Source: Corallococcus llansteffanensis
Lineage (GTDB): Bacteria > Myxococcota > Myxococcia > Myxococcales > Myxococcaceae
Assembly: GCF_003612055.1 (NCBI RefSeq)
Contig: NZ_RAWB01000013.1
Span: 1-41,767, forward strand
Direction of reading: 5' to 3'
DNA: 41,767 bases
Part shown: piece by piece, positions 1-41,767 of the stretch
Position numbering within the stretch: the stretch's first letter is position 1
Layout of the letters: the number at the start of each line of letters is the position of its first letter
Position numbers and translations under genes: made by a program
Notes under the pieces: generated by a model
Databases searched by the model: none
The model's input: the letters and a program-made list of their open reading frames with translations, nothing else
What the model was told of the DNA's origin: nothing

Positions 1-126
1 GGAGGGTACAGAGGGGCCGAGGAGGGCCGCTGACGGGGCCGCCCGAGCGATGCTCCCGGCCGGTGGACATGAAGTTGCCCCGGTTCCGCAGAGCGTTCCG
101 CGCTTTCGCCCTCAAGCGGCAGGCGT
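1..126. other. left-edge non-coding stretch
   Basis: No supportable gene is seen here. A short open stretch in frame 1 stops at about base 33 and could be the very end of a gene lying outside the window, but too little is present to identify it. The rest runs into the 3' end of the minus-strand SDR. Confidence 0.3.
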
Positions 127-876
127 TCAGACCATGCCTCCGTTGGCGCGAAGGACCTGGCCGTTGATCCACCCGCCCTCCGGGCCGGCGAGGAAGGCGA
201 CGGAAGCGGCGATGTCCTCCGGGGTGCCCAGCCGCTCCAGGGGGTTCAGCTTCGCCATGTGGTCCACCAGCTCCGGGGACTTGCCGTTCATGAAGAGCTC
301 GGTGGCGGTGGGGCCGGGCGCGACGCAGTTGACGGTGATGTTCCGGCCGCGCAGCTCCTTGGAGAGGATGGCGGTCATCGTCTCCACGGCGGCCTTGGTG
401 GCCGCGTAGACGCCGTACGTCTCCAGCTTCAGGCCCAGGACGCTGGTGGAGAAGTTGATGACGCGACCGCCGTCGCGCAGGCGTCGCGCGGCTTCACGCA
501 GGCCGTTGAAGGTGCCCTTGAGGTTGACCGCCACGTGCTGGTCGAACAGCGCGTCGTCGAAGTCCACGAAGCGAACCATCTTCGCGATGCCGGCGTTGTT
601 CACCAGCACGTCCACGCCGCCGAACGCCTGCTCCGCCGCGTCGAACATCCGGGGGAAGGCGGCGGGGTCGGCGACATCCGCCTGGACGCTCAGGGCCCGG
701 CCGCCCGCCGCTTCAATCCGGCGCACCACGGCCTCCGCCGCGTCGTGGCGGCCCGCGTAGTTGACGAGGACGCTGAAGCCGTCGCGCGCGAGCCGCTCCG
801 CCACCGCGGCGCCGATGCCGCGTGAGGCGCCCGTCACGAGGGCCGTCTTCTGCTGCTGGGTCTGGGGGTTCGTCAT
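127..876 (-). CDS. SDR family NAD(P)-dependent oxidoreductase
   Basis: Classical short-chain dehydrogenase/reductase of 249 aa, the normal length for the family. The N-terminal Rossmann motif TGASRGIG lies near residues 15-22, the NNAG motif near 92, the catalytic Tyr/Lys motif YAATK near 156, and a glycine-rich C-terminus (GGWINGQVLRANGG) is typical of FabG-like enzymes. It should reduce a carbonyl or oxidise an alcohol using NAD(P)H in the cytosol; the substrate cannot be read from sequence. The ATG is preceded by a strong Shine-Dalgarno (GGAGGAAG), which supports the start. It is divergent from the LysR gene beside it, the usual arrangement for a LysR regulator and its target, so control by that regulator is inferred. 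Confidence 0.92.
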   Translation of the reverse strand: MTNPQTQQQKTALVTGASRGIGAAVAERLARDGFSVLVNYAGRHDAAEAVVRRIEAAGGRALSVQADVADPAAFPRMFDAAEQAFGGVDVLVNNAGIAKMVRFVDFDDALFDQHVAVNLKGTFNGLREAARRLRDGGRVINFSTSVLGLKLETYGVYAATKAAVETMTAILSKELRGRNITVNCVAPGPTATELFMNGKSPELVDHMAKLNPLERLGTPEDIAASVAFLAGPEGGWINGQVLRANGGMV

Positions 877-948
877 GGTGTCTTCCTCCGGAGGTTCGCC
901 GTCGCCGTCGCTGGCGTCGGGTGAGGGGAAGATGGACCTTTCTTGCGT

Positions 949-961
949 GCGGATAATCCGC
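949..961. promoter_or_regulatory. palindrome in SDR/LysR divergent promoter region
   Basis: GCGGATAATCCGC has perfect 6-bp arms around one central base. It sits 32 bp upstream of the LysR gene start and 72 bp upstream of the SDR start. Its position in a divergent LysR/target intergenic region makes it a candidate operator; no binding is demonstrated. Confidence 0.35.
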
Positions 962-995
962 TTTGTTCCGGCATCACTGTTCGACAGGGCGGATG

Positions 996-1886
996 ATGGA
1001 CCGGTTTGATGCCATGAAGGCCTTCACCCGCATCGTGGAGCGCCGGAGCTTCACCCAGGCCGCGAAGGACCTGGGGCTGCCGCGCTCGTCGGTGACGGAC
1101 GCGGTGAAGCAGTTGGAGGAGCGGCTGGGCGTGCGCCTGCTCCAGCGCACCACGCGGCACGTGAGTCCCACGCTGGACGGCGAGGCGTACTACCAGCGCT
1201 GCCTGGCGCTGCTCGCGGACCTGGAGGAGGCGGACGCGGCGTTCACGGGGGCGCAGCCGAAGGGGCTCTTGCGCGTGGAGGTGCATGGAACCCTGGCGCG
1301 CCGGGTCGTGCTGCCCCGGCTGCCGGAGTTCCTGGAGCGCTACCCGGGCATCGAGCTCTACATGAGCGAAGGCGACCGCTTCGTGGACCTGGTGCGCGAG
1401 GGCGTCGACTGCGTGCTGCGCGCGGGCGAGCCGCGGGACAGCGACATGGTGGCCCGCCGGGTGGCGCTGCTGGAGGAGGCCACGTGCGCGTCGCCGGCCT
1501 ACCTGGCGCGGCACGGCGTGCCGGAGAGCATCGAGGCGCTCCAGCGCGGGCACCGCATGGTGGGCTTCCGCTCCTCCCTGACGGGAAGCCTGCTGCCGCT
1601 GGAGTTCACGGTGAACGGCGAGGTCCGCCACGTCGTACTGCCCACCACCCTGTCCGTGAACGGCGCGGACACCTTCGTCGCCGCCGCGCATCTGGGCCTG
1701 GGCCTCATCCAGGCGCCGCGCTACCGCCTGGAGGAGGACTTCGGGCGCGGCACGCTGGTGCCCGTGCTGCCCCAGTACCCGCCGACGCCCACGCCCGTGT
1801 CCCTGATGTACCCGCGCAACCGTCAGCTGTCCCCGCGCGTGAGGGTCTTCATCGACTGGCTGTCGCGGGGCTTCGCCGCGCCTTGA
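996..1886 (+). CDS. LysR family transcriptional regulator
   Basis: LysR-type regulator of about 296 aa. The N-terminal winged helix-turn-helix (AFTRIVERRSFTQAAKDLG, then VKQLEERLGVRLLQRTTR) is textbook, followed by a periplasmic-binding-protein-like effector domain. The subgroup is the one with the 'RTTRHVSPTLDGEAYYQRC' linker, common near dehydrogenases and reductases. ATG codons occur at 993 and 996, and the open frame also extends to a TTG at 963; 996 gives the normal MDRFDAMKAF beginning. The gene is divergent from the SDR at 127-876, which is its likely target. It ends in a hairpin shared with the convergent hydrolase gene. Confidence 0.9.
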   Translation: MDRFDAMKAFTRIVERRSFTQAAKDLGLPRSSVTDAVKQLEERLGVRLLQRTTRHVSPTLDGEAYYQRCLALLADLEEADAAFTGAQPKGLLRVEVHGTLARRVVLPRLPEFLERYPGIELYMSEGDRFVDLVREGVDCVLRAGEPRDSDMVARRVALLEEATCASPAYLARHGVPESIEALQRGHRMVGFRSSLTGSLLPLEFTVNGEVRHVVLPTTLSVNGADTFVAAAHLGLGLIQAPRYRLEEDFGRGTLVPVLPQYPPTPTPVSLMYPRNRQLSPRVRVFIDWLSRGFAAP

Positions 1887-1902
1887 GCCTCAGCGCAGCG
1901 GC

Positions 1903-1933
1903 GCCCATCCGCTTGAGACGGATGGGCCTTCTT
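1903..1933. terminator. bidirectional hairpin terminator between convergent genes
   Basis: GCCCATCCG and CGGATGGGC form a perfect 9-bp stem around a 7-nt loop, followed by CTTCTT. It lies between the stop of the LysR gene (1886) and the stop of the opposing hydrolase gene (1937), where a terminator serving both would be expected. The T-tract is poor, so strength is uncertain. Confidence 0.6.
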
Positions 1934-1936
1934 CGC

Positions 1937-2893
1937 CTACTTGGATTCGACCCGTCCGAGCGGGTGGGCTGCGCCAGTCAGCGCGTCTTGCGCTTCCTGC
2001 CAGGCGGAGTCTCCGGAGTAGAGCGCGGTGCGGAGATAGGCCCAGGTGAGACGCTGGACGGCAGCCACTCGCTCGGGGTTCTCATCCGTGGTCTCGGCGA
2101 CGTCGTATCCCGAGACCCCGCCCAGCCCGTGCCCTGCGTCGAACAGGGTGACCAGGGACTTGGGGCCTGGGGCGAGGAGGTATGGATCGGCGTGCCAGTC
2201 GGCGCCCGCGACCGTCAGGTGGGGAGAGTCATCCTTGTCGCCGGCGATCACGAGCGCGGGCGTCGTCATCGTGGAGAAGTCGATGGTCGAGAAGAAGGGG
2301 TAGTTCTCGGCTGCGAACCTGCTGAGGGCGTCGCCTCTGCCGGGCGCGGCGAGCAGCACGCCCGCCTTGATCCGGGGCTCGGCGAGGTTCACCGCCGTTC
2401 CGTCGTGGAGATCCTTGTGCCGCGTGCCAAGCAGCAAGCTCGCGGTGTGCCCGCCCAGCGAGTGCCCGATGACGGCCACCTTGCTTCGGTCCAGGCGCCC
2501 GGCGAGCCCAGCGACGGCGCGCTCGATCGCGTCGAGTTGGTCGAGGATGCGCTTCATGTCCCCGGCCCGCGCTCGCCAGTACAGCGGCGCATCGGGGTCA
2601 CCGGAGTCGAGGACGAGCGTCTTCGAGTCAAGATGGGTGGGCTGGATCACGACGAAGCCGTGTGCCGCCAGGAAGTGGGCGAGTGGGGCGTAGCCATTCA
2701 AGGAAGAGAGGTGGTTGGAGCGACCGTGGCCATGCGAGAGCAGGATGATGGGCAGCTCGCTTCCGGTCACGGGCGCGGAGACTCGCACCTGGAGCTCGAC
2801 GGCGCGGCCGGGAGCTGGCAGCACGACAGGGCTGACCGAGAGGACCGGCGTGGGTGCGCTGCGGGGGTGGGCTGCGGGAGTCGGTTTGTTCAT
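1937..2893 (-). CDS. alpha/beta hydrolase, chlorophyllase / PAF-acetylhydrolase-like
   Basis: Protein of 318 aa with an alpha/beta-hydrolase core. The strand and oxyanion segment LPIILLSHGHGRSN lies near 48-60, the nucleophile elbow GHSLGG has Ser about residue 145, a late acidic segment is VIAGDKDDS, and the likely catalytic His is in DAGHGLGG. This pattern matches the dienelactone/chlorophyllase/PAF-acetylhydrolase group of esterases; the natural substrate is unknown. The reading frame is open 55 codons further upstream, but the ATG at 2893 is preceded by AGGAAAT at proper spacing and the upstream part looks non-coding. It lies downstream of an SDR on the same strand with a 172-bp gap, so co-transcription is possible but not certain. 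Confidence 0.85.
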   Translation of the reverse strand: MNKPTPAAHPRSAPTPVLSVSPVVLPAPGRAVELQVRVSAPVTGSELPIILLSHGHGRSNHLSSLNGYAPLAHFLAAHGFVVIQPTHLDSKTLVLDSGDPDAPLYWRARAGDMKRILDQLDAIERAVAGLAGRLDRSKVAVIGHSLGGHTASLLLGTRHKDLHDGTAVNLAEPRIKAGVLLAAPGRGDALSRFAAENYPFFSTIDFSTMTTPALVIAGDKDDSPHLTVAGADWHADPYLLAPGPKSLVTLFDAGHGLGGVSGYDVAETTDENPERVAAVQRLTWAYLRTALYSGDSAWQEAQDALTGAAHPLGRVESK

Positions 2894-3065
2894 GAGATTG
2901 ATTTCCTTTCGTGGGCGCGGACCAGGATGCGCGGCGCGCTCTGTGATCACTTCGCGACGCGCGCAGCTGGCCGCGAAGTCCGTGGAGCCGTGGCTGAAGG
3001 CGAGGTGGATGGCGCCCTCCGATTCCGCTGCTCCACGCTTCAGGCTGTCTCGGTCCACCGCTGCC

Positions 3066-3848
3066 TCACCCCGGCTGCTTCTCCAGGTACTCCTGCACGC
3101 GCGCGAACACGTTCGGCTGTGTATAGACGTCCCCGCGGCCGCTCAGGGCTGCGTCGCACAGCACATGCGCGACCTCCTCCGCCGACTGCGTCGCGCCGCT
3201 GATGACGGCGAGGACCTCAGCGGGAAGCTTTCCGGCATCACCCCCGCGCTGACCCAGGGCGTTGTGGCCGAAGTCGGTCGCGATCCGGCCGGGGTAGACG
3301 ACGACCACGCGGAGCTGGGGATGTGAGCCCGCCAGCTCGATGCGGAACGCCTCCGAGAGCGACATCATCGCTGCTTTTGCCGCGGCGTAGGCAGCGCGCG
3401 GAGGGAGCGGGGTGCGGCCGAGGAGCGACGACACGTTCACGATCGCGCCCGTGCCGCGGGCCTGGAGGTGCGGCGTCACGACCTGCATGCCGTAGAGCAC
3501 CGACTTCAGGTTGTCGCGGATCATCGCGTCGACGTCGTCGTCGGTGATCTCGAGCAGGGGGCGGCCGATGCCTCGACCCACGTTGTTGATCCAGATGTCG
3601 ACGCGACCGAACTTCGCGACGGCCTCGTCGAAGATGCGCTGCACGTCGTCGCGCTTCGTCACGTCGGCGACGACGGCGTGGGCCCGGTTCCCACAGCGCC
3701 TGGCCACTTCGCCGAGGGGGCTGGCGCGGCGCGCGGCCAGCACGACCGATGCTCCACGTCGCGCGAGCTCCTCGGCGGCGGCGGCTCCGACACCCCCGCT
3801 CGCCCCGGTGACAACAACGACGTGGTCTGAAAAGTCTTGGTTGCTCAT
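3066..3848 (-). CDS. SDR family oxidoreductase
   Basis: Short-chain dehydrogenase of 260 aa. Visible motifs are TGASGGVG (Rossmann), the NNVG variant of NNAG, an Ser in NVSSLLG, and YAAAK as the catalytic Tyr/Lys pair. The C-terminus (GRGDVYTQPNVFARVQEYLEKQPG) resembles membrane-associated or broad-substrate SDRs rather than FabG. The ATG follows GGAGGTAACGC, a strong ribosome site. It is divergent from an AraC-type regulator; the intergenic region contains a perfect 10-bp inverted repeat, so AraC-type control of this gene and perhaps the downstream hydrolase is a reasonable inference. Confidence 0.9.
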   Translation of the reverse strand: MSNQDFSDHVVVVTGASGGVGAAAAEELARRGASVVLAARRASPLGEVARRCGNRAHAVVADVTKRDDVQRIFDEAVAKFGRVDIWINNVGRGIGRPLLEITDDDVDAMIRDNLKSVLYGMQVVTPHLQARGTGAIVNVSSLLGRTPLPPRAAYAAAKAAMMSLSEAFRIELAGSHPQLRVVVVYPGRIATDFGHNALGQRGGDAGKLPAEVLAVISGATQSAEEVAHVLCDAALSGRGDVYTQPNVFARVQEYLEKQPG

Positions 3849-3894
3849 GCGTTACCTCCACCCCTTTCGTACCTCCCGCCGCCGCCCTCCGATT

Positions 3895-3924
3895 GGAAGG
3901 ACCGGACATTTCATCGGTCCTTCC
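3895..3924. promoter_or_regulatory. perfect 10-bp inverted repeat, candidate operator
   Basis: GGAAGGACCG, a 10-nt spacer, then CGGTCCTTCC: a perfect inverted repeat whose arm centres are two helical turns apart. It lies in the 131-bp divergent promoter region between the SDR start (3848) and the AraC-type regulator start (3980). It could be the binding site for that regulator or a dimeric repressor. Confidence 0.5.
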
Positions 3925-3979
3925 GCGCCGGCTTGAACGGCCGAGGTGGACGCGTGAGAGTACGAGGGTGCCGCTCACG

Positions 3980-4819
3980 ATGGACCCTGCCGCCTTGACG
4001 TTCTCGCTTTCCCGCTTCGTCGAGGACGTTCGCGCTGTCGTGCCAGTCGCTGGACACGCACGTCACGAACGGCTGCCCGACGGAAGAACGACGCTTGTCT
4101 TTCGAGTGATCGAGGAGGGTCGGAAAGGGGATGTGTGCGTCGCGGGCCCGCGAACGCAGGCGCTGTTCAAGAACGCCCCCGGCATCGCGCGGGCGGTCAT
4201 CCTTCAGTTCAAGCCAGGCTGGTCGGTGCCGCTGCTGGGCGTGGCAGCGAACGCGCTGACGGACCGGATCGTCCCGTTGGAAGACCTCTGGGGCCGTTCG
4301 GGCGGCGACCTCTGCCTCAAACTCCTTGCGGCGCGAAGCCTGTCGGAGGTGCTTGACCGACTCTCCCACGCGATCGCCCTGCGGACCCATCAGACCTTCG
4401 AACCGGCCTCGGCACGGCTCGCTCGCCGCGCGGTTCGCTTGTTCGAAGGAGAAGAGGATCGGGTGGAGACCGTGGCGGAGCGGCTTGGAGTCACGGCGCG
4501 GCATCTTCGCCGCGCTTTCACGGAGAACGTCGGCATCGGGCCAAAGGATTTCGCGCGGACCGTTCGCCTGCAGCGTGCCGTGCGGATGGCGGCGACCTCG
4601 AAGGACTGGGGACGCATCGCAGCGGACGCGGGCTATTACGATCAGGCGCACCTCATTGCCGACTTCCGGGAGCTCGTCGGGCTCACACCGGGCGCCTTCC
4701 TGAAGCGCCCGGGGGATGGGGGCCCAGCCGAACGGTTTCACCGCGCCGGTGTCGAACAGGGGGATTCGAGACCGGAGGATGCGCAGCATGTCGCCGACCC
4801 CCACCCTTTCCCGCCGTGA
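3980..4819 (+). CDS. AraC family transcriptional regulator
   Basis: Regulator of about 279 aa with a C-terminal AraC/XylS double helix-turn-helix: VETVAERLGVTARHLRRAF for the first helix pair and WGRIAADAGYYDQAHLIADF with the FRELVGLTPGAF signature for the second. The N-terminal 150 residues resemble the sensor domain of AraC proteins that lack a cupin barrel (DUF6597-like); no ligand is evident. The open frame extends upstream to 3893, but ATG 3980 starts directly before the conserved part. The last 35 or so residues are not conserved-looking and overlap the start of the downstream FAD gene, suggesting coupled translation. Divergent from the SDR at 3066-3848. Confidence 0.85.
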   Translation: MDPAALTFSLSRFVEDVRAVVPVAGHARHERLPDGRTTLVFRVIEEGRKGDVCVAGPRTQALFKNAPGIARAVILQFKPGWSVPLLGVAANALTDRIVPLEDLWGRSGGDLCLKLLAARSLSEVLDRLSHAIALRTHQTFEPASARLARRAVRLFEGEEDRVETVAERLGVTARHLRRAFTENVGIGPKDFARTVRLQRAVRMAATSKDWGRIAADAGYYDQAHLIADFRELVGLTPGAFLKRPGDGGPAERFHRAGVEQGDSRPEDAQHVADPHPFPP

Positions 4820-5648
4820 AGTCCTTGCCGTCGCCTCCTCCGTCGGGCTCCTCGGGTGCGCGGCGCGATCCCACCTGAAACCCACGGCGCCGGCCAGGAG
4901 CGCGGTCGTGCTGGGGGCTGGACTCGCGGGTCTCGTCGCGGCGTTCGAGCTGATGAAGCGCGGCTTCGACGTCCACGTGCTCGAAGCGAACGCTCAGCCC
5001 GGAGGACGCATTCGAACGATCCGCGCTCCGTTTCCGGACGGGCTCTGCGTGGAGGCCGGAGCCACCCATGTGGTCGGTGCCCCCGACCTGCTGGCGCTGT
5101 TCTCCGAGCTGAACGTCGGCCTGTTCGAGCCGGCTCGGCGCGGGTGGCCGAAACGCGTGCTGTTCAAGCGCGGCCAGCGGTCAGTCGTCAACGCCGGTGA
5201 GGCCACTCCCGAGGAGGACCCGCCCCTTCGCGAAGACGAAGCCTCATGGGATTTCAACGGGATGCTCGCGAAGTACTTCGGCACGGTGAAAGACCACGAC
5301 CCTCGCAACCTCGACGGGTCTGGCCCCGAGTTCTCACGCCTCGATGGACTCACGGCCGAGCAGCTCTTGCTCGAACGGGGTGCCTCCGAAGGCTTCCGCC
5401 AGATGGTGGAGCTCTCTTTCTGCCCGAGCGGCAGCTTGAAGACGATGTCTGGGTTGGCCTTGATGCGCGAGGCGCTCAACATCCAGCTGGAGATTGGCTG
5501 GGGCAGCGCCAAAAGGGTGGTGGGAGGCGCGGACGACAACCCCAACATCCACTCCCGCTTCTCCCTCCTGCGCCGTTTCGGCTGGGGCCAGGGGCTGCGG
5601 CTATGGAAACGCTTCTGCGTGCACTACACGCCCGTGCATGGCAGTTAG
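4788..5648 (+). pseudogene. truncated Tat-type FAD amine oxidase fused to transposase tail
   Basis: The first 245 or so residues are a flavin amine oxidase: a twin-arginine-like lipoprotein signal (SRREVLAVASSVGLLGCA, lipobox LLGC), then the FAD dinucleotide fold VVLGAGLAGLVAAFELMKRG, ELEAN-type acidic end (HVLEANAQPGGRIRT), and the EAGATHVV segment. A full-length enzyme would be about 450-500 aa. After RVVGGADD, where a normal family member continues into the substrate domain, the frame turns into an IS630 transposase C-terminus and stops at TAG 5646. The catalytic C-terminal half and second FAD contact are missing, so it is most likely inactive. Start 4788 has GGAGG 9 nt upstream; it overlaps the AraC gene. 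Confidence 0.7.
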
Positions 5649-5690
5649 CCCAATCAGGCAGAGGTAGACGAGCTTCCCTTGGTGCCCGCT
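5535..5690 (+). mobile_element. IS630-family transposase C-terminal remnant
   Basis: The translated tail DNPNIHSRFSLLRRFG...LWKRFCVHYTPVHGS, then a TAG, then NQAEV reads as the IS630 DDE-transposase C-terminus (consensus DNLNTHSR...RFTVHYTPKHGSWLNQAEIE). The Trp codon of HGSWLNQAE has become TAG. Both the catalytic Asp (in DNxNxH) and Glu (in NQAE) positions can be recognised. Only about 50 codons remain; no 5' part or terminal inverted repeat was recognised. Confidence 0.65.
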
Positions 5691-5718
5691 TGGGCTATCC
5701 TCAGTCAACGGAGGTCCC

Positions 5719-6306
5719 ATGAAGTTTGCCTACACGCACGCCACTCCTGACCCGGGCTTTGTCGAAGCGGTCGCATTCGCCAACGAGCTCTCCTCCATGG
5801 AGGGCTTTTGGCAGGAGATCGCCGAGGCTGAACAGTTCACCTACACAACCGTCACGCCCGCCGCGATCGCGGAGCGGCTGCGCGCTTGCACCGACGTCGT
5901 CAACATCCTTCACATCAAGAAGAGGCCAATTACGACGGCGGTCACCGACCCAGGCATGCCCCTCACGATCTACGTCAACACCCGGCGTTTTCATAACCGC
6001 AGGGTTCGGGACAAGGTCAACACGCTGGTCCACGAGTTTGTCCATAATGTCGACTTCTTCCGGGATGGCGCGCAGTCAAAGCGCTGGAACTACACTCACT
6101 GGGTAAAGGACCATTCTGATCGGCCGAAGACGGCTCCCTACTGGATCGGTAACCTTGCTGAGCGTTGGTGGGAGTTGGCCAACCAGCACGTTCCTGAGGA
6201 CCAGCGCCGTGCGATCGTGAAGGCTAAGGGGGTGCCGGACTTCGCTGGGGCTGAGGACTTCGGGTGCGAGATCGCACACGTGCCGGAATCGGAGATCGAG
6301 CGCTGA
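5719..6306 (+). CDS. small putative zinc metalloprotease (HEFVH)
   Basis: Protein of 195 aa without signal peptide or membrane segment. It carries LVHEFVHNVDFF with the zincin-type HExxH at residues 105-109, preceded by a beta-strand-like segment (PLTIYVNTRRF), so it is likely a metal-dependent peptidase or an inactive relative. Its order of elements (N-terminal helix, GFW..I, FTYT, TIYVN, HExxH) resembles the 185-aa HEWMH protein at 9945-10502, suggesting a shared little-known family. The start is well supported by GGAGGT four nt before ATG, with a TATCCT -10-like box at 5696. It lies between two transposase remnants, so it may have arrived with mobile DNA. Function and substrate are unknown. 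Confidence 0.7.
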   Translation: MKFAYTHATPDPGFVEAVAFANELSSMEGFWQEIAEAEQFTYTTVTPAAIAERLRACTDVVNILHIKKRPITTAVTDPGMPLTIYVNTRRFHNRRVRDKVNTLVHEFVHNVDFFRDGAQSKRWNYTHWVKDHSDRPKTAPYWIGNLAERWWELANQHVPEDQRRAIVKAKGVPDFAGAEDFGCEIAHVPESEIER

Positions 6307-6307
6307 A

Positions 6308-6703
6308 AGGGGCGAACACCGCCCGCAGGAAGAGAGTGAGGACGTCGGAGAGCAGTCCCGCCTCCTCCAGCAGCATCCACCGCACCCGATGCGGAAAGGA
6401 CAGCGTCCACTGCCGCTAGGGCACGCGCGGCAGCACCTGCTCCACCAGGTGCACCGACGTCACCCGCGCCCGCTTCGCGTTACGGGAGGGGCACACCCCT
6501 CGTCACTTGCACGAGAAGGCGACGAGCAGTTCGTCCTTGCAACTCTCGCAGCGCACTCGCGCGAAGCCGTGTGCCAGCACTCCGCATTCCAGGTACCTGG
6601 CGAAGTCGCGCTCCACGTACTGGGGCAACTTCATCCAGTCCCTCACGCCTCGCGCATAGAGGGGCTCAGTGCGTCCCTGGCTTCGTCCCCAAAATGTCTT
6701 CAA
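6308..6703 (-). pseudogene. IS91-type (zinc-binding) transposase remnant
   Basis: On the minus strand, in one frame, one reads YVERDFARYLECGVLAHGF, ARVRCESCKDELLVAFSCK, TGA, RGVCPSRNAKRARVTSVHLV, EQVLPRVP, TAG, RQWTLSFPHRVRWMLL. This is the N-terminal zinc-binding domain and the beginning of the Y2 transposase domain of IS91/IS801-like elements (usual form AFSCKGRGVCPSC...HLV..VLPRVPYRQW). The stops at 6503-6505 and 6416-6418 replace Gly and Tyr codons, and a zinc Cys is changed to Ser-Arg. The C-terminal catalytic part is absent, so it is dead. Confidence 0.65.
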
Positions 6704-6774
6704 GATTGGCGGGGACTCCGGGTGACAGGTGGGACTGCCGAGAACTCACCCGTGGACTCGCAGTGCCTGGATTC

Positions 6775-6811
6775 ACTCACGATTCTTCGAAGATCGTGTG
6801 CCGTCGTGAGT
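6775..6811. repeat. nested alternative inverted repeats
   Basis: ACTCACGA (6775-6782) pairs perfectly with TCGTGAGT (6804-6811). The same CACGA can instead pair with TCGTG at 6794-6798 around the palindrome TCTTCGAAGA. The two hairpins are mutually exclusive. It lies just upstream of the tRNA-like 3' half and its terminator. Confidence 0.4.
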
Positions 6812-6829
6812 TTAGGGCACCCCTCGTCC

Positions 6830-6857
6830 ATGGGTTCAAGTCCCGTGCTCCTTGCCA
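6830..6857 (+). other. tRNA 3' half (T-arm, acceptor strand, CCA), 5' half not found
   Basis: ATGGG-TTCAAGT-CCCGT forms a canonical 5-bp T-stem with a TTCRANY loop, followed by seven acceptor bases GCTCCTT, a discriminator G and encoded CCA, all with exact tRNA spacing. No AAGGAGC-like 5' acceptor strand, D-arm or anticodon arm can be fitted in the preceding 100 bp, including Ser/Leu/Sec-type long-arm models. It looks like a tRNA gene end left behind or duplicated by recombination, as at element attachment sites. Confidence 0.4.
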
Positions 6858-6860
6858 CTG

Positions 6861-6898
6861 AAGGGCCCGGAACCGAAAGGTTCCGGCCTTTCGTTTTT
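6861..6898 (+). terminator. intrinsic terminator after the tRNA-like end
   Basis: CCGGAACC-GAAA-GGTTCCGG is a perfect 8-bp stem with a GAAA tetraloop, extended by AAGG/CCTT, and followed by TTTCGTTTTT. This is the cleanest rho-independent terminator in the window. It starts four bases after the CCA of the tRNA-like segment, the expected place for a tRNA transcript terminator. Confidence 0.8.
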
Positions 6899-6934
6899 CT
6901 GCGCCTGGGTTTCTCCTTCGGCGTGCTGCAGCCC

Positions 6935-7720
6935 TCAGGTGCGCAGCAGCCGTGCGGCGATGGGCAGGTGATCAGAGGGCTCGGTCTCCGACGGCATCGG
7001 CGTCTGGTCGTCCAGCTCTGGCAGCCGGAGCGGCTGCGCCTGCAGCGCGCGCGAGTGGAAGAGGAAGTCGATGGCCTTGGCCCTGCCGTTCGCGTTGCAG
7101 GTTGGCTGGTGCCGCCCCTCATGGGCATCGAGCAGACCGGCCGCCGAGAATGCTCGGACCAGCGGATCCCCGGGCTGCGCGTTGAAGTCGCCGCACACGA
7201 CCCACAGGGCCTCCGGGTCCCGCCCGACCAACTCCTCGAGCAATTCGGCCGCCTGTTGCATCCCCTGGTGCTGCTCCACGGGCCTATCCGGCCGGTCCCA
7301 GCGCAGGTGCGTGCACGCCACGCGCAGCCGGTCCCCTCCGACGTCGAAGTCCACGACCAGCGCCAGGTGCCCCGAGATGCGCCCGTCCTCCAGCCGGTCC
7401 TTGAAGTAGTGGGCCTCGTGGCCAAGGCAACGCTCCAGACGGTGGAACACCGCGCAGCCATCGGGGCGGCCCTGCTGCTTCAGGGCCAGCACGCCTGCGT
7501 ACCCGTGCGGCTCCAGCGCCTTCTCAAGCGCGGCGAAGCGGTCGGGCTCCACCTCCTGCAGGCAGACGATGTCCGCGTCCAGCCCCACGATCCGGCGGGC
7601 CAATGCCTCGTGGCGCCTCTGCGGCTGGAGGATGTCCGCGGGCGTGTGCGGGAACCACTCGGGCTTGACGTAGGCGTCCGCCAGGAGGTTGTACGAGGCA
7701 ATTCGCAGCTCCACCGCCAT
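6935..7720 (-). CDS. endonuclease/exonuclease/phosphatase (EEP) family protein
   Basis: Protein of 261 aa with the EEP fold shared by ExoIII, DNase I, CCR4 deadenylases and sphingomyelinases. Visible motifs are RIASYNLLAD (N-terminal Asn), IVCLQEVE (metal-binding Glu), THLRWD (catalytic His region), VVCGDFNAQPGD (Asp/Asn pair) and SDHLPI (C-terminal Asp-His). All catalytic motifs are intact, so it should be an active Mg2+-dependent phosphodiesterase. The opening segment YNLLADAYV is like CCR4/nocturnin. No signal peptide is present. A TTG 24 nt upstream is possible, but ATG 7720 has GGGAGAA at good spacing. Its substrate (RNA, nucleotide or other phosphodiester) is not evident. Confidence 0.85.
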   Translation of the reverse strand: MAVELRIASYNLLADAYVKPEWFPHTPADILQPQRRHEALARRIVGLDADIVCLQEVEPDRFAALEKALEPHGYAGVLALKQQGRPDGCAVFHRLERCLGHEAHYFKDRLEDGRISGHLALVVDFDVGGDRLRVACTHLRWDRPDRPVEQHQGMQQAAELLEELVGRDPEALWVVCGDFNAQPGDPLVRAFSAAGLLDAHEGRHQPTCNANGRAKAIDFLFHSRALQAQPLRLPELDDQTPMPSETEPSDHLPIAARLLRT

Positions 7721-7842
7721 CGGCAGGTTCTCCCGGTCCGCCAACTGGATTCATCCCAGGGCCGTCGCAAGCATAGGCGGAAGGGGGGCCTTGTTGAGTG
7801 GGCTCGGCGGAAGTCCCCGCGTCCACTCCAGTTCGGACCGCG

Positions 7843-9675
7843 CTACCACCGCCACAGCGCGAACGAGAACAGACCGAACTTCGCGAGCCAGGTGCTCAGG
7901 CACACGACGGACGCGGACCCGAGGAGGCAGCGCCACCGGGCCACGGTCGCGGGCTCCTGCCTCCAGGTGCGCACGCTGAGGACGACGCCGGCCACGCCGA
8001 GCGCTGGGAACAGCACGGAGGCCGCCCAGACACCGACCGTCTGCCAGTTCTTGTGCGCGAGCAGGGTCAGCTCGAGGTTCGCCGCGCAGATGACACCCAA
8101 CACCAATGACAGCAGGGCGAGACACGGCAGGCGGCGCACCCAGCGATTGCGCAGCGAGGTGCGTCGTCCGAAGGGCGTGCTCAGGAGGAGGGCGAGCGAC
8201 ACGAGCACACTCACGAGCGGGAAGACCGCTGCCGCCATCGAGGTGCGCTGCAGGTAGTCGCCTCCCGTCTCCAGTCCCACGGTCGCGCCGTCCCCGTTCC
8301 GGACCAGGACCCCGTTGATCACTTCGCCGTAGTCGACATCGGCGAGCAGTCCATCTCCGTGGTGCTTCAGCGTCGCCTGGTAGCCGAACCCCGGCAGGAT
8401 GGGCTCGAGGGTCAGCGTGTCGGCCTGCACGGTCACCTGGCCTGTACTGAGCAGGTAGGTGGGGAGGCCCAGCAGCGAGATGCGCGGGTTGACGAGGCGG
8501 TACCAGCCGTCGACGTCGCCTGTGAGCGGGTGGAGGGTCGGCGCCGATGGCTTCCACTGCGTCTGGTGGGAGATGAAGTCGGCGAGCGGCTCCTCCAGCT
8601 TGCGCAGCTCGTTCTCGCTGTTGACCAGCAGCACGTAGCCCATGCCCTGCTCGGCGTGGAAGTGCATGCTCGCCTTCGCGCCCAGGACGCCCCCGGCGTG
8701 GCCCTGCCAGAGCGTGGCCCTGACGATGCGGTGGTGCAGCCCCAGCCCCGCGCCGTAGGCCAGCCCCGCCCGGGCGCCCTCTGTCGATTGGACCTGCTTC
8801 ATGGCGCGGACGGTCTCGGGCCGCAGCACTCCAGGAGCAGAGGCCCCGTCGGTGAGCATGAAGCGGCCCAGCGTGGCCAGGTCCGTCGCCGTGCACCACA
8901 GCGCGCCGTCCGCCTGGGTCTGCTCGAAGAACACAGGGGTGCGGTGCATGTCGATGCCGCTGTGGCCGCTGGCGTGGTCGCGCTGCGCGGCCTGCGTGGC
9001 GAGGGTGGCGACCTGCGTGATGCCCAGCGGTCCCAGGACCCGTGCCGTGACGATCTCGTCCCAGGGCTTCTGGTAGTGGGCCTCCAGGATCGCGCCGAGC
9101 AGCACGTACCCCGGGTTGCTGTAGCTCTCGTGCATGCCGGGCCGCCAGCGCACCGTCAGCGGCTCCGGATGCTGGAGGCTGCTCTCGAGGTGGCGCCCCC
9201 GCCGCTCGACGGGGCTGAAGAACGCCTTGGCGTGCATGTCGTCGAAGCCCGCGGTGTGGGTGAGCAGGTGGAGCACGCGGACCGGGTCACTGTCTCCGAA
9301 CGGGTTCCGGATGGGAGCGTCCGGCAGCAGCTCCGAGACAGGAGTCTGCAGCCCGAAGTGGCCCTGCTCGACCAGCTGCATGATGGCGATCGCCGTCACC
9401 GTCTTCGTGACGGAGCCAAGGCGGAAGAGCGTGCCGTCCGTGACGGGGGCCCGGGTTCCGCTGTCGGCCAGCCCGATGACCTCGCTGAGCACGGTGCCCC
9501 GGCGGTCGAACACCGCGTAGCTCGCGCCCGGGATGTGGTGCCTGGCAAGCAGCGCGGTCAAGGACTGCCGCAGCTCGGCGGGCGTCGCCGGTCCCGGCCG
9601 CGCGGGAGCGGTCGTCGCGAGGGCGAGTGTCGGGACGAGCAGCGCGAAGGCCCACAGCGGGGCAAGGCCCTTCAT
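7843..9675 (-). CDS. serine hydrolase (beta-lactamase/class C-like) with C-terminal membrane domain
   Basis: Protein of 610 aa. A signal peptide covers residues 1-20 (ALLVPTLALA). The beta-lactamase/D-Ala-D-Ala-peptidase-like domain has the catalytic SxxK as SVTK at 88-91, the YxN motif YSN at 185-187 and an HAGG motif standing in for KTG. The last 150 or so residues hold about four hydrophobic helices (starting VFPLVSVLVSLALLL), so the enzyme is anchored with its catalytic domain outside the cytoplasm. Family members cleave or transfer peptides or esters; a role in beta-lactam resistance is not implied. The frame is open 105 codons further upstream, but ATG 9675 has GGAGAACC before it and begins the signal peptide. 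Confidence 0.88.
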   Translation of the reverse strand: MKGLAPLWAFALLVPTLALATTAPARPGPATPAELRQSLTALLARHHIPGASYAVFDRRGTVLSEVIGLADSGTRAPVTDGTLFRLGSVTKTVTAIAIMQLVEQGHFGLQTPVSELLPDAPIRNPFGDSDPVRVLHLLTHTAGFDDMHAKAFFSPVERRGRHLESSLQHPEPLTVRWRPGMHESYSNPGYVLLGAILEAHYQKPWDEIVTARVLGPLGITQVATLATQAAQRDHASGHSGIDMHRTPVFFEQTQADGALWCTATDLATLGRFMLTDGASAPGVLRPETVRAMKQVQSTEGARAGLAYGAGLGLHHRIVRATLWQGHAGGVLGAKASMHFHAEQGMGYVLLVNSENELRKLEEPLADFISHQTQWKPSAPTLHPLTGDVDGWYRLVNPRISLLGLPTYLLSTGQVTVQADTLTLEPILPGFGYQATLKHHGDGLLADVDYGEVINGVLVRNGDGATVGLETGGDYLQRTSMAAAVFPLVSVLVSLALLLSTPFGRRTSLRNRWVRRLPCLALLSLVLGVICAANLELTLLAHKNWQTVGVWAASVLFPALGVAGVVLSVRTWRQEPATVARWRCLLGSASVVCLSTWLAKFGLFSFALWRW

Positions 9676-9944
9676 CGGTTCTCCGGGGGTGCAGGGGAGG
9701 GTGCCGAGTGCCCGGATGCCGGAGATGCTCGGTCGGCGCTGACTACGGCGCAGCCCCAGGACCATTTCGCGGTGCCGCGCGAAAAGCTCGAACGATGGGC
9801 GCGGGCACGGCCCACACCGCAGGGGCCATTCGAAGGTCACTGGCGAGCGAGCCCGCTGCGCACGACGAGTTTTCAGGGAGGCGTCCCACTCGGCCAGGAG
9901 CTCCTGCCTGCTCTCTGGACCGGGTGGGCATCGCGCCTCATTTT

Positions 9945-10502
9945 CTAGCTGGAACTGCTCAACGCCCTGCTGGAGCCCAGCCGCTCCCATGCGATGTGCT
10001 CAGCGATGGCGCCGATGGCATATGCGACGTCATTCTCGTCGCCATTGGCATCCTCATGCTCGTAGCCAACGACATGCATCCACTCATGAAGCCAGTGCCC
10101 CACGCCGGAGGCCACGTCGTCGTGAGCGACCCAATTGTTGATGTGATAGAGATTCGTATGGATGACCGGGCCGCCAAGGTTGGTGGAGCCTACGGTCTTC
10201 TTGTTCAAGACCCGAATGGGTCGGAATCCGTAATAGAACGCGCGGAGGTTGATCCGAAGATCGATCTCATGGTCTGCGTCCGTCCCCAACTCCCGACCCT
10301 CGAACAGATACCGCATGAGGGCATCCTTCGAGTGGTCGGTGCCGTGATGGTGGATGTAGCTGAACTTCTGCTGTGCGACCGCATCGCGGAAGCCTTGCGT
10401 GTTCACGACCTCCTCCATCAACTGGATGGCGCGCTGAACGAACGCTTTCGTTTTCTCGCCGGCATTGGTCAGCTCGTGCAGCGTGACTTTGAGCGGAGTC
10501 AT
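9945..10502 (-). CDS. small putative zinc metalloprotease (HExxHxxGxxH)
   Basis: Protein of 185 aa, no signal peptide. It carries GHWLHEWMHVVGYEHEDANG, i.e. the full metzincin-like zinc site HExxHxxGxxH with His139, Glu140, His143 and His149. Upstream a strand-like segment (GPVIHTNLYHINNW) matches the usual edge strand above the active site. Overall element order resembles the HEFVH protein at 5719-6306, though that one lacks the GxxH part. AAGGAGA precedes the ATG. It sits 25 bp downstream of the HsdR-N-like gene on the same strand, so the two are probably one transcript; a toxin or effector role for the protease is possible but speculative. Confidence 0.72.
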   Translation of the reverse strand: MTPLKVTLHELTNAGEKTKAFVQRAIQLMEEVVNTQGFRDAVAQQKFSYIHHHGTDHSKDALMRYLFEGRELGTDADHEIDLRINLRAFYYGFRPIRVLNKKTVGSTNLGGPVIHTNLYHINNWVAHDDVASGVGHWLHEWMHVVGYEHEDANGDENDVAYAIGAIAEHIAWERLGSSRALSSSS

Positions 10503-10527
10503 TCCATTCTCCTTGAGCGTTGTGGGC

Positions 10528-11808
10528 CTACTGGCTGGAGACCACCTTGAGCGTGGTCCTGGGGTCCTCGCCCGAGAGGACCTCGTCCTTGACCGTGAGG
10601 GACAGCTCCAGGCTCCGGGCCACCAGCGCCTTGAGCGCCCACACCTGGGGGATCGTCTCGATGTAGACCCGGCTCAGCCCGAAGGCAGCGGGGGCCGCCT
10701 CGACCTCGAATCCCGCCGCGAGCGTTTTCGCCTCCTCGACCGGGATCCAGGTGACGATGCTCTTGCGCTTGCCGTTGCCGAAGAACCGCACGAACCACTT
10801 CGTGGGTCTCTTGAAGGACACGTTGAAGTAGTTCGAGGTGTCCCGGTAGAGGATGTCGTCCGCCGGGTGGCCATTCTTGCCGCAGATGTCCCGGACGACC
10901 GCGAAGAACGCCAGCTCCTCCTCAGTGGTCTCGACCGTGGCTCGACCCTTGTCATCACCTGGAGCGCGAGGCTCCGTTTCAAAGGGCCTGGCGGAGTCCG
11001 CCTTCACCACGTTGGGCCCTTCCACGGCGGCGGGCGGCTCCGTGCCCTCGTTCAGGCGCTGGATGCGTTCCTTGAGCTTGTTCAGGAAGTCATCGCCCAT
11101 CACCCGGAGCAGGGTGGGTTCGATGGCCTCCTTGGCGACCTCCGCGAGGCGCTCCATCACCGCCGTCGTCCGCTTCCCCTTGTAGATGTCCTCGGTGAGC
11201 CACTTGAGGAAGCCTTCATTCTCGCCGGGCGCCTTCAGAACCGCCGAGAGCTTGTCGATCATGCTCTGGCGGTACCGGCTGTTCTCCGCGTCTGTGATGA
11301 GCGTCGTCGCGTTGAAGGACTCACGGCTGAACTTGGACAGGAACTTCGCGACCTTCGCCCAGTCGGCCTTCGAGTCCTCCAGGGAGAACGTGAAGAAGGG
11401 CTCCGGATCCATGACGTTGGGGTTCTCCAGATCTCCGAAGAAGAGATAGTGGCACCCATCCGTGATGATGCCGAAGTGGAGCTCCGGGAGCTGGGACAGG
11501 TAGCGCGCCAGCTGCTGGGCGCGTGACTTGAGGTCCGTGCCCAAGGGCTTGGTCTCGATGACGATGAGCGGCTTCGCGCCGGTCTGGTCGAAGATGGCGA
11601 AGTCCATCCGGTCCGGGAGCTTCTTCCCGTCGCCCTGGACGAAATCCGCCGCGTACTCCAGACGCACCTCGCGCGGGAAACCGGGGTCGTAGCCGAGCAG
11701 CTTGATGAAGGGGACCACCAGCGCGAGCTTGGCCGTCTCCTCGTTGGTGATGAACGACTTGGAATCCTGATAGCGCTTCACCAGCTCCAGCAGTTGATTC
11801 GCGTCCAT
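10528..11808 (-). CDS. orphan HsdR N-terminal (PD-(D/E)xK) nuclease-like protein
   Basis: Protein of 426 aa. The N-terminal half is the type I restriction HSDR_N domain: an NEETAK helix near 22-27, then DRMDFAIF with Asp69, and LIVIETKPLG with Glu85 and Lys87, a complete PD-(D/E)xK site. There is no helicase motor, so it is not a type I R subunit. A charged linker near 250-290 is followed by a conserved-looking C-terminal domain (YRDTSNYFNVSFKRPTKWFVRFFGNGKRKS), found in stand-alone HSDR_N proteins of phages and defence islands. Start ATG 11808 follows a GGGGGG ribosome-binding stretch. A 15-bp palindrome 31 bp upstream may control it. Likely a nucleic-acid-cleaving or abortive-infection-type protein; inferred. 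Confidence 0.8.
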   Translation of the reverse strand: MDANQLLELVKRYQDSKSFITNEETAKLALVVPFIKLLGYDPGFPREVRLEYAADFVQGDGKKLPDRMDFAIFDQTGAKPLIVIETKPLGTDLKSRAQQLARYLSQLPELHFGIITDGCHYLFFGDLENPNVMDPEPFFTFSLEDSKADWAKVAKFLSKFSRESFNATTLITDAENSRYRQSMIDKLSAVLKAPGENEGFLKWLTEDIYKGKRTTAVMERLAEVAKEAIEPTLLRVMGDDFLNKLKERIQRLNEGTEPPAAVEGPNVVKADSARPFETEPRAPGDDKGRATVETTEEELAFFAVVRDICGKNGHPADDILYRDTSNYFNVSFKRPTKWFVRFFGNGKRKSIVTWIPVEEAKTLAAGFEVEAAPAAFGLSRVYIETIPQVWALKALVARSLELSLTVKDEVLSGEDPRTTLKVVSSQ

Positions 11809-11838
11809 GGTGTTCCCCCCCTGCAATCCGCCGAACCT

Positions 11839-11853
11839 GGGATTTGAAATCCC
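11839..11853. promoter_or_regulatory. palindrome upstream of the HsdR-N-like gene
   Basis: GGGATTTGAAATCCC has perfect 7-bp arms around one base and is AT-richer than its surroundings. It lies 31 bp upstream of the HsdR-N-like start in the 271-bp divergent region shared with the membrane-protein gene. A repressor site that keeps a defence gene quiet would be expected here; no regulator gene is adjacent. Confidence 0.4.
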
Positions 11854-12079
11854 TGGCGACGTCCATGACTACAGTGCGTTTGTCCGCCCTTGTCCATCCC
11901 ACCACGGCGCACGCAAGGGGTTGAGCGTGGAGGTCATCGCGGACCTGGAACCCGGCGATACCTCCTCGGGAGTATGTCATTTCACTGGCAAGGAGGACCT
12001 GCGTGCGGTGGACCAGGCGGTGGGCGCCCGGGAGCCCTGGCGGATTGGCATTCCTGCGTGCCATGCCCATGTGTCTTCC

Positions 12080-13228
12080 ATGGCGGCCTCTGACACCCTG
12101 CCTCCCGAGAACCCTCCGCCCGCGATCCTGGACCTCGTCGGCTTCCGCCGCCGGTCGAGCAGGTACGGCTCGGCCACCCAGCTGCTCTGGAACAGGCTGG
12201 AGAACGACGCCTCGCTCTGCGAGCTGTGTTGGATCCGCAAGGATTTGACGGCCGAGGACCGGGTCATCCTGGAACAGTGCAATCAGAGGCTGGGGGTGGC
12301 CCGGCGCTGCCTCGACAAGCAGCTCTGGCGTTGGTCCTTCTCCTTCTGGCAGATCATCCACGAGGTCGACGGCCTGCTGCTGCTGGTCATGCCCCGGCAC
12401 ATGCTGCTGCCCCATGCCCTGGAGATTCAGCAGCAGTTCGAACGGAGGGTGACGGACTCCGCCCAGAAGACACTCTGGCTGGGCGCGGATCGGACCTCGG
12501 GGCCCCTGCCCCAGTGCGTCCGTGTGCTCCGCGGGGAGGCGCTCCTCTCCAGCGATCCTGAAGCCTCCCTGCCTGAAGCGGAGCGCCTGGCGCGGTGCCG
12601 CCATGTGCTCTGGGGCGCGCAGGGGGTCATCAACGATCGCGTGGACAAGACCTTCTGGCAGCTCTCCATCAATGTCTCCATCCAGGTCCTCAGCACCCTG
12701 CTGCTCATCACGCTCTCCCTCATCGCGTTGCTGGGCTTCAATCGCTCCCTGGTCACGACCTGGCCTGGAGAGCTCGTTCCCCAGGGGCTGCTCCTGTTCA
12801 GCCTCGTGGGCGCCGCCGGCGCCGTGGTGTCCAACATGCTCTCCAAGGAGCGCTTCGTCGTCGCGACCGGGGCGACGAGCCGCTTCTTCGCCTATCACCT
12901 GCTGGTCAAGCCCGCCGTTGGCGCCTTCGCGGCCCTCACGCTCCTCTTCGTCGAGCAGTCCAACCTGCTGCTCTCGGTGATTCCTCGCGACCCCGTGAGC
13001 GCCGCCGGCTCCAACCCGGCCCTCCTGAACATCGTCGTGCGGGACTGGCGCGCCGTCTTCTTCACCCTGGCGGCCCTGTCAGTGGCCGCGGGGTACTCCG
13101 CCGACAGGTTCCTGAGCTCCATCATGAACAACGTGCTCAGCAGGCTGCTCGGGCAGTCGGAGAAGCTGCTGCCTTCCAGCGCTCCCCCGGAGGCCGGCGC
13201 CGCCTCCCGGCGCGCGGAGCCGAAGTAG
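12080..13228 (+). CDS. four-helix membrane protein of unknown function beside RADAR
   Basis: Not recognised. A hydrophilic N-terminal half of about 190 residues (rich in Arg/Leu/Glu) is followed by four hydrophobic helices: IQVLSTLLLITLSLIALL, LLLFSLVGAAGAVVSNML, AFAALTLLFVEQSNLLLSVI and VFFTLAALSVAAGYSA. No signal peptide. The stop is only 12 bp from the stop of rdrB on the other strand, and the start is divergent from the HsdR-N gene. Some RADAR loci carry an accessory membrane protein (SLATT or Csx27-like), so an accessory role is possible; the topology here (four helices at the C-terminus) is not clearly either. The frame is open upstream: GTG 11927 (AAGGGG, spacing 6) and GTG 12008 (AAGGAGG, spacing 11) are alternative starts. 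Confidence 0.75.
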   Translation: MAASDTLPPENPPPAILDLVGFRRRSSRYGSATQLLWNRLENDASLCELCWIRKDLTAEDRVILEQCNQRLGVARRCLDKQLWRWSFSFWQIIHEVDGLLLLVMPRHMLLPHALEIQQQFERRVTDSAQKTLWLGADRTSGPLPQCVRVLRGEALLSSDPEASLPEAERLARCRHVLWGAQGVINDRVDKTFWQLSINVSIQVLSTLLLITLSLIALLGFNRSLVTTWPGELVPQGLLLFSLVGAAGAVVSNMLSKERFVVATGATSRFFAYHLLVKPAVGAFAALTLLFVEQSNLLLSVIPRDPVSAAGSNPALLNIVVRDWRAVFFTLAALSVAAGYSADRFLSSIMNNVLSRLLGQSEKLLPSSAPPEAGAASRRAEPK

Positions 13229-13240
13229 GCGACAGCCGCC

Positions 13241-16033
13241 TCACGCCGGGGCTTTGCCGCGGGCCCGGCGGTGCGCCGCGGGCCGCCTCGCGTAGGCCCC
13301 CAGCGCGTCCATCAGCTCCTCCGACATGCGCTCCGCGCTGGGATGCCAGGGCGTGGTGAAGCGCGCGTCCATGCTCGTCTGCCGGATGGTGGACAGCCAC
13401 TCGTGCACCACGCGTTCGGAGTAGCCCGCGCTCCGCGCCGCCTCGTGCAGCAGGGAGTACTCCCGGAGGAGGAAGGTGGAGAAGGTGATGGGGTCGTCCG
13501 CGCCCACCGCGATGGGCACCGGCGGCGGTGCTCCCTCCTCCGCGCGAGGCGGAAGCAGCCGCAGGATGGGGTGGTTGCGCAGGTCCAGCAGGTTGCCGAT
13601 GAGCAGGTTGCTGGAGGGATTCACCTCCACGACTGTGCCCCGCGCTCCCACGTACCGGCGCAGCGCGTCCTGCGCCGACCGCAGCGCGGCCACCTCCGCG
13701 CCATCCAGGGGGATGTCCACCAGCTGCTGCCCGCGCCGGAACACGCGCTCGTCCTCCCGGTACGCCTCGATGAGCTCCTGGACGCGCCGGGGGTTGCGCA
13801 CCCGGATCCAGTCCAGCCGGCGGGAAGCCCGGCTGAAGGCGTCCAGCCCCACGCCCACCGCATCCTGTGCCAGGGGCGGACACCAGAGGTTGTGCAGCAC
13901 GTGGTGGGCCTCGGCCAGCACGTGTGGCGCGACACACCTGCCAAACACACCCTCGGACAGCTCGCGGATGAGGTTCTCCACCTGCTCAGGCCGTCCCGGT
14001 GGGGCCTCCGCGTTCAAGCCCGAGGGCAGCCGGTAGCTGCCGTACAGCCGCCACTCGAAGACCAGGTCCCACAGCCGCTCCTCGGCCGGCATCATCACCG
14101 CGCCCACGGACTCCGCCCACGTCCCGGGCTCCACGCCCAGCGAGGTGGCGTGTCCCAGCCGCCCGCCCCAGTGGTCCAGCAGGTAGTGCAGGCATTCGTA
14201 GATGCGGCGCAGCCCCTCCATGAGGTGCCGGTAGTCCTCGCCCACGTGGCCCGTCAGCCGCAGGGGTGGGGCGCCCCGGGCCGCCGGCCGGGCCGCGGCG
14301 CGGGCGGCCTCCCACCGCACGTAGCGGTACAGCGGCGCCAGCACCCACGTGGGCACGCTCAGCTCGTCCGACGCGACGTCCAGCCCCCGCACCAGCCAGA
14401 GCGACAGCGGCACCGCCCGCAGCAGCTCCACCAGCGCTTCCACCTGCGTCGACTGCGAGACGAAGTAGTCCGCGTAGCGGCCTCCCAGCCGGATCAGGCC
14501 CTCCGGAGCCGGCTCCGCGTACGTCCCCATGGCATGCGCGGGCGGCAGCCCCTCCCTCCAGTGGCGCTTGGGGTCGCGCGCCTTGAGCAGGTGCAGCACC
14601 AGGCCGAACTCCGGCTGGCGCCCGTCGCCCGTGCCCCTCCCCACGCGCTCCAGCACGCGCCGCCACGAGCGCGTCAGCCCCCACAGCTCCTCCGCCATGA
14701 GGATGGAGTCGTTCATGAGGCGGGTGCGCACCTCCAGGGCGGCGATGGGCTGCTCGCCCCCCGCCACCGAATAGGAGACCTCGGCGCGCACGGCGTGCAG
14801 GGGCCGCTTCATCGCGCCCAGGCGGTCGTAGAAGCGGATGAACCACTGGAGGCCCGCGGTCAGGGGCCGCTGCACGTAGGTGCGGTAGCTCAAGCAGCGC
14901 ACCCGTTGGACCTGCCAGAAGAGGCGGTTGAAGTGCGGGTCCGGCGTTCCGGCCTCTTCCTGCTGCCGCATCCGCCGCAGCCCGAAGCGCACCAGCCAGC
15001 GCTCCCCCGCGTTGGGCGCGTGCAGCCCCATCCGCAGGGCGATGGGGTCGCACCGTCGCCACACCTCCTCGAGGGTCTCGGGGAGCTCGGCGCCGCCGCG
15101 GGCCGCCAGCGGGTGGAGGTCCCCGTAGAGCTCGCGCAACTCGTCCAGCTCCGGCAGGACCTCGAGGCGGGCGCGCGAGAGCGCCTCCAGCGTCCGCGCG
15201 AGCACCCGGCGGCGCTGGGGCATCCAGACGGAGGACTCCCGCAGGCCCTGCACGAAGTCCAACAGGGGGCGCCTCCCATCTCGCAGGATGACCTCCGCCA
15301 GGACGCATCGGGCCACCGCGGCCGCCAGCAGCCAGCGAAGCATCGTCTCGCCGTCCCCGAAGAGGAGCCCCGGCCCCGACAGCAGGCGCGCATCCAGGGC
15401 CGGATCCGCGATGGCGGTCAGCAGCGAGGCCCACAGCAGCGGGAAGTCCATGCCCGCGTTGACGTGGTGGTGCACCTCCGTGACGCCCCGGTCCAGCAGG
15501 TGGCGCATCAGCAGGGGCGGTTCGATGTCCACCCGCGTGGGCGGCGGCTCCACCGGCACCGCCGACATCAACAGGTCCTCCGGCATGGCGAAGGTGAGCC
15601 AGCGGTAGTGCGTGAGCGCGTCCACCGACCCGGCCTCCGTGTCCTGGGCGACGACGGTGACCCCTGGCCGGCGCTCCAGGTGGGTGTCCGCCAGGTGCAG
15701 GAGGTAGCCGGCCATGGACACCCGCCGCGGCGGATCCCTCTGGCCGCGGATGTGCCGGCGCGAGTCGAACCAGAACACGTCCCGCACCGCGATGAGGCGG
15801 TCCAGCGACCAGCCGCTGGCGTGCTCCGACAGGGTCTTCTCGCAGTCGCGCCACAGCGCCCGCGTGGCGCCCGCGTCCGGCCCTTCCAGCGAGGGCACCA
15901 GCTCCGTCAGCGCCTCCTGGAAGGCCCGGAGGCTGGTCAGCGGGAAGCTGGCCACCTCGGCGCGCACGTAGGCCTCCGGCACGCGGCGGGGGGCGATGTT
16001 GCCCTGGGCATTGCGCGGTCCGTCAGTGGTCAT
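13241..16033 (-). CDS. rdrB: RADAR adenosine deaminase RdrB
   Basis: Protein of 930 aa with every active-site element of the adenosine deaminase fold, spread over a very long chain: EVHHHVNAG (His188/His190, zinc), LTGHVGED (His596, Glu599; HAGE-like), GRLGHATSLG (His628), VEVNPSSN (803-809; E.CP.SN-like) and VGADDP (Asp846/Asp847). Ordinary deaminases are about 340 aa; the large insertions between motifs are what RdrB of the RADAR phage-defence system shows. RdrB deaminates adenosine in RNA and/or free nucleotides on infection, working with RdrA. The start ATG lies inside the last codons of rdrA (11-bp overlap), so translation is coupled. The frame is open upstream of the ATG, but that part is antisense-like noise within rdrA. 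Confidence 0.88.
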   Translation of the reverse strand: MTTDGPRNAQGNIAPRRVPEAYVRAEVASFPLTSLRAFQEALTELVPSLEGPDAGATRALWRDCEKTLSEHASGWSLDRLIAVRDVFWFDSRRHIRGQRDPPRRVSMAGYLLHLADTHLERRPGVTVVAQDTEAGSVDALTHYRWLTFAMPEDLLMSAVPVEPPPTRVDIEPPLLMRHLLDRGVTEVHHHVNAGMDFPLLWASLLTAIADPALDARLLSGPGLLFGDGETMLRWLLAAAVARCVLAEVILRDGRRPLLDFVQGLRESSVWMPQRRRVLARTLEALSRARLEVLPELDELRELYGDLHPLAARGGAELPETLEEVWRRCDPIALRMGLHAPNAGERWLVRFGLRRMRQQEEAGTPDPHFNRLFWQVQRVRCLSYRTYVQRPLTAGLQWFIRFYDRLGAMKRPLHAVRAEVSYSVAGGEQPIAALEVRTRLMNDSILMAEELWGLTRSWRRVLERVGRGTGDGRQPEFGLVLHLLKARDPKRHWREGLPPAHAMGTYAEPAPEGLIRLGGRYADYFVSQSTQVEALVELLRAVPLSLWLVRGLDVASDELSVPTWVLAPLYRYVRWEAARAAARPAARGAPPLRLTGHVGEDYRHLMEGLRRIYECLHYLLDHWGGRLGHATSLGVEPGTWAESVGAVMMPAEERLWDLVFEWRLYGSYRLPSGLNAEAPPGRPEQVENLIRELSEGVFGRCVAPHVLAEAHHVLHNLWCPPLAQDAVGVGLDAFSRASRRLDWIRVRNPRRVQELIEAYREDERVFRRGQQLVDIPLDGAEVAALRSAQDALRRYVGARGTVVEVNPSSNLLIGNLLDLRNHPILRLLPPRAEEGAPPPVPIAVGADDPITFSTFLLREYSLLHEAARSAGYSERVVHEWLSTIRQTSMDARFTTPWHPSAERMSEELMDALGAYARRPAAHRRARGKAPA

Positions 16034-18704
16034 GGCTGGCGCCACCCTGGAGGTGCTCCAGGGGGTCGCCCTCCCGGTCCACGGCCTGGAACCACGTCCG
16101 CACCACGGCGTCGAGCCAGTCGTAGTACAGGCCCGTGTCCCGGCCCTCGTCCTTCCCAAGGTGGCGGCGGAGCGCCTCGGACGCGCCGGAGCGCCCCACC
16201 GCGGCGCGCACCATCTGTTCACGGAGCCGCGTCCGCCGGGGCCCATGGTGGCTCCAGTACGCCACCAGCTCGTCCCAGGCCTTGTTCGCTCCCGCGTCCC
16301 CCGACGGCCAGTGCAGCAGCTCGCTGGGGGCGGGGGCCGGCGCGAACTCCGGCCGCACCAGCAGGGGCAGCGCGTTCTGGAGCCACACCCGGGCCGTCCA
16401 CAGCCGGTCGGACCCCACGCTGTAGGTCCGGATGTCCTCCAAGAGCTTCGCCACCGTGTCGCGCACCCGCTGCTCGTAGGGCGCCAGCACGGTGGCGCGC
16501 CCCCTTGCCTGGACCACCGACTCCATCCCCTGGTGCGCGTCGCCCCAGTCCCATCCGCCCAGCTCCCGGCCCGACACCGAGCAGATGTTCTCCACCCAGG
16601 CCGCCAGGATGAAGCGGTGGTGGGCGCTGACCTTCAGGCGCGAGTCCCGCATGTTGTCGACCTTGAAGAACCCGTCCGCCGTCCTCTTCAGGAACGCCTT
16701 CCACTGCGCGGTGAAGATGGCGAACTCGACGAAGGTCTTCCAGGTGGGAAGGCTCCACCAGCACTCGAGTTGGACGAGCGGCTCGGGGTGCGCGGTGGAG
16801 TCCACCCACAGCTCGTGCATCGTCACGACCAGCTCGGGGCTCATCTCGAAGGGCGTCACGTCCGGGTTCAGCACCCGGGGCGGCTCGAAGAGCATCAGCA
16901 CGTCGTGCAGCAGCATGAGCCAGCCGGCCACGTTGCCGGGCAGGGGCACGCTGGGGCCCTCCCGGTCCACGTCACCCAGCATCAGCACCACGTCGTGGAA
17001 GTGCCGCAGGTGCAGCTCGCTGATGAGCACCCGTTCGTTCGCCTCCGCGCCGCCGTTGCCCTCCCGCTCCGGTCGCGGCCACTCCAGGACGTCCGACAGG
17101 GTGGTCCGCTTGGAGCGGCGCACCGGCTTGCCCGTCAGGTCCAGGAAGATGAGCCCCTGGTCGTCATACCGGAGGATCCGGTTGAGCAACTGCTGGCTCG
17201 CCCAGGCCGGCAGATCGCTTTCATCAATGGCGTTGCGCAGCATCTCCGTGGCCACCCGGACGGTCTGCTCCCCCTCCGAGACGGCGGCCTCCTCGGAGGA
17301 GGCGTGGGTGCCCTGGAGCTCGCGCCGGGCGGCGTGCCAGAGGTCCTGCAGGGTGCGCGCCGGCAGGCTGAGGGCGAGCTTGCCCGCGTGGGTGAGGATG
17401 ACCTTGCGCTGGGGCGCGTCCCGCCCCTGCCGCAGGGCCTCGCGGTAGGTCGTCTTCACCGCGTCGGAGAGCCGGGGCTCCAGGTTGAGGAGGTCCGCGA
17501 AGGAGGCCAGCACCTGCGTCCTCTCCCGCTTCGGGGGCAAGGGCAGCCGGAGCTGCTCCAGGAGACTGCCCAGCGTCAGCCGTGCGTCCTCCGGTTCCAC
17601 CCCCTGGGGGCAGAAGTCCCACGCCTTGTAGGGATCCACGGGCCCCAGGTCGATGCGGTAGCTGGGCGGCAGCGCGCGGCGCAGGGTGGTGGCCGACTGG
17701 CGCCGGGCGATGGAGAGCGTCTCGTCCTGGCCCGCGGTCCCGATGCCCGCCTGCCCGGAGAGGATGAGCTCCTTCTGGAAGGAGCGCTCCATGAAGAGCT
17801 GGAACTCCTGGTGGCCCGCGGCCAGCACGAACCAGAGCCGGGGGCTGGCCACCATGCGGGTGAGCTTCACGATGTTGTGGAGGTGTTCGATGCTGCGGTC
17901 CACGTTGTCGATGGGCAGGACGAGGATGACCTGCTCGCCCTGGGCGGTGCCGAAGCGGGGCAGGGACAGCGTCTTCGCCACATCCTCCATGGCCCGCGTG
18001 AAGCGCGGCTGGAAGGTGGCGTAGATCTCCGCGGCCTTGATCTGCTGCTCCGCGCGCGCTCGCGTGTCGAGCGTCGACGCGCTGTCCTCCCACATGAACG
18101 AGGCATCCCGGATGAGGTGATCCAGCTTTCCCCAGGCCTCTTCCGCGCTCTCCTCGAGGATGGAGGAGGACCACCTGCCGTGCCCGGTGCTCGGGGACGT
18201 GTCCTCCTGGGGCGCGTCCAGGGCGGCGCGCACGCGCACCAGCAGGGTGGCCAGGAGGTTGGCCCCCGGGGGAACCGGTTCCAGGTCGAGCGGCTCCAGC
18301 CACACGACGCGCCCCTCGATGCGTTCGAGTGTCGTGCCCAGGTCCCGCCGCATCGCCTCCCTCCCCGACGCCAGCGCCTCGCGGGTCCCTGCCTCCAGGT
18401 GCCCTCCCGGCTTCAGCCCGAGGAAGGCCCTCCAGTTGCGCAAGGCCTGGACGGCGCTGAGCAGGACGGTGGTCTTCCCCGAGCCCCGTGGGCCGGAGAT
18501 GAGCAGGCTGGTGGAGAGGTGCTCGTCCCGGCTCCCCCTCATGTCCAGGCTGCTTCCGCAAGCGGCCTCCAGCCAGGACAGCAACTCGTACAGCCCCCGC
18601 TGCGTGGGCTCCAGCAGGTCGTCCCAGGGGAAGGCCCTGGCTTCGGGAAAGGGCGTGGGCACGTAGTGGCGCGTCTCGTCCGTGCGGCCCGGTTTCGTGT
18701 CCAT
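16023..18704 (-). CDS. rdrA: RADAR ATPase RdrA
   Basis: Protein of 893 aa. Near the N-terminus LLISGPRGSGKTTVLL gives a Walker A P-loop at residues 71-78; VILVLPIDNVDRS (259-271) is the Walker B with acidic residues, and WFVLAAGHQEF follows as a sensor-like strand. The rest is a large helical region without known motifs. Size, P-loop position and tight coupling to rdrB match RdrA, the AAA+-like ATPase of RADAR, which in studied systems forms rings and docks on RdrB cages. No SD is seen; TATCCT (18710-18715) ends five bases before the ATG, which could give a leaderless transcript. A 78-bp gap separates it from the upstream hydrolase gene on the same strand. Confidence 0.87.
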   Translation of the reverse strand: MDTKPGRTDETRHYVPTPFPEARAFPWDDLLEPTQRGLYELLSWLEAACGSSLDMRGSRDEHLSTSLLISGPRGSGKTTVLLSAVQALRNWRAFLGLKPGGHLEAGTREALASGREAMRRDLGTTLERIEGRVVWLEPLDLEPVPPGANLLATLLVRVRAALDAPQEDTSPSTGHGRWSSSILEESAEEAWGKLDHLIRDASFMWEDSASTLDTRARAEQQIKAAEIYATFQPRFTRAMEDVAKTLSLPRFGTAQGEQVILVLPIDNVDRSIEHLHNIVKLTRMVASPRLWFVLAAGHQEFQLFMERSFQKELILSGQAGIGTAGQDETLSIARRQSATTLRRALPPSYRIDLGPVDPYKAWDFCPQGVEPEDARLTLGSLLEQLRLPLPPKRERTQVLASFADLLNLEPRLSDAVKTTYREALRQGRDAPQRKVILTHAGKLALSLPARTLQDLWHAARRELQGTHASSEEAAVSEGEQTVRVATEMLRNAIDESDLPAWASQQLLNRILRYDDQGLIFLDLTGKPVRRSKRTTLSDVLEWPRPEREGNGGAEANERVLISELHLRHFHDVVLMLGDVDREGPSVPLPGNVAGWLMLLHDVLMLFEPPRVLNPDVTPFEMSPELVVTMHELWVDSTAHPEPLVQLECWWSLPTWKTFVEFAIFTAQWKAFLKRTADGFFKVDNMRDSRLKVSAHHRFILAAWVENICSVSGRELGGWDWGDAHQGMESVVQARGRATVLAPYEQRVRDTVAKLLEDIRTYSVGSDRLWTARVWLQNALPLLVRPEFAPAPAPSELLHWPSGDAGANKAWDELVAYWSHHGPRRTRLREQMVRAAVGRSGASEALRRHLGKDEGRDTGLYYDWLDAVVRTWFQAVDREGDPLEHLQGGASHDH

Positions 18705-18782
18705 GGAAGAGGATAGGGAGCCAGGGCCGGGACGCGCATCACCCTGGAGGCGGCTCGCAGGTCCGCCCTGGCGCGTACCCGG

Positions 18783-19922
18783 TCAGGCGGGGGGCCTGCC
18801 CACCGTGAAGTCGAGCACCCGCTCCCAGACCGCGTGGAAGTCCTTCTCCTGGAAGCGGGAGCCTGACTTCAGCCAGCTGATGTATTTCTCGGGCTCGTCG
18901 AAGTGGCCCAGGACGTCCAGGTGGTCGGCTTTCGCGACGTGGACCATCTGTCCCCAGACCTGCGAGCGGCTGGGGACGATGCCGTCGCTCCACGACTCGA
19001 ACTTCCCGCCGAAGGCGTCCTGGAGGGCCTGGGTCTGCGCCGGCGTGCGCTCGGGAATCCTCAGCTCCGCGGAGAGGGGCGCGCTCCTGCCATACAGGAA
19101 GCAGAAGATGGCGTAGAGGAACGAGTCCGGCGGCAACAGCATGCGGGGGGACAGGCGGCGGAGCAGGCTGGGCGGCGGCGCGCCCGTGACGACGCTGCCG
19201 TAGCGCACGCCCTCCCGGTCCGCTGTGTTCGCGTTGAAGGCCTGCGCGCTGACCGGCATGAGGTCGCGGATCAACGTCTGGTCTTCTCCCACCTGGCTGA
19301 AGAACCGGATGAGCTCCTCGCGCTCGCTGTCGGAGAGGTCCGCCGTCAGCCGGGCGATCTGATTGAAGAGGTTGGGCGGGAGCTCCGCCCGCTCGCCCAG
19401 CAGGACGAGCCGGTAGCACGCCTGGAGCGCGGCGGCCCTGAAGGGCATCGCCTCGCGGTGCAGGGTGAGGAAGGTGAAGAGCCACAGGTAGCGCAGCAGC
19501 GTCTTGCCCAGGTCGCCCTGGTGGAAGAAGGTCGCCAGCGGTGTGCCGTGATGCGGGGTGGCGATCGTCACCACCGAGCGCACGCGCTTCACGAAGGCCG
19601 GAGCCTCCTGGGCCATGCGCGGTGAGACGACGCTCCGCGCATCCAGCCCGCCCGTGGAGTGCCCGACGAGGTGGAGCGCCGCGTCGTCCTCGTTCGCGGT
19701 CCGGGCCATCTCCCGGAACACGTCGCGCGCCCGCGCCTCGAGCCCGGAGGTGGGGGAGGAGGCCACGGCATGCACCTGTGCGTCGATGCCGCGCTCCTTG
19801 AGCCGCTGCTGGAGCAACCCGGGGACGTGCTGGAAGTAGGCGATGCGCTCCGTTTCCTTGTCACCCATCTGGGTGAAGCCGAAGAAACCGGGGACCAGAT
19901 AGACGCGGTGCCTTGTGGCCAT
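18783..19922 (-). CDS. lipase-like alpha/beta hydrolase
   Basis: Protein of 379 aa. It begins directly with the first hydrolase strand (VYLVPGFFGFT), has the nucleophile elbow GHSTGG (Ser89), the lipase hallmark TPHHGTPLA, and a C-terminal SDGIVPSRSQVWG...KADHLDVLGHF that supplies the acid and His. It resembles triacylglycerol lipase/PGAP1-like esterases acting on lipids or acyl esters. No signal peptide, so probably cytosolic. It lies directly upstream of rdrA on the same strand (78 bp), so it could be co-transcribed with RADAR, but such hydrolases are also common unlinked in myxobacteria. No SD; a TAGACT -10-like box ends six bases before the ATG. Confidence 0.83.
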   Translation of the reverse strand: MATRHRVYLVPGFFGFTQMGDKETERIAYFQHVPGLLQQRLKERGIDAQVHAVASSPTSGLEARARDVFREMARTANEDDAALHLVGHSTGGLDARSVVSPRMAQEAPAFVKRVRSVVTIATPHHGTPLATFFHQGDLGKTLLRYLWLFTFLTLHREAMPFRAAALQACYRLVLLGERAELPPNLFNQIARLTADLSDSEREELIRFFSQVGEDQTLIRDLMPVSAQAFNANTADREGVRYGSVVTGAPPPSLLRRLSPRMLLPPDSFLYAIFCFLYGRSAPLSAELRIPERTPAQTQALQDAFGGKFESWSDGIVPSRSQVWGQMVHVAKADHLDVLGHFDEPEKYISWLKSGSRFQEKDFHAVWERVLDFTVGRPPA

Positions 19923-19928
19923 GGGGCA

Positions 19929-19934
19929 AGTCTA
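19929..19934 (-). promoter_or_regulatory. -10-like box giving a leaderless transcript
   Basis: TAGACT on the minus strand ends six bases before the hydrolase ATG (19922) and there is no Shine-Dalgarno. Transcription starting 6-7 bases after this box would begin at or next to the start codon. The -35 match (TTCGAC region) is weak. Confidence 0.35.
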
Positions 19935-20034
19935 GCGTCTGGGGAAAACGTCGAAGGGGGTGAGGAGGAATGGGCCCGGGCTCCGTTGAGGACAGAACCC
20001 ATACCCAGACCCCAGGCGGGGGGAGACCAGGACC

Positions 20035-20898
20035 ATGAGACTCCGGAAGCAAACGAAGCAGTGGACGGGCGCGGCGCTCGCGGGGGCACTGCTGCTGCCA
20101 GCGGCGGCGCTGGCGAACGAGGCGCACGTCTATGGCATCGCCAGCTTTGGCGGCGCGGGGCAGTGCAATGCCGACTCGCACTCCGTGCACACGAAGACGG
20201 CGCAGGTGGTGGCGGACTACTTCACCGCGCTCAAGAGCGCCGGACAATGGACCGACGTGCGCACGCTCAACAACGCGAGCGCGCGCACGGACCTCTGGAC
20301 CGACGCGGCGAAGGGGGCGGCGGTGGACGCGAAGGACACCCAGCTCAACGCGGGCGTGGACGACGCGGACGTCCTCTTCGTGCACACCCATGGTGGACAC
20401 AACGAGACGTACAACCGGAGCTGGTTGGTGATGGGGAGCAACGTGGACTCGTGTGAAGCCATCACGGACGTCCACATGCGCCTGGGCAACGGGAAGCTGG
20501 ACATCGCCGTCGTGAAGGCCTGCCAGTCCGGCAACATCGAGGTCTGGGAGCAGGGCGGCTACAAGCAGCTCGTGACGAGCAGCAGTGGCTTCAGCGTCTG
20601 GAATGCCTTCCACGGCGACTCGTCGTGCGGCAACTTCGTCAAGCGCTACCTGGACAGCTACACGGCGAACTCGAAGAACGACGGCGTGGGCGAGAACTGG
20701 ATCGACGAGGCCTACGACTGGGGCGTCTTCAAGGACGACTGCCCGGTGTCCATCGTCTTCGGTGAGACCAAGGCGCTGCGCAAGTCCATGTTCGAGGCCG
20801 GTGGCTGGAAGGACCGGAAGAACACCGGCAGCAAGACCGGCTCCACCTACTTCTTCGTGGGGGGCTGCAACCCCGACAGCGGCCGCAGTCTGCCCTGA
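20035..20898 (+). CDS. secreted caspase-like (clan CD) protein, DUF6345-like
   Basis: Protein of 287 aa. Residues 1-27 form a signal peptide (GALLLPAAALA, then NEA), so it is exported. Two hydrophobic strands end in catalytic-looking residues: VLFVHTHGGHNE (His119-Gly120) and IAVVKACQSGN (Cys163). This His-Gly then Cys arrangement is that of the caspase-like fold (gingipain, metacaspase, CHAT). Further Cys residues (44, 140, 198) may form disulfides outside the cell. It most likely acts as an extracytoplasmic cysteine peptidase; activity is inferred from motifs only. A lipoprotein gene follows after 45 bp on the same strand, likely in one operon. Confidence 0.72.
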   Translation: MRLRKQTKQWTGAALAGALLLPAAALANEAHVYGIASFGGAGQCNADSHSVHTKTAQVVADYFTALKSAGQWTDVRTLNNASARTDLWTDAAKGAAVDAKDTQLNAGVDDADVLFVHTHGGHNETYNRSWLVMGSNVDSCEAITDVHMRLGNGKLDIAVVKACQSGNIEVWEQGGYKQLVTSSSGFSVWNAFHGDSSCGNFVKRYLDSYTANSKNDGVGENWIDEAYDWGVFKDDCPVSIVFGETKALRKSMFEAGGWKDRKNTGSKTGSTYFFVGGCNPDSGRSLP

Positions 20899-20943
20899 GC
20901 CCAGCCGCTCCCCACACCACCGAACCCCAGAGAAAGAAACGCC

Positions 20944-21843
20944 ATGAAGACACCCTTCCTCCGACTCCTGACCGCCCTCCCGCTTACCGTCGCCATCGGC
21001 TGCGACAGTGGGCCGCCTCCCGCCCCCGTGGACAATGCCACGCAGCTCGAGCGCGCCGCGAAGGCGATGGCCACCGGCTTCACCTTCGACTCCACTGCGA
21101 TTGCCACGCCTCCCACCGGGCCGCTGCCCACCGAGCTGCTCCCGCGCACCGCGTTCGACCCCGCGGTGCTGCAGGGTGCGCTGATCGGGACGACCGAACG
21201 CTTCACCCTGGTGGGAGGGGCGGGGATCCGCCGCGACCTGGAGTCCGCGTCCTGGAAGCTCGAGGCCGACCCCAGCGCCGGTCGTGTGCTGGTGCTGAGC
21301 AAGACCGAGAGCGGCCCGGCGACGACGCAGGAGCCCGCGCTGTTGCAGCGCAATGCCATCGCCCGGCTCCAGCGCTGGGGCATCCCCACGGCGGAGCTGG
21401 GGCCGGTGCGGCAGGTGCAGTCCTTCCACCAGAGCGAGGAGGGTGGCACCGTCGGGACCCCTGAGCTGCACCGCCACAAGACCTTCGTGCTGCGCGCGAT
21501 CAATGGCATTCGCGTGGAGGGCCACCGCGCGGTGGTGACGCACGGGGTGGATGGCGGCTTCCAGCGGGCGCTGGTCAACTGGCCGCCGCTGGCCCGTCAG
21601 GGCCACCTGCTGCGCACGCGGCTGACCACGGCGGAGATCGAGCAGCGCGCCCGCGAGGCGCTGCTGGCCGAGGGCGAGACGGCGGGGCCCGTGCGCCTCT
21701 TCTGGAAGTACGTGCCCACGCAGCTCAGCACCGGAGAGCAGGCGTTGACGCTCCAGGTGAGCGCCGCGATGCCCTCGCTCACCGGCGAGAGCAGCACCGA
21801 GGAGCCGCGCGTGATCGACGTGGACGTGAGCGCCGTACCGTAA
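20944..21843 (+). CDS. outer-surface lipoprotein of unknown function
   Basis: Protein of 299 aa with a lipoprotein signal (LTALPLTVAIGCDSG; lipidation Cys at residue 20, followed by Asp-Ser). The body is not recognised; it has a helix predicted near 35-45, then beta-rich segments and a His-rich stretch (ELHRHKTFVLRAINGIRVEGHRAVVTHG) that resembles a fungalysin/PepSY-like propeptide or inhibitor layout. It follows the caspase-like gene by 45 bp, so one possibility is that it is an inhibitor, chaperone or receptor for that protein; this is inference from position only. Confidence 0.75.
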   Translation: MKTPFLRLLTALPLTVAIGCDSGPPPAPVDNATQLERAAKAMATGFTFDSTAIATPPTGPLPTELLPRTAFDPAVLQGALIGTTERFTLVGGAGIRRDLESASWKLEADPSAGRVLVLSKTESGPATTQEPALLQRNAIARLQRWGIPTAELGPVRQVQSFHQSEEGGTVGTPELHRHKTFVLRAINGIRVEGHRAVVTHGVDGGFQRALVNWPPLARQGHLLRTRLTTAEIEQRAREALLAEGETAGPVRLFWKYVPTQLSTGEQALTLQVSAAMPSLTGESSTEEPRVIDVDVSAVP

Positions 21844-21924
21844 GGCCCTTGCCGGGGCCCTGCCTTGACGGTGGGGCCCTGGCGTCTGGAACGCGCTGGC
21901 TTGTGGGTTAGGCTGTGAAGCCTC

Positions 21925-24195
21925 ATGGTCAAGATCACCCGCTCACCCGCCCCGAAGCTCTCACAGGTCTCGAAGGTGGACGTGCCTGTCACGAAGGCGC
22001 CTGCCGTGGCGACGCCTTCGCGCGCCCCCAGCTCCGCCTCGTCGATGGCCGCTCCGGTCGCGGCGGGCACGAAGGCGCCCGCGCAGCAGAAGGTGGAGCA
22101 GCAGGTGGCCGCGCTCGCGGAAGGACCGACCCGACAGGCCTTGTTGCAGATGCTCTCCGGCGCGCTACCAGCCCCTGTCGTCGGCCTCGCGACCCAGGCC
22201 ATCGCCGGGTTCAGCCCCGCGCAGCAGAAGGAGCTGTCGACCCTGCTGTCGAAGGCGGGCGTCAGTGCCAAGGCTTCACCCCGCGCCGACGCGGGCGCCG
22301 AGCGCGCCTTCCTCTTCAAGGCCATCGCCAGCGGCGCGCAAGGGGCGACGCTCAAGCGCCTGGCCGAACAGATTCGCGGGCGTCCGCCCACCAACCAGGC
22401 CTTCTCCTTCAACCCGATGTCCGCGATGGCCTCGAAGCGCGCGGCCCCGGCCAGCCCCGCGGAGGCCGCCGCGGCGAAGCTGAAGGCCGCGATGGATGAC
22501 ATCTGGGGCACCGACGAGGCCGCCGTCCACGCGGCCCTGGAGGGCGTGGACCCCGCCCTGCTGACGCAGGTGGCGGAACGCTACGAGAAGCTGACCAGCA
22601 CCCCGCTGCGCGAAGCGCTCAACCTGGAGCTTGAAGGGCCAGACCTGCAGCGCGCGCTCGCGGCGCTCGGGCGAGCGGTGTCGGCCGCCCCCACCGCGCC
22701 GGTGCAGGCCCCGGTGAAGGCCGCGAAGGCCGCGGCGGTCGCCAGTACGCCGGCCCCCGACATCCAGAAGAACCTCGACGCCCTCCAGGTGTCGTCCCGG
22801 GACGAGGGCGTCATCAAGCGCGGCAACGCCGTGGAGCTCAATGACATCATCCCCATCAACGTCGCGCAGTGGGATCCGCCCAAGGCGCACATCTACGCCC
22901 CGCTGAAGAAGGCGGTGGAGGCGCGCAACAAAGCGCAGGAGGCCCTCGCCAAGGCGACCACCGAGCCCGCGAAGAAGGCAGCGCAGGCGAAGATCGACGC
23001 CGCCGACCAGCAGATCACCTCCCAGGGCGAGAAGCTCAAGGCGTGGATGAAGGAACACCTCGCCACGAACCCGTCGCTCATGAAGGCCAACGAGGCCGTG
23101 AAGCTCGCAGGGGCGCAGGTCGCCGCGCTGGAGAAGAAGCACGCGAAGGCGAAGGTGCCGACGGATGCGAAGGCCGCGGAGACGCTCAAGCAGTCCCAGA
23201 AGGACGAACTGGACGCGGCCAGGGCGAAGCTCACCCAGGCCCAGACCCACCAGCAGACGGTGAAGGACGGCCTGCTCACCCGCATCGCCGGCTACACGCC
23301 CATGGTGGACGTGCAGCAGACCCGCACGGACGTCACGGTGGATGGAACGACCGTGCGCATGCGGGATGGCCGTGAGACGGCGTACACGAACTCGTGGAAG
23401 GCGGTGGATGGCGGCGCCACCTCAGGGGACGCGGCCGCCAACGTCGACACCCAACTGGAGAAGAGTGGCATCAGCGAGGACCGACAGAAGATCCTCGCGT
23501 CCATCTCCGGCCTGGAGGGAACCTTCAGCAAGGTCAACACCTGGGACACCGGCCGGGTGTCGTGGGGCTTCGCCCAGTGGACGCTCGGCAAGAGCGGCAA
23601 CGGCACGCTGGCGGAGTTCATGCGGGACCTGAAGAAGACCGACCCGGCGCAATACGAGAAGAGCTTCGGCAAGTACGGGATCGACATCGACGCCAAGGGC
23701 GTGGTGCTCACCCGCGGGGATGGCACCGTCCTCAGGGGGGTGGATGCCGCCGAGGAGATCCGCACCGACGTGAAGCTGTCGGCGGTCTTCATGGCCGCGG
23801 GCGCTGACCCGGCGATGCAGCAGGCGCAGGTCCGTTTCGCCAGCGCGGGGAAGATCTCCGGCGCCCGCAACCGCTCGGTGTCGGTGGTGGGCAAGGACGC
23901 CGAGGGTCAACCCGTGAAGGCGAAGCTCCAGCTCAAGGACGTCATCACCAGCGAGTATGCCAACGCCATCCTGAGCGACCTGGAGGTCAACGCGGGCTCG
24001 GGTGGAAGGGTCGCCGAAGCCGCGCTCAAGAAGTACGTGAAGGACAAGGGCGTCGACCCCGCCAAGGTGGAGGAGTGGGGCCCGGACGCCCAGAAGGTCG
24101 TCCTCGCCGCGCTCGAGCATGCCTCGCGTTCGGAGCGGCTGACGCACCATGGGAAGGCGGGCTTCAGCAAGGAGCCGGACACGTTCGTTGACTGA
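21925..24195 (+). CDS. annexin-repeat protein with coiled coil and putative muralytic domain
   Basis: Protein of 756 aa, no signal peptide. Residues 1-55 are Ala/Pro/Ser/Lys-rich. Residues 185-250 form one annexin-like repeat (KAAMDDIWGTDEAAVHAALE ... LEGPDLQRALAAL; GTDE at 195-198). Residues 320-450 are Ala/Lys/Glu-rich helices, probably coiled coil. Residues 510-600 hold ISGLEGTFSKVNTWDTG and VSWGFAQWT, a Glu-plus-aromatic pattern like chitosanase/lysozyme-type glycan hydrolases (candidate Glu531, Asp541). The layout suggests a peptidoglycan-active protein delivered by an unrecognised route. TAGGCT (21909-21914) before the ATG and no SD suggest a near-leaderless transcript. Convergent with the LysM gene. 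Confidence 0.8.
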   Translation: MVKITRSPAPKLSQVSKVDVPVTKAPAVATPSRAPSSASSMAAPVAAGTKAPAQQKVEQQVAALAEGPTRQALLQMLSGALPAPVVGLATQAIAGFSPAQQKELSTLLSKAGVSAKASPRADAGAERAFLFKAIASGAQGATLKRLAEQIRGRPPTNQAFSFNPMSAMASKRAAPASPAEAAAAKLKAAMDDIWGTDEAAVHAALEGVDPALLTQVAERYEKLTSTPLREALNLELEGPDLQRALAALGRAVSAAPTAPVQAPVKAAKAAAVASTPAPDIQKNLDALQVSSRDEGVIKRGNAVELNDIIPINVAQWDPPKAHIYAPLKKAVEARNKAQEALAKATTEPAKKAAQAKIDAADQQITSQGEKLKAWMKEHLATNPSLMKANEAVKLAGAQVAALEKKHAKAKVPTDAKAAETLKQSQKDELDAARAKLTQAQTHQQTVKDGLLTRIAGYTPMVDVQQTRTDVTVDGTTVRMRDGRETAYTNSWKAVDGGATSGDAAANVDTQLEKSGISEDRQKILASISGLEGTFSKVNTWDTGRVSWGFAQWTLGKSGNGTLAEFMRDLKKTDPAQYEKSFGKYGIDIDAKGVVLTRGDGTVLRGVDAAEEIRTDVKLSAVFMAAGADPAMQQAQVRFASAGKISGARNRSVSVVGKDAEGQPVKAKLQLKDVITSEYANAILSDLEVNAGSGGRVAEAALKKYVKDKGVDPAKVEEWGPDAQKVVLAALEHASRSERLTHHGKAGFSKEPDTFVD

Positions 24196-24226
24196 AGGCG
24201 GGACGTCCGGCGGGCGGACATGACAT

Positions 24227-24253
24227 CGCCCCCGGTCGACAGCCCCGGAGGCG
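24227..24253. terminator. hairpin between convergent genes
   Basis: CGCCCCCGG and CCGGAGGCG pair over nine positions with one mismatch around a nine-base loop. It is between the convergent annexin-repeat gene and LysM gene. The nearest T-run (TTTTTT at 24270) is 16 bases away, so it is not a classical intrinsic terminator. Confidence 0.3.
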
Positions 24254-24290
24254 ACGGTGATGCCGGTGTGCTTTTTTCGTGCGGCGGGAG

Positions 24291-24941
24291 CTACACCGTC
24301 GGCATGAAGACCTTGAATCCGGTGCGGCCACCGGCGCCGAGCGTGTTGCGCTCGATGAAGTCGCTCACGGACGAGCGGCCGTCGCCGGTGGTGATGGCGG
24401 TGTGGCCGTAGATGCTGCCCGCGCGCGTGGAGGTCTTCTCCCAGGTGAGGACGAGGCCCGGGACCTTCAGCGCCTCCGCGAGCGACATGTTGACCTGCTT
24501 GAACTTGTCGCGCGGCAGGTTGTTGTCGATCTGGTTGCCATTGCCCCAGACCTTGACGCCGAAGGCGTTCTGGATGGCCCGGCTCACACCCGTGGCGCAC
24601 AGGCCCTGGCTGTTGTACCCGCCGATGCTCATCGCCGCCGCACGGCCCGCCTCCGCGAGCTTGCGCATCGCGGGCGTCGCGCTGCCCGGCCCGGCGCCAC
24701 CGCTGCCCTGGACCTGGCCGCCGCCCTTCGTGCCACCCGTGCCGCCGGAGCCCTTCGAACCGCCGCTGCCCTTGGACGGCTCGAAGCTGTCGCCCTTGCC
24801 GGGGACGCGCAGGGTCTTGCCCGCGAAGATGAGGTTCGGGTTGGAGATGTTGTTGGTGCGGGCCAGCGCGGAGACGCTGGTCTTGAAGCGAGCGGCGAGG
24901 GCCGAAAGCGTGTCGCCCTTCTGGATGCGGTAGTTGGACAT
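24291..24941 (-). CDS. LysM domain protein with Cys/His amidase-like domain
   Basis: Protein of 216 aa. Residues 3-47 are a LysM peptidoglycan-binding domain ([20 protein letters not shown] ... GKTLRVPG). A Gly/Ser/Lys-rich linker spans 50-90. Residues 95-216 have [16 protein letters not shown] (Cys115) and IYGHTAIT (His180), the pattern of NlpC/P60 or CHAP amidases that cut peptide cross-links. No signal peptide is present, so release must be by lysis, a secretion machine or a phage-tail-like device. AAGGAG precedes the ATG at good spacing. Convergent with another probable wall-active protein, which suggests both belong to an interbacterial-attack or wall-remodelling set. Confidence 0.85.
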
Positions 24942-25046
24942 GAAATCTCCTTGAGCGATTGTCGGGACCTCACTCGCGGAGTTGCGCTGATTTCCCAGGT
25001 TCTTGGAGTTTCCCTGGTTGGATCCACCATTGCTTGAAAATTTCCG

Positions 25047-27032
25047 TCACGGTGAGGTTACGCGCACGTCGTCGTAGGTGGCGGCGCCGGTCGCGTAGAA
25101 GCCGACCTTGCCCGCCGTGAGGGCCGTGTCCGTGCCCTGCACGCGAAGCACGCCGTCCACGAAGCCCTCGATGGACGTGCCGTGAACGGCGAGGGTCAGC
25201 GTGTAGAACGCGGACGTGCTCGCGGCGAACGGCACGGACTGGAGGGTCTGGGTGGTGCCGGAGACCTTCTTGTTCAGCACCAGGTTCCCGTTGTGGAGGA
25301 TGAGGAAGTAGAAGTTGTTCCCATCCACGTACCGGGCGACGAGGCCGTTGCGGACGCTCGTGGAGCCGGTCTTCACCCGGGCCGAAAAGGTGTAGTCGCT
25401 CCACGCGGGCTGGCCAGCCGTGACGATGTACGTCGCCGACGCGGTGGACTGCTGCCGGGCCGCCTTCGTCCCATCCGTGACGATGGCCCAGCTCCCGTTG
25501 CCGCTGGCGTTCGTCCAGCCACCCGCCGGGAAGCTCGCGTAGGACTCGAAGCCGTCGGTCAGCAGCGTCGAGCCGGTGCCCGGCGGCGTCGTCACGCTCA
25601 CCGTGTTGCTCACGGGAGAGACGTTGCCGGCCGCGTCGGAGGCCCGCACGGTGTAGCTGTACGTCGTGGACGGGCTCAGGCCGGTGTCGCTGCACGTCCG
25701 CACCGCCACCATGCACACGGGCGCGCCGCCGCGGGTCACCGCGTACGACGTCACCCCGACGTTGTCCGTGCTCGCGCTCCAGGCCAGGTCCACCCCGCTG
25801 CTGGACGTCGCGGTCGCGGTCAGCCCCGTGGGCGCCGTGGGCGGGGTCGTGTCCTGGCCCGTCCCCGCGCAGGCCGTGGTCGGAGTGCCCACCGAGCTTC
25901 CGGTCACCGCCGGTGCCGTGGTGTCGAAGGTGTTGCCGCAGAAGGTCGCCTGCGGCGCGCTGTTGTCATTGCGGATGAACGCGCCCGTCGCCTCGCGGAA
26001 GGTGTTGTTCGTGGCCGAGTTGCCGCCCTTGTCGTAGGCGCCGGAGTCGGACTTGAGCTTGAGCGCGTAGCTGCGGCTGCCGCTGATGACGTTGGCGTCC
26101 AGCACGTTGTGGTGGCCCCGCAGCTCGATGAGGCTGCCAAGGAACTCCAGCGGCTCGTCGTTGTAGCGGCAGTCGTTCCTCGCGAACGTGTTGTCGTGCG
26201 CGTTCTCCTTCACGTTGAGGCACTCGGAGCCGAACGTGTGGATCGTGTTGTCGTGGACGTGGTTGAACGCGCTGGTGTCATTGGCATACATAGGCTGATC
26301 AGTGGACTTGGGGCTGGTGCCAACGTAGACGCCCTCTCCGTTGTGGTACTTGTAGCCGTCCACGTCGTCGCCCTTGCCGTACATCCCGCACCACTGGATG
26401 ACCGAATTGGCGATTTCATTGTGGTGCGCGTTGCTGCGCATGCGGATGCACTCGCCCCCCGCGCCGTTGAGGAACATGTCGCGGATCACCACGCCCGTGA
26501 TGTCGCGCGACGTCTCCGCCGAGCCGATGTAGATGAGCCGCCCGTCGGCGATGAGCGACTGGTTGGCGTCCTTGAAGCTCCGCACGCCTGACAGGGCCGT
26601 GGGGTGCGTCGTGTTGACGAGCTTCTCCTGCCCATCAACCGTGAACCCCTCCAGCACGTAGTAGCTGTGGTCGATGTTGAAGATGCGCCCCGTGCCGAAC
26701 AGCACCGCCTTGTAGCGCCCCGAGCGCGCCTTGCCGGTCTCCGGCCCGTGGAGGGTGATGGGCGCGGTCGTGGTGCCCGCCCGCTTCGTCACCGGCCGCT
26801 CGCGGTAGATGCCGGGTGCAATCTGGATCGTCGTGCCCGCGGTCGCCTTGTCCAGGGCCGCCTGGAGCGTCTTCAGCGGGGCCGTGGACGACGTGCCGGC
26901 ATTGGCGTCGGAGCCGCTCGGGCTGACGTACAGCGACGCGGCACCCGCGGTCAGCGGCAGGAGCGTCAACAGGGCCAGGAGCCGCCAAAGGTCGCGGCTC
27001 GGACGGAAGGGGAGGAGCGAGGAGGGGTTCAC
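25047..27032 (-). CDS. secreted parallel beta-helix protein with FN3 and C-terminal jelly-roll
   Basis: Protein of 661 aa. A signal peptide (LLALLTLLPLTAGAAS) leads into YVSPSGSDANAGTSSTAPLK, the start of the DUF1565/pectate-lyase-like right-handed beta-helix, which runs to about residue 400 with many His/Asn turns. A fibronectin type III domain follows (PPTAPTGLTATATSSSGVDL ... SNTVSV), then a LamG/3-keto-disaccharide-hydrolase-like jelly roll (TLLTDGFESY ... VRVTSP). It probably binds or cuts a polysaccharide outside the cell; catalytic residues were not assigned. The frame is open to 27125, but GTG 27032 has AGGAA before it and starts the signal peptide. Confidence 0.85.
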   Translation of the reverse strand: MNPSSLLPFRPSRDLWRLLALLTLLPLTAGAASLYVSPSGSDANAGTSSTAPLKTLQAALDKATAGTTIQIAPGIYRERPVTKRAGTTTAPITLHGPETGKARSGRYKAVLFGTGRIFNIDHSYYVLEGFTVDGQEKLVNTTHPTALSGVRSFKDANQSLIADGRLIYIGSAETSRDITGVVIRDMFLNGAGGECIRMRSNAHHNEIANSVIQWCGMYGKGDDVDGYKYHNGEGVYVGTSPKSTDQPMYANDTSAFNHVHDNTIHTFGSECLNVKENAHDNTFARNDCRYNDEPLEFLGSLIELRGHHNVLDANVISGSRSYALKLKSDSGAYDKGGNSATNNTFREATGAFIRNDNSAPQATFCGNTFDTTAPAVTGSSVGTPTTACAGTGQDTTPPTAPTGLTATATSSSGVDLAWSASTDNVGVTSYAVTRGGAPVCMVAVRTCSDTGLSPSTTYSYTVRASDAAGNVSPVSNTVSVTTPPGTGSTLLTDGFESYASFPAGGWTNASGNGSWAIVTDGTKAARQQSTASATYIVTAGQPAWSDYTFSARVKTGSTSVRNGLVARYVDGNNFYFLILHNGNLVLNKKVSGTTQTLQSVPFAASTSAFYTLTLAVHGTSIEGFVDGVLRVQGTDTALTAGKVGFYATGAATYDDVRVTSP

Positions 27033-27112
27033 GAATGTTCCTGAAGTGAGTGATTCCCGGGCTTTACCACTTTTCAAGCCATGTCCATGAGTCCTCGCTG
27101 ACGCACTGCGTA

Positions 27113-27141
27113 TTGTGGGCGTCACTCCATGAGCCTAGACA
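27113..27141 (+). promoter_or_regulatory. candidate promoter of the RoxA-like gene
   Basis: TTGTGG, 17 bp, TAGACA reads as a sigma-70-type promoter with ideal spacing. The start site would be near 27148, giving a leader of about 38 bases before the GGAGG and ATG at 27186. Confidence 0.35.
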
Positions 27142-27185
27142 ATGCGCTGTTGTCAAAGTGCCAATAAGCAATGGAGGCCGCGCGA

Positions 27186-29207
27186 ATGAGACTGCGATGG
27201 AGCCGTGAGTGGGCATTACCGGGTTGCCTTGTCCTCACCCTGATGGCATCCCGGGCGGACGCGGACCCCCTGCCGCTGCTGGAGTCGACGACGCTGCGTT
27301 CGCCGTTCGCGGCGGCGTGCAACGGGAAGCCGGACTCGACGCCGTTGCCGGTGGATCCGCGCACCCTGGTCGTGCCGGGCGTCAACAAGCCGGGGGCCGC
27401 GGTGCAGTTCAACGCCTACTGGTTGGACCTGCACAACCCTCCAGCGCCGTTCGTCTCGACGCTGCCGCCCAATCCCCAGACGTGCGGCGAGTTCCGCGCG
27501 AGCGTCAACCGGGGGCGCACGAACATCGAGACCCGCGCCTACTTCCAGCCGTTCAGCACCGCGCTCGCCTACTACAACATCTACACACTCTGGGGTTACC
27601 TCATCCGCCCCTCGGACTTCGACGAGCAGGTCATCAAGCGCTACGGGCTCGCGAAGGCGCCGTTCCGCAATCCCTACCCACTGCCGTGGGAGAACCCCAA
27701 CCTCACCCAGGGCGGCAGCGGCCAGCTTCCCCTCGGGCTCGTGCAGGAGCGGGACGCGAACGGGCGTTTTACGGGCAACATCGCCTCCAGCTGCTCGGGC
27801 TGCCACGACTCGCGGCTCGGGACCGAACAGGAGGCAGGCTTCGTGTGGGGCCGCTCTGGCGACGCGATTGACGCGGGGCTCATCCAATCCGACATGTTCC
27901 GCTCGACGGGCGTCGGGACCGTGCTGGAGATCATCCCCGTCCCCTGGAGCGTGGGCCGTGGCTCCAGTGACGCCATCGGCATCGTCGACCTGCTGCCCGC
28001 GCTCTTCGACATGGACTCGCTCGGCCTGGCTCCCAGCCTGCTCGAATACTTCCCGACCCATGCGGGAGGCATGTCCCGCGCGCCCAACTGGTGGCAGCGC
28101 GCCTTCAAGACGCGGCAGTTCTGGGACGGGGCCCTCTCCTCGGACAACGTCCGCTCGGAGATGGCCTTCGGGGTCGCGAACCTGACCCGCTCGCCCGCGG
28201 AGCGCCGGGCGCTGTCCAACGAGTTCGAGGACAACGACAACTTCTTCACCTCGCTCTCGCCCCCGGCCTACCCCAAGACCGTCAACACCACGCTCGCCGA
28301 GCAGGGCGCGATCCTCTTCCACGAGCGCGACCTCTGGGCGAACGGCGCCAACGCCAACATCCCCAAGGCCCCGGGCAATGGCTCCTGCGCGAGCTGCCAC
28401 GGCGTCTACTCGCCGCGCCACGCGGCGAACCCGGCCTTCCTGCCCGACCCTCGCCTCAAGGGCGTCTCTGGCGTCATCACCCCCATCGAGACCATCCGGA
28501 CCGACCCGGCGCGCAAGGGCCTGATGGCGGATGAGCGCAAGCGCAGGGCCTGGAACACGTCCTTCCTCGCCTACAACGACGAGCACCCCGACCACGGCCC
28601 CTTCTACGACGGCATCGTCATGAGCGCGCTGCGCCGCGTGCCGCGTGCCGCCTATGACAACGGCACCGGCCCCGTGTACTCGCCCGTGGGGCCGAACGTG
28701 TGGAACGAGCCGTTTGGCTACATCGCGCCGCCGCTCTACGGGGCGTGGGCCTCCGCCCCGTACTTCCACAACGGCAGCGTGCCCACCCTCTGGGACGTGC
28801 TGAAGCCGTCGGACCGGCCCGCGGTGTGGAAGCGCAAGCAGACCGCCCCCAACGCGCTGGGCACCAACGCGGGCTACGACATGAGCTACTCGGCGTACGA
28901 CTTCGCGAAGCTTGGCTGGAGCGTGACGCCGCTGGCCTGCGCCAACAAGCCCGCCAATGATCCGTTCATCCCCTGCACCCAGGACATGGCGACGCCCGAC
29001 GTCCTCTTCGCGAACATCGCGAACCTGGTGGCCAACTACAACTCACTCGCCTACCAGTCGCCGCCGCCCATCACCCAGAAGCAGATCCGTTCGCGGATGA
29101 TCTTCAATTCGTACCTCTACGGAATGGGCAACGGCGGACATGACTTCACCCAGTCGCTCACGGACAACGAGCGCTGGGCGGTCATCGAGTACGTGAAGAC
29201 GCTTTAA
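27186..29207 (+). CDS. RoxA/RoxB-like rubber oxygenase (diheme cytochrome c)
   Basis: Protein of 673 aa, the same size class as RoxA (678 aa). A signal peptide (WALPGCLVLTLMASRADA) sends it to the periplasm or outside. Two c-type haem sites are present: CSGCH (203-207) and CASCH (401-405), about 200 residues apart as in RoxA. The MauG-like motif PYFHNGSVPTLWDVL (525-539) is also that of rubber oxygenases. RoxA and RoxB cut poly(cis-1,4-isoprene) with O2 into oligo-isoprenoids carrying aldehyde and ketone ends; myxobacterial RoxA enzymes are known. ATG 27186 has GGAGG eight bases upstream; an ATG at 27171 lacks one. Another diheme oxidase function remains possible. It converges on the beta-oxidation operon. 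Confidence 0.75.
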   Translation: MRLRWSREWALPGCLVLTLMASRADADPLPLLESTTLRSPFAAACNGKPDSTPLPVDPRTLVVPGVNKPGAAVQFNAYWLDLHNPPAPFVSTLPPNPQTCGEFRASVNRGRTNIETRAYFQPFSTALAYYNIYTLWGYLIRPSDFDEQVIKRYGLAKAPFRNPYPLPWENPNLTQGGSGQLPLGLVQERDANGRFTGNIASSCSGCHDSRLGTEQEAGFVWGRSGDAIDAGLIQSDMFRSTGVGTVLEIIPVPWSVGRGSSDAIGIVDLLPALFDMDSLGLAPSLLEYFPTHAGGMSRAPNWWQRAFKTRQFWDGALSSDNVRSEMAFGVANLTRSPAERRALSNEFEDNDNFFTSLSPPAYPKTVNTTLAEQGAILFHERDLWANGANANIPKAPGNGSCASCHGVYSPRHAANPAFLPDPRLKGVSGVITPIETIRTDPARKGLMADERKRRAWNTSFLAYNDEHPDHGPFYDGIVMSALRRVPRAAYDNGTGPVYSPVGPNVWNEPFGYIAPPLYGAWASAPYFHNGSVPTLWDVLKPSDRPAVWKRKQTAPNALGTNAGYDMSYSAYDFAKLGWSVTPLACANKPANDPFIPCTQDMATPDVLFANIANLVANYNSLAYQSPPPITQKQIRSRMIFNSYLYGMGNGGHDFTQSLTDNERWAVIEYVKTL

Positions 29208-29223
29208 GCCCTGACGGAGGGAG

Positions 29224-29255
29224 GCGGGTGGCGCCAGGAGCCCGGCGCCACCTGC
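29224..29255. terminator. bidirectional hairpin between RoxA-like and aldehyde dehydrogenase genes
   Basis: GGTGGCGCC and GGCGCCACC form a perfect 9-bp stem with an 8-nt loop, extendable to 12 pairs with one G-U. It fills most of the 53-bp gap between two convergent stop codons. No T-tract follows, so it may stall rather than terminate. Confidence 0.5.
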
Positions 29256-29260
29256 ACCTG

Positions 29261-30640
29261 TCACAGGAAGCGTTTGAGGAGGCCGAGCTTTCCGACGTAG
29301 GGCGGGTAGCGCAGCTTCATGTCGAGCGCGAACGGCCGCTTCACCACGCTCTTCTTGTGGCTGAAGGCGTCGAAGCTCGACTGTCCGTGGTAGCCGCCCG
29401 TGCCCGAGTCGCCCACGCCGCCGAAGGGGAGCCCCTCCGCGGCGAAGTGGACGCACACGTCGTTGGTCACGGCGCCACCGCTGGAGGTCTCGGCGAGGAC
29501 GCGGTCGTTCACCGCGGCGTCCCGCGCGAAGCTGTAGAGAGCGAGCGGCTTCGGCCGGGAGCGCACGAAGCGGATGGCGTCGTCAATGCTCGGGCAGTCC
29601 ACGAGCGGCAGCAGGGGGCCGAAGATCTCCTCCTGCATCAGCGGGCTCGACAGCGGCGCATCCGTGATGACGGTGGGCGCGAAGTAGCGGCTGGCCGCGT
29701 CGCGCTCGCCGCCGAAGGCGACCTGCCCGTCGGCCGCGAGCGCGGAGACGCGCTCGAAGTGGCGGGCATTGACGATGCGGCCGTAGTCGCTGCTCTCGCG
29801 CGCGTTCGGGCCGTAGAAGCTCCGGACGGCCTTCTGCACCAGGTCCGTGAAGCGGCCCTTGAGCTCCGGGGGGATGAGCACGTAGTCCGGCGCGATGCAG
29901 GTCTGCCCGGCGTTGACGAACTTGCCCCAGGCGATTCTCCGCGCGGTGACTTCCAGGTCCGCGCTCCGGTCGACGATGCAGGGGCTCTTGCCCCCCAGCT
30001 CGAGGACGGTGGGGGTGAGGTGACGGGCCGCGGCCTCCGCCACGACCCGGCCCACGCTGGTGCCTCCGGTGAAGAAGATGAGGTCCCAGCGCTCCTCCAG
30101 GAGCCGGCGGCTCTCGTCCGCGGCCCCCTCGACGACGGCGACGACCTCCGGGGGGAAGGCCTCGCCCAGCATCCGCGCGAGCACGCGCGACGTCTCCGGC
30201 GCGTGCTCACTGGGCTTCAACACGGCCGTGCAGCCCGCGGCGAGCGCCCCGATGAGCGGTGCGATGGACAGCTGATAGGGATAGTTCCACGGCGCGATGA
30301 TGAGCGTCACGCCCAGCGGGTCCGCGTACTGGTACGCCCGCGCCGGTTGGATGACGAGCGGCGCGGAGCCCCGTCGTGGCTGCATCCACGCCTTCACGTG
30401 CTTGAGCGCGTTCTTGATCTCGCCGTAGATGCTGCCGACCTCGGTGAGGTAGGCCTCCTCCGGGCTCTTGGAGAGGTCCGACTTGAGGGCGGCGAGGATG
30501 TCCGCCTCATGTTTGCGCGCCGCCCGCTCGAGCGCCTGCAACTGCTCCCGCCTCCATTCGAGCGGGAGCGTGACGCGGGTTTCGAAGAAGGCGCGCTGCC
30601 TTGCCACGAGCGATAGCGCATCGAGCGGTGTTCGGACCAT
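29261..30640 (-). CDS. aldehyde dehydrogenase (NAD(P)+)
   Basis: Protein of 459 aa, the shorter class that includes fatty aldehyde dehydrogenases (ALDH3/coniferyl-aldehyde type). Motifs: APWNYPY (116-122), FTGGTSVG for cofactor binding, LELGGKSP with the general-base Glu214, and NAGQTCIAPDY with the nucleophile Cys248. It turns an aldehyde into a carboxylic acid. As the last gene of the beta-oxidation operon (26 bp after the FadJ gene) it could feed acids to the operon's acyl-CoA ligase. ATG 30640 has GGAAGGGGAAG before it. The C-terminal YPPYVGKLGLLKRFL is typical of ALDH3 members and may give membrane association. Confidence 0.92.
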   Translation of the reverse strand: MVRTPLDALSLVARQRAFFETRVTLPLEWRREQLQALERAARKHEADILAALKSDLSKSPEEAYLTEVGSIYGEIKNALKHVKAWMQPRRGSAPLVIQPARAYQYADPLGVTLIIAPWNYPYQLSIAPLIGALAAGCTAVLKPSEHAPETSRVLARMLGEAFPPEVVAVVEGAADESRRLLEERWDLIFFTGGTSVGRVVAEAAARHLTPTVLELGGKSPCIVDRSADLEVTARRIAWGKFVNAGQTCIAPDYVLIPPELKGRFTDLVQKAVRSFYGPNARESSDYGRIVNARHFERVSALAADGQVAFGGERDAASRYFAPTVITDAPLSSPLMQEEIFGPLLPLVDCPSIDDAIRFVRSRPKPLALYSFARDAAVNDRVLAETSSGGAVTNDVCVHFAAEGLPFGGVGDSGTGGYHGQSSFDAFSHKKSVVKRPFALDMKLRYPPYVGKLGLLKRFL

Positions 30641-30666
30641 GTGACTTCCCCTTCCGAGGGAGGTGG

Positions 30667-32844
30667 CTACTGCAGGAGTTCGCCTTTTTCGGCCTTCGCG
30701 ACGAGCGACGCGGGCGGCAGGAAGTGCTTCCCGTAGCGCTCCGCGAGCTGGCGCGCGCGGAGGACGAAGCCGCGAGGCCCCGTGCCGGTGGGCCCTTCGT
30801 AGCCGTTGATGTACTGCACGACGCCGCCCGTCCACGCCGGGAAGCCGATGCCGAGGATGGAGCCCACGTTCGCGTCCGCGACGGTGCGCAGCACGCCTTC
30901 GTCGAAGCACCGCACCGTGTCGATGGCCTCGGCGAACAGCATCCGCTCCTTCATGTCCTCGAAGGGGATGGTGTACCCGGGCTTCGTGTAGTGCTGGGTG
31001 AGGCCCGCCCAGAGGCCCGTGCGCTTGCCGTCCGCGTAGTCGTAGAAGCCGCCGCCGGTGGAGCGGCCCTTGCGCTGGTGCTGGTCGATCATCGCGTCCA
31101 TCACCGCGTAGCTGCCGTGCACCTGCCACGTCTGGCCCGAGGCCTCCACGGCGGCCTGGGTCTCCAGGCGGATCTTCCGGGGCAGCGTGAGCGTCAATTC
31201 GTCCACCAGCTGGAGCGGGGCGGCGGGGTAGCCCGCCTGGAGCCCCGCCTGCTCGATGGACGCGGGCGGGATGCCCTCACCCACCATGGCGATGGCCTCA
31301 TTGAGGAACGTGCCAATCACGCGGCTGGTGAAGAAGCCCCGGCTGTCGTTGACGACGATGGGCGTCTTGCCAATCTGCACCGCGATGTCGATGGCCTTCG
31401 CGAGCGTGGCGTCGCTGGTCTGCTTGCCCGCGATGAGCTCCAGCAGCGGCATCTTGTCCACGGGGGAGAAGAAGTGCATCCCGACGAAGTCGGGCGGACG
31501 CGTCACCCCTTCGGCGAGCAGGGAGATGGGCAGCGTGGACGTGTTGGACGCGAGCACCGCGTCCGGGGCGACCACGCCCTGCACCTCCTGGAACACCTTG
31601 TGCTTGAGCTTCACGTCCTCGAAGACGGCCTCGATGACCAGATCACAGCCCGCGAGCGCGGTGGGGTCCGCGGCGGGGGTGATGCGCGAAAGCAGCGCTT
31701 CGCCCTTCTCCTTCGTGGTGGAGCCCTTCTGGACGGCCTTCTCCACGAGCTTCACCGAGTACTGCTTGCCCTTCTGCGCGGCGTCGAGGCTCACGTCCTT
31801 GAGCACCACGTCGATGCCGGCCTTGGCGCACACGTAGGCGATGCCCGCGCCCATCATCCCGGCGCCGAGCACGCCGACCTTCTTCGCCGTGTGCTGCGGG
31901 AAGCCCTTGGGACGACCGCCGCCGGAGTTGATGTGCTGCATGTCGAAGAAGAACGCCTGCATCATGTTCTTCGCGACCTGGCCGGTGGCCAGCTCCGTGA
32001 AGTAGCGCGACTCGATGGTGAACGCGGTGTCCACGTCCACCTGCGTGCTCTCCACGGCCACCGCCATGATGGCGCGCGGCGCGGGCATGTTCGCGCCCTT
32101 CAACTGCTTGCGCAGGTTGGCGGGGAACGCGGGCAGGTTCGCCGCGAAGGAGGGCGAGGACGGCGTGCCGCCCGGAATCTTGTAGCCCTTCGCGTCCCAC
32201 GGCTGCTGCGAGCTCGGGTTCGCCTTCACCCACGCCCTGGCCGCGGGCAGGAGCGCGTCCACCGACTCCACGACCTCGTGCACGAGGCCCAGCTCCTTCG
32301 CCTCCTGCGGGCGGTAGCGCTGGCCCTGGAGCAGGACCTTCATCAGCGCGTCCGTGATGCCCAGCATGCGCACCGTGCGCACCACGCCGCCGCCGCCGGG
32401 GAGCAGCCCGAGCGTCACCTCCGGCAGGCCAAGCTGGGCGCCCTTCACGTCAGCGATGATGCGCCGGTGACACGCGAGCGCGATCTCCAGCCCGCCGCCC
32501 ATCGCCGCGCCGTTGATGGCCGCGACCACGGGCTTGCCCAGCGTCTCCAGCGTGCGCAGCTGCGCCTTGATCTCCTCGCACAGCTCGAAGACCTGCTTCG
32601 CCTCGTCCTTCTTCACGCGGCGCAGGTCGTTCAGGTCGCCGCCCGCGAAGAACGTCTTCTTCGCGGAGGTGAGGATGATGCCGGTGATGCTCGCCTTCTC
32701 CTGGACCAGCCGGTCCACCGCCGCGCGCATGGACTTCACGTAGGCGGCGTTCATCGTGTTCGCGGACTGGGCCGGGTCATCCATCGTCAAGACCACGATG
32801 CCGTCGGCGTCTTTTTCCCAGCGCAGGGTGTTCTGTTCGCTCAT
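30667..32844 (-). CDS. fadJ: bifunctional enoyl-CoA hydratase / 3-hydroxyacyl-CoA dehydrogenase
   Basis: Protein of 725 aa, the length of FadJ/FadB alpha subunits. The N-terminal crotonase domain has an oxyanion segment (FFAGGDL), AAMGGGLEIALAC with Glu120 and LPEVTLGLLPGGGG with Glu142, both hydratase glutamates. The NAD-binding domain starts at VGVLGAGMMGAG (323-334), and GMHFFSPVDKMPLLELI carries the dehydrogenase His. It performs hydration and then oxidation of trans-2-enoyl-CoA to 3-ketoacyl-CoA. The thiolase is encoded just upstream (37 bp), so the two likely form the trifunctional complex. ATG 32844 begins the conserved domain; the frame is open further upstream. The fadJ/fadB distinction is not certain. 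Confidence 0.93.
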   Translation of the reverse strand: MSEQNTLRWEKDADGIVVLTMDDPAQSANTMNAAYVKSMRAAVDRLVQEKASITGIILTSAKKTFFAGGDLNDLRRVKKDEAKQVFELCEEIKAQLRTLETLGKPVVAAINGAAMGGGLEIALACHRRIIADVKGAQLGLPEVTLGLLPGGGGVVRTVRMLGITDALMKVLLQGQRYRPQEAKELGLVHEVVESVDALLPAARAWVKANPSSQQPWDAKGYKIPGGTPSSPSFAANLPAFPANLRKQLKGANMPAPRAIMAVAVESTQVDVDTAFTIESRYFTELATGQVAKNMMQAFFFDMQHINSGGGRPKGFPQHTAKKVGVLGAGMMGAGIAYVCAKAGIDVVLKDVSLDAAQKGKQYSVKLVEKAVQKGSTTKEKGEALLSRITPAADPTALAGCDLVIEAVFEDVKLKHKVFQEVQGVVAPDAVLASNTSTLPISLLAEGVTRPPDFVGMHFFSPVDKMPLLELIAGKQTSDATLAKAIDIAVQIGKTPIVVNDSRGFFTSRVIGTFLNEAIAMVGEGIPPASIEQAGLQAGYPAAPLQLVDELTLTLPRKIRLETQAAVEASGQTWQVHGSYAVMDAMIDQHQRKGRSTGGGFYDYADGKRTGLWAGLTQHYTKPGYTIPFEDMKERMLFAEAIDTVRCFDEGVLRTVADANVGSILGIGFPAWTGGVVQYINGYEGPTGTGPRGFVLRARQLAERYGKHFLPPASLVAKAEKGELLQ

Positions 32845-32881
32845 GGGGATTTGCTCGGAAGGTGTCGAAAAGGGGAGGGGT

Positions 32882-34093
32882 TCAGACGCGCTCGACGAGG
32901 GTGGCAACGCCCATCCCACCGCCGACGCACAGGGTGACGACCGCGCGGCGCGCCTGACGGCGCTCCAGCTCGTCCACCACGGTTCCAAGAATCATGGCGC
33001 CGGTGGCGCCGAGCGGGTGGCCCATGGCGATGGAGCCGCCGTTGACGTTGAGCTTCTCGTCCGGGATGCCCAGGTCCTTCTGGTACTTGAGGACCACGGA
33101 GGCGAAGGCCTCGTTGAGCTCGAAGAGGTCGATGTCCTTCACGCTGAGGCCGGCGATGTCGAGCAGCTTCCGGGTGGCCGGGATGGGGCCCGTGAGCATG
33201 ATGGTGGGGTCCGCACCGGACGTGGCGATGGCCGCGATGCGCGCCCGCGGCGTGAGGCCCAGCGCCTTGCCGACCTTCTCCGAGCCCAACAGGACGAGCG
33301 CCGCGCCGTCGACGATGCCGGAGGAGTTCCCCGGGGTGTGCACGTGGTGGATCTTCTCCACGAAGTGGTACTTCTGCAGCGCCACCGCGTCGAAGCCGCC
33401 GGCCTCGCCCATGGCGGTGAAGGACGCGTTGAGCTGACCGAGCGACGCCACGGTGGAGTCCGGGCGCATGTGCTCATCGCGGTCGAGCACGGTGAGGCCG
33501 TTCTGGTCCACCACCGGGACGACGGACTTCTTGAAGTAGCCTTCCGCCCACGCCTTCGCGGCGAGCGCCTGCGACCTCGCGGCGTAGCGGTCCACGTCCT
33601 CGCGGGTGAAGCCCTCGATCGTCGCGATGAGGTCCGCGGAGATGCCCTGCGGCACGAAGTAGGTGTCGTAGTTGGTGGCCGGATCCAACGCCCAGGCGCC
33701 GCCGTCCGAACCCATGGGGACGCGCGACATGCTCTCCACGCCGCCCGCGATGACCAGGTGCTCCCAGCCCGAGCGCACCTGCTGCGCGGCCAGGTTCACC
33801 GCCGTCAGCCCGGAGGCGCAGAAGCGGTTGAGCTGCACGCCGCCGGTGGTCTCCGCGAGGCCGGCCGCGAGCACCAGCGTGCGCGCGATGTCCGCGCCCT
33901 GGTCCCCGACGGGAGACACGACGCCGAGCACCACGTCGTCGATGCGCTGGGGGTCGAGGTTCGGGTTGCGCTTCTTGAGCGCATCCACCAGGCCGACGAG
34001 CAGCGACACCGGCTTGGTGCCGTGCAGCGCGCCCTTCTTGCCCTTGCCGCGAGGGGTACGAACGGCGTCGAAGATGAAAGCTTCCTGGCTCAC
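32882..34093 (-). CDS. fadI: acetyl-CoA C-acetyltransferase (thiolase)
   Basis: Protein of 403 aa starting at GTG 34093, which follows a very strong AAGGAGG. The nucleophile Cys is in LNRFCASGL (Cys92), and the C-terminal catalytic set is [20 protein letters not shown] (His) and TLCVGGGMG (second Cys). All thiolase residues are intact. It releases acetyl-CoA from 3-ketoacyl-CoA in the last step of beta-oxidation. It lies directly upstream of the bifunctional gene and downstream of an acyl-CoA dehydrogenase (32 bp). The symbol reflects its pairing with a FadJ-like partner; fadA is an alternative. Confidence 0.93.
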
Positions 34094-34125
34094 TCGGAGC
34101 CTCCTTGGAGATGCAGGTGATGGGG

Positions 34126-35274
34126 CTACAGGGAACGGGCGACGAGCTCTTTCATGACCTCGTTCGCGCCGGCGAAGATTCGCAGGACGCGGGTGTCCGC
34201 GAACAGGTGGGCGATAGGGTACTCCTTCATGTAACCGTACCCTCCAAACAGCTGCAGGCAACGGTCCACGACGATGCACGCCTGGTCCGTCACCCAGTAC
34301 TTCGCCATGGCCGCCGTCGTCACGTCGAGCCTGCCCTCGAGGTGGGACGTGATGCAGTCGTCGACGAAGGTGCGACAGACCCGTCCCAGGGTCGCGCACT
34401 CCGCCAGCTCGAAGCGCGTGTTCTGCAGGGCGAAGAGCGGCTTGCCGAAGGCGTGACGCTGCTTCGTGTACGCGACGGTCACCTCCACCGCGCGCTCCAG
34501 GCTCGCCATCCCGATGAGCGCCGTGATCAGCCGCTCCGGCGGAAGCTGCTGCATCAACTGCACGAAGCCCCGGCCCTCCTCGCCGCCGAGCAGGTTGACC
34601 ACCGGGACCTTCAGGTCGTCGAAGAAGAGCTCGGTGGTGTCCTGGCCCTTGCCCCCCAGCTTGTCGAGGATGCGGCCGCGCTGGAAGCCGGGCGTCGTGT
34701 CGGAGACCTCGGCGCACAGCAGCGAGATGCCCGCATGGCCCTTCACGTCCCCCGTCCGCACCACGATGATGATGAAGTCGCAGACGTGGCCGTTGGAGAT
34801 GAACGTCTTCGAGCCGCTCACGCGGTAGAAGTCACCCTCACGCACCGCGCGGGTGGTGATGGCCTGGAGGTCCGAGCCCGTCCCCGGTTCGGTCATGGCG
34901 ATGGCCCCCACCCACTCGCCGCTCGCGAGCCGGGGCAGCCACTTCTGCTTCTGGGCCTCGGACGCATAGGCGAGGAGGTAGTGCGCGACGATGGTGCTGT
35001 GCACGGCGAAGCCCATGGAAGGGTCGCCCGCGCGGACCTGCTCCTCGACGAGGACCGCCTCGTGCGCGAACGTGCCGCCGCCGCCGCCGTAGGCCTCCGG
35101 GATGGACATGCACAAGAGGCCCAGCTCACCCGCCCTGCGGTAGAGGGCCTTGTCCGGATACCCCTGGGCCACGTGCTTGGGCACGTTGGGGAGGACCTCC
35201 TGGGTGAAGTAGCGGGCCGCGAGCTCGCGCACCTGCTCGAGTTCGTCCGAGCTCCATCGGGGACGTGTCGTCAT
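34126..35274 (-). CDS. acyl-CoA dehydrogenase
   Basis: FAD-dependent dehydrogenase of 382 aa. Signatures are [14 protein letters not shown] (FAD/substrate binding), [16 protein letters not shown] and [12 protein letters not shown]. The C-terminal motif usually containing the catalytic Glu (YEGT) reads FAGANEVMK, so Glu376 is absent; the base is more likely the Glu in the helix [11 protein letters not shown], as in long-chain and isovaleryl-CoA dehydrogenases. That fits a branched or long substrate, though this is not proof. It introduces the trans-2 double bond into acyl-CoA and passes electrons to ETF. AGGAGA lies 5 bp before ATG. It is 27 bp downstream of a second acyl-CoA dehydrogenase. 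Confidence 0.93.
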
Positions 35275-35301
35275 GTCTGTCTCCTGGACTGGGGGTCGAC
35301 C

Positions 35302-36441
35302 CTAGAGTCCGAACGTCTTGCCAATGATGTCGCGCTGGATCTCGCTCGTGCCGCCGTAGACGGTGGAGATGACCGTGGCGCGCAGGTGCGACTCCATGTC
35401 GTATTCGGTCGCGTAGCCGTAGCCCCCCATCATCTGCATGCCCTCCAGGGCCACGCGCTTGGCGGTCTCCGTCGTCTTCAGCTTCGCCATCGAGGCCTCG
35501 CGGGGGAGGGTCTGCTCGGGGGCCTCGTCCGCCATGGCGGCCACGCGGTAGACGAGCAGCTCACAGCAATCCAGCTCGGTGGCGAGGTCCGCGATGCGGT
35601 GCTTGAGCGCCTGGAAGGAGCCGACGGGCCGGCCAAACTGCTTGCGCTCCTTCACGTAGGCGACGGCGTCATCGAACGCGCGCCGCCCCCGGCCGAGCAT
35701 GGCCGCGGCGAGGATGAGCCGCTCGCTGTTGAGGCCCGCCATCAACTGGGGCCAGGCGCGGTCCACGGTGCCCACCACGGTGCTCTCCGGGAGGAAGCAG
35801 TCGGTGAAGAAGACGTCGTTGACCTCCTTGCCGCCCAGCGTGGGGATGCCTCGGATCTCCATCCCCGGCGTGCCCGCGGGGACGCAGAACATGGTGAGGC
35901 CCTCGTGCCGCGAGCTGGTGGCGTGGGTGCGGGCCACGAGCAGGAGGTGGTCCGCGAGGTGCGCGTTCGAGCACCAGGTCTTCTGCCCGTTGACGAGGAA
36001 GCCCCCGGGGGTGCGCGTGGCCCGGCAGGTGAGGGCGGCGACATCCGAGCCCGCCCCGGGTTCGGAGATGGAGATGGCCTCCACGCGGCCCCGGGCGATG
36101 CCGCCGAGGATGGTGGCGCGCTGCGCCTCGGTGCCGAACTTCGCGTAGGGGCCGGCGGCGACCGCCGTGGTGATGTAGCCCCCCACGGGGGCGAGCCCGT
36201 AGGCGGTCCGCTCGGCGAACAGGCAGATGTCGGACATGCCTCCGCCCGAGCCGCCGTACTCCGGGGGAAGGCCCACGCCCAGCCAGCCGAGCTCCGCCAT
36301 CTGGGCGTAGAGGGCGGGGCTGTGGGCCTCGGCGCCGTGGTTCGTCAGGGCGTCTCGCTGCGAGCGCGTCCCCGTCTTGGCGCGACAGAACGCGTCGATG
36401 GCGGAAGCGAACGAAGCCTGCTCCGGGGTTCTCGCATGCAT
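35302..36441 (-). CDS. acyl-CoA dehydrogenase
   Basis: Second, divergent acyl-CoA dehydrogenase of 379 aa. SISEPGAGSDVAAL, QKTWCSNAH, RKQFGRPVGSFQ and MMGGYGYATEYD are recognisable. The C-terminal motif is YGGTSEIQRDIIG, where the usual catalytic Glu (YEGTSEIQ) is Gly. Only about a third of residues agree with the neighbouring paralogue by eye, so the two probably handle different chain lengths or branching. In some clusters such pairs act as a heteromer; that is possible here. Gene order is ligase, this gene, then the 382-aa paralogue, with 32- and 27-bp gaps. Confidence 0.92.
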   Translation of the reverse strand: MHARTPEQASFASAIDAFCRAKTGTRSQRDALTNHGAEAHSPALYAQMAELGWLGVGLPPEYGGSGGGMSDICLFAERTAYGLAPVGGYITTAVAAGPYAKFGTEAQRATILGGIARGRVEAISISEPGAGSDVAALTCRATRTPGGFLVNGQKTWCSNAHLADHLLLVARTHATSSRHEGLTMFCVPAGTPGMEIRGIPTLGGKEVNDVFFTDCFLPESTVVGTVDRAWPQLMAGLNSERLILAAAMLGRGRRAFDDAVAYVKERKQFGRPVGSFQALKHRIADLATELDCCELLVYRVAAMADEAPEQTLPREASMAKLKTTETAKRVALEGMQMMGGYGYATEYDMESHLRATVISTVYGGTSEIQRDIIGKTFGL

Positions 36442-36473
36442 GGGGGCTCTCGTGGATCCAGCAGGTGGGGGTG

Positions 36474-38312
36474 TCAGGCGTTCGCGTAGAGCGCGGCGAT
36501 GCGCTCAGCGTATTGCGCGAGGACCACGCGGCGCTTGAGCTTGAGGGTGACGGTGAGCTCGCCCGTCGCGGGGGACCACGCCTCGGGCACCACCGCGAAG
36601 GACTTGATCTGCTCCGCGCGGGACAGCCGGGCGTTGGCCGCGGCGACGAGCGACTCGAGCTCGGCGCGGACCCGGGCATCCCGCGCGAGGTCGGCGAGCG
36701 ACTCCGACGCGAGGCCCTGGGCCCGGGCCCAGAGCGGCGCGGCCTCCGGGTCGAGCGAGACGAGCGCCGTCACATAGGGGTGGCCGTCGCCAATCGCGAT
36801 GGCCTGTCCCACGAGGGGGTGCGCGCGCAGCATGCCTTCGAGCTTGGAGGGCGCGATGTTCTTCCCGCTCGAGGTGATGAGCAGCTCCTTCTTGCGGTCG
36901 GTGATGGTGAGGAACCCGTCCGCGTCGAGCGTGCCGATGTCGCCGGTGGCGAGCCAGCCGTCCACGTCCACCCCGCTGATGACCTGACCGTCCGGGGCGA
37001 GGTACCCGGAGAACACCACGGGGCCTCGGACGAAGATCTCCCCGTCCCGGGCCAGGCGCAGCTCCAGCCCGGGGATGGGCCGGCCCACGGCGCCCAGCCG
37101 GAAGTCCGTGGGCGTGTTGATCGTCGCGCAGCCCGTGGTCTCACTCATGCCCCAGACCTCCAGCACCTTGATGCCGAAGCCCCCGAGGTACTCGAGGATC
37201 TCCACCGGGATGGGCGCCGAGCCGCTGCTGGCCCATTCGAGCGCGCCCAGGCCGAGCGACCTGCGCAGCGGTTCAAGGACCTGGGCCTCCACCTCCACGA
37301 CCTTCTGCTGAAGCTCCGGGGGGACCGCCCTGCCGGAGCCCTGGAGTCGGAACGCCTCCAGGGCCAGCGCATGGGCCGCGAGCAGGGGCTCGCGCCGCGA
37401 GGGATCCAGCGCGCCCACCTTCGCCCGCAGGCCACCCGCGAGCTTCTCCCAGAAGCGCGGCACGCCGAAGAACGCGGGCGCACGCGCCCTGGCCAGCAGC
37501 GGCATCAGGTCCGCGGGATCCGCGCAGATGTGCACGTGCAGCGCCTTGTAGAGCGCGCGGTACAGTCCGAGCTCACGCTCCGCGACATGCGCGAGCGGCA
37601 GGTAGGCGATGGACGGCACCCGCATCTGGACGGGGATGGAGGCGTCCACGGCGATGGCCTCGTAGAAGGCGTTGCGGTGGCTCAGCACCACGCCCTTGGG
37701 GTCGCCGGTGGTGCCCGACGTGTACATCATGGCGATCGGGTCCTCGGGCCGGATGTCCTTCCAGCCTTCCTCGAAGACCAGGGGCGCCGCCTGGTGCAGC
37801 GCGCGCCCCTGGGCCTCGACCTCCGCGTAGGAGACGAAGCGCGCGTCCCCGGCGGGGATGGCGGACGGGTCGAGGACGATGATGCGTTTGAGCGCCCCGA
37901 GCGTTTCGAGCACCGGCCACCACCGCGCGACCTCGTCCTTGCCCTCCAGCACCACCACCGTGGCCGCGCTGTGCCGCGCGACGTAGCCCACCTGTTCGGT
38001 GCTCAGCGTCTGGTACGCGGTACAGGGAATCGCGGACAGGTGGACCGCGGCAAAGTCGACGACCCAATGCTCCGGCCGGGCGGACATCATGATCATCATC
38101 CGCTCGCCCTTCTTGAGCCCCAGCGCGTCCAGGCCCCGGGTGAGCGCGGCGGTCTGTTCCCGCAGCTGCGCCCAGGTGAGCGTTTTGTCTCCGGCGGTGA
38201 GGGCGGGAGCGTCCGCGTATTCCTCGGCGTTGCGTTTGAGGAGGAGCGGCAGCGTGAGCTTGTCCGCCAGGGATTGGCACTGCGCTTCCAGGTCTGCGCG
38301 CGACGGATCCAT
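36474..38312 (-). CDS. long-chain acyl-CoA ligase (AMP-forming)
   Basis: Protein of 612 aa of the adenylate-forming family. The P-loop motif is MMYTSGTTGDPKGVVLSH, the A5 motif VWGMSETTG, the A7 motif LATGDIG, the hinge TDRKKELLITSSGKNIAPSK, and the C-terminal catalytic Lys is in TVTLKLKRR. The C-terminal pattern and length match long-chain FadD15-like ligases. It makes acyl-CoA from a free acid, ATP and CoA, the entry step to beta-oxidation. ATG 38312 follows AGGAGGTG; a start 27 nt upstream is weaker. No transmembrane segment. It sits between the SDR (48 bp) and an acyl-CoA dehydrogenase (32 bp). Confidence 0.93.
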   Translation of the reverse strand: MDPSRADLEAQCQSLADKLTLPLLLKRNAEEYADAPALTAGDKTLTWAQLREQTAALTRGLDALGLKKGERMMIMMSARPEHWVVDFAAVHLSAIPCTAYQTLSTEQVGYVARHSAATVVVLEGKDEVARWWPVLETLGALKRIIVLDPSAIPAGDARFVSYAEVEAQGRALHQAAPLVFEEGWKDIRPEDPIAMMYTSGTTGDPKGVVLSHRNAFYEAIAVDASIPVQMRVPSIAYLPLAHVAERELGLYRALYKALHVHICADPADLMPLLARARAPAFFGVPRFWEKLAGGLRAKVGALDPSRREPLLAAHALALEAFRLQGSGRAVPPELQQKVVEVEAQVLEPLRRSLGLGALEWASSGSAPIPVEILEYLGGFGIKVLEVWGMSETTGCATINTPTDFRLGAVGRPIPGLELRLARDGEIFVRGPVVFSGYLAPDGQVISGVDVDGWLATGDIGTLDADGFLTITDRKKELLITSSGKNIAPSKLEGMLRAHPLVGQAIAIGDGHPYVTALVSLDPEAAPLWARAQGLASESLADLARDARVRAELESLVAAANARLSRAEQIKSFAVVPEAWSPATGELTVTLKLKRRVVLAQYAERIAALYANA

Positions 38313-38360
38313 GGGCACCTCCTCGGATGCGTGGGTCAAACGTGCTGTGGCGCTCCCCCG

Positions 38361-39203
38361 TCAGGGGTCGACGTAGAGGTCGAGCACGACGTCGGGGCCG
38401 CCGCCGTAGCGGCTGAAGTCGGTGACGCCTTCGGCGCGCAGGACGTCTTCGTCGATGAAGGTCTGGCCGGTGCATGTCCGCGGCGGGCGCTGGAAGAGGG
38501 CCACGGCCGCGTCGGCCATGATCTCCGGCGAGCGGGCCCGCTGCATCGACGTGTCACCGCCGAGCAGGTTCTTCACGGCGGCGGTGGCGATGAGCGTCCG
38601 GGGCCAGAGCGCGTTCGCGCCAATGCCAGCCTCCGCGAACTCCGCGGCCCAGCCGAGCGTGAGCAGGGTCATGCCGTACTTGGCGACCGTGTAGGCCGGG
38701 TGCAATCCCAGCCAGTGCGGCGCGAGGTTGATGGGCGGTGAGAGCGAGAGGATGTGCGAATGGGGGGAGCGCCGCAGGTGGGGGAGCGCCGCGCGCGTCA
38801 GGAGGAACGTCCCCCGCAGCTGGATCTGCTGCATCAGGTCGAACCGCTTGACGGGCAGCTCCTCCGTCTTGAGCGGAGCGAGGGCGCTCGCGTTGTTGAC
38901 GCAGAAGTCGATGCCGCCAAAGCGCGCCACGGTCGCCTCCACGGCCCGCTGCACGTCCGCCTCGTCGCGCACGTCCCCCACCACGGCGAGCGCCCGGCCC
39001 CCCGCGGCTTCGATCTCCGCGGCCGCCGTGTGCACGGTCCCGGGGAGCCGGGGATCCGGGGTGTCTGTCTTCGCCAGGAGCGCGACGTTGGCTCCCAGCC
39101 GCCCCGCCGCGACCCCGATGGCGAGCCCGATGCCGCGGCTTCCGCCGGACATCAGGAGCGTGCGGCCCGCGAGCGGTCCCTGGGGTGCCAGTCGTTGCGT
39201 CAC
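38361..39203 (-). CDS. HSDL2-like short-chain dehydrogenase
   Basis: SDR of 280 aa with the Rossmann motif SGGSRGIG near 19-26, NNASALAP in place of NNAG, LSLSPPINL replacing the usual Ser strand and AYTVAKYGM as Tyr/Lys. The long insertion after the first helix (LLAKTDTPDPRLPGTVHTAA) and the NNASALAP segment are signatures of the HSDL2/peroxisomal-like SDR subgroup, associated with lipid and isoprenoid metabolism. Here it lacks the SCP2 sterol-carrier tail of the animal protein. It starts with GTG overlapping the TGA of the TetR gene (GTGA), so the two are translationally coupled. Confidence 0.9.
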   Translation of the reverse strand: MTQRLAPQGPLAGRTLLMSGGSRGIGLAIGVAAGRLGANVALLAKTDTPDPRLPGTVHTAAAEIEAAGGRALAVVGDVRDEADVQRAVEATVARFGGIDFCVNNASALAPLKTEELPVKRFDLMQQIQLRGTFLLTRAALPHLRRSPHSHILSLSPPINLAPHWLGLHPAYTVAKYGMTLLTLGWAAEFAEAGIGANALWPRTLIATAAVKNLLGGDTSMQRARSPEIMADAAVALFQRPPRTCTGQTFIDEDVLRAEGVTDFSRYGGGPDVVLDLYVDP

Positions 39204-39871
39204 CGCTTGGGCCCCGTCTTGGGCGCCCGGGCGTCGCCGCGCGCGGGGCCGTCCTGCTGGGCCAGTTGGGGGAACACGTCGCGCACGATGACGATCAGCG
39301 CTTCGCTCAGGAGCAGCTGGACGTCCTCGCGGGAGAGCGTTCCGCCGCGGATCCACTCGCGGATGGAGGCCTTCACCAGTCCGGCGTAGGAGCGCATCAT
39401 CGCCCGGTGGCGCGCGTCGTTCCCGACCTCGACCTTGAGGCCCAGGAATTCGAGCGTCTTCGCGGCGGCCACGTCGTCCGCCTGCGCGATGATGTTCTCG
39501 ACCTCCGGGTCCGCTCCAATGCCTCCCATGCCGGTCACGGCCACGTAGGTCTTTCCGTGGGTCGCGACGGTGTCGAGGTACCACTCGACGCTGCGCTCCA
39601 CCCGCTCCCGAAGGGGCCCCGTCATGGTCACGTTCTCTTCCAGGCCGGGCATGAGCAGCATCCTCTTCACGACCTTCAGATAGAGGTCCCGCTTCTGCCC
39701 GAAGTAGTGGTTGAGCAATCCCCGGGCGACGCCTGCCTCCCGGGCAATGTCCGTGGTGGAGACTTCCGCGTAGGGGCGCTCACCGAACAGCCGCGTGGCG
39801 CATTCGAGGATCTGCTCCCTGCGCTTGTCCGGTTCGAGCCGCTTCCAGCGTGGCAGGGCGGCCGGGCTCAT
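39200..39871 (-). CDS. TetR family transcriptional regulator
   Basis: Regulator of 223 aa. The N-terminal helix-turn-helix is clear: RREQILECATRLFGERPYAE then TTDIAREAGVARGLLNHYFG and KRDLYLKVV. The C-terminal ligand domain is helical and not assigned. The ATG overlaps the stop of the crotonase gene (ATGA) and its TGA overlaps the SDR start (GTGA), so it is embedded in the operon it probably controls. A near-palindrome of 19 bp over the operon promoter is a good candidate binding site. By analogy with FadR/PsrA/LiuR-type repressors the ligand could be an acyl-CoA; this is inference. Confidence 0.92.
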   Translation of the reverse strand: MSPAALPRWKRLEPDKRREQILECATRLFGERPYAEVSTTDIAREAGVARGLLNHYFGQKRDLYLKVVKRMLLMPGLEENVTMTGPLRERVERSVEWYLDTVATHGKTYVAVTGMGGIGADPEVENIIAQADDVAAAKTLEFLGLKVEVGNDARHRAMMRSYAGLVKASIREWIRGGTLSREDVQLLLSEALIVIVRDVFPQLAQQDGPARGDARAPKTGPKR

Positions 39872-40707
39872 GGGTTCTCCCTCCACGGCAGGAACGCGGG
39901 CAGGTCCTGCGTCACCGTCCGGGAGAACTTCGCGGGCCGCTTCTGCATGAAGGCCATCACGCCCTCCAGCGCGTCCGCGCTCTCCCCCAGGCTCGCGATG
40001 AGCTGGCTGTCGAGTTCGAAGGCGGGCTCGGGTGAGGCCAGGGCGCTCATCCGGTAGAGGGCCTGGCGGATGACGGCCACGGAGACCGGCGCGGTGTTCT
40101 CCACCAGCTCGCGGGCGAGTGCATGGGCGGCGTCGAGCAGCGCTTCGGGTTCGTGGAGCGAGCGGACCAGCCCCGCGCCGAGCGCCTCCTCCGCGGAAAT
40201 CAACCGGCCGCTCACCATCCAATCCAGCGCGCGTCCCATCCCGACGATGCGCGGCAGGAACCAGCTGGAGCCCGCCTCCGGATAGATGCCCCGCCGGCTG
40301 AAGACGAAGCCGAAGCGGCTGTTCTTCGCGGCGAGGCGGAAGTCCGCGGGGAGGATCATCGTGGAGCCGACGCCCACCGCGGCGCCCTGGATGGCGGCGA
40401 TGATGGGTTTGCGCAGCGCGAACATCTGGCGCGTCACCCGCGTCGCGGGTTCGACCCAGTCGCCCTCCGGAACCCGCGTGTTCGTCACCTCGAGCGAGCT
40501 GCCGCTCAAGTCCGCTCCCACGCAGAAGTCCTTGCCGGCGCCGGTGAGGACGACCACGCGCACGCCTTCGTCCGCATCCGCGTCCGCGAGCGCGTCCGCG
40601 AGCTCATCCGCCATCATCACGGTGAAGCCGTTGCGCGCCTCCGGGCGGTGCAACTCCAGGGTAGCGACCCGGTCCGCGACTGAAAACCGGATGTGCTGAT
40701 AGCTCAT
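39868..40707 (-). CDS. crotonase-family enoyl-CoA hydratase/isomerase
   Basis: Protein of 279 aa, first gene of the operon. The oxyanion-hole segments (KDFCVGADLSG and QGAAVGVGSTMILPADFRLA) and the helix RRGIYPEAGSSW are visible. The first catalytic Glu of hydratases (GGGxE) is replaced by Ser-Thr in GVGSTM, whereas the second (YPEAG) remains. One-Glu crotonases are often delta3,delta2-enoyl-CoA isomerases, which fits unsaturated substrates, but some hydratase-like and other crotonases also vary here. ATG 40707 lacks a good SD. It is 30 bp downstream of a strong-looking promoter and overlaps the TetR gene by 4 bp. Confidence 0.9.
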   Translation of the reverse strand: MSYQHIRFSVADRVATLELHRPEARNGFTVMMADELADALADADADEGVRVVVLTGAGKDFCVGADLSGSSLEVTNTRVPEGDWVEPATRVTRQMFALRKPIIAAIQGAAVGVGSTMILPADFRLAAKNSRFGFVFSRRGIYPEAGSSWFLPRIVGMGRALDWMVSGRLISAEEALGAGLVRSLHEPEALLDAAHALARELVENTAPVSVAVIRQALYRMSALASPEPAFELDSQLIASLGESADALEGVMAFMQKRPAKFSRTVTQDLPAFLPWRENP

Positions 40708-40737
40708 GGTGGGGGCCTCTTTGCTCCTGTCAGCGTC

Positions 40738-40768
40738 ATGATGGTAGCTTGTTGGCACAGCGTCAACA
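40738..40768 (-). promoter_or_regulatory. operon promoter with overlapping TetR-type operator
   Basis: On the minus strand TTGACG (40766-40761), 17 bp, CATCAT (40743-40738) is a good sigma-70-type promoter reading into the crotonase-led operon. TGTTGGCACAGCGTCAACA (40750-40768), pairing at seven of nine positions around a central A, covers the -35 box and spacer. This is the layout of a repressor operator, and a TetR gene is the second gene of the operon. Confidence 0.6.
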
Positions 40769-40795
40769 GCAAGTCGCATTGGAAATGCCTTTTCC

Positions 40796-41569
40796 ATGAC
40801 TCCTTCTTCCTTTTGTCTCGAGGGTCGCCGCGCCCTGATCACAGGCGCCTCCAGTGGGTTGGGGCTGCACTTCGCCGGGGTGCTGGCGCGGGCGGGCGCC
40901 GAGGTCGTGTTGGCGGCGCGCAGTACCGACAAGCTTGTCACCGAGGTCGAACAGCTGCGTGCGTCGGGGGCACGGGCCCATGCGGTGTCGCTCGATGTGA
41001 CCCGCTCCGAGTCCGTGCAGGCAGGCGTGGCCGAGGCCGAAAGGCTGGCGGGCGGAGTCCTGGACGTGCTGGTGAACAACGCGGGGGTGTCCGGCGAGCA
41101 CTTCTTCCTCCAGGTGGAGGAGCCCGAGTGGGATGCGGTGGTCGATACCAACCTCAAGGGCGCCTACCTGGTGGCCCGGGCCGTGGCCCGTCGTCTGGTG
41201 GAGGCCGGCACGCCCGGCAGCATCATCAACATCGCCTCCATCCTGGGGCTGCGCGTGAGCGGCTCGGTGGCGCCATACTGCGCCTCCAAGGCGGGGTTGA
41301 TCCACCTCACCAGGGCCATGGCGCTGGAGCTGGCGCGTCACCGGATTCGCGTGAACGCCCTCGCGCCCGGCTACATCGAAACCGACCTCAATCGCGGGTT
41401 CTTCGAAAGCGGCGCTGGCCAGAAGGTGCTTGCTCGCATTCCCTTCCGCCGGCTCGGCCTCATGCGGGAGCTGGAGGGGCCGCTGTTGCTCCTGGCCTCG
41501 GAGGCCGGCAGCTACATGAGCGGCAGTGTGCTGGAAGTGGATGGTGGCCACCTCTGCTCCACCCTGTAG
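40796..41569 (+). CDS. SDR family oxidoreductase (3-ketoacyl/3-hydroxyacyl type)
   Basis: SDR of 257 aa with TGASSGLG, NNAGVSG, NIASILG (Ser strand), YCASK (catalytic Tyr/Lys) and GSVLEVDGGHLCS at the C-terminus; all catalytic residues present. The sequence is FabG/HSD-like, so a 3-hydroxyacyl-CoA or other hydroxy-lipid is a likely substrate given the neighbours. It is divergent from the beta-oxidation operon and shares the 88-bp promoter region with it, including the TetR-type operator. A partial acyl-CoA dehydrogenase gene starts 17 bp after its stop, so it heads another operon. Confidence 0.92.
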   Translation: MTPSSFCLEGRRALITGASSGLGLHFAGVLARAGAEVVLAARSTDKLVTEVEQLRASGARAHAVSLDVTRSESVQAGVAEAERLAGGVLDVLVNNAGVSGEHFFLQVEEPEWDAVVDTNLKGAYLVARAVARRLVEAGTPGSIINIASILGLRVSGSVAPYCASKAGLIHLTRAMALELARHRIRVNALAPGYIETDLNRGFFESGAGQKVLARIPFRRLGLMRELEGPLLLLASEAGSYMSGSVLEVDGGHLCSTL

Positions 41570-41586
41570 TCCTCTTGGAGTCACCG

Positions 41587-41767
41587 ATGGATTTCTCTCT
41601 CTCCCCTGAAATCGAAGACTACCGGCTGCGGGTGCGTGCCTTCGTGGAGCAGCACGTGCTGCCGCTGGAAACCCAACCCGACGCCTTCGACGCGCACGAG
41701 AACCTCCGTGAAGAGGTCGTGGCCCGGGTGCGTGCCCGGGCCCGCGCCGAAGGGCTCTGGGCCTTCC
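41587..41767 (+). CDS. acyl-CoA dehydrogenase, N-terminal part (runs off window)
   Basis: Sixty codons remain before the window ends. MDFSLSPEIEDYRLRVRAFV followed by EQHVLPLE and GLWAF is the N-terminal helical domain of acyl-CoA dehydrogenases. TTGGAG lies at good distance before the ATG. It follows the SDR by 17 bp, so it is part of the divergent operon and would be a third acyl-CoA dehydrogenase in this locus. Confidence 0.85.
   Translation, partial: MDFSLSPEIEDYRLRVRAFVEQHVLPLETQPDAFDAHENLREEVVARVRARARAEGLWAF

Follow-up and report, generated by a model that had tools for sequence, protein, structure and literature searches.

A probable divergent chromosomal RADAR anti-phage system with a linked membrane-protein gene in Corallococcus

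RADAR pairs an AAA+ ATPase, RdrA, with an adenosine deaminase, RdrB. Its ATP-to-ITP chemistry and the defence provided by the systems of E. coli, C. rodentium and S. suis have been described, and its published frequency is <1% over all genomes (PMC9994260). For the dITP-signalling Kongming defence, the roles of KomC and KomB have been reported (PMC12948488). In the literature searched, we found no paper on RADAR in Corallococcus.

Here, we analysed a window of 41,767 nucleotides that constitutes one entire contig of the 10.5 Mb genome of the predatory soil bacterium Corallococcus llansteffanensis. Its nearest relatives are Corallococcus species, in agreement with the myxobacterium-like origin proposed in the initial annotation. 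The window very probably carries a divergent chromosomal RADAR anti-phage system that is accompanied, in its clade, by a membrane-protein gene, mp3. The locus represents a known type of system in a highly diverged form; it is linked to an unclassified membrane protein and shows an unusual fixation in one genus. A high-GC version had been expected to widen the family; the family is indeed extended to a myxobacterial case, but occurrence beyond the enterobacteria is not itself new, as 75 genera in 7 phyla were already known to harbour RADAR (PMC9994260).

The rdrA-rdrB pair

The rdrA-like gene (16023..18704, minus strand) encodes a protein of 893 aa, the AAA+ ATPase of RADAR, and the rdrB-like gene (13241..16033, minus strand) a protein of 930 aa, its adenosine deaminase. 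Both begin with ATG, and the end of rdrA overlaps the start of rdrB by 11 bp (16023..16033, minus strand), exactly as initially annotated. The longest mechanical open reading frame of RdrB comprises 1001 aa; we took the 930-aa start as the right one because homologues begin at that position. The two frames are open over 2.7-2.8 kb with a third-codon-position GC of 0.94-0.95, which equals that of real genes in the same genome, and full-length homologues of both genes exist in identical order. The frames are therefore not due to chance.

The P-loop and all deaminase motifs named at the outset are present in the sequences. RdrB, encoded on the minus strand, contains the metal-binding HxH (H188, H190; 15464..15472), HVGE with the catalytic glutamate (H596-E599; 14237..14248), GH (G627, H628; 14150..14155), EVNPSSN (803-809; 13607..13627) and DDP (846-848; 13490..13498). 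At the HxH, HxGE, GH and DD positions, 88-90 of the 90 RdrB-like proteins in an alignment share identical residues, the remainder showing gaps, and the catalytic residues are identical in the annotated E. coli and Aliivibrio RdrB of this alignment. In RdrA, also on the minus strand, the Walker A motif GPRGSGKTT (residues 71-79; 18468..18494) has G74, G76 and K77 invariant among 53 aligned sequences. The Walker-B-like stretch VILVLPIDNVD (residues 259-269; 17898..17930), with D266 invariant in the same set, corresponds in the alignment to the E. coli RdrA sequence DDID.

A search against RdrA and RdrB profiles had been suggested as a check. Both proteins match the PADLOC profiles as single sequences (4e-34 for RdrB, 8e-4 for RdrA), but they fall below the curated cut-offs of the NCBIfam models, with 142 against 800 bits for RdrB (NF041744) and 25 against 600 bits for RdrA (NF041743), both of which are equivalog annotation models that do not span the whole RADAR family. 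Twelve relatives scanned with NF041744 gave a best E of 4.9e-53. The scores lie so far under the cut-offs that routine annotation would miss the pair. Against the PDB, the RdrB sequence alone matched E. coli RdrB (8fnw) at 4e-26, and a profile of 69 relatives matched it at 8e-80. The single RdrA sequence gave no significant PDB match. With a profile of 53 relatives, E. coli RdrA ranked first at 4.4e-9 with Walker A and DDxD aligned, followed by generic AAA+ proteins at 0.0016 or weaker.

The predicted structures point in the same direction. The RdrB model (pLDDT 91.8) aligned to E. coli RdrB (8fnv) over 701 of 770 residues with a Z of 31.8 and an rmsd of 3.6; alignments to ordinary adenosine deaminases extend over only about 310 residues. 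For the RdrA model (pLDDT 86.9), all 16 Foldseek matches at E<=0.001 were RADAR RdrA. These best PDB matches scored a Z of 18-21, as compared to 13 for the next family, BrxC. The C-terminal half of RdrA fits the known RdrA structures loosely, being aligned to residue 818 with an rmsd of about 10 A. Finally, almost every complete locus has rdrA immediately upstream of rdrB. Profile matches, modelled folds, the catalytic residues and the order of the two genes thus all support the proposed identity of the pair as RADAR; homology, fold, catalytic residues and gene order are direct observations.

A linked membrane-protein gene

The initial two-gene reading missed a linked membrane-protein gene, as well as the near-universal presence of the system in the genus. 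This gene, mp3 (12080..13228, plus strand), encodes 382 aa laid out as a soluble N-terminal half followed by 3-4 hydrophobic helices. It is convergent with rdrB, the two stop codons being 12 bp apart. All 14 Corallococcus genomes with the window's RADAR clade contain mp3, and neither of the two genomes without that clade does (0/2).

The linkage, itself directly observed, occurs in three relative orientations. In an Anaeromyxobacter MAG and in UBA5297, mp3 lies downstream of rdrB in the same direction. At a second RADAR copy in Corallococcus AS-1-6 (G011), an mp3 homologue is divergent and upstream of rdrA, and genome G004 retains a remnant of this arrangement. The linkage outlasts these changes of orientation, which suggests a shared function. 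An exclusive association with RADAR was rejected, as homologues of mp3 also occur elsewhere in myxobacteria. The Archangium-type and Methylococcales loci of the window's RdrB clade are without mp3.

No curated family matched mp3 above threshold. Sub-threshold matches were found in some members (DUF4257, best 0.0014; YLATT, best 0.036), there was no SLATT match in Pfam, and the window protein had no PADLOC match. A search with the YLATT family PF20303 matched nothing, controls included, and is therefore uninformative. Most likely, mp3 is an accessory that would place the complex at the membrane, or an extra effector; these are the obvious candidates because small membrane proteins are also part of other RADAR subtypes (PMC7699616, PMC11676413). 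A more elaborate scheme, inspired by Kongming dITP signalling, would make the locus a fixed tripartite system. The inosine nucleotides that RdrB produces would then serve as a signal and not only as a poison, and would gate mp3, with damage by mp3 to the infected cell's membrane as the result; we consider this scheme unlikely.

Two further arrangements were seen around mp3 homologues. A 1061-aa fusion (L242:10612-13797, also L241 and L243) adjoins mp3 about 3 kb from an rdrA-rdrB pair of the remote type; it combines MJ1316, endonuclease/phosphatase, 2'-5' RNA ligase-like and poly(A) polymerase domains and is apparently an RNA-end repair protein. In Archangium-like genomes (L246:5889-7289, also L248 and L249), a remote mp3 homologue has, at a distance of about 3 kb, a SIR2-like gene and, after it, a Ham1-like gene (inosine triphosphatase family). 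We take these two to be the gene types of KomC and KomB of Kongming, respectively. A motif search revealed no deaminase gene nearby.

Other neighbours were rejected as components. The upstream lipase-like gene (18783-19922) is retained only in the nearest relatives, and an HSDR_N-type gene (10528-11826) and a 185-aa gene (9945-10502) were not found at the other Corallococcus loci. The latter two (window 9945-11826) stand beside mp3; in G002 (L025:12204-12439), the HSDR_N gene survives only as its two ends.

Distribution, inheritance and selection

Scanning a single genome from each species, we confirmed 297 stretches that encode RdrB relatives and read the best 80 of them. In the RdrB tree, a well-supported clade unites the window with Myxococcota, Methylococcales and a small number of other taxa; enterobacterial RADAR lies far outside it. 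Within Corallococcus, the window's RADAR clade is present in 14 of 16 genomes; one of the others carries a remote type (G007) and one carries none (G014).

The trees of RdrB and rpoB are concordant for the group surrounding the window, but G004 changes side between them, for which reason strict vertical descent was rejected. The pattern is best explained by largely vertical inheritance and some relocation. A phage-borne origin was rejected, as phage records and viral contigs yielded no relative, and so was a plasmid origin, given only six remote plasmid matches. A clean empty insertion site was not found; the flanks are rearranged between species.

Three loci of unusual make-up were noted. The second, diverged RADAR copy of Corallococcus AS-1-6 is seemingly split over two contig ends (L172:7951-11228 and L038:1-3599). 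In Oceanirhabdus, two RADAR-like pairs are arranged in tandem (L108:4544-17351). In Rhizobium, plasmid pRLN3 carries a gene for adenylosuccinate synthetase, an enzyme acting on IMP, after a RADAR-like pair (L130:7040-8641).

Pairwise dN/dS was 0.20-0.43 for RdrB, 0.37-0.71 for RdrA, 0.38-0.65 for mp3 and 0.02-0.04 for rpoB, values that are meaningful only relative to one another, as the strong GC bias depresses dS. All three proteins of the locus lie below 1, with RdrA and mp3 above RdrB. Conservation of RdrA is highest around the ATPase core (residues 251-350) and lowest at the C-terminal end. The low C-terminal conservation fits the published proposal that this domain is the infection sensor (PMC9994260).

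The distribution raises the alternative that the pair is a domesticated, RADAR-derived machine adjusting purine nucleotides in Corallococcus physiology (predation, starvation, fruiting) and not an anti-phage system. Strong RdrB matches, defined for this count of 195 Myxococcota genomes as E below 1e-200, occur in 15 of the 16 Corallococcus species genomes versus 15 of 179 other Myxococcota, the GC of the locus is like that of the remainder of the contig, and flanking genes are common within subgroups, all of which would suit domestication. The same flanking genes differ between the subgroups, however, one species carries a second copy and another a remnant, and RdrA and mp3 evolve fast, like immune genes, in comparison with rpoB. 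We regard domestication as quite improbable.

Proposed mechanism and comparison with known systems

From characterised RADAR (PMC9994260) we infer how the system would work here, including ring and shell assembly, ATP-to-ITP chemistry, a phage trigger and an abortive outcome. The RdrA AAA+ ring, a predicted heptamer, would sense infection and dock on the RdrB shell, a predicted dodecamer; docked RdrB would deaminate ATP and dATP to ITP and dITP, and these would poison the nucleotide pool, so that phage growth would be aborted. In the window's clade, mp3 may join the pair for membrane placement of the complex or as an added effector. Near genus-wide presence is unusual for a rare defence system and counts against a reading as RADAR defence, as do the sub-cut-off NCBIfam scores, the missing PDB match of RdrA alone, the loose C-terminal half of RdrA, the occurrence of mp3 away from RADAR and the several same-clade loci without mp3. 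A different two-gene conflict system, in which the ATPase would drive the giant deaminase on RNA or a free nucleoside instead of ATP, is highly improbable: the RdrB core is common to adenosine and AMP deaminases and the earliest activity claimed for RADAR was RNA editing (PMC7699616), but RdrB matches RADAR RdrB over its whole chain, beyond the deaminase core, its partner is RdrA by fold, and a biochemical study found efficient ATP deamination with only a minor RNA signature (PMC9994260).

Judging by the 297 stretches with RdrB relatives from one genome collection, much of the RADAR family falls under current annotation thresholds. Chromosomal, present almost throughout the genus and hosted by predatory bacteria that can be cultured, the Corallococcus system lends itself to the study of trigger and retention, and the unclassified membrane protein mp3 is a candidate third RADAR component.

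Compared with E. coli RADAR (PDB 8fnv, 8fnw, 8hr7, 8hr8), the Corallococcus pair shares the position of rdrA directly upstream of rdrB, the whole-chain RdrB fold, the AAA+ part of RdrA and all catalytic residues. It differs in that identity over structurally aligned residues is about 19% for RdrB and 13% for RdrA, and in that its RdrB belongs to a separate tree clade. Furthermore, the E. coli operon examined has no annotated membrane-protein gene directly adjoining, unlike the Corallococcus locus with mp3. The RdrA of Streptococcus suis RADAR (8fnu) shares the fold, with a Z of 18.4 over 348 residues, even though sequence similarity is barely detectable (profile E 0.34). The Csx27- and SLATT-associated RADAR subtypes (PMC7699616, PMC11676413) likewise combine the RADAR pair with a membrane-protein gene; mp3 itself gave no SLATT match in Pfam. 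Finally, two other defence deaminases invite comparison: the CRISPR-associated deaminase Cad1, whose deaminase core is common with RdrB (Z about 20-22), and KomA of Kongming, where the signal is dITP (PMC12948488). Corallococcus RdrB departs from both in its size, roughly threefold that of a plain deaminase, in its match to RADAR RdrB over the whole chain and in its pairing with RdrA.

Follow-up and report, generated by a model that had tools for sequence, protein, structure and literature searches.

The window, meaning the whole 41,767-nucleotide stretch of contig NZ_RAWB01000013.1 of Corallococcus llansteffanensis that was analysed (the assembly comprises 10.5 Mb in 1244 contigs), carries a minus-strand operon (40707-29261) encoding, in order, enoyl-CoA hydratase (ECH), a TetR-family regulator, an SDR oxidoreductase, an acyl-CoA ligase, two acyl-CoA dehydrogenases, a thiolase, a FadJ-like protein and an aldehyde dehydrogenase (ALDH), with intergenic gaps of ~50 bp or less at the chosen start codons (Table 1). 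The TetR gene overlaps its neighbours by 4 bp at both ends (39868-39871 with the ECH stop, 39200-39203 with the SDR start), as an earlier, preliminary description of this DNA had it. A second SDR gene (ATG at 40796) diverges from ECH across a gap of 88 bp and is followed by a gene whose 60 in-window residues have no Pfam match. A gene for a RoxA-type protein lies beyond ALDH on the plus strand. Divergent from it, on the minus strand (25047-27125), is the gene of a large protein matched by DUF1565, fibronectin type III and lectin-like models, which may share a promoter region with roxA. PADLOC found nothing.

Table 1. Coordinates of genes and of observed and predicted sequence elements in the window
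Feature	Position	Strand	Evidence
Candidate operator 1	40750..40768	.	TGTTGGCACAGCGTCAACA; minus strand reads TGTTGACGCTGTGCCAACA; conserved in 33/33 orthologous promoters
-35 hexamer TTGACG	40761..40766	-	inside operator 1; TTGAC invariant in 33/33 ECH promoters
-10 hexamer CATCAT	40738..40743	-	across 33 ECH promoters: C33 A33 T28 C27 A32 T33
Enoyl-CoA hydratase (ECH), first operon gene	39868..40707	-	PF00378 E 1.6e-48; NF006109 above cut-off
TetR-family regulator, 223 aa	39200..39871	-	PF00440 54.6 bits (cut-off 24); PF21943 35.8 bits (cut-off 27)
SDR oxidoreductase, PRK08278 type	38361..39203	-	NF006133 406.8 bits, cut-off 250
Acyl-CoA ligase	36474..38309	-	PF00501 E 3e-65; start codon chosen here
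Acyl-CoA dehydrogenase 1	35302..36441	-	PF00441 E 4e-45
Acyl-CoA dehydrogenase 2	34126..35274	-	PF00441 E 9e-38
Thiolase	32882..34114	-	PF00108 E 2.1e-47, PF02803 E 2.5e-46; start codon chosen here
FadJ/FadB-like hydratase / 3-hydroxyacyl-CoA dehydrogenase	30667..32847	-	PF02737 E 1.4e-63; start codon chosen here
Aldehyde dehydrogenase (ALDH), last operon gene	29261..30637	-	PF00171 E 8.8e-84; start codon chosen here
Divergent SDR oxidoreductase, first gene of divergent operon	40796..41569	+	12/12 family homologues with candidate operator upstream
Start of gene after divergent SDR	41587..41767	+	by eye acyl-CoA dehydrogenase N-terminus; leaves window
Predicted RoxA-type rubber oxygenase	27186..29207	+	PF21419 E 9.5e-22; frame open from 27171
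Candidate operator 2, before roxA	27148..27166	+	TGTTGTCAAAGTGCCAATA, 1 mismatch
TGACGC of second element, before roxA	27099..27104	+	T[GA]ACGC kept in 32/33 roxA promoters

The N-terminal TetR_N helix-turn-helix of the regulator scores above the Pfam cut-off, and its residues are almost invariant across 15 orthologues. The best NCBIfam match of the protein is the FasR equivalog NF053731, which it matches at 57 bits (cut-off 330); the models of Bacillus FadR (NF053878, 30.1 of 200 bits) and PsrA (NF053516, 29.8 of 300 bits) are also matched below their cut-offs. The closest matches among named records are from Corallococcus. By sequence, the best PDB match is 2qib and the second is 6o6p (titled TetR regulator), which we take to be FasR. 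The AlphaFold model of the regulator is of poor quality, with a pLDDT of 45.5.

The dyad upstream of ECH and its conservation

The gap between ECH and the divergent SDR gene holds a 19-bp near-palindrome (TGTTGGCAC-A-GCGTCAACA on the plus strand, 40750-40768), the arms of which agree at 7 of 9 positions and are perfect over the outer five, and a minus-strand promoter consisting of TTGACG (40766-40761), a 17-bp spacer and CATCAT (40743-40738), with 9 of 12 matches to consensus. This is the sole promoter-like site found between 40600 and 40900. The preliminary description had placed the palindrome within 40738-40768 and over the -35 element of this promoter, and all of this holds. The same promoter search did not find a -10 element for the divergent SDR gene, which counts against the explanation favoured below. 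In the window alone, the palindrome by itself is no better than chance: when the gap was shuffled 2000 times with dinucleotides preserved, 410 of the shuffled sequences held one with equally good 9-bp arms, and 18 19-mers in the whole window are as good as operator 1 with the outer five positions perfect. The palindrome becomes convincing only by comparison, and relatives were therefore compared.

Among 96 genomes of the family, ECH is present in 33 and the TetR gene in 34 (62 have no TetR match at E 1e-50). The pattern TRTTGACN5GCCAAYA is found in all 33 orthologous ECH promoters, and most flanking bases vary. (Twelve of the 19 positions are invariant, including both outer bases, TTGAC and GCCAA; the -10 hexamer is nearly so.) In each of the 33 genomes TetR follows within ~20 bp of the ECH end, judged by match coordinates. 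A palindromic, operator-like site at the regulator's own operon, as expected of the TetR family, is thus a feature of every one of these promoters, and the comparison bears out the original reading of a TetR-type operator as a sequence-based prediction; with the site in front of ECH and TetR directly behind it, the regulator gene would, as had been proposed, lie inside the operon that it controls.

Changes in the two arms tend to go together. Positions 2 and 18 read G/C at 24 sites, A/T at six, A/C at two and G/T at one, so that a change of G to A at position 2 tends to be paired with C to T at its mirror position. On the ECH gene tree Pagel's test favours the dependent model (LRT 15.5, p 0.004), and the phi of 0.74 for this pair was reached in none of 2000 independent simulations. 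By mutual information the pair ranks 85 of 1711, that is, it is not singled out, and a parsimony branch-overlap test counts one shared branch (P 0.40) because the parsimony reconstructions tie. Such mirrored conservation within the spacer of a promoter would be expected if a dimeric protein binds the DNA there.

When TTGRC and GYCAA arms are allowed, there are 92 exact occurrences of TRTTGRCN5GYCAAYA across the 33 genomes with ECH and TetR (one to five in each) and eight in the other 63; a reversed control pattern occurs at two places in the 96 genomes. The view that each genome has just one copy of the site was therefore wrong; it had rested on a pattern that fixed the left arm as TTGAC and on a site model, derived from the 33 ECH sites, with which 150 of 6249 candidates in the window's own genome were scored. 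Among these the window operator comes first (29.7 bits; the next has 11.7), and the scan missed the roxA and ADH sites of the same genome, which counts against the best explanation. In relatives the model brought up further sites. Ten were read, including better palindromes (for example TATTGGCACTGTGCCAATA) before genes for a family of exported proteins, RoxA-like cytochrome by its Pfam name, before ADH and before a copy of the divergent SDR gene lying apart from ECH. The consensus of the predicted composite promoter-operator is TRTTGRC-N5-GYCAAYA.

The eight sites outside the ECH-bearing genomes are spread over seven genomes and also count against the best explanation. That of G025 lies inside an unrelated reading frame and that of G073 inside a reading frame; the remaining ones are in G066, G067, G100, G111 (two) and G112, and surroundings were read for G025, G073, G066 and G067. 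G066 and G067, which belong to one genus, have the site TATTGGCGA[AT]TCG[TC]CAATA (L166 1501-1519, L167 1501-1519), with no clear gene nearby under the reading-frame filter. A wider pattern search also gave a site in G036, ~640 bp away from the single reading frame displayed there. One record with the ECH/TetR locus of these myxobacteria, BNCN01000005.1 (L021), is titled 'Comamonas sp. KCTC 72670' and is probably mislabelled.

Rubber oxygenase, SDR and ADH genes behind the same site

Searching for the same palindrome, which the preliminary description had put forward as a check, places it also before roxA in the window and before ADH on contig C858 of the same genome. The protein encoded at 27186-29207 aligns over its full length with PDB 4b2n (1013 bits; query 22-673, chain 9-662), with 274 of 410 residues identical over the N-terminal part measured. 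The entry 4b2n is titled '70 kDa protein'; we take it to be RoxA of Xanthomonas (Steroidobacter) strain 35Y. It has CSACH195, CASCH394, W302 and F317 at exactly the residue numbers that PMC6311187 gives for RoxA of that strain. According to the same source RoxA proteins are marked by the haem motifs CS[AG]CH and CASCH, W302 and F317 and share >60% identity with strain 35Y RoxA over 90% or more of the length. The window protein has CSGCH, CASCH and the equivalents of W302 and F317, and its identity, counted over those 410 positions of the N-terminal part, exceeds 60%; judged by these features, it is a RoxA-type rubber oxygenase. Rubber cleavage is reported for myxobacterial RoxA homologues, and Corallococcus coralloides and Myxococcus fulvus appear in a strain table (PMC6311187).

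A search for RoxA-like proteins gave 82 matches down to E 2.1e-17, of which 80 were fetched; with the window's own, 81 loci were examined. (G020:C901 was left out, its gene start being off the contig, and nine of the 81, which BLAST did not match to the RoxA of the window, were not scored.) Among these loci RoxA orthologues, with at least 81% identity to that of the window, are confined to exactly the 33 genomes with ECH and TetR. All 33 have CSGCH, CASCH, W and F as well as the MauG-type motif P[FY][FL]HN[GS]S[VI]P, and upstream of each of the 33 genes the site stands between -35 and -42, free of mismatches in 16, with one in 13 and with two in four. Half of these sites deviate, with TTGTC as left arm in 17 of 33 and GCTAA as right arm in four of 33, and this counts against the best explanation.

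Twenty-five further loci encode paralogues with 34-37% identity. Fifteen of these, each from a different genome, have the signature of RoxB (CHACH, CASCH, the F317 equivalent, and at W302 V in 13 and I in two); none was found in the window's genome. The other ten form a group of CSVCH-type dihaem proteins from TetR-bearing genomes, with W for F317 (L225-L228, L232, L269, L271-L274). In the fetched stretches the exact operator pattern is present at 15 of 15 RoxB loci and absent from all ten CSVCH loci. The arm in gene direction is TTGAC in all 15 RoxB promoters, as it is before ECH; CATCAT follows exactly and at the ECH spacing in six, and most of the others have a related hexamer. In G062 the RoxB promoter (L244 478-518) has two tandem sites, TGTTGACATCCCGCCAACA and TATTGACCCTCCGTCAATA, with starts 22 bp apart. 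At 14 loci of lower identity (five in genomes with TetR, nine in genomes lacking it) the site is matched at best with 3-6 mismatches; the stretches compared at L220 and L264 are not reliable (gene start beyond the contig end; match of 58 residues).

Homologues of the divergent SDR are found in 12 of the 96 genomes, each with the site upstream. In the window's genus they adjoin ECH and have the site in common with it (eight genomes); in another genus (g41) four are unlinked to ECH, and each has an exact site of its own. This lends support to the proposal that the operator region in the window is common to both operons. ADH, a zinc alcohol dehydrogenase gene followed by one for a GXWXG/DUF4334 protein, is found in 25 genomes, each of which also has ECH and TetR. 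The site is present in all 24 readable ADH promoters (20 exact, four with one mismatch) and starts 27-32 bp before the start codon. (The promoters of L329 and L331 run off their contigs, and for the window's genome, G000, a 5' piece on another contig, L213, was used.) In this genome ADH begins on C858 behind the exact site TGTTGGCGGAATGCCAATA.

A second conserved element accompanies part of this set. At a distance of 44-62 bp on the upstream side of the operator, 31 of 33 ECH promoters have TGACGC and 32 of 33 roxA promoters T[GA]ACGC; at this distance the element is absent from all 24 ADH promoters. Before ECH the full element approximates TGACGCN5GTCGA and is mostly 45-48 or 58-59 bp away, distances about one helical turn apart. 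The two ECH promoters without it are those of G078 and of the window, where ~22 bp including TGACGCN5GTCGAAA are missing at 40769-40795 when compared with L013 and L014, the nearest relatives. This comparison indicates that the strain has lost the second element before the catabolic operon and kept the one before roxA. The element may be an activator site. TGACGCN5GTCGAAA occurs in 22 of 59 genomes searched; four matches away from ECH were read, with no visible link to lipids, and gave no further regulon.

A predicted regulon for polyisoprene catabolism

The 19-bp dyad is probably the operator of a TetR repressor encoded in the same operon and controlling a polyisoprene-catabolism regulon, a reading that we hold with considerable confidence. 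Site conservation, regulon membership, phyletic co-occurrence and promoter overlap are its sequence basis; from these we infer binding of TetR to the site, repression, and the ligand. TetR is the obvious candidate because it stands behind ECH in every ECH genome and because its helix-turn-helix is nearly invariant in the 15 orthologues. A TetR dimer would sit on a composite promoter-operator, one arm of which supplies the -35 element (TTGAC), so that bound repressor would block RNA polymerase at the operon from ECH through TetR, SDR, ligase, dehydrogenases, thiolase and FadJ to ALDH. Since this operon holds the TetR gene, TetR would be autoregulated. In Corallococcus the same dyad would also serve the divergent SDR operon. 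The site lies on the -35 element before ECH and RoxB, beside the ribosome-binding site before roxA (with TTGGC or TTGTC as the arm), and immediately ahead of the ADH start codon; these differing positions relative to the promoter suit a steric repressor better than an activator.

The preliminary description had called the operon a beta-oxidation operon. Its enzymes are indeed of beta-oxidation type, but, since the predicted regulon includes RoxA, RoxB and ADH, the operon is more aptly seen as the catabolic branch of polyisoprene degradation. RoxA and RoxB would cleave rubber outside the cell to ODTD and to longer oligo-isoprenoids with aldehyde and ketone ends; ALDH and the acyl-CoA ligase would turn the aldehyde into an acyl-CoA, which would enter beta-oxidation, and ADH would also belong to the regulon. 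The product of RoxA is the C15 keto-aldehyde ODTD (PMC6311187). Because RoxA makes ODTD and the regulon holds ALDH, the ligase and beta-oxidation enzymes, the inducer is likely to be an intracellular rubber-cleavage product, most probably an isoprenoid acid or its CoA ester. The substrate is deduced from RoxA and RoxB, and the operon could serve other lipids too.

Several other readings of the same observations have to be weighed. The enzymes of the operon are of generic beta-oxidation types, and the regulon might be an ordinary one for fatty-acid degradation, resembling those of FadR, PsrA or FadP and responding to common acyl-CoAs, with RoxA and RoxB incidental to it. This we consider unlikely, and the extra sites before RoxA and RoxB genes are what demotes it: RoxA orthologues occur only together with this TetR and always with the site, and the sites tell true RoxB genes from paralogues. 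Moreover the regulator scores far below the cut-offs of the PsrA and Bacillus FadR models, and its absence, at E 1e-50, from 62 of the 96 genomes argues against an ordinary fatty-acid regulon. That a different transcription factor of the same genomes binds the dyad, with TetR regulating something else, seems to us a little less probable still. TetR is tied to the site by co-occurrence and linkage only, and the second conserved element implies that one or more additional factors may act at these promoters; against this stand the invariable place of TetR directly behind ECH and the conservation of its helix-turn-helix together with the site. A 19-bp dyad is, besides, typical of the TetR family.

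Lower again we would place TetR as an activator of these promoters. Its best NCBIfam match, though far below cut-off, is to FasR, a TetR-like activator of mycobacteria (PMC7382501), but sites on the -35 element or near gene starts, at varying distances, argue against activation. Finally, the palindrome might be a matter of chance and the conservation only that of a sigma-70 promoter. The shuffles would allow this for the window alone; conservation in relatives and recurrence make it scarcely credible, and we reject it: every one of the 33 ECH promoters keeps GCCAAYA in its spacer, and copies of the dyad are also found in front of roxA, roxB, ADH and SDR genes unlinked to ECH.

The proposed repressor has counterparts among known systems. 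LcpR proteins are TetR-family regulators of latex-clearing protein (Lcp) genes in actinobacteria (LcpR-VH2, LcpRB-A3(2), Actinoplanes ACTI_59620/69510; PMC7413915, PMC8235351). They share with the present case a TetR-family protein, palindromes before rubber-oxygenase genes and a rubber-induced pathway (binding being predicted here), but belong to a different bacterial group and serve another oxygenase, Lcp, which is unrelated in sequence to RoxA and RoxB (PMC6311187). Their operators also differ: those given in PMC7413915 and PMC8235351 are GATGTTACAACG...CGTTGTTACATC and TATGTTAAT-N2-AAAATCACA, to which TRTTGRCN5GYCAAYA has by eye no resemblance, a distinction drawn by operator and not by protein sequence. 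FasR of Mycobacterium tuberculosis has a TetR fold and senses long acyl-CoA (PMC7382501), but is an activator of fatty-acid synthesis and not a catabolic regulator. Bacillus FadR, PsrA and FadP are TetR proteins each controlling several beta-oxidation operons (FadP is described in betaproteobacteria only; PMC5343134); in the present case rubber oxygenases are predicted members of the regulon. The predicted targets agree with the RoxA/RoxB literature in bearing the published haem motifs with W302 and F317, or the signature CHACH, V/I and F (PMC6311187, PMC10837239, PMC5979037, PMC10731047). In the searched portions of these four papers no regulator of roxA or roxB is named; in PMC6311187 the only mention of regulation there is a reference on lcp, and the mentions in the excerpts of PMC5979037 concern other matters. 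Among the matches listed from the rubber literature, mostly non-subscription papers, no title or opening of an abstract describes such a regulator.

The regulon of this TetR is, to our knowledge, undescribed. TetR-type catabolic repressors and TetR control of Lcp genes are known already; the RoxA/RoxB rubber-oxygenase regulon would be the new part. We lean, with somewhat less assurance than for the operator, towards the fuller proposition that this is the first control system identified for RoxA and RoxB, in which a TetR repressor senses an isoprenoid product, the regulon defines the intracellular route of ODTD (ADH, ALDH, acyl-CoA ligase, two SDRs and beta-oxidation), and a second factor acts through TGACGC. 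The route of ODTD into central metabolism given in PMC5979037 is a prediction from general beta-oxidation genes. The proposition thus bears on how Gram-negative rubber oxygenases are regulated and on which enzymes take the C15 product into central metabolism. The recurring site looks like an on/off switch of the whole rubber-degradation programme, and the operator set offers a concrete, genome-defined list of co-regulated genes, in which regulation tells true RoxB genes from look-alike paralogues. Deletion of the repressor should switch the pathway on, and the promoter might be used as a biosensor for rubber-cleavage products.

An apparently decaying copy in Corallococcus exercitus

C. exercitus (G003, locus L025) has TetR but neither the ECH promoter nor roxA, which counts against the best explanation. 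At L025 4400-5000 the ECH promoter and the greater part of ECH have been replaced in a rearrangement, and TetR and the 3' tail of ECH are kept. TetR is followed by thiolase and FadJ; ALDH is present only in fragments, and no roxA reading frame was found at the locus. The roxA promoter persists as a relic ~4 kb downstream of TetR (region 9360-9800), with the operator sequence TGTTGTCAGGGTGCCAATA (9699-9717, minus strand) and a TAACGC element. The catabolic set appears to be in course of loss in this species.
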